DNA of 64,000 bases from Candidatus Thiodiazotropha sp. LNASS1 (GTDB lineage: Bacteria; Pseudomonadota; Gammaproteobacteria; Chromatiales; Chromatiaceae), in NCBI RefSeq assembly GCF_964212655.1, contig NZ_OZ156465.1, positions 3,286,001 through 3,350,000 of the forward strand, in the 5' to 3' direction. The position numbers were made by a program, and so were the translations under genes. Shown here one piece after another: positions 1 to 64,000 of the stretch. The number at the start of each line of letters is the position of its first letter. Position 1 is the first letter of the stretch. Below the pieces are notes generated by a model. The model had not been told where the DNA came from, ran no database searches, and worked only from the letters and a program-made list of their open reading frames with translations.

Positions 1-318
1 CGATTTGGTGGAGCCGAAGGCGATGGTATTGTCGACCCCCGCAGCGGAGTGGTAGACCCACTCCCGTTCTGCCCGGTTGAATGGCATCTCCTCCCTGTCC
101 ATGGCAAAGAAATATTGTCTGAAAAACTCGCCCAGACGGTTGAACAGGGAGCGAAAGCGGCCGATTACCGGAAAATTATGACGGATAGCGTCCCTGGTCT
201 GTGATAGGTCGATGATGAACAGGATGACAACCAACAATGCAGCACAGCCGATGACGAAGATAAACAGTGCTGAGAGTGCCGCTACACCCTGCATTGAAAA
301 GAAACTGATCCAGTCCAT
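1..318 (-). CDS. FMN-binding glutamate synthase-domain protein, N-terminal part
   Basis: Only the first 106 codons are in the window; the gene runs off the left edge. It starts at ATG 318 (TTG four codons upstream is also open). Residues about 10-37 form one hydrophobic segment, followed by QTRDAIRHNFPVIG and LGEFFRQYFFAMDREEMPFN. These match, almost residue for residue, the N-terminus of the complete protein at 33761-35275, so the two are paralogues. By that comparison it is a membrane-anchored member of the GltB-like FMN-binding family with unknown substrate. It is divergent from glnE. The catalytic part is not visible. Confidence 0.85.
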   Translation of the reverse strand, partial: MDWISFFSMQGVAALSALFIFVIGCAALLVVILFIIDLSQTRDAIRHNFPVIGRFRSLFNRLGEFFRQYFFAMDREEMPFNRAEREWVYHSAAGVDNTIAFGSTKS

Positions 319-599
319 CCCAGGTACCAACTGTATGGTGTATTGCCTGATTGTTATACGCAACGGAGAGGGGCTTGGATTTGGATCAGTGTTGGCAGGC
401 CCTGGGAGCGGAGTCTCATGGTTCCACTTAAGGAAGCTCTGATCCAATCAGGGATTCCGTATCATTAAGCCGGAAAAAAACTGTTAGACTGGCAAAACAG
501 TGGGAATAGGCACGGGTAAAATCAGTAAGTATCGAGAAATGACCGGATGATACCCTGTGTAGTATTGGATGATAGAAACATTACCACCCTGAATCTGAC

Positions 600-3479
600 A
601 TGGGTTTGCGTGTGAATCTGCAACAAGAGACAGAAAAACAGTGGCAGCAGTGGCAGCAGAAACTGAATGAAGCGGGACTGCCGATACCCCAGGAGGCCGA
701 ATTTCATCATGCTGCGCTGAAGGTTTGGGAGGCAAGCGATTATGTGGTGCAGTGTGCGCTGCGTTATTTGGAATTGCTGCCGGATCTTTATCGAGATGGG
801 GATCTGAAGCGTTCCCTCAGTGAAGGCGAAATGTCGCAGCGTCTTGCACTCGTGTTGGAGAGTGTCAGCGATGAAACGGGGCTTTCACAAACACTCAGAG
901 AATTTCGTCGCCGTCAAATGGTGCGCATAATCTGGCGGGACCTTGCCGGATTGGCGTCTCTGGATGAAACCTTGGAGGATCTTTCCGCACTGGCGGACAG
1001 TTGTATCGATCGGGCGTTGCAGAAGCTCTATGCCTGGTTTTGTGATCAGATGGGCACACCTCGAAATCAGGAGGGAGAAGCGCAATCGCTGGTGGTCCTT
1101 GGAATGGGTAAACTGGGTGCCAGGGAGCTCAATCTGTCCTCAGATATCGATCTGATCTTCGCCTATCCGGAAGGCGGACAAACCGATGGTGTACGGCAAT
1201 TCACCAATGAGCAGTTTTTTATCCGCCTCTGCCAGCGTCTGGTCCAGGTGTTGGACAATCATACCGGTGACGGTTTTGTGTTCAGGGTGGATACCCGGCT
1301 GCGTCCCTTTGGCAGTGTCGGGCCCCTTGCCATGAGTTTTGCCGCCATGGAGAGTTACTATGGCTCGCAAGGGCGGGAGTGGGAACGCTATGCCATGATC
1401 AAGGCGCGCGTAGTGGCGGGTGATTCGCGTGCCGGGGATGAGTTGATGGCCCTGTTGCGCCCCTTCGTCTACCGTCGATATCTCGATTTTGGAGCGATTG
1501 AATCCCTGCGCGAGATGAAGCAGTTGATCAGCAATGAACTGCATAAAAAAGGCATGGAGGCCAACATCAAGCTTGGTCCCGGTGGTATTCGTGAGATTGA
1601 GTTCATCGGTCAGGCCTTTCAGCTGATTCGCGGTGGCCGGGACAAGGAGCTCCAGATCAGGCCTATCCTGCTTGTGTTGCAATGCCTGCAGGAGCGGGGG
1701 CTGTTGCCGGAATATGCGGTGCAGGAGTTGAGTGAATCCTACCGGTACCTGCGCCTGGTGGAGAATCGCCTGCAGGCATGGCAGGACAGGCAGACCCATC
1801 TCCTGCCGGCGGATGAAGTAGGCAGGCTGCGCTTGGCCCGATCCATGGGATATGCCTGCTGGGATGACTTCTCCAGCCAGCTTGAGCACTACCGCAGACG
1901 CGTTCAGGGACACTTCGATATGGTGTTCGCCGCGCCGCAGACATCGAGTGACGAGGAGACTCAGCCACTTACCGGGGTCTGGCACGATAGTGTCGATCAA
2001 GAGCAGGCGATTGAAGCCCTGCGGGCAGCAGGTTTCAGTAATAGTGAACAGGCGTTACGTCAGTTGCATACATTTCGTGGCAGCCATGCCTACCGTCGAC
2101 TGAGTACCAAGGGACGGGAGCGACTCGATCAATTGATGCCGTTGCTGCTAGAGGCTGTGGGGCAATCGGGGTGGGCTGACGATACACTGCATAGGGTGAC
2201 CGGCCTGCTCGAAGCGATCGCCCAGCGTACCGCCTACATCGCGCTGTTGGTTGAGAATCCGTTGGTACTCTCACAATTGGTCAAACTGACGGCGGTTAGC
2301 CCCTGGGTTGCCAATATGCTGACCCGGCACCCCATCCTGTTGGATGAACTACTCGATCCAAGGCGGCTCTACTCCCCGCTGAAGCGTGCTGAACTCAATG
2401 TGGAATTGGCGGATCAGCTTGCCCGTATCGATGAGGATGACCTGGAGAGCCAGATGGAGTTGCTGCGTCTCTTCGCGCAGAGTAACAGGCTGCGGGTTGC
2501 GGCGGCGGACATCGCCGAGCAGATTCCTTTGATGGTGGTCAGTGACTATCTGACCTGGACTGCCGAAAGTGTCATTGAGCAGGTAATTCGACTCACCTAC
2601 CGGGAACTGGTGCGACGCCATGGCCGGCCCCCGGGGCTGGCCCGTGATGAGACCGGTTTTGCGGTTGTCGGTTATGGCAAACTGGGTGGTATTGAATTGG
2701 GTTTCGGTTCCGATTTGGATATGGTTTTCCTGCATGGCTGCGCCGACAGGAACGCCTTCACGGATGGTGAAAAGCCGGTCTCTGTGGATGTCTTCTATGC
2801 CCGAATGGCGCAACGCTTTATTCACATCATGACCACACGGACACCCTCCGGCATTCTCTATGATGTGGATATGCGGCTTCGGCCCAACGGCAATTCCGGA
2901 ATGATGGTCAGCTCGCTTGAGACATTTGAGACTTATCAACACAACAGTGCCTGGACCTGGGAGCATCAGGCACTGGTGAGGGCACGGGTAGTGGCGGGTG
3001 ACAAGCGGATCAATGACCGCTTCGAAGCGATCCGTCGCCAGGTGCTCGGCAGGCGGCGGGATCCTGCGCGGTTACAGGGTGAAGTGGTGGAGATGCGCGA
3101 GAAAATGCGAGCCAGCCTGGATAAGAGCAACCCGGATCAATTTGATCTCAAGCAGGGAACCGGCGGTATCGTCGATATAGAATTTATGGTTCAATACACG
3201 GTCCTCCGGTGGGCGCACGACTATCCCGAACTCCTGGTGTGGACAGACAACATTCGTCTACTGGAGACCATGAGCAAGCTCGGCCTGCTGAACGATTATG
3301 CGGCTGAGCGGATGATGGGGATCTACAAGGTATTGCGCGCGGCCTACCATCGTAGCGCATTACAGGATCTGCCGGCTCTGGTCGAGATTGAAAAACTCGC
3401 CGAAGAGCGGGCGTTGGTACAGGACATCTGGTCCTGTCTTATGCAAAACAAAAAAACTGAACGAGAGATGTTTCAATGA
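600..3479 (+). CDS. glnE: Bifunctional glutamine synthetase adenylyltransferase/deadenylyltransferase
   Basis: This enzyme attaches and removes AMP on glutamine synthetase in response to PII, setting nitrogen assimilation. The 959-residue length is normal for GlnE. Two nucleotidyltransferase halves are present: GMGKLGARELNLSSDIDLIF near residue 168 (deadenylylating half) and GYGKLGGIELGFGSDLDMVF near residue 690 (adenylylating half). Both keep the G...DxD catalytic pattern, so both activities look intact. The start at 600 has no strong Shine-Dalgarno, but its distance to the first conserved region is as expected. The stop overlaps the ilvE start (ATGA), implying translational coupling. Antisense reading frames of up to 286 codons here are shadows. 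Confidence 0.97.
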   Translation: MGLRVNLQQETEKQWQQWQQKLNEAGLPIPQEAEFHHAALKVWEASDYVVQCALRYLELLPDLYRDGDLKRSLSEGEMSQRLALVLESVSDETGLSQTLREFRRRQMVRIIWRDLAGLASLDETLEDLSALADSCIDRALQKLYAWFCDQMGTPRNQEGEAQSLVVLGMGKLGARELNLSSDIDLIFAYPEGGQTDGVRQFTNEQFFIRLCQRLVQVLDNHTGDGFVFRVDTRLRPFGSVGPLAMSFAAMESYYGSQGREWERYAMIKARVVAGDSRAGDELMALLRPFVYRRYLDFGAIESLREMKQLISNELHKKGMEANIKLGPGGIREIEFIGQAFQLIRGGRDKELQIRPILLVLQCLQERGLLPEYAVQELSESYRYLRLVENRLQAWQDRQTHLLPADEVGRLRLARSMGYACWDDFSSQLEHYRRRVQGHFDMVFAAPQTSSDEETQPLTGVWHDSVDQEQAIEALRAAGFSNSEQALRQLHTFRGSHAYRRLSTKGRERLDQLMPLLLEAVGQSGWADDTLHRVTGLLEAIAQRTAYIALLVENPLVLSQLVKLTAVSPWVANMLTRHPILLDELLDPRRLYSPLKRAELNVELADQLARIDEDDLESQMELLRLFAQSNRLRVAAADIAEQIPLMVVSDYLTWTAESVIEQVIRLTYRELVRRHGRPPGLARDETGFAVVGYGKLGGIELGFGSDLDMVFLHGCADRNAFTDGEKPVSVDVFYARMAQRFIHIMTTRTPSGILYDVDMRLRPNGNSGMMVSSLETFETYQHNSAWTWEHQALVRARVVAGDKRINDRFEAIRRQVLGRRRDPARLQGEVVEMREKMRASLDKSNPDQFDLKQGTGGIVDIEFMVQYTVLRWAHDYPELLVWTDNIRLLETMSKLGLLNDYAAERMMGIYKVLRAAYHRSALQDLPALVEIEKLAEERALVQDIWSCLMQNKKTEREMFQ

Positions 3480-4402
3480 TGTCGACAATGGCAGACCGTG
3501 ACGGTGTCATCTGGCTGGATGGCAAGATGGTTCCATGGCGTGAAGCTAAGACCCACGTCCTGACTCATACTTTGCACTATGGCATGGGGGTCTTCGAAGG
3601 TGTGCGGGCATATCACGCAGAGAAGGGCACGGCCATCTTCCGCCTGCAAGACCATACCGACCGGCTGTTTCGCTCCGCACATATCTTGAATATGCCGATG
3701 CCCTTTGATCGTGAAACCCTCAATCAGGCCCAAATAGCGGCGGTCAGGGAGAATGATCTCGATTCAGCCTATATCCGGCCGATGTGTTTCTACGGTTCCG
3801 AGGGGATGGGGCTGCGGGCCGACAATCTCAAGGTACACTGCATGGTGGCCGCATGGGAGTGGGGCGCTTATCTTGGGGCCGAGAATATGGAGAAGGGTAT
3901 CCGTATCCGCGTCTCCTCGTTTACCCGTCACCATGTCAACATCACCATGTGCCGGGCCAAGGCGAACGGTAACTATATGAACTCCATGATGGCGCTTCAG
4001 GAAGCCCTGCATGACGGCTATGATGAGGCCTTGCTGCTGGATGCCGAGGGTTATGTCATGGAGGGTTCCGGTGAAAATATCTTTATTGTACGGGATGGCG
4101 TTATCTACACTCCGGATCTGACATCGGCACTGGACGGTATCACGCGAAAGAGTGTCATCGAATTGGCTGAACAGCGGGGCTACAAGGTTATCGAAAAGCG
4201 GATAACACGGGACGAGGTCTACATTGCGGATGAGGCGTTCTTCACCGGCACCGCGGCTGAGGTGACACCGATACGCGAGGTGGATAATCGCCCTATCGGC
4301 AATGGTGGTCGTGGCCCGATCACGAAAATATTGCAAAAGGACTATTTCGATCTCGTTCACGGGCGTCTTGCATTCCACCCGGAATGGCTCGCATATGTCT
4401 AA
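3476..4402 (+). CDS. ilvE: Branched-chain amino acid aminotransferase
   Basis: A PLP enzyme of fold type IV that transfers an amino group between glutamate and the 2-oxo acids of valine, leucine and isoleucine. The 308-residue chain shows HTLHYGMGVFEGVRAY near residue 31, the likely Schiff-base lysine K162 in CRAKANGNYMNS, and EGSGENIF near 196. D-amino acid aminotransferases and aminodeoxychorismate lyases share the fold, but the YIRPMCFYG segment and length favour IlvE. It overlaps glnE by 4 nt; a second ATG lies one codon in. glnE-ilvE next to LPS core genes is a known order in pseudomonads and relatives. Confidence 0.95.
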   Translation: MMSTMADRDGVIWLDGKMVPWREAKTHVLTHTLHYGMGVFEGVRAYHAEKGTAIFRLQDHTDRLFRSAHILNMPMPFDRETLNQAQIAAVRENDLDSAYIRPMCFYGSEGMGLRADNLKVHCMVAAWEWGAYLGAENMEKGIRIRVSSFTRHHVNITMCRAKANGNYMNSMMALQEALHDGYDEALLLDAEGYVMEGSGENIFIVRDGVIYTPDLTSALDGITRKSVIELAEQRGYKVIEKRITRDEVYIADEAFFTGTAAEVTPIREVDNRPIGNGGRGPITKILQKDYFDLVHGRLAFHPEWLAYV

Positions 4403-4417
4403 TCAGGAGTATTGAGG

Positions 4418-4606
4418 ATGACGCAAACAGAGACTCAAGCAACACAGCAAGATGCGCAAAAGGTCACGCGAAATGATTTGCCTTTGAGCTGTCCAAGGCC
4501 AGGTGAGGCATTGGCCGGATTACACCCGCGGGTCTATCTGCCCATTGAAAAGACCGGCAGTGCTGTCTGCCCCTATTGCGGGACCCGCTATCAGCTGAGC
4601 GATTAG
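4418..4606 (+). CDS. Small zinc-finger (CHCC type) protein
   Basis: A 62-residue protein with a C-terminal zinc ribbon: C25, H36, C51 and C54, ending CPYCGTRYQLSD. This is the zf-CHCC family, related to the mitochondrial complex I subunit NDUFS6; the bacterial role is not established. ATG 4418 is preferred because AGGAG at 4405-4409 is 8 nt upstream. The in-frame TTG at 4412 would be too close to it. It follows ilvE by 15 nt and is probably cotranscribed with glnE-ilvE. Confidence 0.85.
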   Translation: MTQTETQATQQDAQKVTRNDLPLSCPRPGEALAGLHPRVYLPIEKTGSAVCPYCGTRYQLSD

Positions 4607-4920
4607 ATATAGAGGTACTGGTTCGCACCGTTCCCTGGTAAAGACAAGTGCCTGCTACAGATCCTACCGTTATTGACCTGGCTACGGTGAACAGACAGCA
4701 GCGTAAAACTGGCAGATCTATACTGGTGCTTTCTGTTTGCGATTATTTGGGTTCATTCACGGTCTTTGTTTCTGCATAGAAAATTTCAGATTACGCATTA
4801 ACACACTAGCCGCAAGTCTTTACGGGTCTTTGCATGATATAGCCTGGGCTATACTCGATCCTTCATATGTTGTTCAAACGTCAACACATGGGTTTTAGTA
4901 GGATCTAAAGGGGAAGATGT
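4607..4920. other. Intergenic region with perfect palindrome
   Basis: 314 bp without a gene. A perfect inverted repeat, TATAGCC-TG-GGCTATA, lies at 4838-4853, about 68 bp before the next start codon. It overlaps a TATACT that could serve as a -10 box, so it may be an operator. AAAGGGGAAG just before 4921 gives a usable Shine-Dalgarno. No terminator with a T-run was found after the zinc-finger gene. Confidence 0.4.
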
Positions 4921-6600
4921 ATGGCTTTCACTTCAACCGGTCATATTCTGAAACGGAGCATAGCAATACTGGTATCTTCGTTATTTACGACAGCTTGCCA
5001 GCAGAGCGGAGAGAATCAGCAGAGTCTACCTGAGTCTAACGCTGACTATGAAAAAGCAGTGGAGATCACTGAGCGCAGGCATGCCCAACCTGTTTCGGTC
5101 AACTACCCTGAGACTGGCGTCGATGTCGGTTGGGGCTGGGATTCAGATGAAGGCTTACCACAGCCGAATGTCTGCATCGAGTATTCCATCGAAGAGGATA
5201 AAGGTCAGACCAAATATATGACCATGACCGAGGTATCCGACAGTCGTCAGCTGATGCAGAGCATGAATATTTCAGCCGCCGCATCGGTGAAGACCATCGC
5301 CTACAAGGCAAGCGGTAGCGCAAAGTTTGCGAAAAATACGAAAATAAACAGTTTCAGTTCCAACTTTGTGTTGAATGTGTCGGTGGACAATGGAGTTCGC
5401 TATGCAACACCGCTCTTGCCTGGCAGCCGCGGCGAAATCAAGGATCCGGAGACAAGAAAGACGCTGCCGGATGCAGGTTCCATCCGTTTGACCTCAGAGG
5501 CACTGCGGCTTGCGAAGAAACGCGATCTGACCGCCTTTCTGAACTATTGCGGTGACTCTTATGTAGCGGCGCTATATGGGGGGGCACGCCTGACTGCGGT
5601 CATCACAGTAAAAACGAGCAGCAAGAAGGAGAGTCAGGAAGCGTCCGCCAGTTTCAGCGGTTCCGGTTGGGGTGTGAATGTAAAAGCGAGCGCCAACGGT
5701 AAAAAAGTAGGATCCATTGAAAGTAAAAATGTCAGCATGCGTTTCTACCAGTCAGGCGGGCGAAAGGATAGGATTCCCGCATCGAAGGAGGACTTGCTGA
5801 CAAAACTCGATACAATCACTACCGAAGCCAGCGACTACCCGGCCTACTATCGCGTTACCTTGATGCCTTATTCGGCCCTTGCCAATTGGCCGGAACGAAC
5901 TATTACGCTCGATCTGTCGGAGCTTGATCAGCTTGCCGATTATTGGGCGGCGTATTTGAAACTGTATGAGGATATCGAACATATCCTCGACCAATCAGAT
6001 AAGTTTCAGGCGCTAAATGGGGAGGGACTGCTTATCCCTTTGAGCAGTGATGAAGACGCTATCAAACAACTGGAAAGCCTTCAGGATCTGGTGCTGGCGG
6101 ACTTGAGTCGATTGCGGGATGATGCCCTGCAGTGCAGTATGCCGGAAGATGATTGCAGTTTTCGCGAGGAGCGATACCTGTCACCCTATGCCTACCGCAT
6201 TCAGATGCCCCTGCCGATGGATATCACAGAGGCGAACAAGCAGTGTCCTTGCGCTGATACCGGTCCCAAGGGTGAAAAGGCCAAGAATGCCGCCAGATTG
6301 GTTGATTACTATATTCGCAACCCGGTTAAACAGCTTTGTCTCGGCAATCCGGTCGATCCAGGCTGTCTCAGTAATGCCGCTATTGATCTTTGGGAGAAAC
6401 GAGTGGGCAAGCGACTCATTGAATTGCCTGATGATGAAACTGCGGCCAAACTCAATAATTTTATCATCAATAGGGGAGAGCAGGGCGATGACTGGTTGGA
6501 TGTGAATGAATCTCCACCCTATGCATGGCTCGATTCCGTCCACATCGAGGAGCACGAAAAGCCGCTGGATAAGCTATTGGCCTTAATAAAAGAGCGATAA
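4921..6600 (+). CDS. Large putative lipoprotein, possible MACPF-like domain
   Basis: 559 residues; not confidently recognised. The N-terminus has KR then a hydrophobic stretch ending LFTTAC, with C26 as probable lipidation site; the -3 residue is T rather than L, so the lipobox is imperfect. Around residues 205-230 FLNYCGDSYVAALYGGARL recalls the Y/W-G-T/S-H-F/Y signature of MACPF pore-forming proteins. It is followed by an alternating Ser/Lys-rich stretch, and YYRVTLMPYSALANWP near residue 304. Residues 330-400 look helical, and Cys-rich segments near 405 and 440 (CSMPEDDC, CPCADTG) follow. It stands alone between the zinc-finger and TPR genes with its own upstream palindrome. The pore-forming assignment is inference from short motifs only. 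Confidence 0.6.
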   Translation: MAFTSTGHILKRSIAILVSSLFTTACQQSGENQQSLPESNADYEKAVEITERRHAQPVSVNYPETGVDVGWGWDSDEGLPQPNVCIEYSIEEDKGQTKYMTMTEVSDSRQLMQSMNISAAASVKTIAYKASGSAKFAKNTKINSFSSNFVLNVSVDNGVRYATPLLPGSRGEIKDPETRKTLPDAGSIRLTSEALRLAKKRDLTAFLNYCGDSYVAALYGGARLTAVITVKTSSKKESQEASASFSGSGWGVNVKASANGKKVGSIESKNVSMRFYQSGGRKDRIPASKEDLLTKLDTITTEASDYPAYYRVTLMPYSALANWPERTITLDLSELDQLADYWAAYLKLYEDIEHILDQSDKFQALNGEGLLIPLSSDEDAIKQLESLQDLVLADLSRLRDDALQCSMPEDDCSFREERYLSPYAYRIQMPLPMDITEANKQCPCADTGPKGEKAKNAARLVDYYIRNPVKQLCLGNPVDPGCLSNAAIDLWEKRVGKRLIELPDDETAAKLNNFIINRGEQGDDWLDVNESPPYAWLDSVHIEEHEKPLDKLLALIKER

Positions 6601-6713
6601 ATATATTGATTCCTGTCACATTACGCTCTGAGAATCAATGTTGCCAAACCTTGGCAGGTTTCCGAGAATTATTTTCAAGTTTACCTTGAATCACAACCGA
6701 TGGTCAGTTCGAT

Positions 6714-7298
6714 ATGCCTAAATTCAGTGTTTTGACCTGGCTGGTAATTATCGTTGCACAAGTCACATACGGCTTGTTGGTCTATGCGATTACCCGCAGT
6801 TACTATGAAGATACAAGCGTGACAACCAGTCAGTTCCCTGCCGCCTCGCCCGACCCGGCGACCTATCCGCAAGTGGGTTCGTTCGATGCAGTCATGCAGC
6901 CGGCGGTAAAACTCCAACCTTCTTCTGAAGCCCTGACAACTGATGATCCGGCATTGATAGCCCGTCTTGCGGATGATTACTTTATGCGGAAGGAGTATCC
7001 ACAGGCGATTGAACTGTATGAGCGTGCATTACGGATCAACCCGGATGATGTGGAATCCCATAACGATCTCGGGTTGTCACTGTTCTATATCGGACAATCT
7101 CAACGCGCGGTGGAGGTATTGCAAACCGGCGCCTCCAAGCAGCCCGATTTCCAGCGTATACAGTTGACTTTGGGGTTTGTGCAGGCACAAACGGGAAACA
7201 AAGAGGCGGCTTTTGCGGCATTCAACAGGGCGATAGAGTTGGGTCCTGAGAATACCGTGGGACAGGAAGCCAGGCGCATGTTGAGTGAAATCGAATAG
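6714..7298 (+). CDS. Membrane-anchored TPR protein
   Basis: 194 residues. Residues 8-28 are one transmembrane helix with a short cytoplasmic N-terminus; a Ser/Pro/Thr-rich linker follows. Residues about 80-190 hold three tetratricopeptide repeats, for example YPQAIELYERALRINPDD and AFAAFNRAIELGPEN. Such proteins act as scaffolds for envelope complexes; the partner is unknown. The ATG at 6714 is used because the upstream ATG at 6700 is out of frame. An inverted repeat ATTGATTC...GAATCAAT at about 6604-6640 separates it from the lipoprotein. Confidence 0.75.
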   Translation: MPKFSVLTWLVIIVAQVTYGLLVYAITRSYYEDTSVTTSQFPAASPDPATYPQVGSFDAVMQPAVKLQPSSEALTTDDPALIARLADDYFMRKEYPQAIELYERALRINPDDVESHNDLGLSLFYIGQSQRAVEVLQTGASKQPDFQRIQLTLGFVQAQTGNKEAAFAAFNRAIELGPENTVGQEARRMLSEIE

Positions 7299-7479
7299 TT
7301 GGGTACAGATTCTGTTGTACTCTATCACCCAACCGGGCTGGCGGCGGCGTGAACAGTGGTGGCTGCGCCACAGATTTCATCGGTACAGACGGCGCCTGCA
7401 TTATCTGCGGTGGCGGGGTTTGTACCTACAATTGATCTATGGAGGTGAATTGGGCTATAGCTCTGCCTGATGTATACCA

Positions 7480-7722
7480 CTATTGCCTGATTTTGGTATC
7501 CGGGTGCATATTGATCACCCCGTTTCGCTCCAATATACCGATTTTATCGCCGGACGGATCTGTGATCACAGGAACGACTTCCTGGAACAGGGGTCTGCGC
7601 ACGAATTTCAGTTTCCAACCGAATCCCTCCGCTTTTTGCAGTGCCAGCAGTTGGAGATTATTCAGCACTTCATTGAGGTTGTCGGGGATCGGTTTGTCTC
7701 CTTTTCGGTTTTCCAGCACCAT
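7480..7722 (-). CDS. Small hypothetical protein
   Basis: 80 residues, family not recognised. ATG 7722 is chosen because AGGAGAA sits 7 nt upstream (complement of 7728-7734); a longer frame begins at 7761 but has only a Met-rich leader. The chain is mixed helix then beta: DNLNEVLNNLQLLALQKAEG, a RRPLFQEVVPVI strand, then GDKIGILERNGVINMHPDT. It ends in charged residues and has no signal or membrane segment, so it is probably cytoplasmic. It is divergent from the glycosyltransferase at 7892. The palindrome GCATATGCATATGC (7752-7765) lies between them. Confidence 0.7.
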   Translation of the reverse strand: MVLENRKGDKPIPDNLNEVLNNLQLLALQKAEGFGWKLKFVRRPLFQEVVPVITDPSGDKIGILERNGVINMHPDTKIRQ

Positions 7723-7891
7723 ATAACTTCTCCTAATTTCCATTTCCATTTGCATATGCATATGCAGTAGCAGTATGTATGCGACTCAGCAAGGATGATA
7801 AATTATACGCCATCCCGTTGTATATGAAATAATTAGATTCCTGCACATAACACACCGAGAAATTTGATGATTATCCCAAACTGGCGGTCGA

Positions 7892-9040
7892 ATGCGTGAA
7901 ACACCCCTGAGCATGCCGCATGTATGCCTCTTCATTCTCAAGTTTGGCGACGGCGGTGTGGAACGGATGATGGTCAATATCGCCCGTGGATTGTCACTTA
8001 TCGGTGTCCGGGTCGATTTCATCGTCAAAGAGACCGATGCCCCCTACTTGCACCTGTTGCCGCCGGAAGTGCGGATCATCAGGTTTCAGGTATCAAAGCA
8101 GAAGGCGGCGTTACCGAGGCTGATAGACTACCTGAGGAATAATGATCCGCATATTTTACTTTCCGCGAAGATATTGGATGATCAGGTGGCTTTACAGGCG
8201 AAACAGCGCCATGCCGGTCGAACCCGTTTTTTTCTACGGCCCGGGACAGCCCTGTTATCAAGAATGAAGGCGCGCGGTACACATCCGCTTCGTCGCTGGT
8301 TGAAGAAACGACAACTGGTTTCACTGTTCAGCAGGGCGGATGGCGTGGTTGCGGTCTCCCAAGGGGTGGCTGATGAAGTGGTGGAGATCAGCCATATTCC
8401 ACTGGACAAAATCAATGTCATCAAGAATCCGACCATCACGCCGGAGCTTTATCAGCAAGCGCAGATGTCCGTTGACGATGAATGGCTGGCACCGGATCTG
8501 CCCCCGCTGATTCTCGGTATTGGGGGGTTGCGCAGGCAGAAGGACTTTCCGACCCTAATGCGTGCCTTTGCCCTGGTGCGGAAGCAATTGCCCTGCAGGC
8601 TGATGATCCTCGGCCAAGGCAACAAGGAGGAACAACTGTTGAGCCTGGCTCAGGAGCTGGATTTGGGTGAGGATTTCCGGCTTCCAGGATTTGTCGATAA
8701 CCCCTATGCCTATCTGAAAGCGGCAAAATTGTTTGTTTTATCTTCGCTTTGGGAGGGGTCGCCCAACGTGTTGACCGAGGCACTCGCACTCGGTATCTCC
8801 TGTGTGAGTACCGACTGCCCGTCCGGACCCTATGAAGTTACCCGTGGGGGTGAGGTAGCGCCATTGGTGCCGATGGGTGATCCTGAAAGACTGGCCGAAG
8901 CCATGTTACAGACCCTCAGGCAACCACTGGATGCAAAACGCCTGAAGGAGGCCGTCAGTGACTACACGCTTGAGAAGAGCGCCCGTGGTTATCTGGCCGC
9001 GTTTGGGTTGACTGTGCCACAGGTAATCGATGGACAATAA
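7892..9040 (+). CDS. Glycosyltransferase family 4
   Basis: 382 residues with two Rossmann domains (GT-B). FGDGGVERMMVNIARGL near residue 17 is the acceptor-side glycine loop, LGIGGLRRQKDFPTLMRAF near 208 begins the donor domain, and LWEGSPNVLTEALALG near 287 carries the EX7E nucleotide-sugar motif. STDCPSGPYE follows. It would add a sugar to an LPS or surface-glycan intermediate on the cytoplasmic face; donor and acceptor cannot be read from sequence. It overlaps the next gene by 11 nt. It belongs to the same subfamily as the genes at 9030 and 14877. MPHVCL at 7913 is an alternative start. Confidence 0.88.
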   Translation: MRETPLSMPHVCLFILKFGDGGVERMMVNIARGLSLIGVRVDFIVKETDAPYLHLLPPEVRIIRFQVSKQKAALPRLIDYLRNNDPHILLSAKILDDQVALQAKQRHAGRTRFFLRPGTALLSRMKARGTHPLRRWLKKRQLVSLFSRADGVVAVSQGVADEVVEISHIPLDKINVIKNPTITPELYQQAQMSVDDEWLAPDLPPLILGIGGLRRQKDFPTLMRAFALVRKQLPCRLMILGQGNKEEQLLSLAQELDLGEDFRLPGFVDNPYAYLKAAKLFVLSSLWEGSPNVLTEALALGISCVSTDCPSGPYEVTRGGEVAPLVPMGDPERLAEAMLQTLRQPLDAKRLKEAVSDYTLEKSARGYLAAFGLTVPQVIDGQ

Positions 9041-10145
9041 ACCCCGGATTGCCTGTTTTCTGGCCACATCCGGATACAGTGGCGTGGACCGGCTTGCAAA
9101 AAATCTGCTACCGGGAATGGCGCAGGCAGGCCACCCGGTCGACCTTCTCAAGATTGGCAACCATGGCCCCTATCTCGATACACCTCTCAGAGAAAACTTA
9201 CAGGTTATCGAGTTCAATGCCCGGCATGTCTATACTGCACTGCCGGAACTATTGAGGTACTTGAAACGGGTTCGTCCCAATGTATTGTTGACCGACAAGG
9301 ACCGGGTCAACAGAACCGCCATATTTGCCCAGGCATTAAGCGGTGCCAAGACACGCCTTGTGGTTCGCAGTGGCACCACAGTCAGTGCCAATCTGGCCAG
9401 CAGAGGCCGTTTTGATCGTTTCGTGCAGCGCAATTCGATGCGCTATCTTTATCGACGGGCCGATGCCATTTTAACCCCGTCAAAAGGCGCGGCTGATGAC
9501 TTCGCTTCGACCATCGGTATACCCCGGGAACGGATATCCGCGGTGCCAAGTCCACTCATTACGCCTCAATTTATGCGTCAGTTGGATGAGCCCTTGGATC
9601 ACCCCTGGTTCGGGCCGGGAAAACCTCGGGTCATTCTGGGCGCAGGTGAACTATGCCGGCGTAAGGACTTCACAACCCTGATCCGGGCTTTTGCGCTTTT
9701 GCCCGAAAACTATGATTGTCGCTTGCTGATACTTGGCGAGGGGCGTGCCAGGACAAGGTTGGAACAGGAGATAGATCGACTTGGTCTTGGAGATCGAGTC
9801 AGCCTGCCTGGGTTTGTGGCCAATCCCTATCCATATATGAAACAGTCGTCTCTGTTCGTGCTCTCCTCATTATGGGAAGGGATGGGGAATGTACTCGTCG
9901 AGGCGATGGCCGCAGAAACACCGGTCATCTCCACAGACTGTCCCAGCGGCCCGGCGGAGCTGTTGGGCGGTTTATCCGGTGAGCTGTTGGTGGCGCCCGG
10001 CGATGCTCCCGGGTTGGCAGAAGCGATGGTGCGTCAACTGGACAATCCGCTTTCGAAATCCGAACTGCTGGCTGCGGTGGATTCCTATCGGCTGGAAAGC
10101 AGCGTCGCAGGCTATCTTGCCGCGATGGGGCTGCCGGTGGAGTGA
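9030..10145 (+). CDS. Glycosyltransferase family 4
   Basis: 371 residues, closely similar in layout to its upstream neighbour. SGYSGVDRLAKNLLPGMAQ is the N-terminal glycine loop, LGAGELCRRKDFTTLIRAF starts the donor domain, and LWEGMGNVLVEAMAAE holds EX7E, followed by STDCPSGPAELLGG. The start lies inside the 3' end of the preceding gene, indicating coupling. The two are probably an old tandem duplication that has diverged in acceptor specificity. Confidence 0.88.
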   Translation: MDNKPRIACFLATSGYSGVDRLAKNLLPGMAQAGHPVDLLKIGNHGPYLDTPLRENLQVIEFNARHVYTALPELLRYLKRVRPNVLLTDKDRVNRTAIFAQALSGAKTRLVVRSGTTVSANLASRGRFDRFVQRNSMRYLYRRADAILTPSKGAADDFASTIGIPRERISAVPSPLITPQFMRQLDEPLDHPWFGPGKPRVILGAGELCRRKDFTTLIRAFALLPENYDCRLLILGEGRARTRLEQEIDRLGLGDRVSLPGFVANPYPYMKQSSLFVLSSLWEGMGNVLVEAMAAETPVISTDCPSGPAELLGGLSGELLVAPGDAPGLAEAMVRQLDNPLSKSELLAAVDSYRLESSVAGYLAAMGLPVE

Positions 10146-10187
10146 TTTCCATTTTCTGTGTTGACTGCACCCACGCCACATCGCCCA

Positions 10188-11072
10188 TCAAAGCAACTCA
10201 CCCCGCAGTGTTGGAATGACACTGCCACCCACAGCCACCTCTGGCGCACCGTTAAGCATTCGTGCACGTAACATGACCAATGACGGCCTACGGACTTCGT
10301 GACCTTGTTCAATCCGCAATGAAAGAACGGATTCAGGGTAGAGCTTATGCGCCAATAGATAAGCACCGAGAAAAGCCGCACCATTCCCTGTCGCCGGATC
10401 TTCTCTTACCCCATGCGCTTCGAAAAAGAACCTTGCGGATAGGTCATTCTGGGGGTGAAGGGTCTGGCTGCAGAAGAGATAGACAAGCGGTGGGTAACCC
10501 TGTGCCAACAGCGGGGCAAACACCTCTAGATTTAGCCGACTGCGACGAAGCGCATCAAGAGTGGATAGAGGAACAATCATCGCCGATGTGCCTGCGGAGA
10601 TTACCTGGATTGGCGCTCTCGTATCGATCTCTTGTGGTGATAGACCGAGCGCTGCCGCGACCGGTTCAAGAGGCGTCGTCGCCTCCAGCGACATTGGCGG
10701 TGCCTGAAACCAGGCAACCTCCCTTCCGTCAGCATCTGTCTCAAAGGTGACCGGAACCTGTCCCACGGACAGGTTGAGACGTACCTGTGTAGACAACTCA
10801 GGCTCAACATGATGGCGAATCACCCAGGCTGTTCCGAGTATTGGGTGCCCGGTAAAGGCTATCTCTCTCGCCGGGGTGAAGATCCTTACGTGATATCCGC
10901 CATCAATCTTTGGATCAGAGGCAACAAAGGTCGTTTCGGAGAAATTCATCTCTGCAGCGAGTTGCTGCATCGTTTCGCTAGCTAGCGGGTCTGTACCGAC
11001 GAAGACCGCGAGCTGGTTCCCTGAGTAAGGGTGCTCCGCGAAAACATCAACCATGTAAAAACGATGAGTCAT
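10188..11072 (-). CDS. PhzF family isomerase/epimerase-like protein
   Basis: 294 residues matching the PhzF fold, two domains related to diaminopimelate epimerase. The N-terminus reads YMVDVFAEHPYSGNQLAVF and the conserved acidic residue is in MNFSETTFV (about residue 45). GREIAFTGHP-type and EDPATGNGAAFLGAYLLAH segments are also typical. In phenazine producers PhzF isomerises a dihydro-hydroxyanthranilate; no other phenazine genes are here, so the real substrate is unknown. It is divergent from ndh, with 146 bp between. Confidence 0.88.
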   Translation of the reverse strand: MTHRFYMVDVFAEHPYSGNQLAVFVGTDPLASETMQQLAAEMNFSETTFVASDPKIDGGYHVRIFTPAREIAFTGHPILGTAWVIRHHVEPELSTQVRLNLSVGQVPVTFETDADGREVAWFQAPPMSLEATTPLEPVAAALGLSPQEIDTRAPIQVISAGTSAMIVPLSTLDALRRSRLNLEVFAPLLAQGYPPLVYLFCSQTLHPQNDLSARFFFEAHGVREDPATGNGAAFLGAYLLAHKLYPESVLSLRIEQGHEVRRPSLVMLRARMLNGAPEVAVGGSVIPTLRGELL

Positions 11073-11133
11073 GATATTGAATGCCGGTTAAAAAAACCGG
11101 TGTTAAGTATAGTGATGCTGATTGTAGTTTAGA

Positions 11134-11163
11134 TTGACACGTTTGATCTAAGCGTACTGTTAT
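11134..11163 (+). promoter_or_regulatory. Sigma70-like promoter for ndh
   Basis: TTGACA at 11134-11139 is a perfect -35 box. After 18 bp comes TGTTAT at 11158-11163, matching the -10 consensus in four of six positions. It sits about 55 bp ahead of the NADH dehydrogenase start. An inverted repeat CCGGTT...AACCGG lies nearer the divergent phzF-like gene (about 11084-11099). Confidence 0.45.
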
Positions 11164-11218
11164 CTCTTGAGACAGGGACAGGGCAACCTGCTAAAGTCTA
11201 CACCCATAAGCTGAATGA

Positions 11219-12538
11219 ATGCCTAGTTCAAGTTTACTTATCATATTTGGAGCCAGCGATGTCGGAGACACCGGCCTGGAACTTGCCACCCGGCTCGGCA
11301 GGAAGTTAGGCAAACCGGGTAGGGCGGAAGTCACACTGATAGACGCAACCCGGAGCCATGTCTGGAAACCGCTGCTGCACCAAGTGGCGGCAGGCACCTT
11401 CGATCCGGCCCAGCACGCCCTCGGATACCTGGCCCATGCCCGCTGGAATCACTATCGCTTTCGTCTTGGCGTCATGAGCGACCTGGACCGGATTGGGCGC
11501 AAGGTGATTCTTGCCCCACTCTATAACGACAAGGGTGAGGAGCTGATTCCGAGTCGCAGCTTCGCATATGATTACCTGATTTTCGCTGTCGGCAGTGTGA
11601 GTAATGACTTCGGCATTCCCGGGGTCCAGGAGCACTGCCTGATGCTTGATACCAAGTCCCAGGCAAGCGCCTTTCAGCAACAGCTGTTGGAGGCATTGAT
11701 TCGTGCCAACACCCAGCATGAACCCTTGCAGGAAGGGCAGCTGGACGTGGCAGTCGTTGGTGCCGGTGCTACGGGTGTTGAACTGGCGGCGCAACTGCAT
11801 CAGGTTACTCGCCAGATTGCCCAGTACGGTTTCGAGATCATTGAACCGGATCGGCATGTGCGGCTGCACATCCTCGATGCGGGGCCGCGTATTTTGCCCG
11901 CCCTGCCAGAGAAGCTTTCAGGTCAGGTCCAACTGGAGCTGGAAGGGCTCGGGATTCAGGTGCATGTCTCCGAAACGGTCACCGAGGTGACAGCAGAGGG
12001 GGTTCACACTGCATCCGGACAGGTGATCCCGGCCGCTATCAAGGTTTGGGCAGCAGGCATCAAGGGACCGGACTTCCTTGGTAAACTCGGTCTTTCAGCC
12101 AATCGTATCAATCAATTGAAGGTCAATGGAGACCTGACGTTGGAAGACGATGATCGCATATATGCCATCGGCGACTGTGCCGCCTGTGTCATGAATGAAC
12201 AGGGTGATCTGGTGCCGCCCCGTGCCCAGGCAGCCCACCAACAGGCATCTTTCGTTGCCAAGGCGCTGGAGAGGCGGATCAAGGGCCAATCGTTCAACAA
12301 GCGTTATGTCTACCGTGATTACGGTTCTCTGGTTACCCTTGGGCGCTACAGCACCGTTGGCAGCCTGATGGGAGCGATCACCGGCAGCGTACGGGTCAGT
12401 GGTTGGATTGCCCGTTGGGTCTACCTCTCCCTCTACAAAATGCATCAGCTGACCCTGTTCGGGTGGTGGCGTACAGGGCTGACTACCCTTGCCCGCATGC
12501 TACGGCGGAGTATCGACCCGGCAATCAAGCTGCATTAG
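11219..12538 (+). CDS. ndh: Type II NADH:quinone oxidoreductase (NDH-2)
   Basis: A single-chain flavoprotein that oxidises NADH and reduces quinone at the membrane without pumping protons. The 439 residues follow E. coli Ndh: HVWKPLLHQVAAGTFD near residue 43, a YLAHARWNHY-like block, SNDFGIPGVQEHC near 127, and the intact NADH-binding loop VAVVGAGATGVELAAQLH near 176. YAIGDCAACV near 315 is the FAD-contact motif. The C-terminus has amphipathic stretches suited to membrane attachment. The N-terminal FAD loop is abnormal: FGASDVGDTGLELATRL stands where VGGGAGGLE is expected, three residues longer and lacking the first glycine. Confidence 0.88.
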   Translation: MPSSSLLIIFGASDVGDTGLELATRLGRKLGKPGRAEVTLIDATRSHVWKPLLHQVAAGTFDPAQHALGYLAHARWNHYRFRLGVMSDLDRIGRKVILAPLYNDKGEELIPSRSFAYDYLIFAVGSVSNDFGIPGVQEHCLMLDTKSQASAFQQQLLEALIRANTQHEPLQEGQLDVAVVGAGATGVELAAQLHQVTRQIAQYGFEIIEPDRHVRLHILDAGPRILPALPEKLSGQVQLELEGLGIQVHVSETVTEVTAEGVHTASGQVIPAAIKVWAAGIKGPDFLGKLGLSANRINQLKVNGDLTLEDDDRIYAIGDCAACVMNEQGDLVPPRAQAAHQQASFVAKALERRIKGQSFNKRYVYRDYGSLVTLGRYSTVGSLMGAITGSVRVSGWIARWVYLSLYKMHQLTLFGWWRTGLTTLARMLRRSIDPAIKLH

Positions 12539-12606
12539 TAGTAGCGGGTGGTACAATCGACATTTGTTGAAGTCAATTCAACGGCAAAGGCGCTTCTTCA
12601 ATCCCA

Positions 12607-14019
12607 ATGGAACGACTCCTCGTTACTTTGCTGAAACATAGTCTGTTGCCTGTCATGCTGGTGGGTATTGCCGCCTGCGGTGGTGGAAGTGGTGGCGGTG
12701 GTGACAGCGATACTCTCTCTCCCACGGGTGATACCGACGGGGATGGATTGACCAATCAGGCGGAGTCAGAACTTGGCACCGATCCTCGGGTTGCCGATTC
12801 TGACGGTGATCGCATTTGGGATCTCACTGAAGTATTGATGTTCGATACCGATCCTCTCACCGCGGATACGGATGGTGACGGTATTTCTGACGGTGCTGAT
12901 CCCCAGCCGACCCAGTTCACACTCTCTCCAGTCGATCCCGGCAGCGGCTTGTCGATTGAGTATGGGGTGTTTACAAACAATGCCGCTGGCACTGACAGGC
13001 AACAGATCAGTTCAACCAGATACCAGGAGAATCATGTCGTCTATGCGCCGAATGACGCACCCGGCTCACCCTTTCTGATCTATCAGACCTATCTCGAGGA
13101 TAGCAACGAAGATACGCTGTATGACGAAGGGGATCTGCCAGGCAGTGCCATCGCAGTCATGAATGTGGATGGCAGCAATCCGAGATTTCTCACCGACATC
13201 GATCCCGTGACAGGATTCGTTGCTTCCAACCATGCTGTCGATGCGACACCTGAACCCTCGCCCGATGGTGAATACATAATCTTTGTCAGCGATCGGGATG
13301 ATCCGGGCAGCTTTCAGCTTCGTCTCTATGTTATGAATATCGATGGAACAGAGCAGAGGCCGGTCAACTATGCCTCGAATCCTCCGGATATCGCCGATGG
13401 CGAGATCGATGCCGATCCGTTCTGGGGAAATGGAGATATTATCACTTTCAAACGACAACGGTTCGGTACTCGCCAGGAGTTCAGCCGGGTCTATACCGCA
13501 ACAATCGACAGAACTACGATGACCCTGACCGGTGTGGTTGAGCGTACTGCCGGTAGTAACACGGTGTTGGCAACACCCAATGGTCCCGGTGACTTCGATC
13601 CGAAACTTTCCCCGGACACCACACTGATCGCCAGCTATCGTCACCTATCGGACAGCGTCGCGCTGTTTGGCGATTACGATATCTGGGTAGGACCACACAC
13701 GCATGCAGCACAGCCCACTGACGCATCAATAATGTTTGTGGAGCAGGATCCCGATTTGGCAAGCCTGTTCCCCAGGTGGAACCTGACTGGCGACAGGCTG
13801 GCTGCCTGGCAATTGGATACAAATGCCGTAAGTGCAGGGCGGGACCCGTTGGATATCGTGGTCTACGACTTGACCATACAGACTTCGCCTTTTTCGGTTA
13901 CTGCCGAAAAAACCAACATTACGCCAATGAATGACGGTTGGTTTGAAACCATGCCGTCCTGGCAGACGGATCCAACCAGGGCCGACGAACTGATCTACTC
14001 GGCATCGAGATTGTTCTGA
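12607..14019 (+). CDS. Lipoprotein with TSP3 calcium repeats and TolB-like propeller
   Basis: 470 residues. The signal peptide ends GIAAC with C24 as lipidation site, then a Gly-rich linker. Residues about 40-105 carry thrombospondin type 3 repeats (DTDGDGLTNQAE, DSDGDRIWDLTE, DTDGDGISDGADPQ), each an Asp-rich calcium loop. Residues about 125-465 contain PD40/TolB-like blades, for example PEPSPDGEYIIFVSDRDD and RLYVMNIDGTEQRPV. It is probably an outer-membrane surface or periplasmic binding protein; the ligand is unknown. It stands apart in function from the neighbouring glycan genes. Confidence 0.85.
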   Translation: MERLLVTLLKHSLLPVMLVGIAACGGGSGGGGDSDTLSPTGDTDGDGLTNQAESELGTDPRVADSDGDRIWDLTEVLMFDTDPLTADTDGDGISDGADPQPTQFTLSPVDPGSGLSIEYGVFTNNAAGTDRQQISSTRYQENHVVYAPNDAPGSPFLIYQTYLEDSNEDTLYDEGDLPGSAIAVMNVDGSNPRFLTDIDPVTGFVASNHAVDATPEPSPDGEYIIFVSDRDDPGSFQLRLYVMNIDGTEQRPVNYASNPPDIADGEIDADPFWGNGDIITFKRQRFGTRQEFSRVYTATIDRTTMTLTGVVERTAGSNTVLATPNGPGDFDPKLSPDTTLIASYRHLSDSVALFGDYDIWVGPHTHAAQPTDASIMFVEQDPDLASLFPRWNLTGDRLAAWQLDTNAVSAGRDPLDIVVYDLTIQTSPFSVTAEKTNITPMNDGWFETMPSWQTDPTRADELIYSASRLF

Positions 14020-14175
14020 GATTAATATATTCCCAATTGGGCTGGTGTTAACGGGCCATCGCCCCATTCATGGTATAGATTTAATCCTCAGTGGAAGCAA
14101 GGCAATAGCAAGCCGGGTTATCACTCCCTGTGCCATGCAACTTGGAATGATGCCTTGGATTGTCTTGAATTTCGA

Positions 14176-14835
14176 TCATGGATCGAAGCTGTATCCCAGC
14201 CCCTCTATATCCTTGTGGAAATGGTCGCCCACCAGCGCGGCCAATTCGTCTGTGTAGTAGCTTCGGTAGTCTTTTTTTCTGTCCGTCGCCTTGCGTTTGT
14301 GAGGCAGCTTCAGGTTAGGTACACCGATTCGCTGAGTGATGGTATTGAAGTCATCGCTCAGATTCTCGTAGTGGCCGATGAAATCGACCAGGACTTTACC
14401 TTCGAGATCGATCAGATAGTCGAGCTGCGACTGAATCGATGTATCGACATGGTATTGATAAGGTCTTTCCGGGTCGAGTTTCCAGCGCATGAATTGTCCG
14501 AAGTCATCGAGATGGGCAATCAGATGGGGGCGTTCGCGGCGAATATGGTGGTAGGAGCTGACCTGCAGATCCCAGGGATTGCGCACAATCGCAAACTTGA
14601 AGAGCTGTTTGAAGAATGGTTCAGGCAGCATCTCCTTGGCGGCGACGATGCGCGAGTGTCTGGGGAACTTGCTGCCCAGCCGATGACCGCTGAGGTGGCT
14701 GAGGCGTGAACAGACGAACATGGGGTAATACCAGGGATCGCGCCAGCGCAGGGATTGCAGGGCCGCACGTACACTGGTACCGCCGGTTTTGGCGATATGC
14801 ACAAATAGAAAGTTGTATTTGACTGACAACAGCAT
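14176..14835 (-). CDS. Sulfotransferase family 2 protein
   Basis: 219 residues. FVHIAKTGGTSVRAAL near residue 11 is the 5'-phosphosulfate loop and FAIVRNPWDLQVSSYHH near 80 is the 3'-phosphate loop that bind PAPS. Both define the carbohydrate sulfotransferase family. It should move sulfate from PAPS to a sugar hydroxyl. Lying 41 bp downstream of a GT4 gene on the same strand, it is a candidate for sulfation of LPS or surface glycan. There is no signal peptide, so it would act in the cytoplasm before export. Confidence 0.88.
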   Translation of the reverse strand: MLLSVKYNFLFVHIAKTGGTSVRAALQSLRWRDPWYYPMFVCSRLSHLSGHRLGSKFPRHSRIVAAKEMLPEPFFKQLFKFAIVRNPWDLQVSSYHHIRRERPHLIAHLDDFGQFMRWKLDPERPYQYHVDTSIQSQLDYLIDLEGKVLVDFIGHYENLSDDFNTITQRIGVPNLKLPHKRKATDRKKDYRSYYTDELAALVGDHFHKDIEGLGYSFDP

Positions 14836-14862
14836 CGATATGTCTCTTATGACCTAAGGCCA

Positions 14863-14875
14863 GTTAACAGGCCCT
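14863..14875. repeat. Solo end of AGGGCCTGTTAAC repeat
   Basis: GTTAACAGGCCCT matches the terminal inverted repeat of the large family described at 17361. It lies one base from the stop codon of the GT4 gene at 14877. No second arm is present nearby. Confidence 0.6.
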
Positions 14876-14876
14876 T

Positions 14877-16004
14877 TCAGGCCTTGGCAAGGCCCATGAT
14901 TTCCAGATAACGGCTGGCGCTCTGGTGGGCATTGTATTCCTGTACGGACTCGCGCAGAAGGGTTGACTCAGGCGGGTTGTCGAGCACGCGCTGCATGGCC
15001 TGGGAGAGCGCCTTCCAATCGCCGACCGGGACCAGTGGCGCAATGCGCCCCCGATCGAGCAGTTCACTCGGGCCGCTGGGGCAGTCGGTGGATACCACAG
15101 GGGTGCCCAGCGCCATGGCCTCGGTCAATACATTCGGAGAGCCTTCCCATCGGGAAGAGAGCACAAACAGATCGGCCCGTTTCATATAGCTATAGGGATT
15201 GGTGGTGAAACCGGGTAGCGCCAGCGCCTTACTGATGCCCAACTCATGACTTAGGGTGAGCAGGTTTTCCCGCTGGCGTCCGTCACCCAGGATGATGAGC
15301 CTGCAGGGCCGGTGTTTGCGAAGATCCGCAAAGGCGCGCAACAGGGTGGCGAAATCCTTCTGCAGCGTGAGACGCCCGACAGCGAGAATCAAGGGATCTT
15401 CGGACTCATTCTCCCAGGTGTGTGGTGCCGGAGCTGACGCCGCCTCTATCATGCGGGGTGTGATGACCGGGTTGCGGATCACGACAACCTTTTCCTGATC
15501 GACACCGGAAATCGCCAGGGTATCTTGCCTGACACCCTCGGATACCGCGATGATGCGGTCGATGTGGGGGTAGAGCAGGCGGATCGGCTGCTGACGTAAA
15601 AACAACCGCCAGCGTGACTTATGGGCGAATGCGGCAGTCAGATTGGTACCCAGGCGCAGTACCAGTCGGGTATTTGAAGCGCCCGCCAGGGCGCGGGCGA
15701 TGACCGCCATGCGTCCGGCCCTGTCCTTCGCCGCGAGCAGGCAGGGAGGCCGTATCCGTCTCAGATAGCGGGTGAGGGGTATGAGGCTGGTGGCGGTGTG
15801 ACGAGTACCCAGATCGATGCGGTTGACCGCGGGATGAATCTCATCCAGATGCCTGCTTCGGGTCTTGATCAGCAGCAGATCGATATGCAAGCCACGCTCG
15901 GCCAAGGCGTTCACAAGATTCAGCACCATGCGTTCCACACCACCCTCACCGGAGAATGATGCAAGAATCGACAGGTCCGGATGCACCTCAGCCTGCCTGC
16001 TCAT
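14877..16004 (-). CDS. Glycosyltransferase family 4
   Basis: 375 residues from ATG 16004, which follows GGGGAG; an in-frame ATG at 16061 would add 19 residues rich in charged and polar residues that match no part of the family. Motifs are SGEGGVERMVLNLVNAL (residue about 16), LAVGRLTLQKDFATLLRAF (donor domain), RWEGSPNVLTEAMALG (EX7E) and STDCPSGPSELLD. It is a third member of the subfamily at 7892 and 9030, on the opposite strand. The start overlaps the end of the O-antigen ligase gene by 17 nt, so the two are translated together. Confidence 0.88.
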   Translation of the reverse strand: MSRQAEVHPDLSILASFSGEGGVERMVLNLVNALAERGLHIDLLLIKTRSRHLDEIHPAVNRIDLGTRHTATSLIPLTRYLRRIRPPCLLAAKDRAGRMAVIARALAGASNTRLVLRLGTNLTAAFAHKSRWRLFLRQQPIRLLYPHIDRIIAVSEGVRQDTLAISGVDQEKVVVIRNPVITPRMIEAASAPAPHTWENESEDPLILAVGRLTLQKDFATLLRAFADLRKHRPCRLIILGDGRQRENLLTLSHELGISKALALPGFTTNPYSYMKRADLFVLSSRWEGSPNVLTEAMALGTPVVSTDCPSGPSELLDRGRIAPLVPVGDWKALSQAMQRVLDNPPESTLLRESVQEYNAHQSASRYLEIMGLAKA

Positions 16005-17355
16005 GTTCTCCCCGCCGTTTGGTCGGACGGTATGTTGCCAGTCCGAAGGCGAGCGTGGCACCGGCGATGATCAACCAGTAAAATCGCCAGTTCCAGTGCA
16101 GGTGTCTGAAGTCGGTCAGGCTATAGATAGCGATGAGCATAAAATTACTCATCAGGAATGCGAGAAAATAGATCGAGACTCTTTTCCGCCGGTAACTTTC
16201 CATCAGTTTAGAGATCATCACACCGCTGACCAGGGCTACCAGTACGATACCCAGCATACCCAGCTGAAAGACCACTTCCAGATAGGCGTTGTGAAGATGA
16301 TCGAAACTGGAACCCGGGGGATCTTGCAGGGCGATATCGTTTTCCGCCTCAACCAGGGCGTGGGTTGTGCCAGGACCCCATCCGAATAAGGGTCTCTCCA
16401 GCCATTTCCGCAAGCCGAACTGCCACAGATGGAGGCGATAGGAGGAAGAGCCCAAGGGGGCGTTTTCGAGCCCCTCGTTGACGATGGCGCTCCACTCGTT
16501 GCTTTCACTGGCGATGCGCTGGCTGATGGTGTTCCAGTTCACGCCGAGGATGACGGTGGCAACCACTATCAGACCGATAATAGGGTAGCGCAGCCGGATT
16601 GGACTGTGTTGACGGGGCGGGCCGGCAAAGCGCAGGGTCAAAAAGAGTATTGGCAGGGCAAACAGCATCGCCAGCCAGACCCCCCTGGACTGGCTGATGA
16701 TGAGACCCTGGGTGAAAAACAGTACGGCCAGCAGGGTCAGGCCCAAGCGCAATGCGACCCGCCGTCGGGTAGTGCCGTGTTTAGCGTCGATCCAGTACAT
16801 ACCCAGCGCCATTAAACCGAGTATCGCTGCAGCGCAGTCAAAACCCAAGATGATGGGCTTGCCGAAGTGGAGCCCTGTGCGTACGCCTTGTAAGGTCTGC
16901 GTCAGGGTTTCGCCATCCAGGGCTGTGATCATGCCAAGAGCGAATCCGCTGAACATCAGGGAAATGCTGATCGGGATGCGATAGGTCGATTGGCTTAACC
17001 ACCAGGCCGGAATAAAAAACAGAAACAGTTGAATCCAGTCCCTGGCCTGGTTCAACTGGGTCTTCTGTTCAGCGACGATCTCCCCGGTGGACCAGTAGGT
17101 GCGTACCAGGATATAGATGATGGCCAGGAGGCAGAGCCAGGTGATGGACTGGGACAAGAGGTTTCTCCATGCCTGCCTCGACAGCATCAAGCCGATAATC
17201 ATCAGGCCCAGCCCCAGATTGGCGCCCGCGATGCTCAACAGGGCGAAGAACGAGAACAGATAGAGGCCGATCAGGCCGATCCAGTTGCCGATCTGCTCAA
17301 ACTTTGTTGTAGGTGCGTGTATCGGGATAAGGCTTGCCCGAAATATCTCCAACAT
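15988..17355 (-). CDS. waaL: O-antigen ligase (Wzy_C/WaaL family)
   Basis: 455 residues with about ten or more hydrophobic helices from residue 25 on. The family signature lies in the large periplasmic loop: SQSRGVWLAMLF near residue 225 and RPLFGWGPGTTHALVEAE followed by FDHLHNAYLEVVFQLG. Members join undecaprenyl-linked O-antigen to lipid A-core, or polymerise O-units (Wzy), and the two are hard to separate by sequence. The neighbouring core glycosyltransferases favour a ligase. Its ATG is only 5 bp from the end of a palindromic repeat (17361-17627), so its transcript begins in or beyond that element. Confidence 0.8.
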   Translation of the reverse strand: MLEIFRASLIPIHAPTTKFEQIGNWIGLIGLYLFSFFALLSIAGANLGLGLMIIGLMLSRQAWRNLLSQSITWLCLLAIIYILVRTYWSTGEIVAEQKTQLNQARDWIQLFLFFIPAWWLSQSTYRIPISISLMFSGFALGMITALDGETLTQTLQGVRTGLHFGKPIILGFDCAAAILGLMALGMYWIDAKHGTTRRRVALRLGLTLLAVLFFTQGLIISQSRGVWLAMLFALPILFLTLRFAGPPRQHSPIRLRYPIIGLIVVATVILGVNWNTISQRIASESNEWSAIVNEGLENAPLGSSSYRLHLWQFGLRKWLERPLFGWGPGTTHALVEAENDIALQDPPGSSFDHLHNAYLEVVFQLGMLGIVLVALVSGVMISKLMESYRRKRVSIYFLAFLMSNFMLIAIYSLTDFRHLHWNWRFYWLIIAGATLAFGLATYRPTKRRGEHEQAG

Positions 17356-17360
17356 AACCT

Positions 17361-17627
17361 AGGGCCTGTTAACACTAATCCAATCGGCCCTGCTGGGACT
17401 ATTTTTTTGTCCAGCAAGGCAGAATGAGCGAGGTGTAGTTATGCTACATGAGCGAATGATAACGCCGCTGGGTGCAAAAACAGCCCCAGCCCTTCGGGTT
17501 GGGCCTGAAAAAGCGCCACTCGGCGTTGCTCGTCGTTCATTTGGAGTGACCAAACCTCTCTCCTCGCGCCTTGATTGGCGTTTTTTCAGGCCCAACAGGG
17601 CCCACCAGATTAGTGCTAACAGGCCCT
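17361..17627. repeat. Palindromic repeat family A, copy 1 (267 bp)
   Basis: Ends are AGGGCCTGTTAACACTAATC on the left and its imperfect complement ATTAGTGCTAACAGGCCCT on the right. Inside are nested hairpins: TGCTGGGAC/GTCCAGCA, TGTAG-TTATG-CTACA, GCTGGG/CCCAGC, CCC-TTC-GGG, and a long outer stem GCCTGAAAAAGCGCCA / TTGGCGTTTTTTCAGGC enclosing about 50 bp. No target-site duplication is evident, and no protein of its own. Frames inside it (for example 17441-17629) are by-products of the repeat. It separates waaL from the GT4 gene at 17642. Confidence 0.85.
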
Positions 17628-17641
17628 AGTACCTGTACAGA

Positions 17642-18730
17642 TCAATTTCTCAGACCGATCGCGCGGGCAATGCCTGCCGCTCTGTTGGTCCAACTGTAGG
17701 CAGCGGCATCCTGCCGCGCCTGCTGCGCAAGTTTAACTGCCAAGCGGTGATTGTGCATAAGTGTTTTTACCGCCACTTCCCAGGCTGCCGGGTCTTCCGG
17801 GGGCGCCAACAGAGCATTCCGGCCATGTTCCAGGATCTCTCTGATGGGCGGGATGTCGCTGGCGACAATCGCCCTACCCGCGGCCATGGCCTCGAACAGT
17901 TTCATCGGGCTGATCGCGTCGGCATGGCTCAATGACTGTTGGTAGGGCAGCACAACCAGCTCGCTCTCCGCATAGAGTGATGCCACCTCCCGGTGGGGAA
18001 CGGCTGGCTGGTGATGCAGATTGGGTAATTCCGTCAGTCGATCCTCGCAATCACCCACCAGGCGCACTTCGCCGCTGCCGCTCGCTGCCAAGTGGCTCAG
18101 GATCTGCAGGCCGCGATCCCTGCTGATTCTACCGAGATAGATGATCCTGGGTCTGGCGAGTCGTTCCGGCTCAAGGTCGGGGAGTTCCTCGAAGCGCCGC
18201 AAGTCGACGCCGGATGGGCTGACATGGATGCGCGTTTCATCGGCACCCGCGGCCACCAGGGCCGCCGCTGCGCTTTGGCTGATCGGAATCAGGCAACCGA
18301 TCAGTCTCCGGCGATGATAATCGATGATCTTGTCTAACATCCCCTTTTGATGCATCGGTTGCAGCGTGTGCACCTCGAAGTGGTGGGAAATACCCTGCGC
18401 GCCCAATCCCAGGCTAAGTTCGGGTGAGCGAACAAAGACCGCTCGAGCCCTGCGCAGCTGACGTTTATAGAAACGTGGGAAAAGTGATGTCGGCCAACGA
18501 CGGTGCAGTAGCTGAACACCCCGAATATCGGGTGTGTTCGAGATCCCCATCTCCTCGCATCGCTGCTGCGGGGTAACCGTCTTGTGCCAGGGAGGCAGGT
18601 AGAGCCGGGTCTTTACCCCGATTTCCGCCAGGGCGGCGACCGTATGTAAGGTCTGGATCAGATTGGCTCGGTTGCGGTGCAACCGGCTGCGGCCCAGATA
18701 GATCAGCTCGGGATTGTCGACTTTCTGCAT
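17642..18730 (-). CDS. Glycosyltransferase family 4
   Basis: 362 residues from ATG 18730; an upstream ATG at 18766 adds 12 residues and neither has a good ribosome site. PELIYLGRSRLHRNRANLIQ opens the acceptor domain, PISQSAAAALVAAGADETRI and VSPSGVDLRRFEEL the linker, IIYLGRISRDRGLQIL the donor domain, and DAISPMKLFEAMAAGRAIV carries the acidic motif. This subfamily differs from the three STDCPSGP enzymes. It sits between repeat copy 1 and a repeat remnant. Confidence 0.85.
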   Translation of the reverse strand: MQKVDNPELIYLGRSRLHRNRANLIQTLHTVAALAEIGVKTRLYLPPWHKTVTPQQRCEEMGISNTPDIRGVQLLHRRWPTSLFPRFYKRQLRRARAVFVRSPELSLGLGAQGISHHFEVHTLQPMHQKGMLDKIIDYHRRRLIGCLIPISQSAAAALVAAGADETRIHVSPSGVDLRRFEELPDLEPERLARPRIIYLGRISRDRGLQILSHLAASGSGEVRLVGDCEDRLTELPNLHHQPAVPHREVASLYAESELVVLPYQQSLSHADAISPMKLFEAMAAGRAIVASDIPPIREILEHGRNALLAPPEDPAAWEVAVKTLMHNHRLAVKLAQQARQDAAAYSWTNRAAGIARAIGLRN

Positions 18731-18799
18731 GCGTTGAAACTTTAAGCTAACGGCTAACGCTAACATATTCGCCGGCCAGCTTGTACTATAGGCGGAATT

Positions 18800-18831
18800 C
18801 AGGGCCGATTGGATGCATGTTAACAGGCCCT
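18800..18831. repeat. Right-end remnant of repeat family A
   Basis: AGGGCCGATTGGATGCATGT followed by TAACAGGCCCTG resembles the right end of copy 4 (GCCGATTGGATGAGCATTAACAGGCCCTG). It is followed by ACGGGACTAT, which looks like the left-interior GGGACTAT. This suggests an internal deletion that joined two ends. It lies in the divergent promoter region between the GT4 and GT9 genes. Confidence 0.65.
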
Positions 18832-18876
18832 GACGGGACTATACGCAGAATTCGGTCATCCGCCACCTAAAATACC

Positions 18877-19947
18877 GTGAAATTGTCTGATCTTGAGAAT
18901 CCGTCGATCCTGATCGTTCGCCTGAGTGCCATCGGTGATATCGTGTTTGCCACGCCTTTGATACATGCCATACGGCGCCGTTATCCAGAGGCGCGCATCA
19001 GTTGGCTGGTGCAGGCGGAATCGAAAGACCTCCTGGAGTGCCATCCGGAGTTGGACCAGGTTCTCGTCTGGCCGAGGCAGGCGTGGGAAAGTCATTGGAA
19101 AAAGCGACGTTGGCTGGATCTGTGGCAGGCGATCCGTCAATTCAGACAATTATTAAAGGTGCATCGTTTCGATGTGGCGCTGGATGTGCAAAGTTTGATG
19201 AAAAGTGGCTTTCTGACCTGGTTGTCAGGTGCCGAACACCGTATCGGTCTGGGTTCCAGGGAGGGTAGTCAGTGGCTGATGGATCAGGTCATAGCGAAGG
19301 GCGGGGAGCCAACGCGCATCGCATCTGAATATCACCACTTCGCCCAGCAGCTCGAACTGCCTGTGGATGAGTTCGAGATGCACATCGGTCTGAGTGATGA
19401 GGATAACTCCCAGGCGGATGCCTTGCTGACGGCACATGGACTTGAGCGGGGTTTCATCGCGATCTGTCCTTTCACCACCCGGCCGCAAAAGCACTGGTTC
19501 AACAGTTCCTGGAATGAGTTGCTGGCTGCAGTCGGGCAGCGATGGCAGTTGCCCGTAGTCATGCTGGGTGGGCCGGGTGACAGGTCATCTTCATTGGCGA
19601 TTGGAGAGAGGAATCAGGAGAGTCTGATTAATTTGACTGGTGAAACAACCCTGCGCCAGGCGGCCGCCCTGATCAGAAGGGCCAAGCTGATAATCGGCGT
19701 CGATACTGGTTTGACCCATATGGGGATAGCAATGAATCGTCCCACTCTCTGCCTGTTTGGATCGACCCGGCCCTACCTCGATACAACGCACGATAATGCT
19801 GCAGTGATCTATCATCCACGGCAATGCTCACCCTGTAAACGCAAACCCACCTGTAACGGATCATTCGACTGTATGCGGGATATCAAAGTCACGGAGGTGA
19901 TGCGTCACGCGTCCCGCCTGGCCGGACTCGATGGGAGGGTGAGGTGA
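18877..19947 (+). CDS. Lipopolysaccharide heptosyltransferase (GT9)
   Basis: 356 residues, start GTG 18877. VRLSAIGDIVFATPLIHAIR near residue 14 is the family N-terminus, followed by FDVALDVQSLMKSG. CPFTTRPQKHWF near 198 and GVDTGLTHMGIAMNRPTLCL near 278 are the ADP-heptose site. GT9 enzymes add L-glycero-D-manno-heptose to Kdo or heptose of the inner core. It is WaaC- or WaaF-like; the sequence alone does not settle which acceptor. hldE at 26921 makes the donor. The stop overlaps the next gene's GTG start (GTGA). Confidence 0.92.
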   Translation: MKLSDLENPSILIVRLSAIGDIVFATPLIHAIRRRYPEARISWLVQAESKDLLECHPELDQVLVWPRQAWESHWKKRRWLDLWQAIRQFRQLLKVHRFDVALDVQSLMKSGFLTWLSGAEHRIGLGSREGSQWLMDQVIAKGGEPTRIASEYHHFAQQLELPVDEFEMHIGLSDEDNSQADALLTAHGLERGFIAICPFTTRPQKHWFNSSWNELLAAVGQRWQLPVVMLGGPGDRSSSLAIGERNQESLINLTGETTLRQAAALIRRAKLIIGVDTGLTHMGIAMNRPTLCLFGSTRPYLDTTHDNAAVIYHPRQCSPCKRKPTCNGSFDCMRDIKVTEVMRHASRLAGLDGRVR

Positions 19948-21044
19948 GGGTTCTGCACATCGAGGCGGGGATGCATCTCTATGGTGGTGCCAGGCAGGTC
20001 GTTTATCTGTTGTCTGGCCTGCAGCACCATGGTATTGAATCACACTTGGTCTGCCCGCGTGGTAGTGCGGTGGCGGAGGCGGTACGCGAGATTGGCGTTA
20101 CGGTGGAGGAGATACCCATGGGCGGGGATCTCGATTTGGGGCTGATTTTTCGCCTCAAACGCGCCATCCAAGGCGCTACCCCCGATCTGGTGCATATTCA
20201 CAGTCGACGCGGAGCCGATATCCTGGGTGGAGTTGCGACACGCCTGTGCGGGATCAAATCAGTACTGTCACGACGAGTCGACAACCCCGAGCATCCGGTG
20301 TTGGTGATGGCGAAATATCGCCTCTATGATCGTGTAATCGCCATATCTCAGGGTATTGCCGATGTCTTGAGCGAGGAGGGCGTGCCGGCGGAAAAGCTGG
20401 TCTGCGTACGTAGTGCCGTTGACGTGGATCTCTATCAGCAGCACTGTGACAAGGCCGGGTTCAGTGCGCAGTTTGATCTGGCCGAGGATGCCTTGGTCAT
20501 GGGTGTGGCTGCACAATTGATACCCCGCAAGGGGCATCGTTATCTGTTGCATGCACTGCCGAGGCTGATACAGTCATTTCCTCATCTGCATCTGCTGGTG
20601 TTCGGCAAGGGGCCGTTGCGTGAGGTGCTTGAACAGCAGATAGAGGCATTGCAGCTCCAACAGCATGTGACCTTGGCCGGTTTTCGCGATGATCTGCCAC
20701 AGCTCCTGCCCTGTCTCGACCTGTTGGTGCATCCAGCCTTGATGGAGGGATTGGGTGTTGCCTTACTGCAGGCGGCAAGTGCCGGCCTGCCCATCGTGGC
20801 AGTTGAAGCAGGCGGTATGCCGGAGGCGGTTGAGGATGGGGTGAACGGTTTGTTGGTGCCGCCGGGCAGTGATGAGGCCTTGGCTGACGCAATCCATCAG
20901 TTGCTGGATAACGAGGAGCTGCGCCGGCGGATGGGTGAGTCCGGCAGGGAGAAGATGCGGCGCGGATTTTCCGTGGAGCAGATGGTGTTGGGGAATCTGG
21001 CTGTCTATCGGGATCTGTTGGATCTCCCTGAGGTGACGGGTTAG
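19944..21044 (+). CDS. Glycosyltransferase family 4
   Basis: 366 residues, GTG start coupled to the heptosyltransferase stop. AGMHLYGGARQVVYLLSGL is the acceptor loop, HIHSRRGADILGGV follows, AAQLIPRKGHRYLLHALPRL starts the donor domain. In MEGLGVALLQAASAG the second glutamate of EX7E is glutamine, a variant that occurs in some GT4 branches. It probably adds an outer-core or O-chain sugar. Its TAG stop lies inside a solo repeat end (21043-21061). Confidence 0.87.
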   Translation: MRVLHIEAGMHLYGGARQVVYLLSGLQHHGIESHLVCPRGSAVAEAVREIGVTVEEIPMGGDLDLGLIFRLKRAIQGATPDLVHIHSRRGADILGGVATRLCGIKSVLSRRVDNPEHPVLVMAKYRLYDRVIAISQGIADVLSEEGVPAEKLVCVRSAVDVDLYQQHCDKAGFSAQFDLAEDALVMGVAAQLIPRKGHRYLLHALPRLIQSFPHLHLLVFGKGPLREVLEQQIEALQLQQHVTLAGFRDDLPQLLPCLDLLVHPALMEGLGVALLQAASAGLPIVAVEAGGMPEAVEDGVNGLLVPPGSDEALADAIHQLLDNEELRRRMGESGREKMRRGFSVEQMVLGNLAVYRDLLDLPEVTG

Positions 21045-21061
21045 GGCCTGTTAGCACTAAT
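21043..21061. repeat. Solo left end of repeat family A
   Basis: AGGGCCTGTTAGCACTAAT matches the left terminal repeat with one change. It begins within the stop codon of the upstream GT4 gene and ends one base before the ATG of the next, so the entire intergenic space is repeat sequence. Confidence 0.75.
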
Positions 21062-21062
21062 A

Positions 21063-22136
21063 ATGTCAGGGATACATTCGCTCCAGCTGATCGGCAGTAA
21101 ATCCTTTGGTGGCGCGGAACGTTGGTTTCAGCGTTTTTCGCTGGCTCTGGCAGAGATGGGAAATCCGACGGAAATCGGTGTACGCCGTGGCCATGAACTC
21201 GATGGGGACCACTGGTCAGACCTGATCCGACATGCGCTTCCGATGCGTACGGTATGGGATCCGCTGTCGCGATTCGAAGTGAGACGACTGGTCAGGCGGT
21301 TGCAACCGGATATTGTACAAACCTATATGGGCAGAGCGACACGACTGACCCATCTTTCGCCCGCGGGCAATACGGTACACGTTGCCCGGCTCGGCGGATA
21401 CTATAAGGTGGACGGTTATCGACATGCCCATGCATGGATCGGCAACACCAAAGGTATTTGCGACTACCTGTTACAGGCGGGACTGCCGAAAAACCGTATC
21501 TTCCACCTCTATAATTTTGCCGAACTGCCCGTGCCGGGGCTGCCGCCGGAAAGCTTAAAGAAGGATCTCGGCATTCCTGAGGATGCCTGGGTGTTGATGA
21601 CCCCGGGAAGGTTTGTACCCTTCAAGGGGCATCGGTTCCTCCTCGAGGCGCTTGCCGGTTTGCCGGCTATAGTGGCCGGACGTCCCGTATGGCAGGTGAT
21701 TTTGGGTGATGGCCCGCTGAAGCAGGCATTGCACGATCAGGCCAGGGCATCCGGTATCGATGAACGAATTGTCTGGGCCGGCTGGCAGCTCAATCCGGAT
21801 GCCTACTATCGCCTTGCGGATTTGATCGTATTTCCCTCCACATACGCCGAGCCCTTCGGCAATGTCATTATCGAGGCCTGGGGTTACGCCAAGCCCTTGG
21901 TGACATCGGCCTCCATGGGCGCAAGCGAGGTGGTGCGGCATGAAGAGGATGGGCTGATGTTCGAGTGTGAAAATGCACTGGCATTGTCACAGACGATTGA
22001 ACGGGCATTGAATGACGACGCACTCAGGCAGGGAATGGCTGAGAACGGTCGCCAGCGGGCGGTAAGAGAGTTCGCCCGGGATACCATCATGCAGGCCTAT
22101 GTGGAGCTCTACCATTACCTGTTGGAGCATCGTTAA
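21063..22136 (+). CDS. Glycosyltransferase family 4
   Basis: 357 residues. IGSKSFGGAERWFQRFSLAL near residue 10 is the glycine loop, VQTYMGRATRLTHL and VARLGGYYKVDGYRHAHAWI follow, TPGRFVPFKGHRFLLEAL starts the donor domain, and AEPFGNVIIEAWGYAKPLV carries EX7E. It is the last gene of the run heptosyltransferase-GT4-GT4. No Shine-Dalgarno is visible because a repeat end fills the gap, so it may be reached by ribosomes terminating upstream. Confidence 0.86.
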   Translation: MSGIHSLQLIGSKSFGGAERWFQRFSLALAEMGNPTEIGVRRGHELDGDHWSDLIRHALPMRTVWDPLSRFEVRRLVRRLQPDIVQTYMGRATRLTHLSPAGNTVHVARLGGYYKVDGYRHAHAWIGNTKGICDYLLQAGLPKNRIFHLYNFAELPVPGLPPESLKKDLGIPEDAWVLMTPGRFVPFKGHRFLLEALAGLPAIVAGRPVWQVILGDGPLKQALHDQARASGIDERIVWAGWQLNPDAYYRLADLIVFPSTYAEPFGNVIIEAWGYAKPLVTSASMGASEVVRHEEDGLMFECENALALSQTIERALNDDALRQGMAENGRQRAVREFARDTIMQAYVELYHYLLEHR

Positions 22137-22179
22137 CCCCCTTCACTTCATAACCACGTAATCCATTTGCTATTGTATA

Positions 22180-22333
22180 GCCGCGAATAAACGCCAATCA
22201 CCGCAAGTTATCGCAAATGGTCTAACACTCTCCCGGAGGGAGAGGAAGTTAACGGGAAAGCCGCGAGTTTTGTATTGCAATGAACTGCTGACTTTATTCT
22301 CATTGCAGATAATTTGCGTTTATTTGCGGTTTG
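22180..22333. repeat. Palindromic repeat family B (AATAAACGC type)
   Basis: Left arm AGCCGCGAATAAACGCCAAT plus CACCGCAAGTTATCGCAAATGG; right arm ATTTGCGTTTATTTGCGGTTTG at 22312-22333 in opposite orientation. The same two arms recur at 53605-53778. The element fills the space between two convergent genes and might stop or buffer transcription. Confidence 0.7.
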
Positions 22334-22356
22334 TTCTTCCAAAGTTCAATCCCAAA

Positions 22357-22551
22357 TCAGATAAGTCGGTTTTTTATATGCAGGGCGATCCATTTACGGT
22401 AGTAGCGTAGCAGTGGCGCCAAACCAGGCCAGAATGGCACTCCCCTTTTGAGCAGTGGCAGAAAGGGCAAGGCATAGACAAACACTCTTGACGGACCGAG
22501 GTAGCTGTTGCTCGATTCAGCGCGATTGTTGATGCGTCTTGCCGTTTTCAC
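22357..22551 (-). CDS. Small ORF coupled to the GT2-HAD gene
   Basis: 64 residues beginning GTG 22551, which overlaps the TGA of the long upstream gene as GTGA. The sequence is basic and hydrophobic: VKTARRINNRAESSNS, then VFVYALPFLPLLKRGVPFWP, and LLRYYRKWIALHIKNRLI. It is either a coupled membrane-associated peptide or the true C-terminus of the large protein split off by a frameshift. No family was recognised. Confidence 0.5.
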   Translation of the reverse strand: MKTARRINNRAESSNSYLGPSRVFVYALPFLPLLKRGVPFWPGLAPLLRYYRKWIALHIKNRLI

Positions 22552-25500
22552 GAGTGCCTCACCACTTTCAAGACTCTGAACATGAAGTTCCATAGATGGG
22601 TGGGAAGGTCGGCAAACATGGCTGCTTTCCAGGGTGCATTGAGTAAGTTGTGCCACACGGCGCGCGGATGAAGCAGCAGGCCACCAAGCCTGACGGGTGG
22701 TGATTTCAGGTTCAAGATGTTCTCATGGCCGAAGTCTTCACTATGGGCAAGCCCTGTAATATGCTCAATTTCATCTCTTGTGGGATAGATGATGGCCCGT
22801 TCCAGGAGTGCGAAGCCGTAAGGGCGCAGTTGATCGAAGTTCACACCCGTCAAGCGGTAAGCATTGACAAATGCTTCTGTGCTCGATTGTACGCCGGCAT
22901 GTATTTGTTTGATTGATTCATTGCATTGTATCTCCGCCACTCGATCAGCGCTGTCATTTGGTTTCAGTATCGGCGATATCATTCCGTCGTCATCCGCATA
23001 GCCTGTGGTGGTGGCTTCCAGAGATCGCGCACCCTGTTCAAAGAGCTCTTCGAACTCGGTGGCTGTCTTAAATGCCTCCGGGTCACTATTGGCTTCGTAC
23101 AGCAGGCCATGGACTCTGTTATCCTCACCGAATTCCTTATGTATCTTGCCGACAAAAGCGAAATAGTAACCGGACATCTTAGGGAAGTCGTCCCGATGGC
23201 CAAACGCACTCTTGAGATACTTCTGGATCGTCCCGTTCCATCCGATATCCACAAAGGCGACAGTGTCGTGGGAGAAGAATCCGAGCTGTTCCAGGTAGCG
23301 TTCAAGGCGCTCCCGGCAAAGGCTGCCGTATGCACTGATTTTGTGCTGTACTTCAGGGTCATCGAGAAAATCCTTCAGGCGTCTGTCCCGATGGTCTGTG
23401 AGAGGCTGATCCATCTCTTCGAAACCGTGGCGATGGGCCAGTGATTCGAACTCCTTCCTGTGCAGGCCAAAGGTTTTCAGTATCGACAGAAGGCCCTGCT
23501 GTTTTGGATTGAACAGCGCCATGCGCGCCTGATCGAGGGTCATGCCCTGGCTGATCGATGCGGCCATAATGGTTTTTCTGGACGCATAGAGATATTCACC
23601 CTGCGGGCAATCGTCACCCTTCCACATGGAATAGAGCTGTTGGAAGATAAATCCGTCTCTGGCAACGAAATAGAGTTTGTCTATCCGGTCCCGTCTGACA
23701 GCCTCTGTCAAGCCGGCCATGAAGATATTGAATAGGGGGCCGAGCCGATGGCGCCCATATTGGTAGAAAAAGCCGGATTCAACCTGGTTGCCCTGTTGTT
23801 GCGACAGTAGTGCATCGTATACCTGCGAGAACCACATGCCGGGCCAGGGGCCGCCGTAGTGACACATCTCGTGATGGAGTATTTGATGCTTGCGCCGTGT
23901 CAATTCATGCTTTTCATGCAGGTGCAGGCCGATCCCGCCCTGCGCCAGCAGCGCCTGACTGTCGGAGATCGGATTGTCTCCGATATGCAGCAGCTCCTCC
24001 GGCCGCCATTTATGTTGCTCCAATATATGCTGAAACAGTTTGCCGGAGTGTTTGCATAAGCCTGACTCTGAAGAGACATGGAGTTCGTCCAACCGGTCCA
24101 GTAATCCTTTTTCGCTCAGGATCTCCCGGATATGCCGTTCTCCCAGGTACATGTCCGATGTGGCGATGACCTTGAGATCGTGCTGTCTGATCCAGCTCAG
24201 CAATTCAACCATGTCCGGTTTGACGTAGAGTGCTAGACACTCCATCTCTACCTCGATTTTATGAATCAGGGTAGCAAGCAGGTCATTGGGAGTGTCGGAA
24301 TTCAGCTCATTTACCCAGTCGTTGACCAGGTCGTCGAAATGGCACTCTCCGTCTCCACTGTTTTCACGCGCTGCCGCACGTAAATGCTGTTCCGCATTCT
24401 GCCGCGCCTGCCATACGCTTTCCGTGTTATGGTCTCCGCCCAAGATCGCCGCAAGTTCACGGCATACCGCCATCTGTACAGCCTCAGGGGGTTCGATGAC
24501 CCGGGCCAGCAGCGTGTCGAAGATATCGAAAGAGACACATTTGAGCCGTGCACGATTTTTCAGTATGACCGCCTTGGTTTCTGCTATATCGTGTATGCGA
24601 TGGGCGTTTCTGTTCAGAAACCGTGTCACCCGGCTTCGGAGGCGCTGTATGGGGCCTACTATCCTGTTTCCCAGTCGGTACGATGTGCTGTTATAGATGG
24701 CGGATATCTGCTGTTGATAGTTCTTTTCTGTTTGCCTGATTTGTTGCGTCAGCAGATTTATATGTTGCTTATGGGATGCTTCTCTTTGATTGACGGTGGT
24801 TTGCACATTGTCACCCAACCAGCCTATCTGCTCTGTGATGAGCAGTAGATTTTTGTCGCTGTGCTGTCTGGAGTGGGTAAGTATTTCAGGGATCGAGTCA
24901 CTCAATAGCTGAGCGGTTTCAACATTGGCCGCGACAGGATTCTCCTGGATGGTATTGGTATCGTGTATTCGGTATTGCACCAGTGCGCTGTCGGCCAGCA
25001 GGGCAGTCTTGTAGCCTGCAAAGATCAGCCTCAGGACGAATTCATAGTCGTGCACGTAGCGATAATCGGCGAAGCCGCCATGCTTATCGTATATCTCGCG
25101 ACTGAAAAAGAAGTTCGACGTGGTAATCAACAGATTGCCCTTGCACAGACCGGTGAGCAGCTGGCTGTTTTCCCGATAGTTGTCGAGCAATCCTGTGTAC
25201 CATTGATTCCAGTGGCTGTCCGGGTCTGCCATGGGTGTGCCATCGGCAGTGATGGGTTGCACACCGGTTGCCAGGAAGGCGATGCCTTCCTGCGTTGCTT
25301 TGGCGTGGAGTTGCAGCAGTCTGTCTCGACTGTAGATGTCATCCGAATTGAGTATTGTCAGGAAGTCTCCCTTTGCCAGTGCCAGCCCCTCGTTGATGGT
25401 GTTGTGGGCGCCCTGGTTTTGTTTGTGCCGGCTACTATGAATTCGTTTATCTGTATAACTGTTGATTACACTCCATGAGTCATCATTGGAGCAATCATCG

Positions 25501-25610
25501 ATGATTATCAGTTCCCAGTCACTGAATGATTGCCGGAGCACGCTCTCGATCGCCTGCGCAATGTAGTGTGCATGGTTATAGGAGGGGATGATTACGCTGA
25601 TTGCTGGCAT
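22548..25610 (-). CDS. GT2 glycosyltransferase fused to HAD-type domain
   Basis: 1020 residues. Residues 1-230 are a GT2 (GT-A) domain: SVIIPSYNHAHYIAQAIESV, LIIIDDCSNDD, and the metal site LNSDDIYSRDRLL. Residues about 235-335 are helical. From about 350 a HAD domain follows with all core motifs: VSFDIFDTLLARV (I), VIATSDMYLGERH (II), HIGDNPISDSQALLAQGG (IV). Residues about 620-900 form a further region with LYFVARDGFIFQQLY and FVDIGWNGTIQKYLKS, often found with such HAD domains in surface-polysaccharide genes. It may both transfer a sugar and remove or transfer a phosphate. It faces convergently to the GT4 run. Confidence 0.85.
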   Translation of the reverse strand: MPAISVIIPSYNHAHYIAQAIESVLRQSFSDWELIIIDDCSNDDSWSVINSYTDKRIHSSRHKQNQGAHNTINEGLALAKGDFLTILNSDDIYSRDRLLQLHAKATQEGIAFLATGVQPITADGTPMADPDSHWNQWYTGLLDNYRENSQLLTGLCKGNLLITTSNFFFSREIYDKHGGFADYRYVHDYEFVLRLIFAGYKTALLADSALVQYRIHDTNTIQENPVAANVETAQLLSDSIPEILTHSRQHSDKNLLLITEQIGWLGDNVQTTVNQREASHKQHINLLTQQIRQTEKNYQQQISAIYNSTSYRLGNRIVGPIQRLRSRVTRFLNRNAHRIHDIAETKAVILKNRARLKCVSFDIFDTLLARVIEPPEAVQMAVCRELAAILGGDHNTESVWQARQNAEQHLRAAARENSGDGECHFDDLVNDWVNELNSDTPNDLLATLIHKIEVEMECLALYVKPDMVELLSWIRQHDLKVIATSDMYLGERHIREILSEKGLLDRLDELHVSSESGLCKHSGKLFQHILEQHKWRPEELLHIGDNPISDSQALLAQGGIGLHLHEKHELTRRKHQILHHEMCHYGGPWPGMWFSQVYDALLSQQQGNQVESGFFYQYGRHRLGPLFNIFMAGLTEAVRRDRIDKLYFVARDGFIFQQLYSMWKGDDCPQGEYLYASRKTIMAASISQGMTLDQARMALFNPKQQGLLSILKTFGLHRKEFESLAHRHGFEEMDQPLTDHRDRRLKDFLDDPEVQHKISAYGSLCRERLERYLEQLGFFSHDTVAFVDIGWNGTIQKYLKSAFGHRDDFPKMSGYYFAFVGKIHKEFGEDNRVHGLLYEANSDPEAFKTATEFEELFEQGARSLEATTTGYADDDGMISPILKPNDSADRVAEIQCNESIKQIHAGVQSSTEAFVNAYRLTGVNFDQLRPYGFALLERAIIYPTRDEIEHITGLAHSEDFGHENILNLKSPPVRLGGLLLHPRAVWHNLLNAPWKAAMFADLPTHLWNFMFRVLKVVRHS

Positions 25611-25616
25611 CTACAG

Positions 25617-25689
25617 AACAGGCCCTGGGAAAAGGCGTTAGTATAGCTGCCACAGGGGGATGTGAAAAAGGGTTGTTGACCGGCCCTAG
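25617..25689. repeat. Degenerate remnant of repeat family A
   Basis: AACAGGCCCT at 25617-25626 and CGGCCCTAG at 25681-25689 resemble two family ends with the interior lost. They fill the gap between the GT2-HAD start and the acyltransferase stop. The match is short, so this is tentative. Confidence 0.35.
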
Positions 25690-26597
25690 TAGGGGTCCGG
25701 AATCACTTTTCGTTTTTTGAAGCGCCGATGTATCCAGAGATATTGTTCAGGCGCATAATCGATGGCCTTCTCAATCAGACCGTTGATGCGCGTGGCATCC
25801 TGCACTGCGTCCCGGGTTGGGAAGCCGGTCAAAGGTGGATGTATGATCAGGCGGTAGCAACTGCTGTCCTGCTTACGAAAGCCGCTGAACAGAATAACAT
25901 CGGCGCCACTGATCTTTGCCAGGCGGGATGTGGCTGTATTGGTGCCGGCCGGTTCACCGAAAAACGGCGCCAGGGTACTGTTACGTCCTTTGAAACTCTG
26001 ATCCGGGGCATACCAAACAGGAAGATTCTGCCTCAGCGTCCTCACCACCTGGCGTATATCGTTGCGCGGTATCGCCGCTTCGAAGCGTATGCGACGATTT
26101 CGACTGAATGCCCATTCGATGACCGGGTTTTCATGTGGTCGGTACATCACCGCTATCGGTTGGAACAGGCTCAGCAGCCTTCCGGTAATCTCCAGGTCGG
26201 TGAAATGGGCACTCAATAATATAACGCCTTTACCTCTGTCCAGGCTCTGTTGCAGGTGTTCAATCCCCTCGATATCGATCAGTGATCGCAGTTTGTCATC
26301 ATTGGCCCACCAGGCGAATCCTATCATCACGATGCCGATACCCAAGGAATGGAAGTGCTCGCGCAGCAGTGCTTCGCGTTCGGTTTCGCTCATCTGGGGA
26401 AAACAGATGCTTAGATTGACAGCGGCTATATGTCTACGTTTGGCAGATAAACGGTAAACTAGCTTGCCGATTAGACGACCTATGAGTAGTGCCGGCCGAA
26501 AGGGAAGAGACTGACTCACCAGCCATAATACGCCCAGACCCGCCCATGTGGGCCAGTAGAGTGGGGAGTAGGGGGAGTGTTTACGCTTTTTTGCCAT
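25686..26597 (-). CDS. lpxL: Lipid A lauroyl acyltransferase (LpxL/HtrB family)
   Basis: 303 residues. It transfers a fatty acyl chain from acyl-ACP to Kdo2-lipid IVA at the inner membrane. A hydrophobic segment at residues 14-34 anchors the N-terminus. LLSAHFTDLEITGRLL near residue 127 holds the catalytic HX4E, and MYRPHENPVIEWAFSRNRRI and DQSFKGRNSTLAPFFGEPAG are the other conserved blocks. LpxM is the close alternative. The gene is divergent from hldE. Confidence 0.9.
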   Translation of the reverse strand: MAKKRKHSPYSPLYWPTWAGLGVLWLVSQSLPFRPALLIGRLIGKLVYRLSAKRRHIAAVNLSICFPQMSETEREALLREHFHSLGIGIVMIGFAWWANDDKLRSLIDIEGIEHLQQSLDRGKGVILLSAHFTDLEITGRLLSLFQPIAVMYRPHENPVIEWAFSRNRRIRFEAAIPRNDIRQVVRTLRQNLPVWYAPDQSFKGRNSTLAPFFGEPAGTNTATSRLAKISGADVILFSGFRKQDSSCYRLIIHPPLTGFPTRDAVQDATRINGLIEKAIDYAPEQYLWIHRRFKKRKVIPDPY

Positions 26598-26920
26598 CAG
26601 CCGCAGTACATCAACCTGGATTCAGCTTGTTACCTTTATTGCGTCGATTGTTTATTATGCACTGATCTGTCGTTAATACCCATTGAGTAAAGAATTGTAC
26701 TTATTCAGGTAAAAAGGCCCCATTGGATGTCGAAACACAGGTTCCATGGTCATTATATTCCGGTGGGGTATACCGCACCGGCTTACTCCGGGCAGGTGAT
26801 ATGTCATTGAGCGGTGGATAAGTTGCCTCAAATATCATTTGGCAGAGATTTTCTTGCCGGAAACACCCTCAGTGTATAATGTCGCTTAATCCGTAACCCA
26901 GCTGATATGTTAACTGTTTG
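26598..26920 (+). promoter_or_regulatory. Divergent promoter region, hldE promoter at 26852-26880
   Basis: 323 bp between lpxL and hldE. TATAAT at 26875-26880 is a perfect -10 box. TTGCCG at 26854-26859 gives a 15-bp spacer, or TCTTGC two bases earlier gives 17 bp. A transcript would start near 26887, leaving a short leader before ATG 26921. The rest of the region shows no clear RNA or repeat. Confidence 0.5.
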
Positions 26921-28345
26921 ATGCAATTTCATCTTCCCGACTTTAGTCAAGCGCATGTCCTGGTGATAGGCGATCTGATGCTGGATCGCTATTGGCAGGG
27001 TTCTGCCGCCAAGATCTCCCCCGAAGCACCGGTGCCTGTGGTACATGTGAGCGATAGTGAAGAGCGCCCAGGCGGTGGCGCCAATGTGGCGCTGAATATG
27101 GCTTCCCTGGGCGTCAGGGTGGGTCTGTGCGGCCTGGTGGGCGAGGATGAGGCGGGCGCCGCCCTGGCAAAACATCTTGAACAGGCTGGCGTGGCCTGTC
27201 ATCTGCAGGTGGAGAAAGGTTTGCCCACCATCACCAAGCTGCGTGTGATCAGCCAACATCAGCAATTGATCCGACTCGATTTCGAGCAGCCGCTATGGGA
27301 GTGTGATCTGTCCGAGCTCGAGCGACTCTGGCTGCAGCAACTGCCCGCTACTGAGCTGGTGATTCTATCGGATTATGCCAAGGGTACCCTGCAACAGCCA
27401 CAGCGCCTGATCGATGCTGCCAATGAGCGGCGCATACCTGTCCTGGTGGATCCGAAAGGTGGGAATTTTTCCAAATACAGGGGTGCCACCCTGCTGACCC
27501 CCAATCTGAAGGAGTTCGAAGCGGTTGTGGGTCGCTGCAGATCGGATCAGGAACTCAACGACAAAGGCGTTGAGCTAAGACAAAAGCTCAATCTGAAGGC
27601 CCTGCTGATCACGCTTAGCGAGCGCGGCATGCTGTTGATCGATGAGGATGCCCCGCCATTGCATCTGCCTACCCGTGCTCGTGAAGTGTTTGATGTGACC
27701 GGCGCCGGAGATACGGTAATCGGAGTGCTTGGCGCCGGCATCGCTGCAGGCATGCCCGTTCAGGAGGCAGCCGGATTGGCGAATGTGGCCGCTGGCCTGA
27801 TGGTGGCGAAGCTTGGCGCCGGCAGCGTCTCCCTTGGTGAGTTGAAGGGCGCCCTGCGTAGGCAGGGGGACTTCCATACCATCCTGAGCCGGGATCAGTT
27901 GCGCGAGGCTACGGATGAGGCGCGCTATCAGGGTGAAAAGATAGTCATGACCAACGGTTGTTTCGATATTCTGCATGAGGGGCATGTAAGCTATCTGCAG
28001 CAAGCCAAGCAACTGGGTGACCGTCTGGTGGTTGCCGTTAACGATGACGATTCCGTGAGGCGCCTGAAGGGCGAAGGGCGGCCGATCAACAGTATCAAAC
28101 AGCGGATGGCGGTGTTGGCCGGCCTGGCATCGGTGGATTGGGTTGTGCCGTTCAGTGAAGATACACCCGAGTCATTGATCTGTGACATCAAACCCGACCT
28201 TCTGGTGAAGGGCGGGGATTATCGGCCGCAAGAGATAGCCGGCTATGATTGTGTAGTGAAAAACGGCGGTGAAGTGAAAGTTCTCGAATACCTCGAAGGT
28301 GTCTCCACCAGTCGTATTGTCGAGGCCATGCGCGATGCAGAATGA
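26921..28345 (+). CDS. hldE: Bifunctional heptose-7-phosphate kinase / heptose-1-phosphate adenylyltransferase
   Basis: 474 residues from ATG 26921 (a TTG precedes it by one codon). The N-terminal PfkB domain has GDLMLDRYWQGSAAKISPEA, GGGANVALNMASLG and DVTGAGDTVIGVLGAG (about residue 263), the kinase acting on D-glycero-D-manno-heptose 7-phosphate. The C-terminal nucleotidyltransferase has TNGCFDILHEGHVSYL near 345, with the HxGH motif. The product ADP-heptose feeds the heptosyltransferase at 18877. Its end overlaps the msbA start by 11 nt. Confidence 0.95.
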   Translation: MQFHLPDFSQAHVLVIGDLMLDRYWQGSAAKISPEAPVPVVHVSDSEERPGGGANVALNMASLGVRVGLCGLVGEDEAGAALAKHLEQAGVACHLQVEKGLPTITKLRVISQHQQLIRLDFEQPLWECDLSELERLWLQQLPATELVILSDYAKGTLQQPQRLIDAANERRIPVLVDPKGGNFSKYRGATLLTPNLKEFEAVVGRCRSDQELNDKGVELRQKLNLKALLITLSERGMLLIDEDAPPLHLPTRAREVFDVTGAGDTVIGVLGAGIAAGMPVQEAAGLANVAAGLMVAKLGAGSVSLGELKGALRRQGDFHTILSRDQLREATDEARYQGEKIVMTNGCFDILHEGHVSYLQQAKQLGDRLVVAVNDDDSVRRLKGEGRPINSIKQRMAVLAGLASVDWVVPFSEDTPESLICDIKPDLLVKGGDYRPQEIAGYDCVVKNGGEVKVLEYLEGVSTSRIVEAMRDAE

Positions 28346-30119
28346 GACCGGCGCACCATCCGGCCCCGGCATGACAGGTCGCGAACTCTATCTGCGACTG
28401 TTAAAGCGTGTACGTCCCTATTGGCGCCAGTTCAGCGGTGCGTTGGCCGCCATGGTGGTGTTGGCATTGACCGAGCCGGCCATCCCCTGGCTGATGAAGC
28501 CGATGCTCGACGGCAGTTTTGTGGAAAAAGATCCGGCGATTATCTTCTGGTCGCCGATCCTGTTGATCCTGCTCTTCTCCATCCGTGGCATCATGAACTT
28601 CATCAGCGGGGTCGCCTTCGAGTGGGTTGCCGGCAAGGTGGTACTGGATCTGCGTAGAATGATGATTGAGCGAATCCTGACCATGGGGACGCCCTATTTC
28701 GATGCACATGCCACCGGGAGCCTGATTTCAAAGGTGACCTTCAATGTCAATCAGGTGACCATGGCGGCAACCAAAGTGCTTACGACCCTGGTCAAGGATA
28801 CGATCATTATCATCGGTCTTCTCGCCTATATGCTCTATCTCAACTGGTTGTTGACCCTGGCCGTATTTATGGCAATGCCGATTATTGTTGTCGCGGTACG
28901 TTATCTGGCGATACGGCTGCGGCGGGTGAATCGGGCCTTGCAACAGACCATGGGAGTGATGACCCAGGTTCTCGAGGAGTCGATCAGGGGGCACAAGGTG
29001 ATAAAGATCTTTGAAGGTCGGCCCTATGAACAGCGGCGATTCCTGGAACGTGCGAATTGGGTGCGCCGCTATAACATGAAGAGCAAGGTGGCCGGTTCCG
29101 CGCACATGCCTTTGGTTGAATTTGTCGGTGCCGCGATGATAGCGGCATTGGTCTATGTCAGTACCCACCAGACCGCAGCCGGGGAGTTGACCGTTGGTGG
29201 TTTCGTCTCTCTGATGGTGGCCATCGGATTGCTGTTTTCACCATTGAAAAGGCTCACCGGTATCAATCAGCCGCTGCAAAAGGGATTGGCGGCGGCAGAG
29301 AGCGTGTTCAGCCTGGTGGATGAGCAACCCGAAGCCGATAACGGTACCCGTTCATTGGAAAATGTCGAGGGAAGAGTCTCATTCGATGCGGTCTCTTTCC
29401 GTTATCCCGCTATGGATAAGGATGCCTTGAAGCCGATCAGTTTCGAGATGGAGCCTGGTTCGACGGTCGCCCTGGTTGGGCATTCCGGTGGAGGTAAGAC
29501 AACCATCGCCAACCTGATCCCCCGCTTTTATACTCCAACCGGTGGGAGGATCCTGATTGACGGTATCGATATCCAGGAGTTGAGTCTGATCAGTTTGCGC
29601 AGGCAGATCTCCTATGTGGGTCAGGATTCGGTATTGTTCGATGATAGCGTGGCGGCGAATATCGCTTATGGCGCTGTCGGCGAGGTCAGCCATGAGCAGA
29701 TCGTCGAGGCGGCTAAAAGCGCTTACGCCCTGGAGTTCATTCAACGCCTGCCTGATGGATTCGATACCGTAATCGGTGAGGATGGGATTCGTCTTTCAGG
29801 TGGGCAGCGTCAGCGTCTGGCCATTGCCCGGGCGCTAATCAAAGATGCGCCTGTCCTGTTGCTCGATGAAGCGACCTCGGCATTGGATACAGAATCGGAG
29901 CGGTATGTCCAGGCAGCCTTGAAGACCTTGACTCAGGAACGAACGACACTGGTGATCGCACATCGCCTTTCCACCATTCAGCATGCAGACAAGATCCTGG
30001 TGATTCAGGACGGCGAACTGGTTGAAGAGGGTAAGCATCAGCAATTGATCGATCAAAAAGGCGTCTATTATCAACTCTGCCACCATCAGTTCAGCGACCA
30101 GTTTGAGAGTTTGGAATAA
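28335..30119 (+). CDS. msbA: Lipid A export ABC transporter MsbA
   Basis: 594 residues from ATG 28335; a frame extension to 28299 overlaps hldE further and is not supported. Six transmembrane helices occupy residues about 25-315. The ATPase half shows Walker A GHSGGGKTT (about 380), signature LSGGQRQR, Walker B VLLLDEATSALD and the switch histidine in VIAHRLSTI. It flips core-lipid A across the inner membrane as a homodimer. It is placed between hldE and waaA, so core synthesis and export are probably coexpressed. Confidence 0.94.
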   Translation: MQNETGAPSGPGMTGRELYLRLLKRVRPYWRQFSGALAAMVVLALTEPAIPWLMKPMLDGSFVEKDPAIIFWSPILLILLFSIRGIMNFISGVAFEWVAGKVVLDLRRMMIERILTMGTPYFDAHATGSLISKVTFNVNQVTMAATKVLTTLVKDTIIIIGLLAYMLYLNWLLTLAVFMAMPIIVVAVRYLAIRLRRVNRALQQTMGVMTQVLEESIRGHKVIKIFEGRPYEQRRFLERANWVRRYNMKSKVAGSAHMPLVEFVGAAMIAALVYVSTHQTAAGELTVGGFVSLMVAIGLLFSPLKRLTGINQPLQKGLAAAESVFSLVDEQPEADNGTRSLENVEGRVSFDAVSFRYPAMDKDALKPISFEMEPGSTVALVGHSGGGKTTIANLIPRFYTPTGGRILIDGIDIQELSLISLRRQISYVGQDSVLFDDSVAANIAYGAVGEVSHEQIVEAAKSAYALEFIQRLPDGFDTVIGEDGIRLSGGQRQRLAIARALIKDAPVLLLDEATSALDTESERYVQAALKTLTQERTTLVIAHRLSTIQHADKILVIQDGELVEEGKHQQLIDQKGVYYQLCHHQFSDQFESLE

Positions 30120-30140
30120 ACAAACCGAGACGGAACGTCG

Positions 30141-31406
30141 ATGCGGTATCTGTATACACTCATTTTTACACTGCTGGTCCCGGTCTATTTCCTGCGGCTC
30201 TATTGGCGGGGTTTCAGGGCGCCTGCCTACAGGCAGCGTTGGCTGGAGCGATTGGGTATTTTCGATACACCTATTGAGCAGGGCGGTATTTGGGTGCATG
30301 CGGTTTCGGTGGGTGAGGTGCTTGCCGTTGCCCAACTGGTCGGGCGTCTTCTTGACCGCTACTCCGACTTGCCTTTGCTTATAACCACCACCACACCCAC
30401 CGGCGCGGACCGGGTCAAGGCACTGTTTGGCAATGATGTGACTCACCTCTATGCGCCGATCGATCTGCCGTGGGTGGTAAAGCGCTTTTTGACGGCTTTC
30501 CAGCCCCGGCTGCTGATACTGGTGGAGACAGAGATATGGCCCAATCTGATCTGCCACGCCAAACTCGAGGGTGTGCCTACTTTGCTTGCCAATGCCAGAC
30601 TTTCAGTTAGGTCTGCCCAGGGCTATCATCGGGTCGCAGGCTTGACTCGTGAGGCATTGCGTAATCTTACCGTGATTGCCCCTCATGCGGAGGCGGATGC
30701 AGAGCGTTTTCATACGCTGGGTGCTAAACCCGACAAGATCGAGGTGACGGGGAGTATCAAGTTCGATGTGCATCTGCCGGGGAGTCTGTTGGAGCGGGTC
30801 GATGTGTTGCGGCGTGAGTGGGGAGGGCAACGACCGGTATGGATCGCAGCAAGTACCCATGAGGGTGAAGATGAGTTGATATTGCAGGCGCACGCCACCG
30901 TTCAACAGCATCTTCCCGAAGCGCTGTTGGTTTTGGTCCCCCGCCATCCCGAACGATTCGAACGGGTTGGACATCTGGCTGAAGAGGCTGGTTTTAAACT
31001 CGTAAAGCGTACTCAGCAACGACCCTGCGATAATGATACAGCCGTCTTTCTTGGTGACACAATGGGTGAGTTAACCCTTTTCCTGGGCGCATCGGACGTA
31101 GCTTTCATCGGTGGCAGCCTGGTCCCCCACGGCGGCCACAATATACTGGAGGCGACCGCCCAAGGTGTCGCTGTTGTGTTTGGTCCTCATATGTTCAACT
31201 TCAGTGAAATCAGCGAGCTGTTTCTTCAACACCAGGCAGCGGTTCAGATCGATTCCGCCGAGGCGCTGGCCGATCAGGTGAGCCGTTGGCTCAGTGACGC
31301 CAGTGAACGTAGTCGTGTGGGTGAAGCGGGCAGGGAGTTGGTGGAGCAGAACCGCGGTGCGCTGGATCGTTTGACCCAGCTTGTGGACAGGCTGCTGGTG
31401 AGCTGA
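30141..31406 (+). CDS. waaA: 3-deoxy-D-manno-octulosonic acid transferase
   Basis: 421 residues. It transfers Kdo from CMP-Kdo to lipid IVA. The N-terminus is a membrane anchor (TLIFTLLVPVYFLRLYW), followed by WVHAVSVGEVLAVAQLV, TTTTPTGADRVKALFG and LVETEIWPNLICHAK. The donor domain has ASTHEGEDELIL, LVPRHPERFERV and FIGGSLVPHGGHNILEATA. Start is 21 nt after msbA. A repeat element begins 5 bp after its stop. Confidence 0.95.
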   Translation: MRYLYTLIFTLLVPVYFLRLYWRGFRAPAYRQRWLERLGIFDTPIEQGGIWVHAVSVGEVLAVAQLVGRLLDRYSDLPLLITTTTPTGADRVKALFGNDVTHLYAPIDLPWVVKRFLTAFQPRLLILVETEIWPNLICHAKLEGVPTLLANARLSVRSAQGYHRVAGLTREALRNLTVIAPHAEADAERFHTLGAKPDKIEVTGSIKFDVHLPGSLLERVDVLRREWGGQRPVWIAASTHEGEDELILQAHATVQQHLPEALLVLVPRHPERFERVGHLAEEAGFKLVKRTQQRPCDNDTAVFLGDTMGELTLFLGASDVAFIGGSLVPHGGHNILEATAQGVAVVFGPHMFNFSEISELFLQHQAAVQIDSAEALADQVSRWLSDASERSRVGEAGRELVEQNRGALDRLTQLVDRLLVS

Positions 31407-31411
31407 GTGTT

Positions 31412-31640
31412 AGGGCCTGTTAACACTAATCCAATGCACCCTGTTGTGCCTGAAAAAGCGCCAATCAAGGCGCACCCCAAGGGCACTTCCTTCGGGGCGC
31501 AACCCGAAGGGCTGGGGCTGTTTTCGCCCCCAGCGGCGTTATCATTCGCTCATGTAGAATAACTACACTACGCTCATTCTGCCTTGCTGGGCACAAAAAC
31601 AACCCCAGCAGGGCGTATTGGATTAGTGTTTACAGGCCCT
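31412..31640. repeat. Palindromic repeat family A, copy 2 (229 bp, inverted)
   Basis: Ends AGGGCCTGTTAACACTAATC and ATTAGTGTTTACAGGCCCT. The interior runs opposite to copies 1, 3 and 4. It keeps the CCAGCAAGGCAG, TGTAG-loop-CTACA, GCTGGG and GCCTGAAAAAGCGCCAA modules. It lacks the CGTTGCTCGTCG/ATTTGGAGT segment. In its place is a hairpin ACCCCAAGGGCACTTCCTTC-GGGG that is shared only with copy 3. It lies between the convergent waaA and mscS-type genes, where its stems could act as a two-way terminator. Confidence 0.85.
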
Positions 31641-31643
31641 AGT

Positions 31644-33401
31644 TCACGATATGGGCGGAAAGACCACAGGCGGTGGCTTGGTGCCGGTACCTGTAGTCTC
31701 TGCAACAATGGATTTGGCGTAGGATTGGCCCAGTGCAAAGGCCTGCTGCTGATCCATCTCAGATATTGAGTCGGCGGTCTCATCCTCTTTCTTCATATAG
31801 AGGGTTTGGGTGGGGAAAGCGAATTCAATCCCCAGTCTTTGCGCCAGGCGCAATATATCGAGCATAAAGCGATGTCGTTCCCGCAGTTCGGTATTCCATT
31901 CCGGCGTCTCCCAAAAGACATACAGCAGCACATCGAGAGATGAAGCGGCAAATTCATTCAGATAGGCATGGTAGTAGTCCTTGCGCATATACGGATGCTG
32001 CCTTACCAACTCTCTGACTCCTTCGCAAAACGCCTCGATACGATCGGGTGGTGTGTCATAGGTGAGTGACAACTTGCACGATAGGCGTCGATAGCGTCGC
32101 TCACCCATGTTGTCCACCGTGGCGGTTATGAATTTGGAGTTGGGTACCGTCACCACCGAATTGTAGAAGGTCCTGACCCGGGTACTGCGAAACCCGATTC
32201 GTTCGACGGTTCCCTCCACATCGTCGACAACGATCCAGTCACCTACGGAAAAGGTGCGGTCCATCAGCACTGTTACCGAACCGAACAGATTCTGCACCAT
32301 ATCTTTTGCCGCCAGGGCAAATGCCAGACCACCCAGCCCGAGGCCTGCCAGCAGACTCGATATGTCGATATTCAGGTTGTCGGCAATGAATACAAAGCCG
32401 ATTACTGTGATGAATACCTTGAGGGTGCGGGGTATAAGCGGAACCAGTGCGTCATCCAGTTTGTTGGCTGACAGCTCTGCCTGTTTGTGCAGATAAGCAG
32501 AGACCAGGTCGACCAGTCGATAGGCGGCCCATACCCCGGAGATGCTGGCCAGGAACTTTACCGCCAACAGCAACACCAGCATGACACTTTCGGGCAGGCC
32601 CATCAGGTTGATGCTGCCCCACCAGACGATAGCCATCGCCATCAGACCGAGGGGGCGTAAGATATCCTCTGATATCTCTTTGAACTCGTCATGGCGGGTG
32701 CCTTTGCGCCAGCGGCGAACGCTGGTTTTGAGGAAGAATGTGATGAGCTTGTCGATGATAACGCCGGCCAGGATTGTCAGTAGAAGACCGATCCATTGCC
32801 AGTTTTGCAGCAGGAAAGTGGATTGTTTCAGTGGTAGGGGCACCTTTTGCCGCAAGCGGATATGCCAGGGGACATATGAGGCTTCATCGTCCTTACCACT
32901 GACACGTTCTGTGGTTGCGACTTCATCCATGATGAGCGGCAGGCTGTTGATTGTATTGCGATCGAAAAGCCATCGTCCGGAATCGGTGCGGGAAATGGCC
33001 ACCTCACCTCTCTCATAGCGCTTGAACAGATACCTCGATCCATCGACACGATTAGGTATCTTTTCAACATCGATGATCTTTGTGCGATCGAGCACCTCCA
33101 GCAGCATCCAGGCCAGATCCTGTCCCCGCTCTTTTCTCACGATTGGGTTGATGTCGGAAAGATCGAGGGTGGATACCGCCTCCTCTATTCTGTCCGGCGC
33201 GCCACGTTTGATATCGTTCATTGCATGGAGGAAGGTCTCCATGGTGGCGCGGGGGGATTTCAGGTTTTCCGGAACGGCCTCCTTGGTGCTGACTTCTGGA
33301 TCTGACGTCTTTTCCGAAGCCTGCTCAGCCCAGCCTGAATCTGCCGCAGTGAGCAGAATTACGATTAAAATCAATTGCTGCCATATGTTTTTAAAGTGCA
33401 T
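31644..33401 (-). CDS. MscS-family mechanosensitive channel with long N-terminal domain
   Basis: 585 residues from ATG 33401; the frame is open five codons further, but this start gives a proper signal peptide (LILIVILLTAADSGWA). Residues about 25-180 are a periplasmic domain. Hydrophobic helices lie about 190-370, and the MscS pore and beta domain about 370-540, with GLGGLAFALAAKDMVQNLFG and RTFSVGDWIVVDDVEGTVE. It should open under membrane tension and release osmolytes. It is longer than E. coli MscS (286 residues) and shorter than MscK. The C-terminal tail after 540 is polar. Confidence 0.9.
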   Translation of the reverse strand: MHFKNIWQQLILIVILLTAADSGWAEQASEKTSDPEVSTKEAVPENLKSPRATMETFLHAMNDIKRGAPDRIEEAVSTLDLSDINPIVRKERGQDLAWMLLEVLDRTKIIDVEKIPNRVDGSRYLFKRYERGEVAISRTDSGRWLFDRNTINSLPLIMDEVATTERVSGKDDEASYVPWHIRLRQKVPLPLKQSTFLLQNWQWIGLLLTILAGVIIDKLITFFLKTSVRRWRKGTRHDEFKEISEDILRPLGLMAMAIVWWGSINLMGLPESVMLVLLLAVKFLASISGVWAAYRLVDLVSAYLHKQAELSANKLDDALVPLIPRTLKVFITVIGFVFIADNLNIDISSLLAGLGLGGLAFALAAKDMVQNLFGSVTVLMDRTFSVGDWIVVDDVEGTVERIGFRSTRVRTFYNSVVTVPNSKFITATVDNMGERRYRRLSCKLSLTYDTPPDRIEAFCEGVRELVRQHPYMRKDYYHAYLNEFAASSLDVLLYVFWETPEWNTELRERHRFMLDILRLAQRLGIEFAFPTQTLYMKKEDETADSISEMDQQQAFALGQSYAKSIVAETTGTGTKPPPVVFPPIS

Positions 33402-33760
33402 GTTCCCACAACTCATTTTCTGTAATTGGCGGCTATTTTAGGGTCGAAACAGAAAATATTCATCCAATGCGTGGATTAAGTTCCCGCAATCGATGCCGAT
33501 ATCAAGTATGAAACTTCGGGATTGATCTCGTAGGGTCTGCCGGAAGCCCTCATGTGGATACCATCAAGGAAGGTTTTTATTGAGTTTGAGTCAGCTATGC
33601 CCGTGATGGAGTGTGATGGAGCACGATGGTGGTGACCATCGCTATTGCATAAGCCCGAGAGCGGACACTGACCGGAGCCCCGTAGGTTGTAGTTTCAATC
33701 AGATCTCATCTTGCTCTGTAGCATGATTACTACAGTCAGTGAAATTGCAGGGGGGTTGAT
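33402..33760. other. Divergent intergenic region
   Basis: 359 bp between the MscS-type and FMN-protein genes. It holds a small perfect stem CGATGGT-GGTG-ACCATCG at 33624-33641, preceded by the short direct repeat GTGATGGAG / GTGATGGAG. GGGGGG at about 33750 is the ribosome site for the next gene. No gene was found. Confidence 0.4.
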
Positions 33761-35275
33761 ATGAATGAAACCGGTCTTACAAATGGGGGCTTCCTGTACG
33801 GTACCCTGGAAGTCTTCGCCATCGCGTTGCTTCTGTTACTGGCTGGTCTGCTCGTTGCAGTCATCGTTACCTACATCTATGACATTACGCAGACCAAGAC
33901 GGCGATTCGCCGCAACTATCCTGTGATCGGGCATTTCCGTTATTTTTTTGAACACCTTGGTGAGTTCTTTCGGCAATATTTCTTTGCCATGGATCGTGAG
34001 GAACTGCCATTCAATCGTGCCCAGCGGGCCTGGGTATACCGGGCGTGCAAAGACTTGCCGAATACTGTTGCCTTCGGTTCAACCCGGGATATTCGTCGTC
34101 CCGGTTCGATTCTATTCGTCAACTGTCCCTTCCCGACCTTGGGAGAGGACGCAGTGCCGTCTGGAGCGATCACCATTGGTGAAGGTTGCGACCATCCCTA
34201 TACCACCGATTCGTTGTTCAATATTTCCGGAATGAGTTATGGGGCGCTGTCGAAACCGGCTGTATTGGCACTCTCAATGGGGGCAAAGAAAGCTGGCAGT
34301 TGGATCAATACAGGCGAAGGAGGCGTCTCTCCCTATCATATCGAGGGTGGTGCGGATATCGTGTTTCAGATCGGCACTGCGAAGAATGGTGTGCGTGATC
34401 TGGCTGGCAACCTTAGTGACGACAAACTCCGTGAAGTCGCGCGTATTCCACAGATAAGGATGTTCGAGATCAAACTCAGCCAGGGTGCAAAGCCGGGTAA
34501 GGGCGGCATTCTGCCTGCTGAAAAGGTTACCCGGGAGATCGCGGAGATAAGGGGTATTGCCCTTGGTGAGGATGCCATCAGCCCAAACCGGCATGTCGAT
34601 ATATGCAGTAACAACGATCTTATGGATATGATCAAGCGGGTAAGGGATGTCACGGGAAAGCCGGTTGGGTTCAAAACCGTGGTCGGCGGCCCTCATTGGT
34701 TGGATGGATTGTTCAAGGATATCAAAGCCAGGGGAGTGGAGTATGCACCGGACTTCATTACCCTCGATGGCAGTGATGGCGGGACGGGCGCAGCGCCGAT
34801 GCCGCTTATCGATGCGGTCGGACTGTCATTGCGGGAGAGTCTCTATATCTTAGTGGACAAACTCAATGCGCATGGTCTGAGAAAGCGCATCAAAGTCATT
34901 GCTTCGGGAAAACTGATAACGCCCGCGGATATTGCCTGGGCATTGTGTGTAGGGGCGGATTTTGTCACCTCTGCCCGTGGTTTCATGTTTGCGTTGGGCT
35001 GTATCCAGGCTTTGCAATGCAATAAGAATACATGCCCTACCGGCATCACGACCCATGATCCAAAACTGCAACAGGGGCTGGTGCCTGCGGTGAAGGCTGA
35101 GCGCATAGCGAACTATGTGGGCCACCTGGTGCACGAGGTTGGTGTCATAGCCCACTCTTGCGGTGTCAAATCACCCCGCGAACTGCGGCGATGTCACGCC
35201 AGGATCGTAACCGCGGATGGGCCATCGGTTGCACTTGATGAGCGTTTTCCACCGGTAAAGGAGAGCGAGGCATAA
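33761..35275 (+). CDS. Membrane-anchored FMN-binding glutamate synthase-domain protein
   Basis: 504 residues. One or two hydrophobic stretches (residues 12-41) anchor the N-terminus. The rest is the GltB-like alpha/beta barrel: FNISGMSYGALSKPAVLALS near 155, INTGEGGVSPYH near 185, PVGFKTVVGG, TLDGSDGGTGAAPMPLIDAV near 340, and CIQALQCNKNTCPTGITTH near 415, resembling the Fe-S cysteine cluster of GltB. There is no glutaminase domain, so it is not a complete glutamate synthase; the reaction is unknown. A paralogue begins at 318 on the minus strand. A GGGGGG ribosome site precedes the ATG. Confidence 0.88.
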   Translation: MNETGLTNGGFLYGTLEVFAIALLLLLAGLLVAVIVTYIYDITQTKTAIRRNYPVIGHFRYFFEHLGEFFRQYFFAMDREELPFNRAQRAWVYRACKDLPNTVAFGSTRDIRRPGSILFVNCPFPTLGEDAVPSGAITIGEGCDHPYTTDSLFNISGMSYGALSKPAVLALSMGAKKAGSWINTGEGGVSPYHIEGGADIVFQIGTAKNGVRDLAGNLSDDKLREVARIPQIRMFEIKLSQGAKPGKGGILPAEKVTREIAEIRGIALGEDAISPNRHVDICSNNDLMDMIKRVRDVTGKPVGFKTVVGGPHWLDGLFKDIKARGVEYAPDFITLDGSDGGTGAAPMPLIDAVGLSLRESLYILVDKLNAHGLRKRIKVIASGKLITPADIAWALCVGADFVTSARGFMFALGCIQALQCNKNTCPTGITTHDPKLQQGLVPAVKAERIANYVGHLVHEVGVIAHSCGVKSPRELRRCHARIVTADGPSVALDERFPPVKESEA

Positions 35276-35319
35276 GTCGGGCTGCTCTGTTCTCAGGGCT
35301 TGGCGCTGTTCGGATACGA

Positions 35320-35979
35320 CTATTTTGGCACTACTGTCTTGGCTCCTTGTTCGGTGCCCAAAATCAGTACGTCGGCACCGCGCATAGCAAAGATACCGGT
35401 CGTGACCACACCCGCGATGGCATTGATTGCATTCTCCATCTCCCTGGGCTTCATAATCTCAAGATTATGGACGTCCAGGATGGCATTGCCGTTATCGGTG
35501 ACGAAGTTTTCCCGCCAGATAGGGGTGCCGCCCATTTTAACCAGCTGCCGCGCCACATGGCTGCGAGCCATGGGAATAACCTCGACCGGGAGTGGAAAAG
35601 AGCCCAGCACATCGACCAACTTGCTTTCATCCGCTATGCAGATGAATTTTTTACTCGCCCCTGCGATGATCTTTTCTCGGGTGAGTGCACCACCTCCGCC
35701 CTTGATAAGATTAAGATAGTGATCCGATTCGTCGGCACCGTCGATATAGATATCAAGCTCTCCCGCGGCATTAAGGTCCAGTACGGGGATGCCGTGACCC
35801 TTCAAGCGCTCCGACGATGCCTCCGAACTCGAGACTGTGCCTTCGATCTTACCTTTGACACCGGCCAGATAGTCGATGAAGTGATTAACCGTTGAACCGG
35901 TACCGACACCTATGATGCCGCCTTTGACATATTCAAGCGCAGCCTCTGCGGCCTGTTTCTTAAGATCGTCTGCATTCAT
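35320..35979 (-). CDS. rpiA: Ribose-5-phosphate isomerase A
   Basis: 219 residues, as in E. coli RpiA. It interconverts ribose 5-phosphate and ribulose 5-phosphate in the pentose phosphate (and Calvin) pathways. [15 protein letters not shown] near residue 22, [39 protein letters not shown] (catalytic Asp/Lys region) and [20 protein letters not shown] are all present. AGGAGA lies 7 nt ahead of ATG 35979. It is divergent from ilvA. Confidence 0.96.
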
Positions 35980-36309
35980 TCTATTCTCCTGATGCGGTCA
36001 TTTAACTGGCCCGCAGAAATAATCACCGCACCGAACAACGTCATTATCACAGTTCAGATTAGAGGTCCAAAAAGTAAATTATGGGTGGCAGATGGCAAAG
36101 ATCGGTCGATAATTTTCTGCGGCAGCCCCATAATCCGGAAAAGTAACTACACATTGGCCCAAAATATAGGGTTGATATTGTGTTACCAAAGCTTTTTCTT
36201 CGAGTGTGCGTAATAATAACCATACCAATGAAGAAAGTCAGGTCCACTGGTGGGATACAGGCTGTTACCATGCCATTGTCATCAAGGGTGTCTGTTATCG
36301 GATGAGTTC
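35980..36309. other. Divergent intergenic region
   Basis: 330 bp between rpiA and ilvA. AT-rich with no RNA gene, repeat family copy or strong promoter that I can defend. The attenuator leader seen in some ilv operons is not apparent: no run of Ile/Val/Leu codons precedes 36310. Confidence 0.4.
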
Positions 36310-37830
36310 ATGCCACAACGTTATATAGAGAAAATACTACGCGCCCGTGTCTATGATGTCGCCAGGGAGACCCCCCTGGATAGAGCCAATCGTCTCTCGA
36401 CACGACTCGATAATCATGTTTTCCTCAAGCGAGAGGATCTGCAACCGGTATTCTCGTTCAAGCTGCGCGGTGCCTACAATAAAATGGTTAACCTGCCAGA
36501 CACGATCAAACGCCAGGGTGTGGTCGCGGCATCAGCAGGCAATCATGCCCAGGGTGTTGCCCTGGCGGCGCAAGAACTGAAAATTCAGGCTTTGATCGTG
36601 ATGCCTAAGACGACACCACCGATCAAAGTGCAGTCGGTAAAGAGTTTCGGCGCGAAGATAATCCTCGCCGGAGACTCCTATGATGCGGCCTATACCCGTG
36701 CACAGACAATTGCCCAGGAAGAGGGATTGACCTTTATACATCCATTCGATGATGCAGAGGTCATCGCTGGCCAGGGAACGATTGGAATGGAGCTGATGAG
36801 ACAGCATCCGTCACCGCCCGAGGCGGTATTCGTCCCTGTCGGCGGGGGTGGTTTGATTGCCGGTGTGGGTGCTTACATCAAATATGTCTACCCTCATGTG
36901 AAGATTGTAGGTGTTGAGCCTGAGGACGCACCATCACTATATACTGCATTGGCTGCAAAGCGGCGTGTAAAGCTCAAGCAGGTGGGGATTTTTGCGGATG
37001 GTGTTGCGGTAAAACAGGTGGGCAAAGAGACCTATCGCATCGCAAAACAGGTGGTGGATGAAGTGATCTTGGTGAACACGGATGAAATCTGCGCCGCAAT
37101 CAAGGATATATTTGATGATACCCGTACCACGGCTGAGCCTGCCGGGGCCTTGTCGATTGCCGGGTTAAAGCGATATGTGAAGCGCGAGGGGCTCACCGGT
37201 AAAAACCTCATAGCCATCAATAGTGGTGCGAATATCAACTTCGATCGACTGCGACACGTGGCTGAACGTGCCGAGTTCGGAGAGCGAAGAGAAGCGCTGT
37301 TCGCTGTTCAAATACCGGAACAGCCCGGTAGCTTTCTGCGTTTTTGTAAACTGATAGGAAAACGCAGCATCACTGAGTTCAATTATCGTTACAGTGATCC
37401 AAATCGTGCACAGATCTTTGTTGGCATTGAATTGAGCAACGGTGACGAGGAAAGACAAGCATTGTTCCAGCGGTTCATTGATAAGGGATATTCCATTGTG
37501 GATATGACCGATAACGAAACAGCCAAACTGCATATCCGTTATATGGTTGGTGGACACGCCCAGGGTCTTGAGGGAGAGAAGCTGATACGATTCGAGTTTC
37601 CCGAAAGACCGGGTGCACTGCTCTATTTCCTGAATAATTTGGGTACCGACTGGAATATCAGTCTGTTCCACTATCGTAACCATGGCGCCGCCTATGGACG
37701 TGTGCTTATGGGTATTCAGTTATCGAAAGCGGATAGAAACACCCTCCTCAGGCGCTTAAAGAAACTCAACTATCCGTTTTGGGATGAAACCGATAATCCA
37801 GCTTACAAATTGTTTGCGGGTGCCAGCTAG
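36310..37830 (+). CDS. ilvA: Threonine deaminase, biosynthetic
   Basis: 506 residues from ATG 36310; the frame is open 20 codons upstream but that part is Cys/His-rich and unlike the family. It turns threonine into 2-oxobutanoate for isoleucine. PLP lysine K51 is in FSFKLRGAYNKM, and the phosphate loop is VGGGGLIAGVG near 177. Two ACT-like regulatory domains occupy about 325-500 (PEQPGSFLRFCKLIG and FPERPGALLYFLNNLG), so isoleucine/valine control is expected. The long form matches E. coli IlvA, not catabolic TdcB. Confidence 0.95.
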   Translation: MPQRYIEKILRARVYDVARETPLDRANRLSTRLDNHVFLKREDLQPVFSFKLRGAYNKMVNLPDTIKRQGVVAASAGNHAQGVALAAQELKIQALIVMPKTTPPIKVQSVKSFGAKIILAGDSYDAAYTRAQTIAQEEGLTFIHPFDDAEVIAGQGTIGMELMRQHPSPPEAVFVPVGGGGLIAGVGAYIKYVYPHVKIVGVEPEDAPSLYTALAAKRRVKLKQVGIFADGVAVKQVGKETYRIAKQVVDEVILVNTDEICAAIKDIFDDTRTTAEPAGALSIAGLKRYVKREGLTGKNLIAINSGANINFDRLRHVAERAEFGERREALFAVQIPEQPGSFLRFCKLIGKRSITEFNYRYSDPNRAQIFVGIELSNGDEERQALFQRFIDKGYSIVDMTDNETAKLHIRYMVGGHAQGLEGEKLIRFEFPERPGALLYFLNNLGTDWNISLFHYRNHGAAYGRVLMGIQLSKADRNTLLRRLKKLNYPFWDETDNPAYKLFAGAS

Positions 37831-38057
37831 GTTCTCCATCATGATCGGTATGTCGGATCTGCTTCGTCTATGGGATGTGGTATAGACACTATGATCTCCC
37901 GTAACGTATGCCACATCCATGCGGTTGCTATCGAGTGATGTCGTTAACGTTGTTTATTGCGTTTTATGTGTCTGCGTGAGTCTTTGTAACTATATGATAT
38001 TAAAGGTAAAAATAACAATTATTGTGGTACGGTACAGGCGGTAGCGCAGACAATAAA

Positions 38058-38078
38058 AAACCCCGCAGAGCGGGGTTT
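38058..38078 (-). terminator. Rho-independent terminator of the H1-like gene
   Basis: AAACCCCG-CAGAG-CGGGGTTT forms an 8-bp stem. On the minus strand it is followed by a TTTTTTATT tract (complement of 38052-38060). It lies 24 bp after the stop of the histone-like gene. Coming from the other side it lacks a T-run, so it serves mainly the minus strand. Confidence 0.85.
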
Positions 38079-38101
38079 AGTATAGTTAAGAAATAACAGA
38101 C

Positions 38102-38467
38102 TTATCTGGCTGTTCTTTTCTTACGTGGCGTCACTTTCCTGGGACGCGCAGGTCTCTTCTTAGCGACCTTCTTTTTAGTTGCCTTTTTCTTAGCAACCTT
38201 CTTCTTTGCGACCTTCTTCTTGGTTGCCTTCTTCTTGGCCACCCTCTTTTTGGTTGTAGCTTTCTTTTTAGCTACCCGTTTCTTTGCTGTCTTTTTGGCA
38301 ACTCTCTTTTTGGTTGCCACCTTCTTCTTCGTGACTTTCTTCTTGGCTGCGACTCTCTTCTTAGTCGTTGCCTTCTTCTTGGCGACCCTTCTCTTTGCGG
38401 GTGCCTTCTTGGTTGTGGTTGAACGTCTAACAGTTGCCTTCTTTTTGGCGGCCTTTTTCTTCGCCAT
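38102..38467 (-). CDS. Histone H1-like, lysine/alanine-rich DNA-binding protein
   Basis: 121 residues made almost only of Lys, Ala, Arg, Val and Thr, with no acidic residue. It is a string of KKxAxKK pentapeptide-like repeats (VAKKKATKKKVAKKK-type), ending in a Pro/Arg segment RPARPRKVTPRKK. It resembles the C-terminal tail of eukaryotic H1 and bacterial AlgP/Hc1-like proteins that bind DNA without strict sequence preference. GGGAGG lies 8 nt before ATG 38467, a TATACT -10 box is at 38514-38509, and a terminator follows. Slippage between repeats could change its length. Confidence 0.85.
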   Translation of the reverse strand: MAKKKAAKKKATVRRSTTTKKAPAKRRVAKKKATTKKRVAAKKKVTKKKVATKKRVAKKTAKKRVAKKKATTKKRVAKKKATKKKVAKKKVAKKKATKKKVAKKRPARPRKVTPRKKRTAR

Positions 38468-38662
38468 TTACATTCCCTCCCGAGAGAACTACCTGAATAG
38501 ATGAACTGAGTATAATTCAGCTTTTAAAAAAATCCAGAATAGATGGTAATCTTTTATCAATTATTTCAAATCGTTGTTGATATGCAACACTTGCTAAGTG
38601 ATGTTGATGGGTATCGATGAGTCTAAATATGATGATCTAAACATCCAGTTTATATGTTTTTG

Positions 38663-39250
38663 CTATTTGAACTTGTATATCGCTGCTTCTGTTATGACAG
38701 CATCGAGTGGTATATCCCAAGGCTTTACCGGTATTTGTGATTGCTGTTGAAACTCATGCGCCAAACCAACCAGTGTGGGGCCTTTTAGATGGCTGCGTTT
38801 TCTTTGAAATGCAAATGTCCGGTCATAGTATCCACCTCCCATACCCAACCGATTCCCTTTTTTATCGAATGCAATCAGGGGCACGAACACCAGATCAAGA
38901 GTCCATGGCATGATCAGCTTGCTATGATTGTGATTCGGTTCAGGAATACCAAATCGATTTGTTGTCAAGCTTGAACGAGATGTAAAAGGCGCAAACCATA
39001 GCCCACGGGATGGCCGCTCTCGCAGCACGGGCAAAAAAGTGGATTTGCCAGTATCCAGTGCAAGTTGCAACAAGGGTGACGGATCCATTTCACCCCGTAC
39101 GGCGATATAAAAAGCGATGCGACGGCTATGTCTGAAGGGCTTGTAGTTTGCAGCCAGTCGGAGGACCTTTCGGCTATGGAGCTTGAGTGTTTGTAGGCTC
39201 AGCTGCTGCCGGTGAGCCTTGATTTGACGGCGGATATGGTGAGCTTGCAT
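38663..39250 (-). CDS. fau: 5-formyltetrahydrofolate cyclo-ligase
   Basis: 195 residues from ATG 39250; the frame is open 29 codons further, but that part overlaps the 6S RNA gene. The enzyme uses ATP to convert 5-formyl-THF to 5,10-methenyl-THF. DLVFVPLIAFDKKGNRLGMG and GGYYDRTFA near residue 145 form the ATP/folate site. E. coli ygfA (fau) follows ssrS in the same way. The proximity to glycine cleavage genes, which produce one-carbon units, fits. Confidence 0.93.
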   Translation of the reverse strand: MQAHHIRRQIKAHRQQLSLQTLKLHSRKVLRLAANYKPFRHSRRIAFYIAVRGEMDPSPLLQLALDTGKSTFLPVLRERPSRGLWFAPFTSRSSLTTNRFGIPEPNHNHSKLIMPWTLDLVFVPLIAFDKKGNRLGMGGGYYDRTFAFQRKRSHLKGPTLVGLAHEFQQQSQIPVKPWDIPLDAVITEAAIYKFK

Positions 39251-39273
39251 GGTTTGAGCGGGGTTGTATAAGA

Positions 39274-39461
39274 GACATCCCCCACCTGTGCCGTCGCAAA
39301 CCGCTGTTCTTGAACCAGAGGGTTCAAGTGGGAACAACAGAAGAGCTTCAGGCTTCCCGCTAGGATGCGGACATGCACACCGGCCCTTTCATCATGCTCC
39401 CTGGGTAGATGTTAGGCTCAAGAAAATACCCTGGTTGCTTACGAACACCGCAGGGGATGTC
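39274..39461 (-). ncRNA. ssrS: 6S RNA
   Basis: About 188 nt on the minus strand, 5' end near 39461-39467. The closing stem pairs GACATCCCC (39461-39453) with GGGGATGTC (39282-39274). Recognisable 6S elements follow in order: GGTGTTCGTAAGC near the 5' end, TTGAGCC, and near the 3' side the hairpin CTTGAACCCTCTGGTTCAAG, which matches the E. coli TTGAACCAAGGGTTCAA arm. 6S RNA mimics an open promoter and holds sigma70 polymerase in stationary phase. Position between zapA and fau is the conserved gammaproteobacterial one. Confidence 0.9.
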
Positions 39462-39487
39462 ATACCTCTAGGCTAAACCTATTTTGA

Positions 39488-39802
39488 TCAAAGTTCCAGT
39501 TGATTGGTTGTATTGAGTGCAATCTCAATCTTTTCTTGTAGATTTTTTATACGACGCGATATGTTCTGCGAGCCATTTTCCTTGCTTTGCTGGCTGGAGA
39601 GCAGATCATTGGCAATATTGAGCGCGGCCATAACGGCAACCCGCTCAGTGCCTATGATACGCCCGTTCTGCCTGATCTCGCGCATCTGGCCATCGAGATA
39701 AGCAGCGGCTTGTAAAAGGGATTCTCGTTCTTCCGGCAGGCAGGAAATACGGTACTCTTTATCGAGGATATTGACTGTTACAGGCAATCGATCGTTGCTC
39801 AC
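39488..39802 (-). CDS. zapA: Cell division protein ZapA
   Basis: 104 residues, GTG start 39802. The N-terminal domain VTVNILDKEYRISCLPEE is followed by LLQAAAYLDGQMREIRQNG, TERVAVMAALNIANDLL and a C-terminal coiled coil (ISRRIKNLQEKIEIALN). It binds and bundles FtsZ at midcell. The start overlaps the stop of the upstream coiled-coil gene (GTGA). Confidence 0.93.
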   Translation of the reverse strand: MSNDRLPVTVNILDKEYRISCLPEERESLLQAAAYLDGQMREIRQNGRIIGTERVAVMAALNIANDLLSSQQSKENGSQNISRRIKNLQEKIEIALNTTNQLEL

Positions 39803-40032
39803 TGGGGTGTTTCCATGGATTTCAGTCGTGTAATCATGGCTTCAACCCTGGCACGAGCCAGCTCTGTCTTTTCGATGAGCGCGGCGCGTTCGGATACCAG
39901 GTTATCCTGTCTGACACGCAGTGATTTATTCTCATCTTTAAGGTAGGAGCAGGCCCGTATAAGCTCTTCAACCCGGATTTCAAGCTTCCGCAGGTCCAAA
40001 TCCGCCGGATTTTGTGTCTCTTTCTCAGTCAT
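39799..40032 (-). CDS. TIGR02449-type small coiled-coil protein
   Basis: 77 residues from ATG 40032, one long helix: LDLRKLEIRVEELIRACSYL, then heptads through ERAALIEKTELARARVEAMI. The family is found just before zapA in many gammaproteobacteria and is ZapB-like in form; a division role is inferred from that. An upstream in-frame ATG (40068) gives a hydrophobic leader not typical of the family. The GTGA overlap with zapA suggests coupling. Confidence 0.8.
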   Translation of the reverse strand: MTEKETQNPADLDLRKLEIRVEELIRACSYLKDENKSLRVRQDNLVSERAALIEKTELARARVEAMITRLKSMETPQ

Positions 40033-40099
40033 GGCCAACAATATAGTGGTCAGATACTGGCGGGTCAATCTCTACATCTGCATGTTATGATTTGTTTCT

Positions 40100-40395
40100 A
40101 GGGCCTGCTAACACTAATTTGATTGTCACTGCCAAGACCCTGTTTTTTATCCAGCAAGGCAGAAGGAGCGTTGTGTAGTGGATCTACATATGCGACCGAT
40201 AACACCGCTGGGTAAAAAACAGGGCCCTGGCCCATCGGGTTAAGCCCCGAAGGAAGTGCCCTTGGGGTACGCCTAAAAAAGCGCCGCCCGGTATTACTCG
40301 TCACATATTTGGAGTCACCAAATAACGCTCCTCGTGACTTGAATGGCGCTTTTTCGAGTGCCACAGTGGCAATCAAATTGGTATTAACAGGCCCT
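40100..40395. repeat. Palindromic repeat family A, copy 3 (296 bp)
   Basis: Ends AGGGCCTGCTAACACTAATT and TTGGTATTAACAGGCCCT. It is the longest copy and holds both interchangeable modules: the CCCCGAAGGAAGTGCCCTTG-GGG hairpin of copy 2 and the TACTCGTCACATATTTGGAGT segment of copies 1 and 4. Bases differ from copies 1 and 4 at many positions, so it is an older or separate subtype. It occupies the divergent gap between the coiled-coil/zapA genes and ygfB. Confidence 0.85.
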
Positions 40396-40416
40396 TAATC
40401 ATAGAGGAAAATGTAA

Positions 40417-40983
40417 ATGATTGAGAATCGCCAAATGCCCGATTATTCACGTCTTGTAGGGGCGTTGAGCTCAATCGGCCTAGATCTTGGCGCCAGCGAG
40501 ATCCATGGCGTGATTTGTGGTCTGGTGTGTGCCGGTACCATTCAAAGCCACATCGATTGGATGACGGCGCTGTTCAAGGATTGGCCTCAAGAGGATCTGT
40601 TGGCGCGCGAGGCCAGAGAGATGATCGGTGAACTTTACTATATATCTCGTGACCAGATTGGCAATGATGATCTGACTTTCATGCCCTATCTTCCGGATGA
40701 TACTCAACCCATTACCGCAAGGGCCAAGGCCCTGAGTGAATGGTGTGAAGGGTATCTGTATGGTTTGGGCATGTCGGGTATCACGGATCAGCAACTCGAA
40801 GGTGATGCCAGAGAGGCATTGCAGGATATTACCCATTTCACCCGGCTCGACTATGAATTACTCGAGTCGGGTGAGGCGACTGAACAGGCTTATGCAGAAC
40901 TACAGGAGTTCCTGAAAGTGGTGACCTTGCTTATTTGGGGAGATCTGGCGAAAGTTCGGGAGCTCGACCATGGTGAAGAGTGA
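40417..40983 (+). CDS. ygfB: UPF0149 family protein YgfB
   Basis: 188 residues, all-helical family. LSSIGLDLGASEIHGVICGL near residue 14, FMPYLPDDTQPITARAKALS and WCEGYLYGLGMSG are conserved. AGAGGAAA precedes the ATG. In Pseudomonas YgfB affects ampDh3 transcription; a general role is not fixed. It lies 21 bp from repeat copy 3 and overlaps pepP by 14 nt. Confidence 0.9.
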   Translation: MIENRQMPDYSRLVGALSSIGLDLGASEIHGVICGLVCAGTIQSHIDWMTALFKDWPQEDLLAREAREMIGELYYISRDQIGNDDLTFMPYLPDDTQPITARAKALSEWCEGYLYGLGMSGITDQQLEGDAREALQDITHFTRLDYELLESGEATEQAYAELQEFLKVVTLLIWGDLAKVRELDHGEE

Positions 40984-42277
40984 ATTCAAACGGCGGCGAC
41001 GTGAACTGATGCGCATGATGGGGCCGGGCAGTATTGCCATACTGCCCACGGCGCCGCAGCTGATTCGCAACAGAGATGTGCACTATCCTTACCGGCCCGA
41101 CAGTGATTTCTATTATTTGACAGGTTTTCCCGAGCCGGAGGCTGTGCTGGTCCTGATTCCGGGAAGAAAGCAGGCGGAGTATATTCTTTTCAATAGGGAG
41201 CGCGATCCGGTAAAGGAGCAGTGGGATGGGGCCATAGCGGGACAGGAAGGCGCTGTCGATGACTATGGAGCAGATGATTCCTTTCCAATCGGAGATTTGG
41301 ATGACATTCTGCCGCGCATGCTTGAACAGTGTGAGCGCATCTTTTACATCATGGGTTGTAATGCAAAGTTCGACAAACGACTCTCTGAGTGGATCAACGC
41401 CATTCGTTGTGAAGCGCGCAGCGGTGTTCAGGGACCGGTCGAGATCATTGCGCTGGATCACTATCTGCACGAAATGCGGTTATACAAGAGTCGATCCGAG
41501 CTGAAGGTCATGCGCCAGGCTGCAAGGATTTCCGCCAAGGCGCACAAAAGGGTGATGCAAGTCTGTAAAGCGGGTTTGTGGGAGTATCAGCTTGAAGCTG
41601 AGTTTGTGCGTGAGTGTGCACATCAGGGCGCCAAGTCCCAGGCCTATCCCCCGATTGTCGGTGCTGGCTTAAATGCCTGCACGCTGCACTACATTGATAA
41701 CATGGACAAGGTTGCCGACAAACAGATGTTGCTGATCGATGCCGGCTGTGAAGTGGACTATTATGCCTCTGATATCACACGTACTTATCCGGTAAACGGC
41801 AGCTTCAGTAAGCCACAGCGAGAGTTGTATGAGTTGGTACTGGCGGCACAGGAGGCTGCGATTGCCAAGGTAAAGCCGGGTAACCATTGGAATGATCCCC
41901 ATGATGCCGCAGTACGGACCATTACCAGGGGCTTGATCAAACTGGGAATACTTAAGGGTACACTGGCTAAATTAATTCGCGAAGAGAAGTACAAGGCTTT
42001 TTTTCCGCATCGCACCGGGCATTGGATCGGTATGGATGTACATGATGTGGGTGATTATAAAGTCGACGGAACCTGGCGTTTATTGGAACCGGGCATGGTT
42101 TTGACAATCGAACCCGGTATATACATACCCGCCGGCTCCAAGGGTGTGGCCAAGAAGTGGTGGAACATCGGCATCCGTATTGAAGACGACGTGGCAGTGA
42201 CCAAAGATGGCTGTGAGGTCTTGACCAAGGATATTGTAAAAACAGTGGCTGAAATTGAGGCCATTATGGCGGCATGA
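40970..42277 (+). CDS. pepP: Xaa-Pro aminopeptidase (aminopeptidase P)
   Basis: 435 residues. It removes N-terminal residues before proline. The N-terminal creatinase-like domain has YPYRPDSDFYYLTGFPEPEA. The pita-bread catalytic domain binds two Mn ions with LLIDAGCEVDYYASDITRT (Asp pair near 265), HRTGHWIGMDVHDVG (His near 352), LTIEPGIYIP and RIEDDVAVT (Glu). It is in the ygfB-pepP-ubiH order seen in E. coli. Confidence 0.95.
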   Translation: MVKSEFKRRRRELMRMMGPGSIAILPTAPQLIRNRDVHYPYRPDSDFYYLTGFPEPEAVLVLIPGRKQAEYILFNRERDPVKEQWDGAIAGQEGAVDDYGADDSFPIGDLDDILPRMLEQCERIFYIMGCNAKFDKRLSEWINAIRCEARSGVQGPVEIIALDHYLHEMRLYKSRSELKVMRQAARISAKAHKRVMQVCKAGLWEYQLEAEFVRECAHQGAKSQAYPPIVGAGLNACTLHYIDNMDKVADKQMLLIDAGCEVDYYASDITRTYPVNGSFSKPQRELYELVLAAQEAAIAKVKPGNHWNDPHDAAVRTITRGLIKLGILKGTLAKLIREEKYKAFFPHRTGHWIGMDVHDVGDYKVDGTWRLLEPGMVLTIEPGIYIPAGSKGVAKKWWNIGIRIEDDVAVTKDGCEVLTKDIVKTVAEIEAIMAA

Positions 42278-42278
42278 T

Positions 42279-43502
42279 ATGGCAGATAGTTTTGATCTTC
42301 TGATCGTTGGTGGCGGTATGGTGGGCGCCAGTCTGGCGCATGCGGTCAGTGGGCAGGGATTGAGGATCGGTGTCATCGAAGCCTGGCCGTTCGACTCCTC
42401 GGCTCAGCCCAGTTTCGATGACAGAGTGCTTGCCCTCTCCTGGGGCAGCCGTATCATCTTACAGGCAATGGGTGTTTGGGATGACATTCAGGTCGCCGCC
42501 GAGCCGATATTGGATATCCATATCTCCGATCGCGGTCACTTTGGTTTTACCCGACTCAATCACCTGGATGAAGGAGTCGAGGCTTTGGGTTATGTGGTAA
42601 CCGCTCGCGCACTGGGCCAGGCTTTATTACAGGATCTGGTGAATCATGACGCCATAAAAATGATCTGCCCGGCAAGACTGAAGAGTTTTGCAGTATCGGA
42701 CAGAGATGTTGAAGTGCGCATCAGCCAGGATGATGGCGAGCAGGTTCTGAGCACGCGTCTGCTGGTTGCTGCAGACGGTGGTAATTCCCTGGTCAGGCAA
42801 TTCCTGTCGATTCCCCTGAAAGAGAAGTCATACGGCCAGACCGCGATCATTGCCAATCTGCGTGCTGAACAAGCGCATCAAGGAATCGCTTATGAGCGAT
42901 TCACCAATACCGGACCCCTGGCACTGCTGCCCATGCGTGATGATCGCCTTTCCATGGTGTGGACGGCAAAAGATGACCAGATTGCGGAACTGATGGCGTT
43001 GCGGGACGAAGCGTTTCTGCTCAGGTTGCAGGACCGTTTCGGTCATCGTCTCGGGCGTCTGTATGAATTGGGTAAACGGGTTGCTTATCCACTGAGTTTA
43101 CGACAAGCGGTTGAGCAGGTCAGCTCCCGCGTGGCCCTGATCGGAAATGCCGCTCACGCGATTCATCCGGTAACGGGGCAGGGCTTAAATCTCGGTCTGC
43201 GAGACGTCGCCGTGCTGGCGGACCTGGTGTCCGATGCCGCGCAGAGGGGGCAGGATCCGGGTGATATCGAATTATTGAAGGAGTATGCAAATTGGCGCAA
43301 AAAGGATCAGAACAGTGTAGCCATGATCACCGATAGCCTGGCACGGTTTTTCGCTAATCCGTTCGGTCCGTTACGACTGGTTCGGAATCTGGGTATGGTG
43401 GGTCTTGATGTTGTTCCCAGTATGAAACACCTGGTGGCGCGTCAATTCATGGGATTGAACGGACGATTGCCAAGATTGGCGCGGGGGATATCACTTGATT
43501 AA
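42279..43502 (+). CDS. ubiH: 2-octaprenyl-6-methoxyphenol hydroxylase
   Basis: 407 residues from ATG 42279, one base after the pepP stop. A class A flavin monooxygenase that hydroxylates the ubiquinone ring. FDLLIVGGGMVGASLAHAVS is the FAD loop, VAADGGNSLVRQFLSIP the DG motif, and LIGNAAHAIHPVTGQGLNLG the FAD ribose-binding GD-like motif, with N in place of the usual D. Which carbon it hydroxylates depends on its paralogue next door and Coq7 at 59640. Confidence 0.92.
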   Translation: MADSFDLLIVGGGMVGASLAHAVSGQGLRIGVIEAWPFDSSAQPSFDDRVLALSWGSRIILQAMGVWDDIQVAAEPILDIHISDRGHFGFTRLNHLDEGVEALGYVVTARALGQALLQDLVNHDAIKMICPARLKSFAVSDRDVEVRISQDDGEQVLSTRLLVAADGGNSLVRQFLSIPLKEKSYGQTAIIANLRAEQAHQGIAYERFTNTGPLALLPMRDDRLSMVWTAKDDQIAELMALRDEAFLLRLQDRFGHRLGRLYELGKRVAYPLSLRQAVEQVSSRVALIGNAAHAIHPVTGQGLNLGLRDVAVLADLVSDAAQRGQDPGDIELLKEYANWRKKDQNSVAMITDSLARFFANPFGPLRLVRNLGMVGLDVVPSMKHLVARQFMGLNGRLPRLARGISLD

Positions 43503-44712
43503 AGATATGTACGATCTGATTGTCGTGGGCGGTGGCATGGTGGGGGCCGCATTGGCCTGTGCCCTCGCTGATGCCGGATTAAACATCTGCATCCTTGAAA
43601 CGAGAGAGCCTCAACGCAGTTGGCCAAAGGATGAAGTCGATCTTCGCGTCTCTGCATTGACCCGTGCATCACAATGCATGCTTCAAAATCTAGGTGCCTG
43701 GCCGAGAATGGCTGAGATGCGTGTAAGCCCATACACCGATATGGAGGTATGGGATGCGGAGGGTAGCGGTCGAATTCATTTCAGCGCGTCTGAAATTGGA
43801 GAATCCGATCTGGGCCATATTGTGGAAAACCGCGTCACCCAGTTGGCGCTATGGGAAATACTGGAGACACTACCCAATGTCACTTTACGTCATCCTGCCG
43901 GTGTCGCGGAGTTACAGTTGGATCAACTTACGGGTGTCGTTATGCACGATGGTGAGCAATTGAGAGCTAAACTCATCGTGGCGGCAGACGGTCGTGATTC
44001 ACAGTTGCGTGAGATGGCGGGTATCGACACAAAAGGGTGGGATTACAATCAACATGCCATTGTCGCTACGGTCAAACCATCACGCCATCATCAGCGGATG
44101 GCCAGACAGCGCTTCATGCCGCGAGGACCTCTCGCACTGCTTCCTATAGATGACGGGCGCTGCTCCATCGTATGGTCGACGTCACCGCAGCAGGCAGACG
44201 AATTGATGGCGCTCTCCGATGCATTGTTCTGTGATCAATTGACCCGTGCCAGTGAGGCTGTTCTGGGTGAGATAATCGATGTTGGACCACGCGGCCTCTT
44301 TCCGCTGCGTCTTGGGCATGCCCAAAGCTATTGTCTGCCCGGATTTGTCCTGGTGGGTGATGCGGCCCATGCGATGCACCCCTTGGCGGGACAGGGGGTC
44401 AATCTCGGATTCATGGATGCCATGACCCTCGCTGATGTAGTCATTGACGCCTATCGCACAGGTAGAGCAATTGGTTCTATCACCACATTGAGACGGTATG
44501 AGCGGGCGAGAAAGGGACCGAATATGGCCATGTTGGCCGCAATGGATGTCTTCAAACGCATTTTCAGCAACGACGTGATGCCGCTTAGACTGATTCGCAA
44601 CCTCGGTCTGGATGTGGCGAATCGGTCCGGAGTTATCAAGCATCAGCTGATTCGTCGTGCCATGGGGATGAGTGGTGAACTGCCTTCCCTTGCCAGAGTC
44701 CGAATGCATTAG
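43495..44712 (+). CDS. ubiI: UbiH/UbiI/VisC family ubiquinone hydroxylase
   Basis: 405 residues from TTG 43495, which has GGGGGA 6 nt upstream; ATG 43507 is the other choice but lacks a properly spaced site. YDLIVVGGGMVGAALACAL, VAADGRDSQLREMAGI and LVGDAAHAMHPLAGQGVNLG are the three FAD motifs. Known UbiI hydroxylates C5 of the ring. The gene overlaps ubiH by 8 nt. A short repeat-A derivative lies 16 bp after its stop. Confidence 0.9.
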   Translation: MIKDMYDLIVVGGGMVGAALACALADAGLNICILETREPQRSWPKDEVDLRVSALTRASQCMLQNLGAWPRMAEMRVSPYTDMEVWDAEGSGRIHFSASEIGESDLGHIVENRVTQLALWEILETLPNVTLRHPAGVAELQLDQLTGVVMHDGEQLRAKLIVAADGRDSQLREMAGIDTKGWDYNQHAIVATVKPSRHHQRMARQRFMPRGPLALLPIDDGRCSIVWSTSPQQADELMALSDALFCDQLTRASEAVLGEIIDVGPRGLFPLRLGHAQSYCLPGFVLVGDAAHAMHPLAGQGVNLGFMDAMTLADVVIDAYRTGRAIGSITTLRRYERARKGPNMAMLAAMDVFKRIFSNDVMPLRLIRNLGLDVANRSGVIKHQLIRRAMGMSGELPSLARVRMH

Positions 44713-44728
44713 TGTAGGGCGCTACACC

Positions 44729-44794
44729 AGGACCTGTTAACACTTACCCATTAGTCGCTGCTACAACCCTGCAAATTAGGTCTGAACAGGCCCT
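44729..44794. repeat. Deletion derivative of repeat family A (66 bp)
   Basis: AGGACCTGTTAACACTTACC at the left and TTAGGTCTGAACAGGCCCT at the right keep both ends, but only about 25 bp of interior remain. It separates ubiI from the glycine riboswitch. Confidence 0.7.
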
Positions 44795-44910
44795 GGGTGA
44801 CAGCTGTCGAAGTTGCTTGCAAACCCTTGATCGGTGGTGAAACGGGACCGCCTATAAGGTTTTTCGCGATTGGCAAGCGGTTTGCGGCAAGGTATAGTCG
44901 TCATCTCGAT

Positions 44911-45173
44911 CCACCCCCGTGGGAGAGGCCGGCCCAAGCCGGCGCCGAAGGCGCAATCCCGCCCGGAATCGCTCAGGCAAAAGGACCGTGGGGGGGAAGT
45001 CACCCTGTAAAGGTCAACCAACGGGGGATTTAGGTCGACTCTGGAGAGCGGTGTGACAACACCCACCGAAGGGGCAGGCGCTCTATAGTGCTGTTTGGAC
45101 AGGCGGTAAATAGTGATTATCACCATGCCGAAACAAACAACAACGGCGCCAAACTCTCAGGTTTTGGACAGAG
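44911..45173 (+). ncRNA. Tandem glycine riboswitch
   Basis: Aptamer 1 runs about 44911-44996: GGGAGAGG, GCCGAAGGCGCAA and CGCTCAGGCAAAAGGACCG are near-consensus, with a C5/G5 P1 stem. Aptamer 2 runs about 45039-45173: CTCTGGAGAGCGG, CACCGAAGGGGCA, and far downstream ACTCTCAGGTTTTGGACAGA. Its P3 arm (GGCGC/GCGCC, 45077-45150) is enlarged by roughly 60 nt. Glycine binding should favour gcv expression, since P1 of aptamer 2 (CTCTG/CAGAG) touches the terminator stem. It controls gcvT-gcvH-gcvPA-gcvPB. Confidence 0.92.
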
Positions 45174-45212
45174 GGGCGGCGCGGATGGGTATTCATCCGC
45201 GCCGCCCCTTTT
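45173..45212 (+). terminator. Riboswitch-controlled intrinsic terminator before gcvT
   Basis: A perfect 15-bp stem, GGGGCGGCGCGGATG (45173-45187) with CATCCGCGCCGCCCC (45194-45208), loop GGTATT, then TTTT. Only 24 bp separate it from gcvT. The first G is shared with the aptamer 2 P1 arm, consistent with mutually exclusive pairing. Confidence 0.9.
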
Positions 45213-45236
45213 CACGTTTTGGACCTGGAGAAGGCA

Positions 45237-46328
45237 ATGACTAAGCAGACTGTACTTTACGCTACGCACCAGGCAATGGGGGCCCGACTGGTTCCTTTCG
45301 GCGGTTGGGATATGCCTTTGCACTATGGTTCCCAATTGGAGGAGCATCATCAGGTGCGGCGTGACGCGGGTATGTTCGATGTATCGCATATGACGGTGGT
45401 CGATATCAAAGGCGATGGTGTTAATCCACTTTTACGCTATCTGTTGGCCAACGATGTGGATAAGCTGAAGCAAAAGGGCAAGGCCCTCTACACCTGTATG
45501 CTCAACGATACGGGTGGCGTGGTGGATGACCTTATCGTCTACTATCTGCATGACAGCTGGTATCGCCTGGTGGTGAATGCAGGCACCACGGAGAAGGACC
45601 TGGCATGGTTGGCGCAGAAATCCGAAACCTACGATGTGAACATCACACCCCGTCGCGATCTCGCCATGATCGCAGTACAGGGTCCCAATGCGCGATCAAA
45701 AGCGCTGCCACTGATGTCCGACATTCTGCGCCAGGCAGGCGCTGACCTGAAACCGTTCAATGCGGTTACCGATGGCGATTGGTTCCTGGCCCGAACCGGT
45801 TATACCGGTGAAGACGGTTTTGAGATCATGCTGCCAGGTGATCAGGCGGCACCCTTTTGGCGGCAATTGCACGATGCGGGTGTTGAGCCATGTGGGCTTG
45901 GTGCTCGGGACACACTGCGTCTGGAAGCAGGTATGAATCTATATGGCTCCGACATGGACGAGGAGACCTCGCCCCTGGAATCCGGGCTCGGTTGGACCAT
46001 CGCCTGGGACCCGTCGGAACGCGATTTTGTCGGCAGATCAGTGCTGGAGCGACAGCGCAATGATCCGAATAGGCGGCGTTTCATCGGTTTGGTATTGACC
46101 GGACGTGGGGTACTGCGTAACCATTTGAAGCTGTACGATGCCGAGAGAGAGGTCGGTGAGATCACCTCCGGTGGATTTGCCCCAACATTGGAGCGATCCA
46201 TTGCTTTTGCCCGGGTCCTGCCCGATATCGGTGAGACCTGCGAGGTTGAAATGCGTGGAAAACGGCTCAAGGCGCAAGTGGTCAAACCGCCCTTTGTACG
46301 CAACGGCAAGGCCGTCATCGACTTATAA
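45237..46328 (+). CDS. gcvT: Glycine cleavage T protein (aminomethyltransferase)
   Basis: 363 residues from ATG 45237, preceded by GGAGAAGG. It moves the methylene group from lipoyl-bound aminomethyl to THF and releases ammonia. [20 protein letters not shown] near residue 15, [32 protein letters not shown] near 180 and [20 protein letters not shown] (folate site) are conserved. It is the first gene of the riboswitch-controlled operon. Confidence 0.96.
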
Positions 46329-46387
46329 TCCGGAATGCAATTAACCTCGGGCTGAATCTGTAACTAATCTTCTTGAAGGTAAGAAAT

Positions 46388-46780
46388 ATGAGCAATACAC
46401 CTACTGACAGACGCTACGCCAAATCCCACGAATGGATTAAAGATGAAGGCGATGGCAGTTATACCATCGGTATCACAGCCCATGCACAAGAACTGCTGGG
46501 TGATCTTGTTTTTGTCGATCTGCCTGAAGTGGGTTCCCAGGTCGAGGCCGGTGGTGACTGCGCGGTCGTTGAATCGGTTAAGGCCGCTTCCGATGTCTAT
46601 AGTCCGGTAACGGGCGAGGTCATCGCTATCAATGAAGCCCTCGATGGGGCACCTGAAACCATCAATGAAGATGCCTACGGTAGCGGTTGGATGTTCAAGG
46701 TGAAAGTAACGGACACTGGCAGTATGGATGAGCTTCTCGATGCCGATGGTTATGATGCGGTGATCGCCGAAGAGGAATGA
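46388..46780 (+). CDS. gcvH: Glycine cleavage H protein
   Basis: 130 residues from ATG 46388 (GAAGGTAAG upstream). The lipoyl carrier shuttles the aminomethyl group between P, T and L proteins. The lipoylated lysine is K65 in [38 protein letters not shown] and [10 protein letters not shown] are typical. Spacing to gcvT is 59 nt. Confidence 0.96.
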
Positions 46781-46860
46781 TACAGGGTTTGTATCGATTA
46801 TCCCTGCTGCGAGTCGTGGACTCGCCGGCATATTGAGATATGTTTTAAGACGAGACAGCT

Positions 46861-48258
46861 ATGCCATTCATCCCCCACACAGAAGAAGATATTCAAGAGA
46901 TGCTGACTGCCATCGGGGTCGAGCATATCGAGGCGTTGTTTGATGAGATACCCAAGGAATTGCGCTGCGGAGAACTAAACACGATACCAGCAGGAATATC
47001 GGAAATGGAACTCTCCAGGCTGATGCAGGCGCGGGCCCGTACCGATGGACAGCCCCTCTGTTTCATTGGGGCGGGTGCCTACGATCACCACATACCGGCG
47101 GCGGTCTGGGAGTTGACTACCCGGGGTGAGTTCTATACCGCCTATACGCCTTATCAGGCTGAGGCGAGCCAGGGGACCCTGCAACTGCTGTATGAATATC
47201 AGTCGATGATGACGGCAATAACCGGTATGGATGTCTCAAATGCATCGCTCTATGATGGTGCTTCAGCTCTGGCTGAAGCGGTTTTAATGGCAGTCAGAGC
47301 GAATCGCAAATCAAAGTCAAAACGCATTCTTATCCCTCACAACCTGCATCCAGCCTATCGCAAGGTGACCCATACGATAGTACGAAACCAGCAGATCGAG
47401 TTGGTTGAGGTGGCATATGACAGTGAGAGTGGCGAAATCGACAAGCAGGAACTGGAGCGCTATAGCGGTGAGGACTATGCCGCGTTGGTTATCCCGCAAC
47501 CTAACTTCTTCGGTGTGCTGGAGGCGGTCGACGAGTTGACGGATTGGGCGCACGCAAACGGTATGTTGGCGATCGCAGTGGTTAATCCGCTCGCTATGAC
47601 GGTTTTGAAACCGGCTGGAGAGTGGGGCGAGCAGGGCGCGGATATCTGTTGTGGAGAGGGACAGCCGCTGGGAGCGCCATTGGCTTCCGGGGGACCCTAT
47701 TTCGGGTTCCTCTGCTGCACGCAAAAACTGGTACGTCAGATGCCTGGCCGTATTATCGGTAAGACAGTGGATATGGATGGAAAACCCGGCTTTGCCCTCA
47801 CACTGCAGGCGAGGGAGCAGCATATCCGGCGTTCAAAGGCGACTTCCAACATCTGTACCAACCAGGGCTTGATGGTAACCGCCGCCACCATCCACATGAC
47901 CCTCATGGGTAGCGAGGGTCTGCAGCGCGTGGCGGGCGCGAGCCATGCCAATACCGATAAACTGACCCAGGCGCTGACATCACTGCACGGTGTCGAGAGC
48001 GTGTTCAATGGCGCGGTCTTTCATGAACGAGTGGTGCGTCTGCCGATTGCCGCAAAGAAGGTACTGCGCGCGCTGGCGGCACATAATGTACTAGGTGGAT
48101 TTGACCTCGGTGATGATTATCCCGAGTTGGGCGATGCGATTTTGGTATGCGCTACTGAGTTAAGAACCGACAGTGATTTGGAAAACTATCGGAGCAAATT
48201 GGAGCGGGTGATCGCATCCCAGGTGGAGACCCCCTGTCAGTTGAAACCCGATTGGTAA
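46861..48258 (+). CDS. gcvPA: Glycine dehydrogenase (decarboxylating) subunit 1
   Basis: 465 residues, the N-terminal half of P protein as a separate chain. [20 protein letters not shown] opens it; [38 protein letters not shown] and [19 protein letters not shown] are family blocks. Subunits 1 and 2 form the PLP enzyme that decarboxylates glycine. E. coli has one 957-residue GcvP; the split form here is common in other bacteria. gcvPB starts 10 bp later. Confidence 0.95.
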
Positions 48259-48268
48259 TGGTGGCGAT

Positions 48269-49717
48269 ATGATATACGAACATTCACGAAAGGGGCGCCG
48301 AGCGACAGCGCAGGCACCGCGGGAGCAGGCTGAGCTGTCAGGTATCCCGTCGGCATTGCGGCGTGAAACTCAACCACGCCTGCCGGAAGTTTCCGAGATG
48401 CAGGCGGTACGCCATTTTACCCGTCTGTCACAGAAGAATTTCTCAATCGATACCCATTTCTATCCGTTGGGTTCATGCACCATGAAATACAATCCACGGG
48501 CCTGCAATACCTTGGCAAGCCTGCCCGGGCTGATCGGCAGACACCCCTTGGCGCCCGCGACGCACAGTCAGGGTTTCATGGCCTGTCTCTATGAGCTGCA
48601 GGAGATACTCAAAACTGTAACCGGTATGCACGCGGTCTCCCTGACTCCTGCCGCAGGTGCTCAAGGCGAGTTTGCCGGTGTTGCAATGATTCGTGCGTAC
48701 CATGATGCCAGAGGCGATACGCAGCGCAGCGAGATATTGGTGCCGGATGCGGCCCATGGCACCAATCCGGCCTCGGCTGTGATGTGTGGTTATAAGACCA
48801 GGGAGATACCCACCGGAGCCGACGGGGATATCGATGTGGATGCGTTGAAGTCGGCGCTGGGTCCCCAGACCGCCGGTATAATGTTGACCAATCCATCCAC
48901 CGTGGGTGTATTCGAGCGGCGTATCAAGGAGATTGCCGAGCTGGTACATGCCGCGGGTGGTCTGCTCTATTACGATGGCGCCAACCTGAATGCAATTCTG
49001 GGCAAGGTCAGGCCGGGTGATATGGGATTCGACGTCATTCACATGAATCTGCACAAGACCTTTTCCACACCGCATGGCGGAGGTGGTCCGGGTGCGGGTC
49101 CGGTGGGGGTCAGTCAACGTCTCGAACCCTACCTGCCGGTACCTATGGTCGATTTGGACGGCGGTGACTACCGCTGGCTGACGGAAAAGGACAGACCCGC
49201 ATCCATAGGCCGTCTTTCCGCATTCGCCGGAAATGCCGGGGTGTTACTGCGTGCCTATGTCTATGCCCGCCTGTTGGGACGCGAAGGGATGCACCGGGTT
49301 GCGGAGTTTTCCACACTCAACGCCAACTATCTGCTCAAGCGTTTAATGGAGGCTGGCTTCGATGCCGCCTACCCCGAACGTCGCGCCAGTCATGAATTCA
49401 TTCTTACCCTGAAGCGGCAAGCCAAGGAGTTGGGAGTCAATACCATGGATTTCGCCAAACGCATGCTTGACTATGGCGTGCATGCTCCAACCACCTATTT
49501 TCCCTTGTTGGTTCCGGAGTGTCTGTTGGTGGAACCCACAGAGAGCGAAGCGAAGGAGGAGCTTGATAATTTCGTTGAAATCATGACGAGTATCAAGCAG
49601 GAGGCTGAAACTCAACCCGAGCTTGTCATACAAGCGCCCCACAGCATGCCGGTAAGGCGGCTCGACGACGTGCGTGCTGCGCGGGAACTCGACCTCGCCT
49701 GGAGAGGAGATGAGTAG
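48269..49717 (+). CDS. gcvPB: Glycine dehydrogenase (decarboxylating) subunit 2
   Basis: 482 residues, the PLP-bearing half. The Schiff-base lysine is in [20 protein letters not shown] near residue 265. [40 protein letters not shown] and [16 protein letters not shown] are conserved. It ends the gcv operon. No L protein gene (lpd) is near, which is usual because Lpd is shared with other dehydrogenases. Confidence 0.95.
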
Positions 49718-49734
49718 CTGTTGTCTGCCGGGCT

Positions 49735-49970
49735 TTTAGTCCGCAAATGAACACAGACTAATGCAAATGATTCTGTGTGTTTTATTAGTCCGCCAATGAA
49801 CGCAAATAAACGCGAATCCAGATAGATAATCCTCGTTCCCACGCTCCTGCGTGGGAATGCCTACATCAGGTTGGGTGGTCTGGCTGAGGGATTCGACATG
49901 GTATGCATTCCCACGCGGAGCGTGGGAACGAGAATACGCAAATAAACGCGAATCCAGATAGATTCAAGCT
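49735..49970. repeat. Composite intergenic repeat: REP-like pair inside direct repeats
   Basis: Two arms, CTCGTTCCCACGCTCCTGCG with TGGGAATGC (49832-49860) and GCATTCCCACGCGGAGCGTG with GGAACGAG (49905-49932), form one large inverted pair, each arm itself a hairpin. They are flanked by a direct repeat ACGCAAATAAACGCGAATCC-AGATAGAT at 49800-49827 and 49936-49963. The flanks belong to family B. The stretch to 50121 holds no gene. Confidence 0.8.
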
Positions 49971-50121
49971 TGAGTAATCTATTTACGGACAGGTATTGGG
50001 GAGCTGAGAGGTCTTCTGTCCTGGATAAATTACTGTTGTGGTGTGTAAGGTTAAAAATACCGCTTTGCATCCACGTTTCAACAATTTTTTTATACTTAAC
50101 CGATATCGGCAAGGAGTAATC

Positions 50122-51057
50122 ATGTCGGCCTTGATCTGTGGTTCTTTCGCCTTTGATACCATTATGGTCTTTCATGACCATTTCAAGCATCATATCCTGC
50201 CGGAACAGGTGCATATCCTGAATGTCTCCTTTCTGGTGCCCGACATGCGAAGGGAGTTTGGAGGATGTGCCGGAAATATTGCCTACAATCTGAAGATGCT
50301 CGGTGGCGAGGGTAAACCTGCGGGTACCGTGGGTGACGATTTCGCCCCTTATGCAAAATGGATGGATGAGTGTGGTATCAGCCGCGAGCAGGTGTTGGAA
50401 GTCCCCGGTAACTATACTGCACAGGCCTATATCACCACAGACAAGGATGATAACCAGATTACCGCCTTTCATCCGGGAGCGATGAACCAGGCCCACCAAA
50501 TAGATGTCTCAACGATCGATGGTTGTACGCTGGGCATGGTATCGCCGGATGGCCGGCAGGGTATGATTGAACATGCCGCGCAATTTGCCGAGAAAGGCGT
50601 GCCGTTTATATTTGACCCCGGTCAAGGCATGCCCATGTTCGACGGCGATAGTCTGATGACCTTCACCGAACAGGCCAGTTGGCTCGCCTTCAACGATTAT
50701 GAAGCGATGTTGATGCAGGAGCGTACCGGAAAAAGCCTGAAACAACTGGCGCAGATGGTGCAGGCGATTATCGTAACCCGTGGCGGGGAAGGCTCTGAAA
50801 TCATCACCAGGGATAAGGTCTTTTCTATCCCTGCCGCACCGGTGAAAGCGGTGGTTGATCCAACCGGCTGTGGCGATGCTTACCGTGCTGGCGTGTTGTA
50901 CGGGCTGATGAATGAGATGGACTGGGAGACGACCGGCCGAATCGCTGCATTGATGGGCGCGATCAAGGTCGAGCAGGCGGGTACACAGAATCATTATGTA
51001 TCGCCGGATGAGATTGGCCATCGCTTCGAAAAGGCCTTTGATTATAAGTTTAAATAG
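50122..51057 (+). CDS. PfkB-family kinase, adenosine/ribokinase-like
   Basis: 311 residues from ATG 50122 with AAGGAG 7 nt upstream; the frame is open 28 codons earlier without support. LICGSFAFDTIMVFHDHF opens it, FGGCAGNIAYNLKMLGGEGK is PfkB signature 1, and DPTGCGDAYRAGVLYGLMNE near 255 is signature 2 with the catalytic Asp. Such sequences are often annotated adenosine kinase; ribose or other sugar substrates are possible. The stop is 9 bp before moaB, so it may share the Mo-cofactor transcript. Confidence 0.85.
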   Translation: MSALICGSFAFDTIMVFHDHFKHHILPEQVHILNVSFLVPDMRREFGGCAGNIAYNLKMLGGEGKPAGTVGDDFAPYAKWMDECGISREQVLEVPGNYTAQAYITTDKDDNQITAFHPGAMNQAHQIDVSTIDGCTLGMVSPDGRQGMIEHAAQFAEKGVPFIFDPGQGMPMFDGDSLMTFTEQASWLAFNDYEAMLMQERTGKSLKQLAQMVQAIIVTRGGEGSEIITRDKVFSIPAAPVKAVVDPTGCGDAYRAGVLYGLMNEMDWETTGRIAALMGAIKVEQAGTQNHYVSPDEIGHRFEKAFDYKFK

Positions 51058-51066
51058 AGAAAAGCT

Positions 51067-51597
51067 ATGTCCGGACATTTTACAGAGAGCGATTTCGTAC
51101 CCCTTAATCTTGCAATACTGACAGTATCGGACAGCCGTACTGAAGAGACTGACAAGTCAGGTCGGACCCTAAGGGAAAGGGCCTTGGATACAGGCCACCA
51201 GGTGGTTGACAAGCGTATCGTGCCAGACGATGTTTATCAGATGCGCGCGGTGGTTTCAGCCTGGATAGCTGACTCGAATGTGCATGTGATCATATCCACC
51301 GGGGGTACCGGTATTACCGGGCGAGACAGCACCCCGGAAGCACTGCAGCCGCTGTTTGATAAATCCATCGAGGGTTTCGGTGAGCTCTATCGCGCAATCT
51401 CCCTGGAGGAGATCGGCAGCTCCTCGATGCAGTCCAGGGCGATTGCCGGCCTGGCCAACGGCACACTGATATTTTGCCTGCCCGGATCCACCGGGGCTTG
51501 CCGCACAGGGTGGGAAAAAATCTTGAAATCCCAGCTTGATATACGTACCCGGCCTTGTAATTTCGCACAAATGTTTCCCCGCCTGTTGGAGAGTTAA
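51067..51597 (+). CDS. moaB: Molybdopterin adenylyltransferase-type protein MoaB
   Basis: 176 residues. It belongs to the MoaB/Mog fold that adenylylates molybdopterin before metal insertion. [20 protein letters not shown] near residue 18, [17 protein letters not shown] near 80 (MPT-binding loop) and [18 protein letters not shown] are conserved. It precedes moeA by one base. Confidence 0.93.
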
Positions 51598-51598
51598 G

Positions 51599-52837
51599 AT
51601 GGGTGATTGCGATAGCCATCAAGCTCAGCTGAAACCGGTCGATGAGGCGCTGGCCTTCCTGCTCGATCAGGTCAAACCCATTACGCAACATGAGACACTG
51701 GCCCTGGATGAGTCTTTGGGGCGTGTACTGGCGGCGCCGGTTAAAAGTCAGGTCGACGTTCCACCCTGGGATAACAGCGCCATGGACGGTTTTGCAGTCA
51801 ACAGCAATGATCTCCAAAGTGATGATGTCAGGCTGCATGTCGCTCAACGCATACCCGCCGGATCGGTGGGGACGTCACTCGAGACTGGGACTGCGGCGCG
51901 CATATTTACCGGTGCGCCGGTGCCTGAGAACGCCGATGCCGTGGTCATACAGGAGGTTTGCAGGATCGATGGCGAAGAGGTCGTGATCATGGAAAGTCCT
52001 GCTATAGGCGCCAATATCCGCAAAGCTGGAGAGGATATTCTGCAGGGCGAGGAGATATTGCCGGCGGGTACCAGGCTTGACCCACAGCACCTGGGATTGG
52101 CCGCTTCGGTGGGGGTGGCAGAGTTGACGGTATTTCGTCGGCTGAAAGTGGCGGTTTTTTCCAGTGGTGATGAGCTGGTGATGCCTGGAGAAGAGTTGAA
52201 GGCCGGGCAGATTTACAACTCCAACCAATTTACCTTGAGCGGTATGTTACAACGATTGGGTTGTGAAGTGATTCAGCTTGGGATTGTGGAAGATACATTC
52301 GAGGCGACATGCGATGCCCTCTCCCGTGCCGCCGAGGAGGCTGACCTGGTATTGGCGTCGGGTGGCGTTTCCGTGGGGGAGGAGGATCATGTCAAGCCCG
52401 CGGTGGAGCGGCTGGGCTCGCTGGAACTCTGGAAAATCGCCTCCCGTCCGGGCAAACCACTGGCATTCGGTTATATCGGGGAGACACCTTTTATGGGTGC
52501 GCCGGGGAATCCGGTGTCGCTGTTTGTCACCTTCTCCCTCTTCGCCAGGCCGTTCATTCTGCGCATGCAGGGACTATCCGGTGAGGTCCGTCCCAAACCT
52601 GTCAGTGTCATTGCCGGATTCGAGAAGGCCGCCACCGACAAGCGTCAGGAGTACGCCCGCGGACGTCTGGAGCTGAACGGGCAAGGGCAGGCGGTCGTCA
52701 AACTCTACCCCAATCGCTCGTCCGGTGTATTAAGCTCCGTAGTGTGGGCAAACGGACTTGCAGTATTGCCACCGCTTACCGCCATTAAGCCAGGTGATCC
52801 TGTGGATTTCATACCCTACAATGAGTTGATGACATGA
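51599..52837 (+). CDS. moeA: Molybdopterin molybdenumtransferase
   Basis: 412 residues from ATG 51599; the frame extends 21 codons into moaB without support. MoeA inserts molybdate into adenylylated molybdopterin. VPPWDNSAMDGFAVNSNDLQ near residue 57, AARIFTGAPVPENADAVVIQ, VFSSGDELVMPGEELKAGQI and LASGGVSVGEEDHVK near 258 mark the domains, and FMGAPGNPVSLFVTF the active site. It overlaps moaD by 4 nt. Confidence 0.95.
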   Translation: MGDCDSHQAQLKPVDEALAFLLDQVKPITQHETLALDESLGRVLAAPVKSQVDVPPWDNSAMDGFAVNSNDLQSDDVRLHVAQRIPAGSVGTSLETGTAARIFTGAPVPENADAVVIQEVCRIDGEEVVIMESPAIGANIRKAGEDILQGEEILPAGTRLDPQHLGLAASVGVAELTVFRRLKVAVFSSGDELVMPGEELKAGQIYNSNQFTLSGMLQRLGCEVIQLGIVEDTFEATCDALSRAAEEADLVLASGGVSVGEEDHVKPAVERLGSLELWKIASRPGKPLAFGYIGETPFMGAPGNPVSLFVTFSLFARPFILRMQGLSGEVRPKPVSVIAGFEKAATDKRQEYARGRLELNGQGQAVVKLYPNRSSGVLSSVVWANGLAVLPPLTAIKPGDPVDFIPYNELMT

Positions 52838-53085
52838 TTCAGATCCTCTTTTTTGCCCGATTCCGCGAGGAACTCGGTGTTGCGACCGAACAATTCGAGT
52901 TGGACGGCCTATCCTCCATTGGCGATCTTCTTGAGGCCTTGTGCGGACGCGGAGATGTGTGGGCCCGACTCTTTGCCGAGGATCAAAGGGTAATGATGGC
53001 AGTCAACCAAGAGCTGGCCGACAGAAATACACCCCTGAAGTCCGGTGACGAGGTTGCCTTCTTTCCGCCTGTGACCGGAGGTTGA
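52834..53085 (+). CDS. moaD: Molybdopterin synthase sulfur carrier subunit
   Basis: 83 residues, ubiquitin-like. It ends PPVTGG; the C-terminal Gly-Gly is adenylylated and turned into a thiocarboxylate that donates sulfur to precursor Z. ILFFARFREELGVATEQ is the typical first strand. The start overlaps the moeA stop (ATGA) and moaE begins 3 bp after its stop. Confidence 0.95.
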   Translation: MIQILFFARFREELGVATEQFELDGLSSIGDLLEALCGRGDVWARLFAEDQRVMMAVNQELADRNTPLKSGDEVAFFPPVTGG

Positions 53086-53088
53086 AGG

Positions 53089-53550
53089 TTGAATAGCGTA
53101 TCCATACAGGCTGACCCACTCGATCCCAATCATGAGGTGGACCTGTTATGCGGTAATGATCCCTCCATCGGTGCAGTCGTGACATTTATTGGCCTGATGC
53201 GAGACATCAACGAGGGTGACAGGGTGGAAGGGTTATACCTCGAACACTATCCGGGTATGACAGAACGTGCCCTGCAAAAGATTGTGGATGAGGCAAACAG
53301 CCGCTGGGAGATCCAGCATTGCCGCGTGGTTCACCGTGTAGGCGCCTTGTCGCCCACCGAGCCCATCGTACTGGTAGCGGTGGCGAGCCGCCATCGCAAA
53401 GAGGCCTTCCTGGCCTGTGAATTCATTATCGACTATCTAAAAACCAAGGCGCCGTTCTGGAAAAAGGAGACCACAGCGGAGGGAGAGCGTTGGGTGGATG
53501 CAAGAGAGAGTGACGATACGGCTACCCTGCAGTGGCAAAAAGGCGACTAA
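53089..53550 (+). CDS. moaE: Molybdopterin synthase catalytic subunit
   Basis: 153 residues, start TTG 53089, supported by GGAGG 7 nt upstream. GAVVTFIGLMRDINEGDRVE near residue 25, LYLEHYPGMTERALQKIVDE, VHRVGALSPTEPIVLVAVAS and KTKAPFWKKETTAEGERWV (active-site lysines) are conserved. It forms a heterotetramer with MoaD. moaA and moaC are not in the window. Confidence 0.94.
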   Translation: MNSVSIQADPLDPNHEVDLLCGNDPSIGAVVTFIGLMRDINEGDRVEGLYLEHYPGMTERALQKIVDEANSRWEIQHCRVVHRVGALSPTEPIVLVAVASRHRKEAFLACEFIIDYLKTKAPFWKKETTAEGERWVDARESDDTATLQWQKGD

Positions 53551-53929
53551 ACAGAGGCTTGAACAAACAACAATTCCAGTCAGATCATCAAAAGCTATTG
53601 AATTGGCCGCATATAGGCACGAATCACAGCAAACTATGGCAAATGGCATGACAATGTACCTGTCCACCACATAGTACACTACCTAGCCAAAGCGCTCGTT
53701 TAGCATAACATTGAAGACCCCTGCTCACGTTAACAACAGTTTGCCTTTATCTGCGGTGATTCGCGTCCATTCGCGGCTTGTCTTTCCGCGGTTTTCCGCA
53801 TGATAAAAAAGGAAGTAATAAGAAGGAAAAAGGCGAGTCTGAGTAGAACTGATCGTATGCTTGTAGGTAACTCGGTTGATGGGGGATTATCAACCGGGAT
53901 GCGCGGGTGCATCCCGGTTCGAAGTTGAG
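53551..53929. repeat. Intergenic region with repeat family B copy
   Basis: 379 bp without a gene. The left arm GGCCGCATATAGGCACGAAT-CACAGCAAAC (53605 on) and the inverted right arm TTTGCCTTTATCTGCGGTGA-TTCGCGTCCATTCGCGGCT (to 53778) are the same two arms as at 22180-22333. A further CCGCGG/CCGCA stretch follows to 53799. Confidence 0.7.
53892..53919 (-). terminator. Hairpin after the XRE regulator
   Basis: AACCGGGATGC-GCGGGT-GCATCCCGGTT forms an 11-bp stem 10 bp beyond the regulator's stop. No clear T-run follows on the minus strand, so it is a possible rather than a certain terminator. Confidence 0.4.
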
Positions 53930-54304
53930 CTACTTCTTGTTTGAGTGGAGCAGAACCTGTTCGAAGATATTTCTTTTGATGCGGCTGCGAATAGGCTCGG
54001 GTAGATTGTGCCATGCCTTGGCAACTTCGACCGCTTCATCGTCCATCACTGTGGTTGAGGATTCACCGAACATCAGCCATGCGGGATTAACGTCCAGAAC
54101 CTGTGCGATCTCATCGATCTTTCTGGGACGAAGGCTCTTGCCATTCTCGATTTTCTGTATCACGGCCTGGTTGGTTCCGGCGCGGAGCGCCAACTCCTCC
54201 TGGGTCCAACCTCTTTCCCGTCTTTTCCTGCGTAGTCGAGAGCCTAAAGTATCCATTTCCCGCGGTATGTATGTTTCAAATTTTTGTGCGTGTACGTAGC
54301 TCAT
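53930..54304 (-). CDS. XRE-family helix-turn-helix regulator
   Basis: 124 residues from ATG 54304, with GGAAGGA 3-4 nt upstream on the minus strand; the frame is open 13 codons further. The HTH spans residues about 23-75: LGSRLRRKRRERGWTQEELA, LRAGTNQAVIQKIENGKSLR, and IDEIAQVLDVNPAWLMFGES. The C-terminus (KAWHNLPEPIRSRIKRNIFE) is helical and may make dimers. It looks like a single-domain Cro/CI-type repressor; its target is unknown. It is divergent from lgt with 240 bp between. Confidence 0.85.
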   Translation of the reverse strand: MSYVHAQKFETYIPREMDTLGSRLRRKRRERGWTQEELALRAGTNQAVIQKIENGKSLRPRKIDEIAQVLDVNPAWLMFGESSTTVMDDEAVEVAKAWHNLPEPIRSRIKRNIFEQVLLHSNKK

Positions 54305-54544
54305 GGTCCTTCCCGTTAAGATGCCGATGTGGGTTTGCATCACCTGTACGTGGTAGCGGCGTAGCGTTCAAAAACTTGACACTTTGAAGAAGTCCGTCAT
54401 GACGCTTGCGAAATAAATTCCAGTACATCGGGAAAATGTGACCAAATTCACAGTATCCTAACACGTTATATGTGCCATGAAATTGAGGATTTACGATTTC
54501 CCGGCACATTGGCGAACGCCATTCCTGTGATACCATGCACCCCC

Positions 54545-55384
54545 ATGATCACATATCCAGTTATCGATTCCACCCTGGTAACCCTGGGGCCGGTGAGTAT
54601 CCACTGGTATGGAATGATGTACGTCATCGGCTTTCTCGGAGGCTGGTGGCTGGGTCGCCGCCGGGTGGGAAGGCCGGGTATGATATGGGACGCCGATCAG
54701 GTCGACGATATGGTCTTCTATATCGTCCTCGGTGTGGTTCTGGGGGGGCGTATAGGATATATCCTTTTTTACAACCTCAGCGGATTTCTCGCAGATCCCA
54801 TGATCCTGATAAAGGTATGGAGCGGTGGGATGTCATTTCACGGTGGCCTGTTGGGTGTGTTGCTGGCAATGTGGTACTTTGCCCATAAACATGGCCGCAC
54901 GTTTTTTGAGGCGACCGACTTCATCGCGCCTTTGGTCACCATCGGTTTGGGGGCCGGCCGGATCGGTAATTTCATCAATGCGGAGCTGTGGGGCGGCGTC
55001 ACTGACCTGCCCTGGGGAATGCGTGTTCCCTGTGGCGTGGCGGAAGGGCTCTGTACGCGGCTAGGATTGCCCTTGGATGCGGAGTACTCGCTCCCTGTCC
55101 ACCCCAGTCAACTGTATGAAGCCTTCCTGGAGGGATTGGGGCTATTCCTGATCCTGTGGATCTTCTCGGCCAGAGCAAGGCCGAGAATGGCGGTTTCCGG
55201 GCTGTTTTTGCTCTGTTATGGGATATTTCGATTTATGGTCGAATTCGTTCGCATGCCCGACCAGCACATCGGATATCTCGCATTTGACTGGTTGACCATG
55301 GGGCAGCTTCTGACGCTGCCGATGATGATGTTTGGTGCCTTGCTGTTCTACCTGGCCTACAGGCCGAAGAACAGCCATGGCTAG
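54545..55384 (+). CDS. lgt: Prolipoprotein diacylglyceryl transferase
   Basis: 279 residues from ATG 54545; the frame is open 25 codons further. It transfers diacylglycerol from phosphatidylglycerol to the lipobox cysteine. Seven or so membrane helices are visible. HWYGMMYVIGFLGGWWLG, GGRIGYILFYN, GGMSFHGGLLGV (essential His near 103) and GLGAGRIGNFINAELWG (Lgt signature) are intact. It modifies lipoproteins such as those at 4921, 12607 and 62494. thyA follows by 61 bp. Confidence 0.95.
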   Translation: MITYPVIDSTLVTLGPVSIHWYGMMYVIGFLGGWWLGRRRVGRPGMIWDADQVDDMVFYIVLGVVLGGRIGYILFYNLSGFLADPMILIKVWSGGMSFHGGLLGVLLAMWYFAHKHGRTFFEATDFIAPLVTIGLGAGRIGNFINAELWGGVTDLPWGMRVPCGVAEGLCTRLGLPLDAEYSLPVHPSQLYEAFLEGLGLFLILWIFSARARPRMAVSGLFLLCYGIFRFMVEFVRMPDQHIGYLAFDWLTMGQLLTLPMMMFGALLFYLAYRPKNSHG

Positions 55385-55445
55385 CTTTTTTCCAGCAGGA
55401 TATTGAGATGAGATTTGTTTTTGTAACTCACCGGGAAGCGTCGGC

Positions 55446-56240
55446 ATGAAACAGTATCACGATCTGATGCGCCATGTACGCGATCACGGTGTCGACAAAG
55501 AGGATAGGACAGGTACGGGAACCCGGAGTGTATTCGGTTATCAGATGCGCTTCGATCTGGATGACGGATTCCCGCTATTGACCACCAAACGCCTCCATCT
55601 ACGTTCCATAATTCATGAGCTGCTGTGGTTTTTGCAAGGCGACACCAATATCCGTTATCTGCAGGAGAACGGCGTAACCATCTGGGATGAGTGGGCGGAT
55701 GAAAATGGTGATCTGGGCCCTGTATACGGCTATCAATGGCGTTCCTGGCCGGCACCGGACGGGGGACATATCGACCAGATCAGTCAATTGATCGGGCAGA
55801 TAAGAAAAAACCCAGACTCGAGACGCCTGGTTGTCTCAGCCTGGAACCCCGCACAGGTGGAACATATGGCCCTGCCTCCCTGCCACTGCCTTTTTCAGTT
55901 CTATGTGACCGAGGGCAGGCTCTCCTGCCAGCTCTATCAGCGCAGTGCCGATATCTTTTTAGGTGTGCCGTTCAATATCGCTTCCTATGCACTGCTGACC
56001 ATGATGGTGGCCCAGGTGACCGGATTGCAGCCAGGTGAGTTTGTGCATACCTTCGGTGATGCCCATCTCTACAGCAACCACCTGGAACAGGTCGATCTCC
56101 AACTCAGCCGTGAACCCCGGAAACTGCCGAAAATGAAAATAAACCCGGCGGTGAAGTCGATTTTCGATTTCCGTTTCGAGGATTTCGAGCTGGTTGACTA
56201 CGATCCCCACCCCCATATCAAGGCGCCCGTGGCGATATAG
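55446..56240 (+). CDS. thyA: Thymidylate synthase
   Basis: 264 residues, the same length as E. coli ThyA. It methylates dUMP using 5,10-methylene-THF. [19 protein letters not shown] near residue 20, [19 protein letters not shown], catalytic Cys in [13 protein letters not shown] near 146, and [20 protein letters not shown] are present. It yields DHF that the DHFR encoded next recycles. Confidence 0.97.
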
Positions 56241-56323
56241 TGAGTAGTCTTGAGCAAACAGCCTGCCGGATTGCAATCCCACTGCACCACACCAGTATTG
56301 ACAGTGTTGGCAGGGCAGGTTGA

Positions 56324-56821
56324 ATGAAGCCGATGATTTCCCTTATTGCAGCGGTGGCCAATAATGGTGTGATCGGGGTGGACAACGGTTTACCCTGGCG
56401 ACTGCCCGCGGATCTCCAGCATTTCAAGTCGCTGACCATGGGCAAGCCCATTATCATGGGGCGCCGTACCTGGGAGTCTCTTCCGGGTCTCCTCCCCGGA
56501 CGACGCCATATCGTCGTCACCGGTAATCGGGATTACCGGGCGGTAGGTTGTGAGCTCGTTCATTCAGTGGATGAGGCGCTGCAAGTCGCCGGTGAGGTAC
56601 CGGAAGTCATGATTGTCGGAGGCGGAGGTCTGTATCGGCAGATGCTGCCGCGTGCCAACCGCCTCTATTTGACGCGGGTCGAGGCTGATGTGACGGGAGA
56701 CGCCTTTTTTCCTGAAATAGACTGGAGTGAATGGCAAGAGGTCAGTCGTGATTCCCATCCTGCGGATGGGCGTAATCAGTTTGCCTATACCTTTATAGTA
56801 TTGAATCGCGTCAACGTTTGA
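56324..56821 (+). CDS. folA: Dihydrofolate reductase
   Basis: 165 residues. ISLIAAVANNGVIGVDNGLP with WRLPADLQHFK near residue 25 forms the substrate site (the Asp sits in LPADL), GKPIIMGRRTWESLPGLLPG the NADPH site, and MIVGGGGLYRQMLPRANRLY the C-terminal motif. An alternative ATG lies three codons in. The last 11 nt overlap the 3' end of the convergent apaH gene. Confidence 0.95.
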   Translation: MKPMISLIAAVANNGVIGVDNGLPWRLPADLQHFKSLTMGKPIIMGRRTWESLPGLLPGRRHIVVTGNRDYRAVGCELVHSVDEALQVAGEVPEVMIVGGGGLYRQMLPRANRLYLTRVEADVTGDAFFPEIDWSEWQEVSRDSHPADGRNQFAYTFIVLNRVNV

Positions 56822-57635
56822 TCGGGCAGGAGATCTGATAGGGTTTTGCCGGTTTGTTTTTACGCAGGCGCAGCGCTGTGAGCTCACCTCCCCAAAAGCA
56901 GCCGCTATCCAGACAGCAGATGTTGGCGCTCTGGCGGTAACCCAGGGTAGACCAATGGCCGAAAATGATGCGGTCATTTTTCGTCAGGCGTCCTGCTGCC
57001 TCGAACCAGGGGATCGCGCCGTTGTTCCGCGCTTCAGGGGGACCTTTCTCATTTAATGAGATACGACCGTCCCGGCTGCAATAGCGCAAACGGGTGAAAC
57101 AGTTGGTGATGAAACGGAGCCGATCCATACCATCGAGGTTCTCCGACCAAAGGTCCGGTTGATCGCCATACATGACCCGGCAGAATTTTCCGAACTTGGG
57201 GCCGCGCAGGACATTTTCCAGTTCCCGGGCACATTTCATGGCGGTGGTTAAATCCCACTGCGGCGGTAATCCGGCGTGCACCATGCTGTATCCCTTTTTT
57301 TTATGGTGGGCCATCATGGGTCTGTGACGCAGCCAATCGATCAACTCCTGCCGGTCATGCGCTTCAAGAATATCCTTAAGGCTACCGTATTTATAGTGGC
57401 TGCGATTGCCTTGGGAGAGCGCCAGCAGATGCAGGTCATGATTACCCAGTACGGTGATTGCCTGATCACCCAGTGACTTCACGAAACGAAGCACTTGCAA
57501 TGATTTGGGGCCGCGATTGACCAGATCTCCCGCAAACCAGAGCTTGTCCTTGGATGGATCGAATTGGATTTTCTCAAGCAGCCGCTGCAGCTCGTCGTAA
57601 CATCCCTGAATGTCACCAATGGCATAGATCGACAT
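56811..57635 (-). CDS. apaH: Diadenosine tetraphosphatase
   Basis: 274 residues. It splits Ap4A into two ADP. Metal motifs of the phosphoesterase family are in order: YAIGDIQGCYDELQRLL, WFAGDLVNRGPKSLQ, TVLGNHDLHLLAL, and later VHAGLPPQWD and FGHWSTLGYR. ATG 57635 overlaps the stop of the upstream membrane gene (ATGA). apaH beside folA also occurs in E. coli. Confidence 0.95.
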   Translation of the reverse strand: MSIYAIGDIQGCYDELQRLLEKIQFDPSKDKLWFAGDLVNRGPKSLQVLRFVKSLGDQAITVLGNHDLHLLALSQGNRSHYKYGSLKDILEAHDRQELIDWLRHRPMMAHHKKKGYSMVHAGLPPQWDLTTAMKCARELENVLRGPKFGKFCRVMYGDQPDLWSENLDGMDRLRFITNCFTRLRYCSRDGRISLNEKGPPEARNNGAIPWFEAAGRLTKNDRIIFGHWSTLGYRQSANICCLDSGCFWGGELTALRLRKNKPAKPYQISCPIKR

Positions 57636-58258
57636 CAGATCGCCCCGAGTCGAAACAGTTGCCTGTCGTGAATTTTAACCAGCAGGAGCTGGGCGCAGAT
57701 GGCGCCGATAAGAGCCAGAAACATATCCGTCTGGGTGTCCCATGGATCGCCCTGGGTGCCCAGAAACGCCTCTGCTGCCTGTTCACTCATCAGTGCCACC
57801 CACCACTCGATCAGCTCATAGAATGCACTGAAAGCGAGACAGAAACAGACACAGAGAAAAAACAGCCAACGACCTGGTTTCAAGGGTGAGCGTCGCAACA
57901 ATATCTCCCGCGCCAGCATGGCGGGTACGAATCCCTGAAAAAAATGTCCAATCCGGTCGTAGTGGTTGCGCGACAGTTCATAGCTGTCTCTGAGCCAGTT
58001 GAACAGGGGCACCTCGGCATAGGTGTAGTATCCGCCGATGATCAGTATGACGGCATGAAGCGCAAGCAGACGGTAGACCAGGATGGTCAAGGGAAAGCCT
58101 TGCCGGGTGTAATAGAGGAGTGGCAATCCGATCATGACGGGCAGGGTTTCCAGAAACCAGGTATAGCGGTCAGCGACCGGGTCGAGGCCGCTGAGAATGA
58201 GCAGCGAGGCAACACCGCCACCTAACCAAAGCAGTTCACTTTGAGCTTGCAGAGCCAT
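57635..58258 (-). CDS. DUF2238 (YjdF-like) membrane protein
   Basis: 207 residues with six hydrophobic helices. LLSGLDPVADRYTWFLETLP, YTYAEVPLFNWLRDSYELSR, NHYDRIGHFFQGFVPAMLAR and FYELIEWWVALMSEQAAEAF, then GTQGDPWDTQTDMFLALIGA, are strongly typical of the family. His, Asp and Glu conserved within the membrane suggest an enzyme or transporter, but function is not known. It is coupled to apaH. Confidence 0.88.
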   Translation of the reverse strand: MALQAQSELLWLGGGVASLLILSGLDPVADRYTWFLETLPVMIGLPLLYYTRQGFPLTILVYRLLALHAVILIIGGYYTYAEVPLFNWLRDSYELSRNHYDRIGHFFQGFVPAMLAREILLRRSPLKPGRWLFFLCVCFCLAFSAFYELIEWWVALMSEQAAEAFLGTQGDPWDTQTDMFLALIGAICAQLLLVKIHDRQLFRLGAI

Positions 58259-58307
58259 GGTTACCTATACTATGTGGTTCGATTACAGATCAGTCGGTTG
58301 TTGTTTC

Positions 58308-58691
58308 TTAATGAAGACTGCCCGGACGGGCGAGGGAGAAGGGCGGTATCAGGGCGTCGAAATGGTTGCCCTGGCCATCGATCATGTCATAGCTCCCCTG
58401 CATACTGCCTACTGGCGTGTCGAGAACGGTACCGCTGGTGTAGCGGAAGGTTTCACCGGGATTGAGTTGGGGCTGTTCGCCCACCACGCCCTCACCTCGG
58501 ACCTCCTGCACCTTGCCGTTGGCGTCAGTGATGATCCAATGCCGGTTCAACAGGCGCGCACTCGATTGACCGTCGTTTCGTATGGTTATGGTGTAAGAGA
58601 AGACAAAGCGATCTTCATTGGGGATTGATTGCGATTCCACGTAACGGGTTTCGACCTGAACATCAATCTGGTGCTGTGATTCCTTATCCAT
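58308..58691 (-). CDS. apaG: ApaG protein
   Basis: 127 residues from ATG 58691, which aligns with E. coli ApaG (125); in-frame ATGs at 58718 and 58769 lengthen the N-terminus without family support. A beta-sandwich fold: RFVFSYTITIRNDGQSSARL, NRHWIITDANGKVQEVRGEG, VVGEQPQLNPGETFRYTSGT and VGSMQGSYDMIDGQGNHFDA. Role in metal or stress response is uncertain. apaG stays near apaH as in enterics. Confidence 0.93.
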   Translation of the reverse strand: MDKESQHQIDVQVETRYVESQSIPNEDRFVFSYTITIRNDGQSSARLLNRHWIITDANGKVQEVRGEGVVGEQPQLNPGETFRYTSGTVLDTPVGSMQGSYDMIDGQGNHFDALIPPFSLARPGSLH

Positions 58692-58833
58692 ATATACGTG
58701 TTGACTCTGCTCTGGCATGTTTACGACTTCATATACTGCAAGGTTACTGAGGGGATGGATTGAGTGCAATGGGTTAAGAATTAAATGCCGGTGCCGATAT
58801 TGGGGTTAAGTTACCAATTTAGAGTGTCAGCGA

Positions 58834-59307
58834 GTGAGAAACGTAAGTTTGACAGTCCTGCTGCTGTTGTTCAGCTCCGTCTGCTGGTCGGCGGAATCAA
58901 CACAACAATCCCAGGCGCTGGTTTCAGCCGCCATGTTGGGGGATGTCGTTCGCATTAATGATCTTCTGGCGCAGGGTGTCGATGCCAACGGCACCAATCC
59001 TTCCGGCAGGACTCCCCTGCATATCGCGGCCTTCAACGGCAACCTGAAGAGCGTCAAGGCGCTCCTGGCCGCGGGTGCGGATCCCAACCTGGCGGATAGC
59101 AGAGGGATTACCCCGATTATGGAGGCGTCGGCATTTGGACATCTCGAGATTGTACGTTTGTTGTTGCAACGTGGTGTCGATGTGAACGCCTCTGATCAGG
59201 CGGGTAATACCGCCCTTGGTCTGTCGAACAGGGGTAAGCACGAAAAGGTGTCCGCCCTGCTTACTGAAATGGGTGCTATGGAGAGTCAGGATAAGGATGC
59301 CAAGTAG
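58834..59307 (+). CDS. Periplasmic ankyrin-repeat protein
   Basis: 157 residues, start GTG 58834. A signal peptide (VSLTVLLLLFSSVCWSA) precedes four ankyrin repeats from about residue 30 to 150, for example GRTPLHIAAFNGNLKSVKAL and GITPIMEASAFGHLEIVRLL. AnkB-like periplasmic proteins in Pseudomonas support catalase activity; here the partner is unknown. It is divergent from apaG. Confidence 0.82.
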   Translation: MRNVSLTVLLLLFSSVCWSAESTQQSQALVSAAMLGDVVRINDLLAQGVDANGTNPSGRTPLHIAAFNGNLKSVKALLAAGADPNLADSRGITPIMEASAFGHLEIVRLLLQRGVDVNASDQAGNTALGLSNRGKHEKVSALLTEMGAMESQDKDAK

Positions 59308-59462
59308 TGCTGTCTGGCAGATTGGTTTGATACTGATCAGTGTTTAGTAAGTAAAAGGATAAAGTGGCTGAATATTGAACAGTAACGTGAACAGGGTCTA
59401 AGTTAAGCTGGAAAACTACACGAATAATCTTAATTAAGTTATTGAATAGGCTTGTAAGGTAA

Positions 59463-59624
59463 ATGAACAGACATCATCAACATCGTAAACCGGACTTCTT
59501 CGCCGTGGTCGTGGTGTTGGTCATGATCGGCTTTGGTCTGACATTGGCAGTACAAGTCAGTTTGGTTGATCGGCATCAGGTCGTGGACAGCGAGGTCACC
59601 GAGGTTGTACCCAAGGCGGGTTAG
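59463..59624 (+). CDS. Small single-pass membrane protein
   Basis: 53 residues, with TAAGGTAA just before ATG 59463. A basic, His-rich N-terminus (NRHHQHRKPDF) is followed by one helix (AVVVVLVMIGFGLTLAVQVS) and a short acidic tail ending VVPKAG. The orientation predicted is N-terminus inside. It ends 16 bp from the convergent coq7 stop. Not a known family. Confidence 0.65.
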   Translation: MNRHHQHRKPDFFAVVVVLVMIGFGLTLAVQVSLVDRHQVVDSEVTEVVPKAG

Positions 59625-59639
59625 AAAACACCGCCGGCC

Positions 59640-60284
59640 TCAGAGATAGAACACCGATTTAGTCATCAATTTCGACGTCACTTTCATTGCAGCTTTGATG
59701 GGTGCGGGCAGATTCGCCCCGCCAGCCTCGAGCGCCACCGTTGCATGGTGGATCTCGTCCTCTTTCATCTGCTCGAGTATGGCAAGGCTCTTCTGATCCT
59801 GTGCCGGAATGCGTTGCATATGGTCATTCAAATGGGCCTCAACCTGATGTTCGGTCTCCGCCACGAAGCCAAGACTCCATTTGTCACCGGCCAGTCCCGC
59901 GGCTGCGCCGATCATGAATGAACCGGCATACCAGAAAGGGTTGAGCAGACTCTTCCGGTTATCCAATTCGTTGAGGCGGGTTTCACACCAGGCCAGGTGG
60001 TCATTCTCCTCTTGTGCCGCACGCTCCATGGTAGCGCGGATTTGCGGCAGTTTCGCTGTCAATGCCTGTCCCTGATAGAGGGCCTGGGCGCAAACCTCGC
60101 CGGTATGGTTGATCCTCATCAGGCGTGCAGCCAGATCCCGTTCCTGTTCGCTCATCTCCGCTTCATTGATGGTCTCGGCCGGATTGGCGCGCTCAGTCAC
60201 CTGAGGCCGTCCGAACAGGGTGCGCAGGGCGCTGTCGATGCCGATCATGAAGTGGTCGGCGGAATTGAATCTTCGCTCTTTCAT
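59640..60284 (-). CDS. coq7: Demethoxyubiquinone hydroxylase, Coq7 family
   Basis: 214 residues. A di-iron enzyme for C6 hydroxylation in ubiquinone synthesis, replacing UbiF. Iron ligands lie in NHTGEVCAQALYQGQ (Glu), EENDHLAWCETRL (Glu/His), ETEHQVEAHLNDHM and EDEIHHATVALEAGG. Repeat copy 4 begins only 3 bp before the start codon, so AGGCCCTAGG of the repeat end is the only possible ribosome site. Confidence 0.93.
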   Translation of the reverse strand: MKERRFNSADHFMIGIDSALRTLFGRPQVTERANPAETINEAEMSEQERDLAARLMRINHTGEVCAQALYQGQALTAKLPQIRATMERAAQEENDHLAWCETRLNELDNRKSLLNPFWYAGSFMIGAAAGLAGDKWSLGFVAETEHQVEAHLNDHMQRIPAQDQKSLAILEQMKEDEIHHATVALEAGGANLPAPIKAAMKVTSKLMTKSVFYL

Positions 60285-60287
60285 CCT

Positions 60288-60555
60288 AGGGCCTGTTAAC
60301 GCTCATCCAATCGGCTCTGCTGGGACTATTTTTGTCCAGCAAGGCAGCAGCATGAGCGATGTGTATGTGTTCTACATGAGTGAATGATAACGCAGCTGGG
60401 CGGAAAAATAGACCCAGCCCTTCGGGTTGCGCCTGAAAAAGCGCCACTCGGCGTTGCTCGTCGTTTATTTGGAGTTACCAAACCTCTCTCCTCGCGCCTT
60501 GATTGGCGTTTTTTCAGGCGCAACAGAGCCGATTGGATGAGCATTAACAGGCCCT
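60288..60555. repeat. Palindromic repeat family A, copy 4 (268 bp)
   Basis: Ends AGGGCCTGTTAACGCTCATC and GATGAGCATTAACAGGCCCT. The interior is collinear with copy 1 and differs by scattered substitutions; the two share the long run around TCGGCGTTGCTCGTCG and TTTGGAGT. The outer stem reads GCGCCTGAAAAAGCGCCA / TTGGCGTTTTTTCAGGCGC, with paired changes relative to copy 1 (GGGCC to GCGCC). It lies between coq7 and glcF. Confidence 0.88.
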
Positions 60556-60614
60556 GAAAACATAGCTTTTTTCTTCAATGGGATACAGCTGTAGTCAGTA
60601 ATCCTTTTAGCGCA

Positions 60615-61844
60615 TCAGCCGGGCCATTGTCGATAGATAAGCTCGATAGGGTGCATGACCCGGACCTGTAGCCCGGCATCAGCGATGAGCTGGCGCAACT
60701 GCATTGCGCAGCCCGTATTGCTGGTGACGAGGATATCGACTTGGCCGGCTTGTAATTTTTCGATTTTCGCCTCACCCAATGTGGTTGAGAGTGAAGGTTG
60801 GGTGAATATATAACTCCCTGCCGCACCGCAGCAGACGCTATTGTCTGCCAATGGAAAGATCTCAGCCTGAGGGATTCTCTGCAGCAGCCTCATGCCGCCG
60901 TCATCACGACTGCTGCATGGGGTATGCACTGCAACTCTACCCGCATAGGGTTTCAGGGTGGGTATCTCCGTATCCGGCAGGGAAAGCAGGAGATCCGTCA
61001 GGCTGACTACAGGGATTTCACTGGCCTGCTGCTCCTGTAATTCAAGCTCACACGCGCTGGCCAGGGTAACCAGGGCTCGGGCATGGCTCCTTGCGGTTTG
61101 TTGCCGATTGGTCGAGCAGTATCGCTCCGCGCTCTCTTCAAATCCGTTGTGGCGATGTATGGCGCCGCAGCAACACTGCGTCTGCGGTATTTCGACCGCA
61201 TAGCCAAGCCGGCGCAGCAGCGCCATAGCGCTTTCGAGGAGGGTCTGCTCCACCTGGGTGGAAACACAGCCGGTGAAAAGCTGTACCAGTCTTCCCTTGG
61301 GCAGGTCAGCGGGATAGAATCCGGCCTGGATGACGGCCGCGCCAGTGAGTTGTCCGCCCAGTTCTGGCAGACGTCTGTATCTGTCAGGCAGCAAGGCGGT
61401 AATCAATTGTGTAACCCCCAACTGTTTCACTAACCGGTAAAGTCGACTGATGCGTGCCAGTCGTTTCGGCTCTGTCAACTGAGTAAAGAGCCACCGCAAG
61501 AATGGTCTGCCTCGCTTGCGTCTGGCGATGAGGCTGCGGCTGGCATCCAGCAGTTGACCGTATCTCACCCCGGACGGGCAGGCGGTTTCACAACGGCGAC
61601 ACCCCAGGCAGCGGTCAAGGTGGGTCTCGGCGGCTGTGTCGAGATCGAGCTCACCCTCAGCCAGGGCCTGCATCAGGCTGATGCGGCCACGGGGCGAGTC
61701 AGCCTCGTTGGCAAGCAGCTGATAGGTCGGGCATTCGGGGAGGCAGAGGCCGCACTTTACACAGCGGTCCGCTTCGGTCAGCAGCTGATCAGGGGTCACG
61801 GTTAGATTGCGCGGGGCCGGAATTGATGAAACAGGCTCTATCAT
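60615..61844 (-). CDS. glcF: Glycolate oxidase iron-sulfur subunit
   Basis: 409 residues from ATG 61844; an in-frame ATG at 61868 is equally open. Two 4Fe-4S motifs, CVKCGLCLPECPTY near 30 and CLGCRRCETACPSG near 80, are followed by two CCG domains (QTQCCCGAIHRHNGF and DNSVCCGAAGSYIF). With GlcD/GlcE it oxidises glycolate to glyoxylate and passes electrons to quinone. glcD and glcE are not in the window, so they may lie elsewhere; lactate-type LutA paralogues are shorter. Confidence 0.9.
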   Translation of the reverse strand: MIEPVSSIPAPRNLTVTPDQLLTEADRCVKCGLCLPECPTYQLLANEADSPRGRISLMQALAEGELDLDTAAETHLDRCLGCRRCETACPSGVRYGQLLDASRSLIARRKRGRPFLRWLFTQLTEPKRLARISRLYRLVKQLGVTQLITALLPDRYRRLPELGGQLTGAAVIQAGFYPADLPKGRLVQLFTGCVSTQVEQTLLESAMALLRRLGYAVEIPQTQCCCGAIHRHNGFEESAERYCSTNRQQTARSHARALVTLASACELELQEQQASEIPVVSLTDLLLSLPDTEIPTLKPYAGRVAVHTPCSSRDDGGMRLLQRIPQAEIFPLADNSVCCGAAGSYIFTQPSLSTTLGEAKIEKLQAGQVDILVTSNTGCAMQLRQLIADAGLQVRVMHPIELIYRQWPG

Positions 61845-61900
61845 AACGGTTAATCGTCGTTGTATCATCGCCCGTGTGTCTTAAAGACTTTATTTGATCC

Positions 61901-62212
61901 ATGTCCTACTATCGCCACCATCTTTTCTTTTGTGTCAATGAGCGTACCGATGGCCGTCCCTGTTGTGCCCAGCATGGGGCAAAGTCGATGCGTGACTACA
62001 TGAAAGGTCGGGTCAAGGCGCTGGGGCTTACCGGGCCTGGCGGTGTCAGGGTCAATACCGCAGGCTGCCTCGATCGATGCGACAAGGGGCCTGTGCTGGT
62101 GGTCTACCCCGAGGCGGTCTGGTATACCTTTGTCGACCACGAAGACCTGGACGAGATCCTGCAATCCCATCTGATCGAGGGCAAGGTGGTCGAACGCCTG
62201 CTGGTGGGTTGA
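61901..62212 (+). CDS. Thioredoxin-like [2Fe-2S] ferredoxin
   Basis: 103 residues. HHLFFCVNERTDGRPCCAQH has two of the ligand cysteines and VNTAGCLDRCDKGPVLVVYP the others, the spacing of the thioredoxin-fold [2Fe-2S] family. It likely carries electrons; the partner is unknown. It is divergent from glcF with 56 bp between. Confidence 0.9.
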   Translation: MSYYRHHLFFCVNERTDGRPCCAQHGAKSMRDYMKGRVKALGLTGPGGVRVNTAGCLDRCDKGPVLVVYPEAVWYTFVDHEDLDEILQSHLIEGKVVERLLVG

Positions 62213-62493
62213 TTATCGGCGGTGACCGATATGTGATTCCTGTCAGGATTGTATGATTCATTGCTAAAGAGGCGGGGAGAGCTGCCGCTAGTTTACTGAC
62301 GCCGTGGTCGTAGGATCATAGCTGGTTTTTGGTTCCTTGATAAAAGCGTGAAGTGCGTCGGTATCGGGGAGAAAAAACAACCGGGTGATTGCTTATAATC
62401 ACTTGCAATACCCGATTGATTGTATACTATTAAGAAATTAGTCTAAGTTTCTGCCCTTAATGGTCTGTTTCCTATGGGATTTTGGAGTTTGCC
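62213..62493. other. Intergenic region before the lipoprotein
   Basis: 281 bp. TATAAT at 62394-62399 and TATACT at 62423-62428 with TTGCAA at 62403 are possible promoter pieces, but none has a good pair at normal spacing. TTTTGGAGTTTGCC just upstream of 62494 contains GGAG as ribosome site. Confidence 0.35.
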
Positions 62494-64000
62494 ATGTCAG
62501 GTTTAGCCCGCTTATTAACCGTTCTGTCTCTGATGCTGCTGCTCGCTGCCTGTGGCGGTGGCGACCCCGATGTGCCTTGGGATTCATCCACAACAGGTGA
62601 CACGGCTGATGGTGAGACGATTGACGATGCCGGTACTGCCGGGGCTGACATCTTTATCGGCAGCGGTTCAGGGAGTTCTTTCAATGCGGGTACCTTGGAC
62701 ATCGCGGTGACCTCACTCGCGGCAGGCGGTCAGACAACGATTACGGCAACCCTCGCCGATTCAGCGGGCAATCTTTACCAGGAGGCTGCCAACGTATCTT
62801 TTAACACGGATTGTTTTTCGACAGGATTGGCGACTATAGATACGCCCGTAGCTGCGAATGGTGGAGTGGTGACCGCTACCTATATCGCCCAGGGCTGTTC
62901 AGGTGCAGATAGCGTGCGGGCAACAGTTACAGTCAATGGTGATACCACAACAGCATCTGGTACGATCAATGTACAGCCCGCCGAGATCGGTTCAATGGAG
63001 TTTGTATCTGCTGAGCCTTCACTCATCGGCCTCAGAGGTGTTGGCCTGACCGAGGTCTCCCGGGTATCCTTCAGGGTACTGGATCAGAACGGTAATCCGG
63101 TTACTCAGCAACGGGTCAATTTCAGATTGAGTACCGATGTTGGCGGAGCGAGAATTGCTGTAGGGGCGGAGAGCGCAGTCAGTGATGTCAATGGATTGGT
63201 GGGAACGGATGTCAAATCAGGTACGATACCCACGGCGGTTCGAGTCACCGCCTCTTTGGATGCCAATCCACTGATCTCCACCCAGTCAGATGGTTTGATA
63301 ATCTCAACCGGTATTTCCGACCAGAACAGTATGACCCTTGGTCCTGAGATATTTAATCCAGAGACCTGGCAATACAACGGTGTGGAAGTTGCCCTAACTG
63401 TCCATGCTGCCGACCACTTCAACAACCCGGTTCCTGATGGCGCCTCGGTCTATTTCACCACCGAAGGCGGACAGATCCAATCCCAATGCCAGATCGAAAA
63501 TGGTAGATGCAGTGTCAATTGGACGAGTTCAAATCCACGACCGCAAGAGAATGATGTGCCTGACGGTATGGCGGGGCGGATCACTATCCTCGCCAGCATG
63601 TTGGGGGAAGAGAGTTTCATCGACGCCAACGGCAACGGTGTCCTGGATAACGGAGATCCCGCATTCGCTGACATACCCGAGGCATTCCGGGACGATAACG
63701 AGGACGGCGCCAAACATCCATCCCACGAGGAATTTGTGGATTTCAACACCAATGGTATCTATGACGGTGTCGGCAGCGATCCCAACTACAATGGCGTACT
63801 CTGCTGTGATACTGCTGCCGTGGCCGCGGCGGAAGCGGCGGTGGCCTCTGGTGAAGACCCAGGGGTCTGTTTCGGCGTCACGCCAGCCACTTTACCTGCC
63901 TGCAGCAGTGAAAAGAATATCAATGTACGAGAACAAACATTCATGATTATGGCGGAGAGTTTCGCCAGTATTACACTAATCGAGGGTGCGGTGGCTGCAG
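62494..64000 (+). CDS. Ig-like repeat lipoprotein, C-terminus missing
   Basis: The first 502 codons are in the window and stay open to the edge. A signal peptide ends LLLAAC with C20 as lipidation site, then a Gly/Asp-rich linker. From about residue 65 there are three or more Ig-like beta domains of the bacterial Big_1/invasin type (ITATLADSAGNLYQEAANV, VSFRVLDQNGNPVTQQRVNF). Near residue 370 an Asp-rich DANGNGVLDNGDPAF and DFNTNGIYDGVGSDPN look like calcium loops. Cys pairs (CC near 432) suggest disulfides. Probably a surface adhesin or stalk. Confidence 0.85.
   Translation, partial: MSGLARLLTVLSLMLLLAACGGGDPDVPWDSSTTGDTADGETIDDAGTAGADIFIGSGSGSSFNAGTLDIAVTSLAAGGQTTITATLADSAGNLYQEAANVSFNTDCFSTGLATIDTPVAANGGVVTATYIAQGCSGADSVRATVTVNGDTTTASGTINVQPAEIGSMEFVSAEPSLIGLRGVGLTEVSRVSFRVLDQNGNPVTQQRVNFRLSTDVGGARIAVGAESAVSDVNGLVGTDVKSGTIPTAVRVTASLDANPLISTQSDGLIISTGISDQNSMTLGPEIFNPETWQYNGVEVALTVHAADHFNNPVPDGASVYFTTEGGQIQSQCQIENGRCSVNWTSSNPRPQENDVPDGMAGRITILASMLGEESFIDANGNGVLDNGDPAFADIPEAFRDDNEDGAKHPSHEEFVDFNTNGIYDGVGSDPNYNGVLCCDTAAVAAAEAAVASGEDPGVCFGVTPATLPACSSEKNINVREQTFMIMAESFASITLIEGAVAA

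Follow-up and report, generated by a model that had tools for sequence, protein, structure and literature searches.

Repeats with long inverted ends that recur in a 64,000-nucleotide stretch (the window) of the chromosome of the clam symbiont Candidatus Thiodiazotropha form one family of TA-flanked non-autonomous elements, to which the large copies, a 66-bp derivative and the so-called solo ends all belong. Judged from comparisons of DNA sequence, the element behaves as a TA-targeting MITE: it is multicopy and short (typically 267 bp), both ends are AGGGCCTGTTAACA or close variants thereof within an outer arm of about 32 bp, copies are flanked by TA while an empty site is available from a genome of the same species, and an autonomous partner with the same ends occurs in a sister genus. 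We therefore consider it very probable that these are MITE-type DNA elements with IS5-family ends, a YTAR/TA target, a transposase acting in trans and a conserved cloverleaf interior, whose copies undergo exchange and collapse. The common view of MITEs is that they are deletion remnants of a single insertion sequence and do not persist for long. New in this family is a covarying pair of inverted hairpins with near-fixed geometry, which is found across classes and behind different ends. Such a distribution points to selection on the interior and thus to a function of the DNA or RNA fold, which may lie in non-autonomous transposition or in persistence, and the element gives the impression of a structured genome parasite with a wide distribution.

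Copies, ends and target sites

Every feature that the first-pass annotation had named, from the near-complete copies to the 66-bp derivative and the solo ends, was found in the window where it had been placed, with the sequence as described (Table 1). Within the window, the terminus occurs 19 times with up to three mismatches, compared with 4.04 expected, and none of 100 shuffles reached 19. A covariance model of the internal hairpin has eight matches there, seven of them strong, all of which lie inside the four elements. The 17361 copy, whose longest contained mechanical ORFs encode 78 and 62 aa, is too short to carry a transposase, and the element gives no indication of encoding a protein.

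Table 1. Elements, hairpin modules, inserts and remnants in the window (H, hairpin module; bit scores from the covariance model).
Feature	Position	Strand	Basis
Element 1, full two-hairpin, TA to TA (A..T part 17361-17627, 267 bp)	17360..17628	.	sequence
Element 1, H1	17392..17490	+	80.5 bits
Element 1, mini-hairpin CCTTCGG, 7 nt, between H1 and H2	17491..17497	.	sequence and family geometry
Element 1, H2, inverted relative to H1	17498..17596	-	95.6 bits
Element 2 (A..T part 31412-31640, 229 bp): one intact H, one degenerate H, 27-bp hairpin insert	31411..31641	.	sequence, covariance model
Element 2, intact H	31511..31609	-	85.3 bits
Element 2, degenerate partner H	31443-31533		16.3 bits
Element 2, nested palindromic insert CCCCAAGGGCACTTCCTTCGGGG, core of 27-bp module	31475..31497	+	sequence
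Element 3 (A..T part 40100-40395, 296 bp): two H, one 27-bp insert; right TA now TT	40099..40396	.	sequence, covariance model
Element 3, H1	40131..40230	+	75.3 bits
Element 3, H2	40266..40364	-	49.0 bits
Element 3, nested palindromic insert	40245..40267	-	sequence
Element 4 (A..T part 60288-60555, 268 bp): two H; right TA now TG	60287..60556	.	sequence, covariance model
Element 4, H1	60319..60418	+	58.8 bits
Element 4, H2	60426..60524	-	93.7 bits
66-bp derivative without H; equal length in same-species genome G163	44729..44794	.	sequence, covariance model
22-bp near-palindrome TAAGGCCAGTTAACAGGCCCTT, 3 mismatches to the 22-bp scar (solo end)	14855..14876	.	sequence
Right-arm remnant AGGGCCGATTGG..TGTTAACAGGCCCT; form of the 31-bp G163 allele of L046 (solo end)	18801..18831	-	sequence
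Left-end remnant TAGGGCCTGTTAGCACTAAT, adjoining stop of ORF 19944-21044 (solo end)	21042..21061	+	sequence

The wider search for copies that had been proposed together with these coordinates showed that the 4.75-Mb host chromosome matches the 17361 copy at 40 or more places (BLAST; a lower bound, as 40 of 148 candidates were scored); the 40100 copy is not among the matches listed. With up to two mismatches, a 14-mer of the terminus is found 149 + 146 times in the host genome, compared with 12 + 8 times for the reversed control. The element is present in all 20 same-genus genomes searched and is carried by 28 of 56 genomes overall (host included). Of the 210 genomes of the order, 54 contain the exact 15-mer end. 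Elements of 266-270 bp that are flanked by TA and have the same or a near-identical end were found in Porticoccaceae, Zooshikella, Agaribacterium, Exilibacterium, Mariprofundaceae and Cellvibrionaceae. The same-species genome G163 possesses 84 + 80 exact ends and at least 150 module matches, many of them at contig ends, versus 55 + 44 and 76 in the host, which points to a large within-species difference in copy number or in preservation.

The element boundaries can be written as Y-TA, GGGCCTGTTAACA...TGTTAACAGGCCC, TA-R. TA is found on both flanks at 30 of the 31 host loci L016-L046, with L046 lacking the right TA. Within the window, this rule is hidden because three copies have altered flanks, namely TT on the right at 40100, TG on the right at 60288, and CA on the left and TG on the right at 44729. 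The first-pass annotation had seen no consistent target-site duplication and considered ordinary MITE transposition not obvious; the first statement is wrong and the second is not borne out, since TA stands at both ends of the copies and the site of L019 is empty in G163 with a single TA, which identifies TA as the duplicated target. Among 202 distinct two-ended sites, which were picked for TA on both sides, Y precedes the left TA in 199 and R follows the right TA in 191, and palindromic scars have Y on the left together with R on the right in 117 of 126 cases.

The comparison with G163 covered 37 host sites (35 elements and two scars), and both flanks were found at 30 of them and not at the other seven. 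The G163 allele has equal length within 1 bp at 14 of these 30 sites, two of which are 20-bp scars, and differs by 27 or 54 bp at four more; at L028, a differently arranged element, which matches better in reverse, lies between the same flanks. Internal deletions in G163 were seen at four sites (L038, L046, L022 and the 31412 copy), and two comparisons (L027 and L043) are uninterpretable. The element is missing from G163 at five sites: the clean single-TA site L019 is the only fully clean one, L045 is near-clean, and L023, L024 and L042 are imprecise.

A candidate autonomous partner

A transposase with matching ends, which the first-pass annotation had suggested looking for, was found in the sister-genus genome G128 and not in the host. 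It is encoded by an 810-bp element, which has the identical 17-bp outer end GGGCCTGTTAACACTAA on either side and shares the TA flanks, but which differs from the MITE in carrying a transposase in two overlapping frames and no hairpin module. The frames score 75.8 bits with DUF4096 and 50.7 bits with DDE_Tnp_1, and the two halves reach 99.3 and 104.2 bits against the NCBIfam IS5-family model NF033580, the whole-protein cut-off of which is 110. These family scores, spread over two overlapping frames, assign the partner to the IS5 family, and we take it to belong to the IS427-like group. Relatives of the first frame were detected in 26 of the 210 genomes of the order at E<=1e-10; among these genomes, neither the host nor G163 has such a relative at this threshold, and a profile search of the host genome did not find DUF4096. 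Furthermore, G012, a genome of the same genus, contains a relative that is degenerate, measures about 620 bp and has near-matching ends, and G147 contains 818-bp relatives with variant ends. The hairpin model has no match in five of these IS loci (L056, L110, L101, L124 and L097).

Since the ends of the element match those of an IS5-family element, mobilization in trans, as the first-pass annotation had proposed, is probable; the TA target and the same-species empty site are in line with it. An IS5-family transposase supplied in trans would have cut and pasted the elements into YTAR sites, thereby duplicating TA. Against this stands the host genome, in which no transposase of the G128 kind was found, so that mobility there today is only a possibility.

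The hairpin module and the cloverleaf interior

The interior of the element is a conserved cloverleaf; its stems covary, and its core is the more conserved part. Most 269-bp elements (counted from TA to TA) are predicted to consist of a stem of 32, a hairpin of 99, a mini-hairpin of 7, a second hairpin of 99 and again a stem of 32 nucleotides. The two 99-nt hairpins of an element are homologous and in inverted orientation; each strand thus contains one sense copy, and the element may work in either orientation. A few elements are predicted to fold otherwise, among them the 17361 copy, for which the best RNAfold structure is one long hairpin instead of a cloverleaf and in which 17 of 23 H1 stem pairs are formed, compared with a perfect 23 of 23 in the G163 allele. 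This copy folds far better than shuffled sequences, with z values of -10.5 as RNA and -7.3 as DNA. The module is exactly 99 nt long in 59 of 75 unique modules (range 97-103), and the boundaries of the fold recur, give or take a few bases, in elements of Achromobacter, Pusillimonas and Variovorax as well as in the first hairpin of Roseateles. The cloverleaf interior is also found in Beta- and Zetaproteobacteria. GTDB places the betaproteobacteria inside the Gammaproteobacteria, and our search of the class followed GTDB.

A consensus hairpin was derived from an alignment of 32 modules, and its helix 1 comprises 16 pairs. Changes on both sides were found in 21 of the 23 consensus pairs, a count that taken alone was reached by 30 of 500 shuffles, while the other measures of covariation were reached by none. 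Paired cells amount to 95.2%, compared with 60.7% in shuffles and 40-48% when the partners were slid by 1-3 columns. In a position-based analysis of 269-bp elements, the stem regions of eight clusters are 67-86% Watson-Crick paired, compared with 21-37% after sliding. The core of the module reads roughly CAAGGCGC...stem-loop...GCAACGCCG. Across 36 units, each taken from a different genome, the mean pairwise identity is 0.63 for the 53-nt core and 0.47 for the 21-nt stem arm; the value for the core is biased upward, because the units were found with the model and placed at their best offset to a typed consensus.

Compensatory changes could also arise without functional selection, by gene conversion or by template switching that corrects palindromes. 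It is conceivable, though fairly unlikely, that the element is an ordinary MITE, the interior of which consists of insertion sequence debris and chance palindromes and keeps its structure through palindrome-correcting replication errors or gene conversion rather than through function. A conversion-like tract and the changed interiors at identical sites, both described below, reveal homogenizing forces that are able to make arms complementary. Against this reading stand a core that is more alike than the stem arm (with the upward bias mentioned above), a nearly fixed module length, modules behind other terminal repeats, and the partner IS loci, in which the model has no match.

Stem mismatches provide a hint as to the strand on which the structure acts. 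Neutral transitions in a DNA palindrome should give G.T and A.C mismatches in equal numbers, and an excess of one of them points to a strand. In sense orientation, 75 related units contain 87 G.U and 28 A.C mismatches, or 39 and 16 when distinct contexts are counted; in 21 stem clusters, the numbers are 18 and 11, a difference that is not significant (p=0.26). In 36 units from separate genomes, which were oriented by the core and from which the outer 18 bases were excluded, 29 G.U mismatches stand against eight A.C mismatches (p=0.0008). This set leaves out L303, which is truncated, L319, a short locus, and L317, L318 and L322, the genomes of which already contribute another locus; neither the oriented nor the unoriented count includes edge loci or repeats of already-used genomes. 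An unoriented count of 41 units (20 G.U versus 25 A.C) was set aside, as minus-strand matches had not been turned in it. The excess of G.U suggests a role of the single strand, as RNA or single-stranded DNA, and this evidence is modest because the model that finds the units slightly rewards G.U. Most likely, the hairpin would act in single-stranded form, arising when neighbouring genes are transcribed or replicated.

The module is also encountered behind other ends. The covariance model, which could be used directly for genome annotation, matches 89 genomes in a sample of 274 from the class, about a third (own genome included; E<=1e-4 and stricter filters); it also matches all 21 chosen carrier genomes, which were picked as carriers and thus do not constitute a control. 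In 99 other loci (769 kb), seven matches were obtained at six places, four of which are new: at L224, L271 and L235, the module lies inside TA-ended inverted repeats of other sequence, and at L253 it adjoins a standard right end at the edge of the locus. From the matches of the class search, 29 loci were taken, of which six near a contig edge were skipped; a TA-flanked inverted repeat surrounds the module in 19 of the 23 examined, and the remaining four have none by this test. In five of the 19 (L323, L326, L343, L347 and L348), the ends are unlike GGGCCTGTT, and their true outer limits may be missed. Besides these five and L224, L271 and L235, L313 has the module in TA-flanked repeats of other sequence. 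Compared with the usual 266-270 bp, repeats of 288 bp were found in Peristeroidobacter, 183 bp in Pusillimonas, 162 bp in Herbaspirillum and NORP163, and 337 bp in G128. Based on these loci, the hairpin module appears not to be tied to one set of ends. It is tempting to speculate that the 99-nt module is a selfish structured nucleic acid, which is carried by inverted repeats (in full-length elements as an inverted pair and hence on both strands), swaps terminal repeats, parasitizes different IS5-type transposases in about a third of the class and in Zetaproteobacteria, and acts through its sense strand as RNA or single-stranded DNA; we put this forward tentatively, as a possibility of slightly less than even chance.

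Inverted pairs of homologous hairpins and tolerance of G.U pairs are shared with the GTAG and CGTC families of REP/BIME sequences, and the two hairpins of the element resemble head-to-head REP dimers (PMC3733652). A REP/BIME-like nature of the element, with incidental TA ends and mobilization by a REP-associated tyrosine transposase that acts on hairpins in single-stranded form, is nevertheless extremely unlikely. In the excerpted account of PMC3733652, REP units measure 20-40 bp and have a tagged end, stems of 5-13 bp and loops of 2-20 nt, whereas the module spans 99 nt with a long outer stem and with 16 pairs in helix 1 of the consensus; the same excerpt describes no TA-duplicating terminal repeats of the DDE type, whereas the element duplicates TA on insertion and its ends match a DDE-type insertion sequence.

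That the hairpins might act as RNA or DNA structures had already been suggested in the first-pass annotation. As to conserved structure, this interpretation agrees with the data presented here, and any function is a prediction; its idea of mobilization in trans likewise stood, its denial of a target-site duplication did not, and it had overlooked that the hairpins are inverted homologues, that the geometry is by no means limited to the genus and that solo ends resemble deletion products. A known Rfam RNA was ruled out for the tested copies: no family of Rfam 15 reaches its gathering score on the element in the window, and searches of 12 element loci gave nine matches, all below gathering and six of them to microRNA families. 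The only RNAs of the window that reach gathering are 6S and two glycine riboswitch aptamers. The 6S/SsrS gene is located at 39275-39459 (-; 96.4 bits), and the tandem aptamers at 44910-45181 (+) precede the gene for the glycine-cleavage T-protein (45219-46328); the 66-bp derivative lies about 115 bp upstream of the aptamers.

Exchange, decay and genomic context

When the copies at one site are compared between genomes, they are found to differ in 27-bp hairpin inserts, in a replaced interior and in large internal deletions. Exchange with other copies and collapse through deletion between short repeats would explain these differences. In its first 60 bases, the 17361 copy has 12 differences from the G163 allele, and 59 of 60 bases match the reversed L017 copy; this one tract suggests gene conversion between dispersed copies. 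Orthologous sites differ by gain or loss of the 27-bp palindromic insert, which in the window occurs only inside these elements and is possibly a nested mobile palindrome. It has two different points of entry into the large element (31475-31497 and 40245-40267; L040, L041, L042 and L052).

At one site, alleles of three lengths were found between flanks that are 94-99% identical: a 269-bp allele (L062) and a 70-bp allele (L061), each from a different genome of one genus, and a 22-bp allele present in two tubeworm-symbiont bins (L221 and L269). The 70-bp allele retains both arms of the 269-bp allele and has lost both hairpins. At another site, the host allele measures 296 bp, that of G163 269 bp and that of T. 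endolucinida 22 bp. As the end contains the palindrome TGTTAACA, the inverted ends are at the same time direct repeats, and slippage between them would leave exactly a 20-bp palindrome, or 22 bp with both TAs. The host has 17 such 20-bp palindromes with up to three mismatches, compared with none in the control. Solo ends and 20-bp palindromes look like products of internal deletion, and a decay path from 269 via 70 to 22 bp would explain the orphan palindromes of many genomes. The exact 22-bp palindrome, which represents two overlapping ends, is present in 116 stretches of a species-level genome collection; the carriers include, by record title, gamma- and betaproteobacteria, a Mariprofundaceae bin, which we take to be a zetaproteobacterium, and one Acidobacteriaceae bin. 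This spread across many Proteobacteria would also be expected if the short palindromes themselves were the mobile or functional unit, for instance a protein-binding operator, from which the long elements grew. Among the places listed for Variovorax paradoxus ISL-79, there are more palindromes than long two-ended elements, and one scar site of T. endolucinida lacks the scar in G163, with an indel in the adjacent flank. We consider such growth very unlikely, as one and the same site can be found in a long, an intermediate and a short state and a 70-bp allele with both arms and excised hairpins fits deletion better than growth.

Several insertions are located at the ends of genes. The TA of a stop codon is split by nine of 35 insertions, as judged from mechanically called ORFs, compared with 14 of 236 YTAR sites of the window (Fisher p 0.0008; the two ORF rules differ slightly). 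A further eight of the 35 are at most 25 bp away from the 3' end of a called ORF, and seven lie inside called ORFs, some of which are possibly spurious. Since the element starts with G, insertion into TAG or TAA restores TAG, and insertions of this kind would be nearly silent. The bias can reflect selection against other insertions instead of targeting. Of the copies in the window, element 1 lies between two genes on the minus strand, coding for an O-antigen ligase-like protein and a glycosyltransferase, element 2 is flanked by the convergent ORFs 30141-31406 (+) and 31644-33416 (-), and element 4 is 3 bp away from the start of the COQ7-like ORF 59640-60284 (-). Around the 17361 copy, three terminator-like sites were detected in 17200-17800, compared with 0.7 expected. 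These sites, the proximity of insertions to stop codons and ORF ends and the tolerance of G.U on one strand would suit a module that serves the host as a 3'-UTR or terminator RNA, is spread by transposition and is retained for protection or processing of mRNA ends. This explanation is unlikely, as the copy is internally deleted at four and missing at five of the 30 sites comparable in G163, and purifying selection on a TA-targeting element could account for the stop-codon bias equally well.

Among described repeats, RUP, ERIC and Correia/NEMIS come close to the MITE presented here, as they are small, lack a transposase, possess terminal inverted repeats and TA ends and give rise to strongly folding transcripts; for RUP, mobilization in trans by an IS630 transposase has been proposed (PMC2229807). 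In the excerpt of that source, they measure about 100-200 bp and are described from particular genera or families, whereas the element has about 267 bp, IS5-family ends and a two-module cloverleaf of near-fixed geometry that occurs across classes and with different terminal repeats; the distinction is drawn from TA ends, size and structure as described in this excerpt and not from the terminal-repeat sequence. QMITE elements of Coxiella are MITEs with stable folded transcripts and many truncated, palindrome-like copies; in the excerpted description, QMITE2 is flanked by direct repeats of 7-9 bp instead of TA, and paired inverted homologous hairpins are not part of it (PMC10969869). The CIR repeats of Caulobacter share a two-armed RNA structure with a linker, but are set apart, in the relevant excerpt, from repeats that pair their 5' with their 3' end, and their mechanism of mobility is unsettled (PMC2229807). 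A literature search with the exact 13-letter terminus gave no match, and motif strings retrieved only papers on oilseed rape and zebrafish; a description of the element was not found in the accessible part of the MITE and REP literature, a scope beyond which lie ISfinder and most subscription journals.

The window contains further repeats. The arms of an inverted repeat pair of 143 nt (9820-9962 and 15060-15202) are 71% complementary and lack the ends of the cloverleaf family. A 121-aa ORF (38102-38467, -) without a Pfam match runs over tandem repeats of a 60-nt family (D2), and its lysine-rich product is presumably histone H1-like. Finally, identical 28-bp direct repeats are located at 49800-49827 and 49936-49963, with starts 136 bp apart, and part of the surroundings of the second one matches 22312-22347 in inverted orientation with 75% identity.
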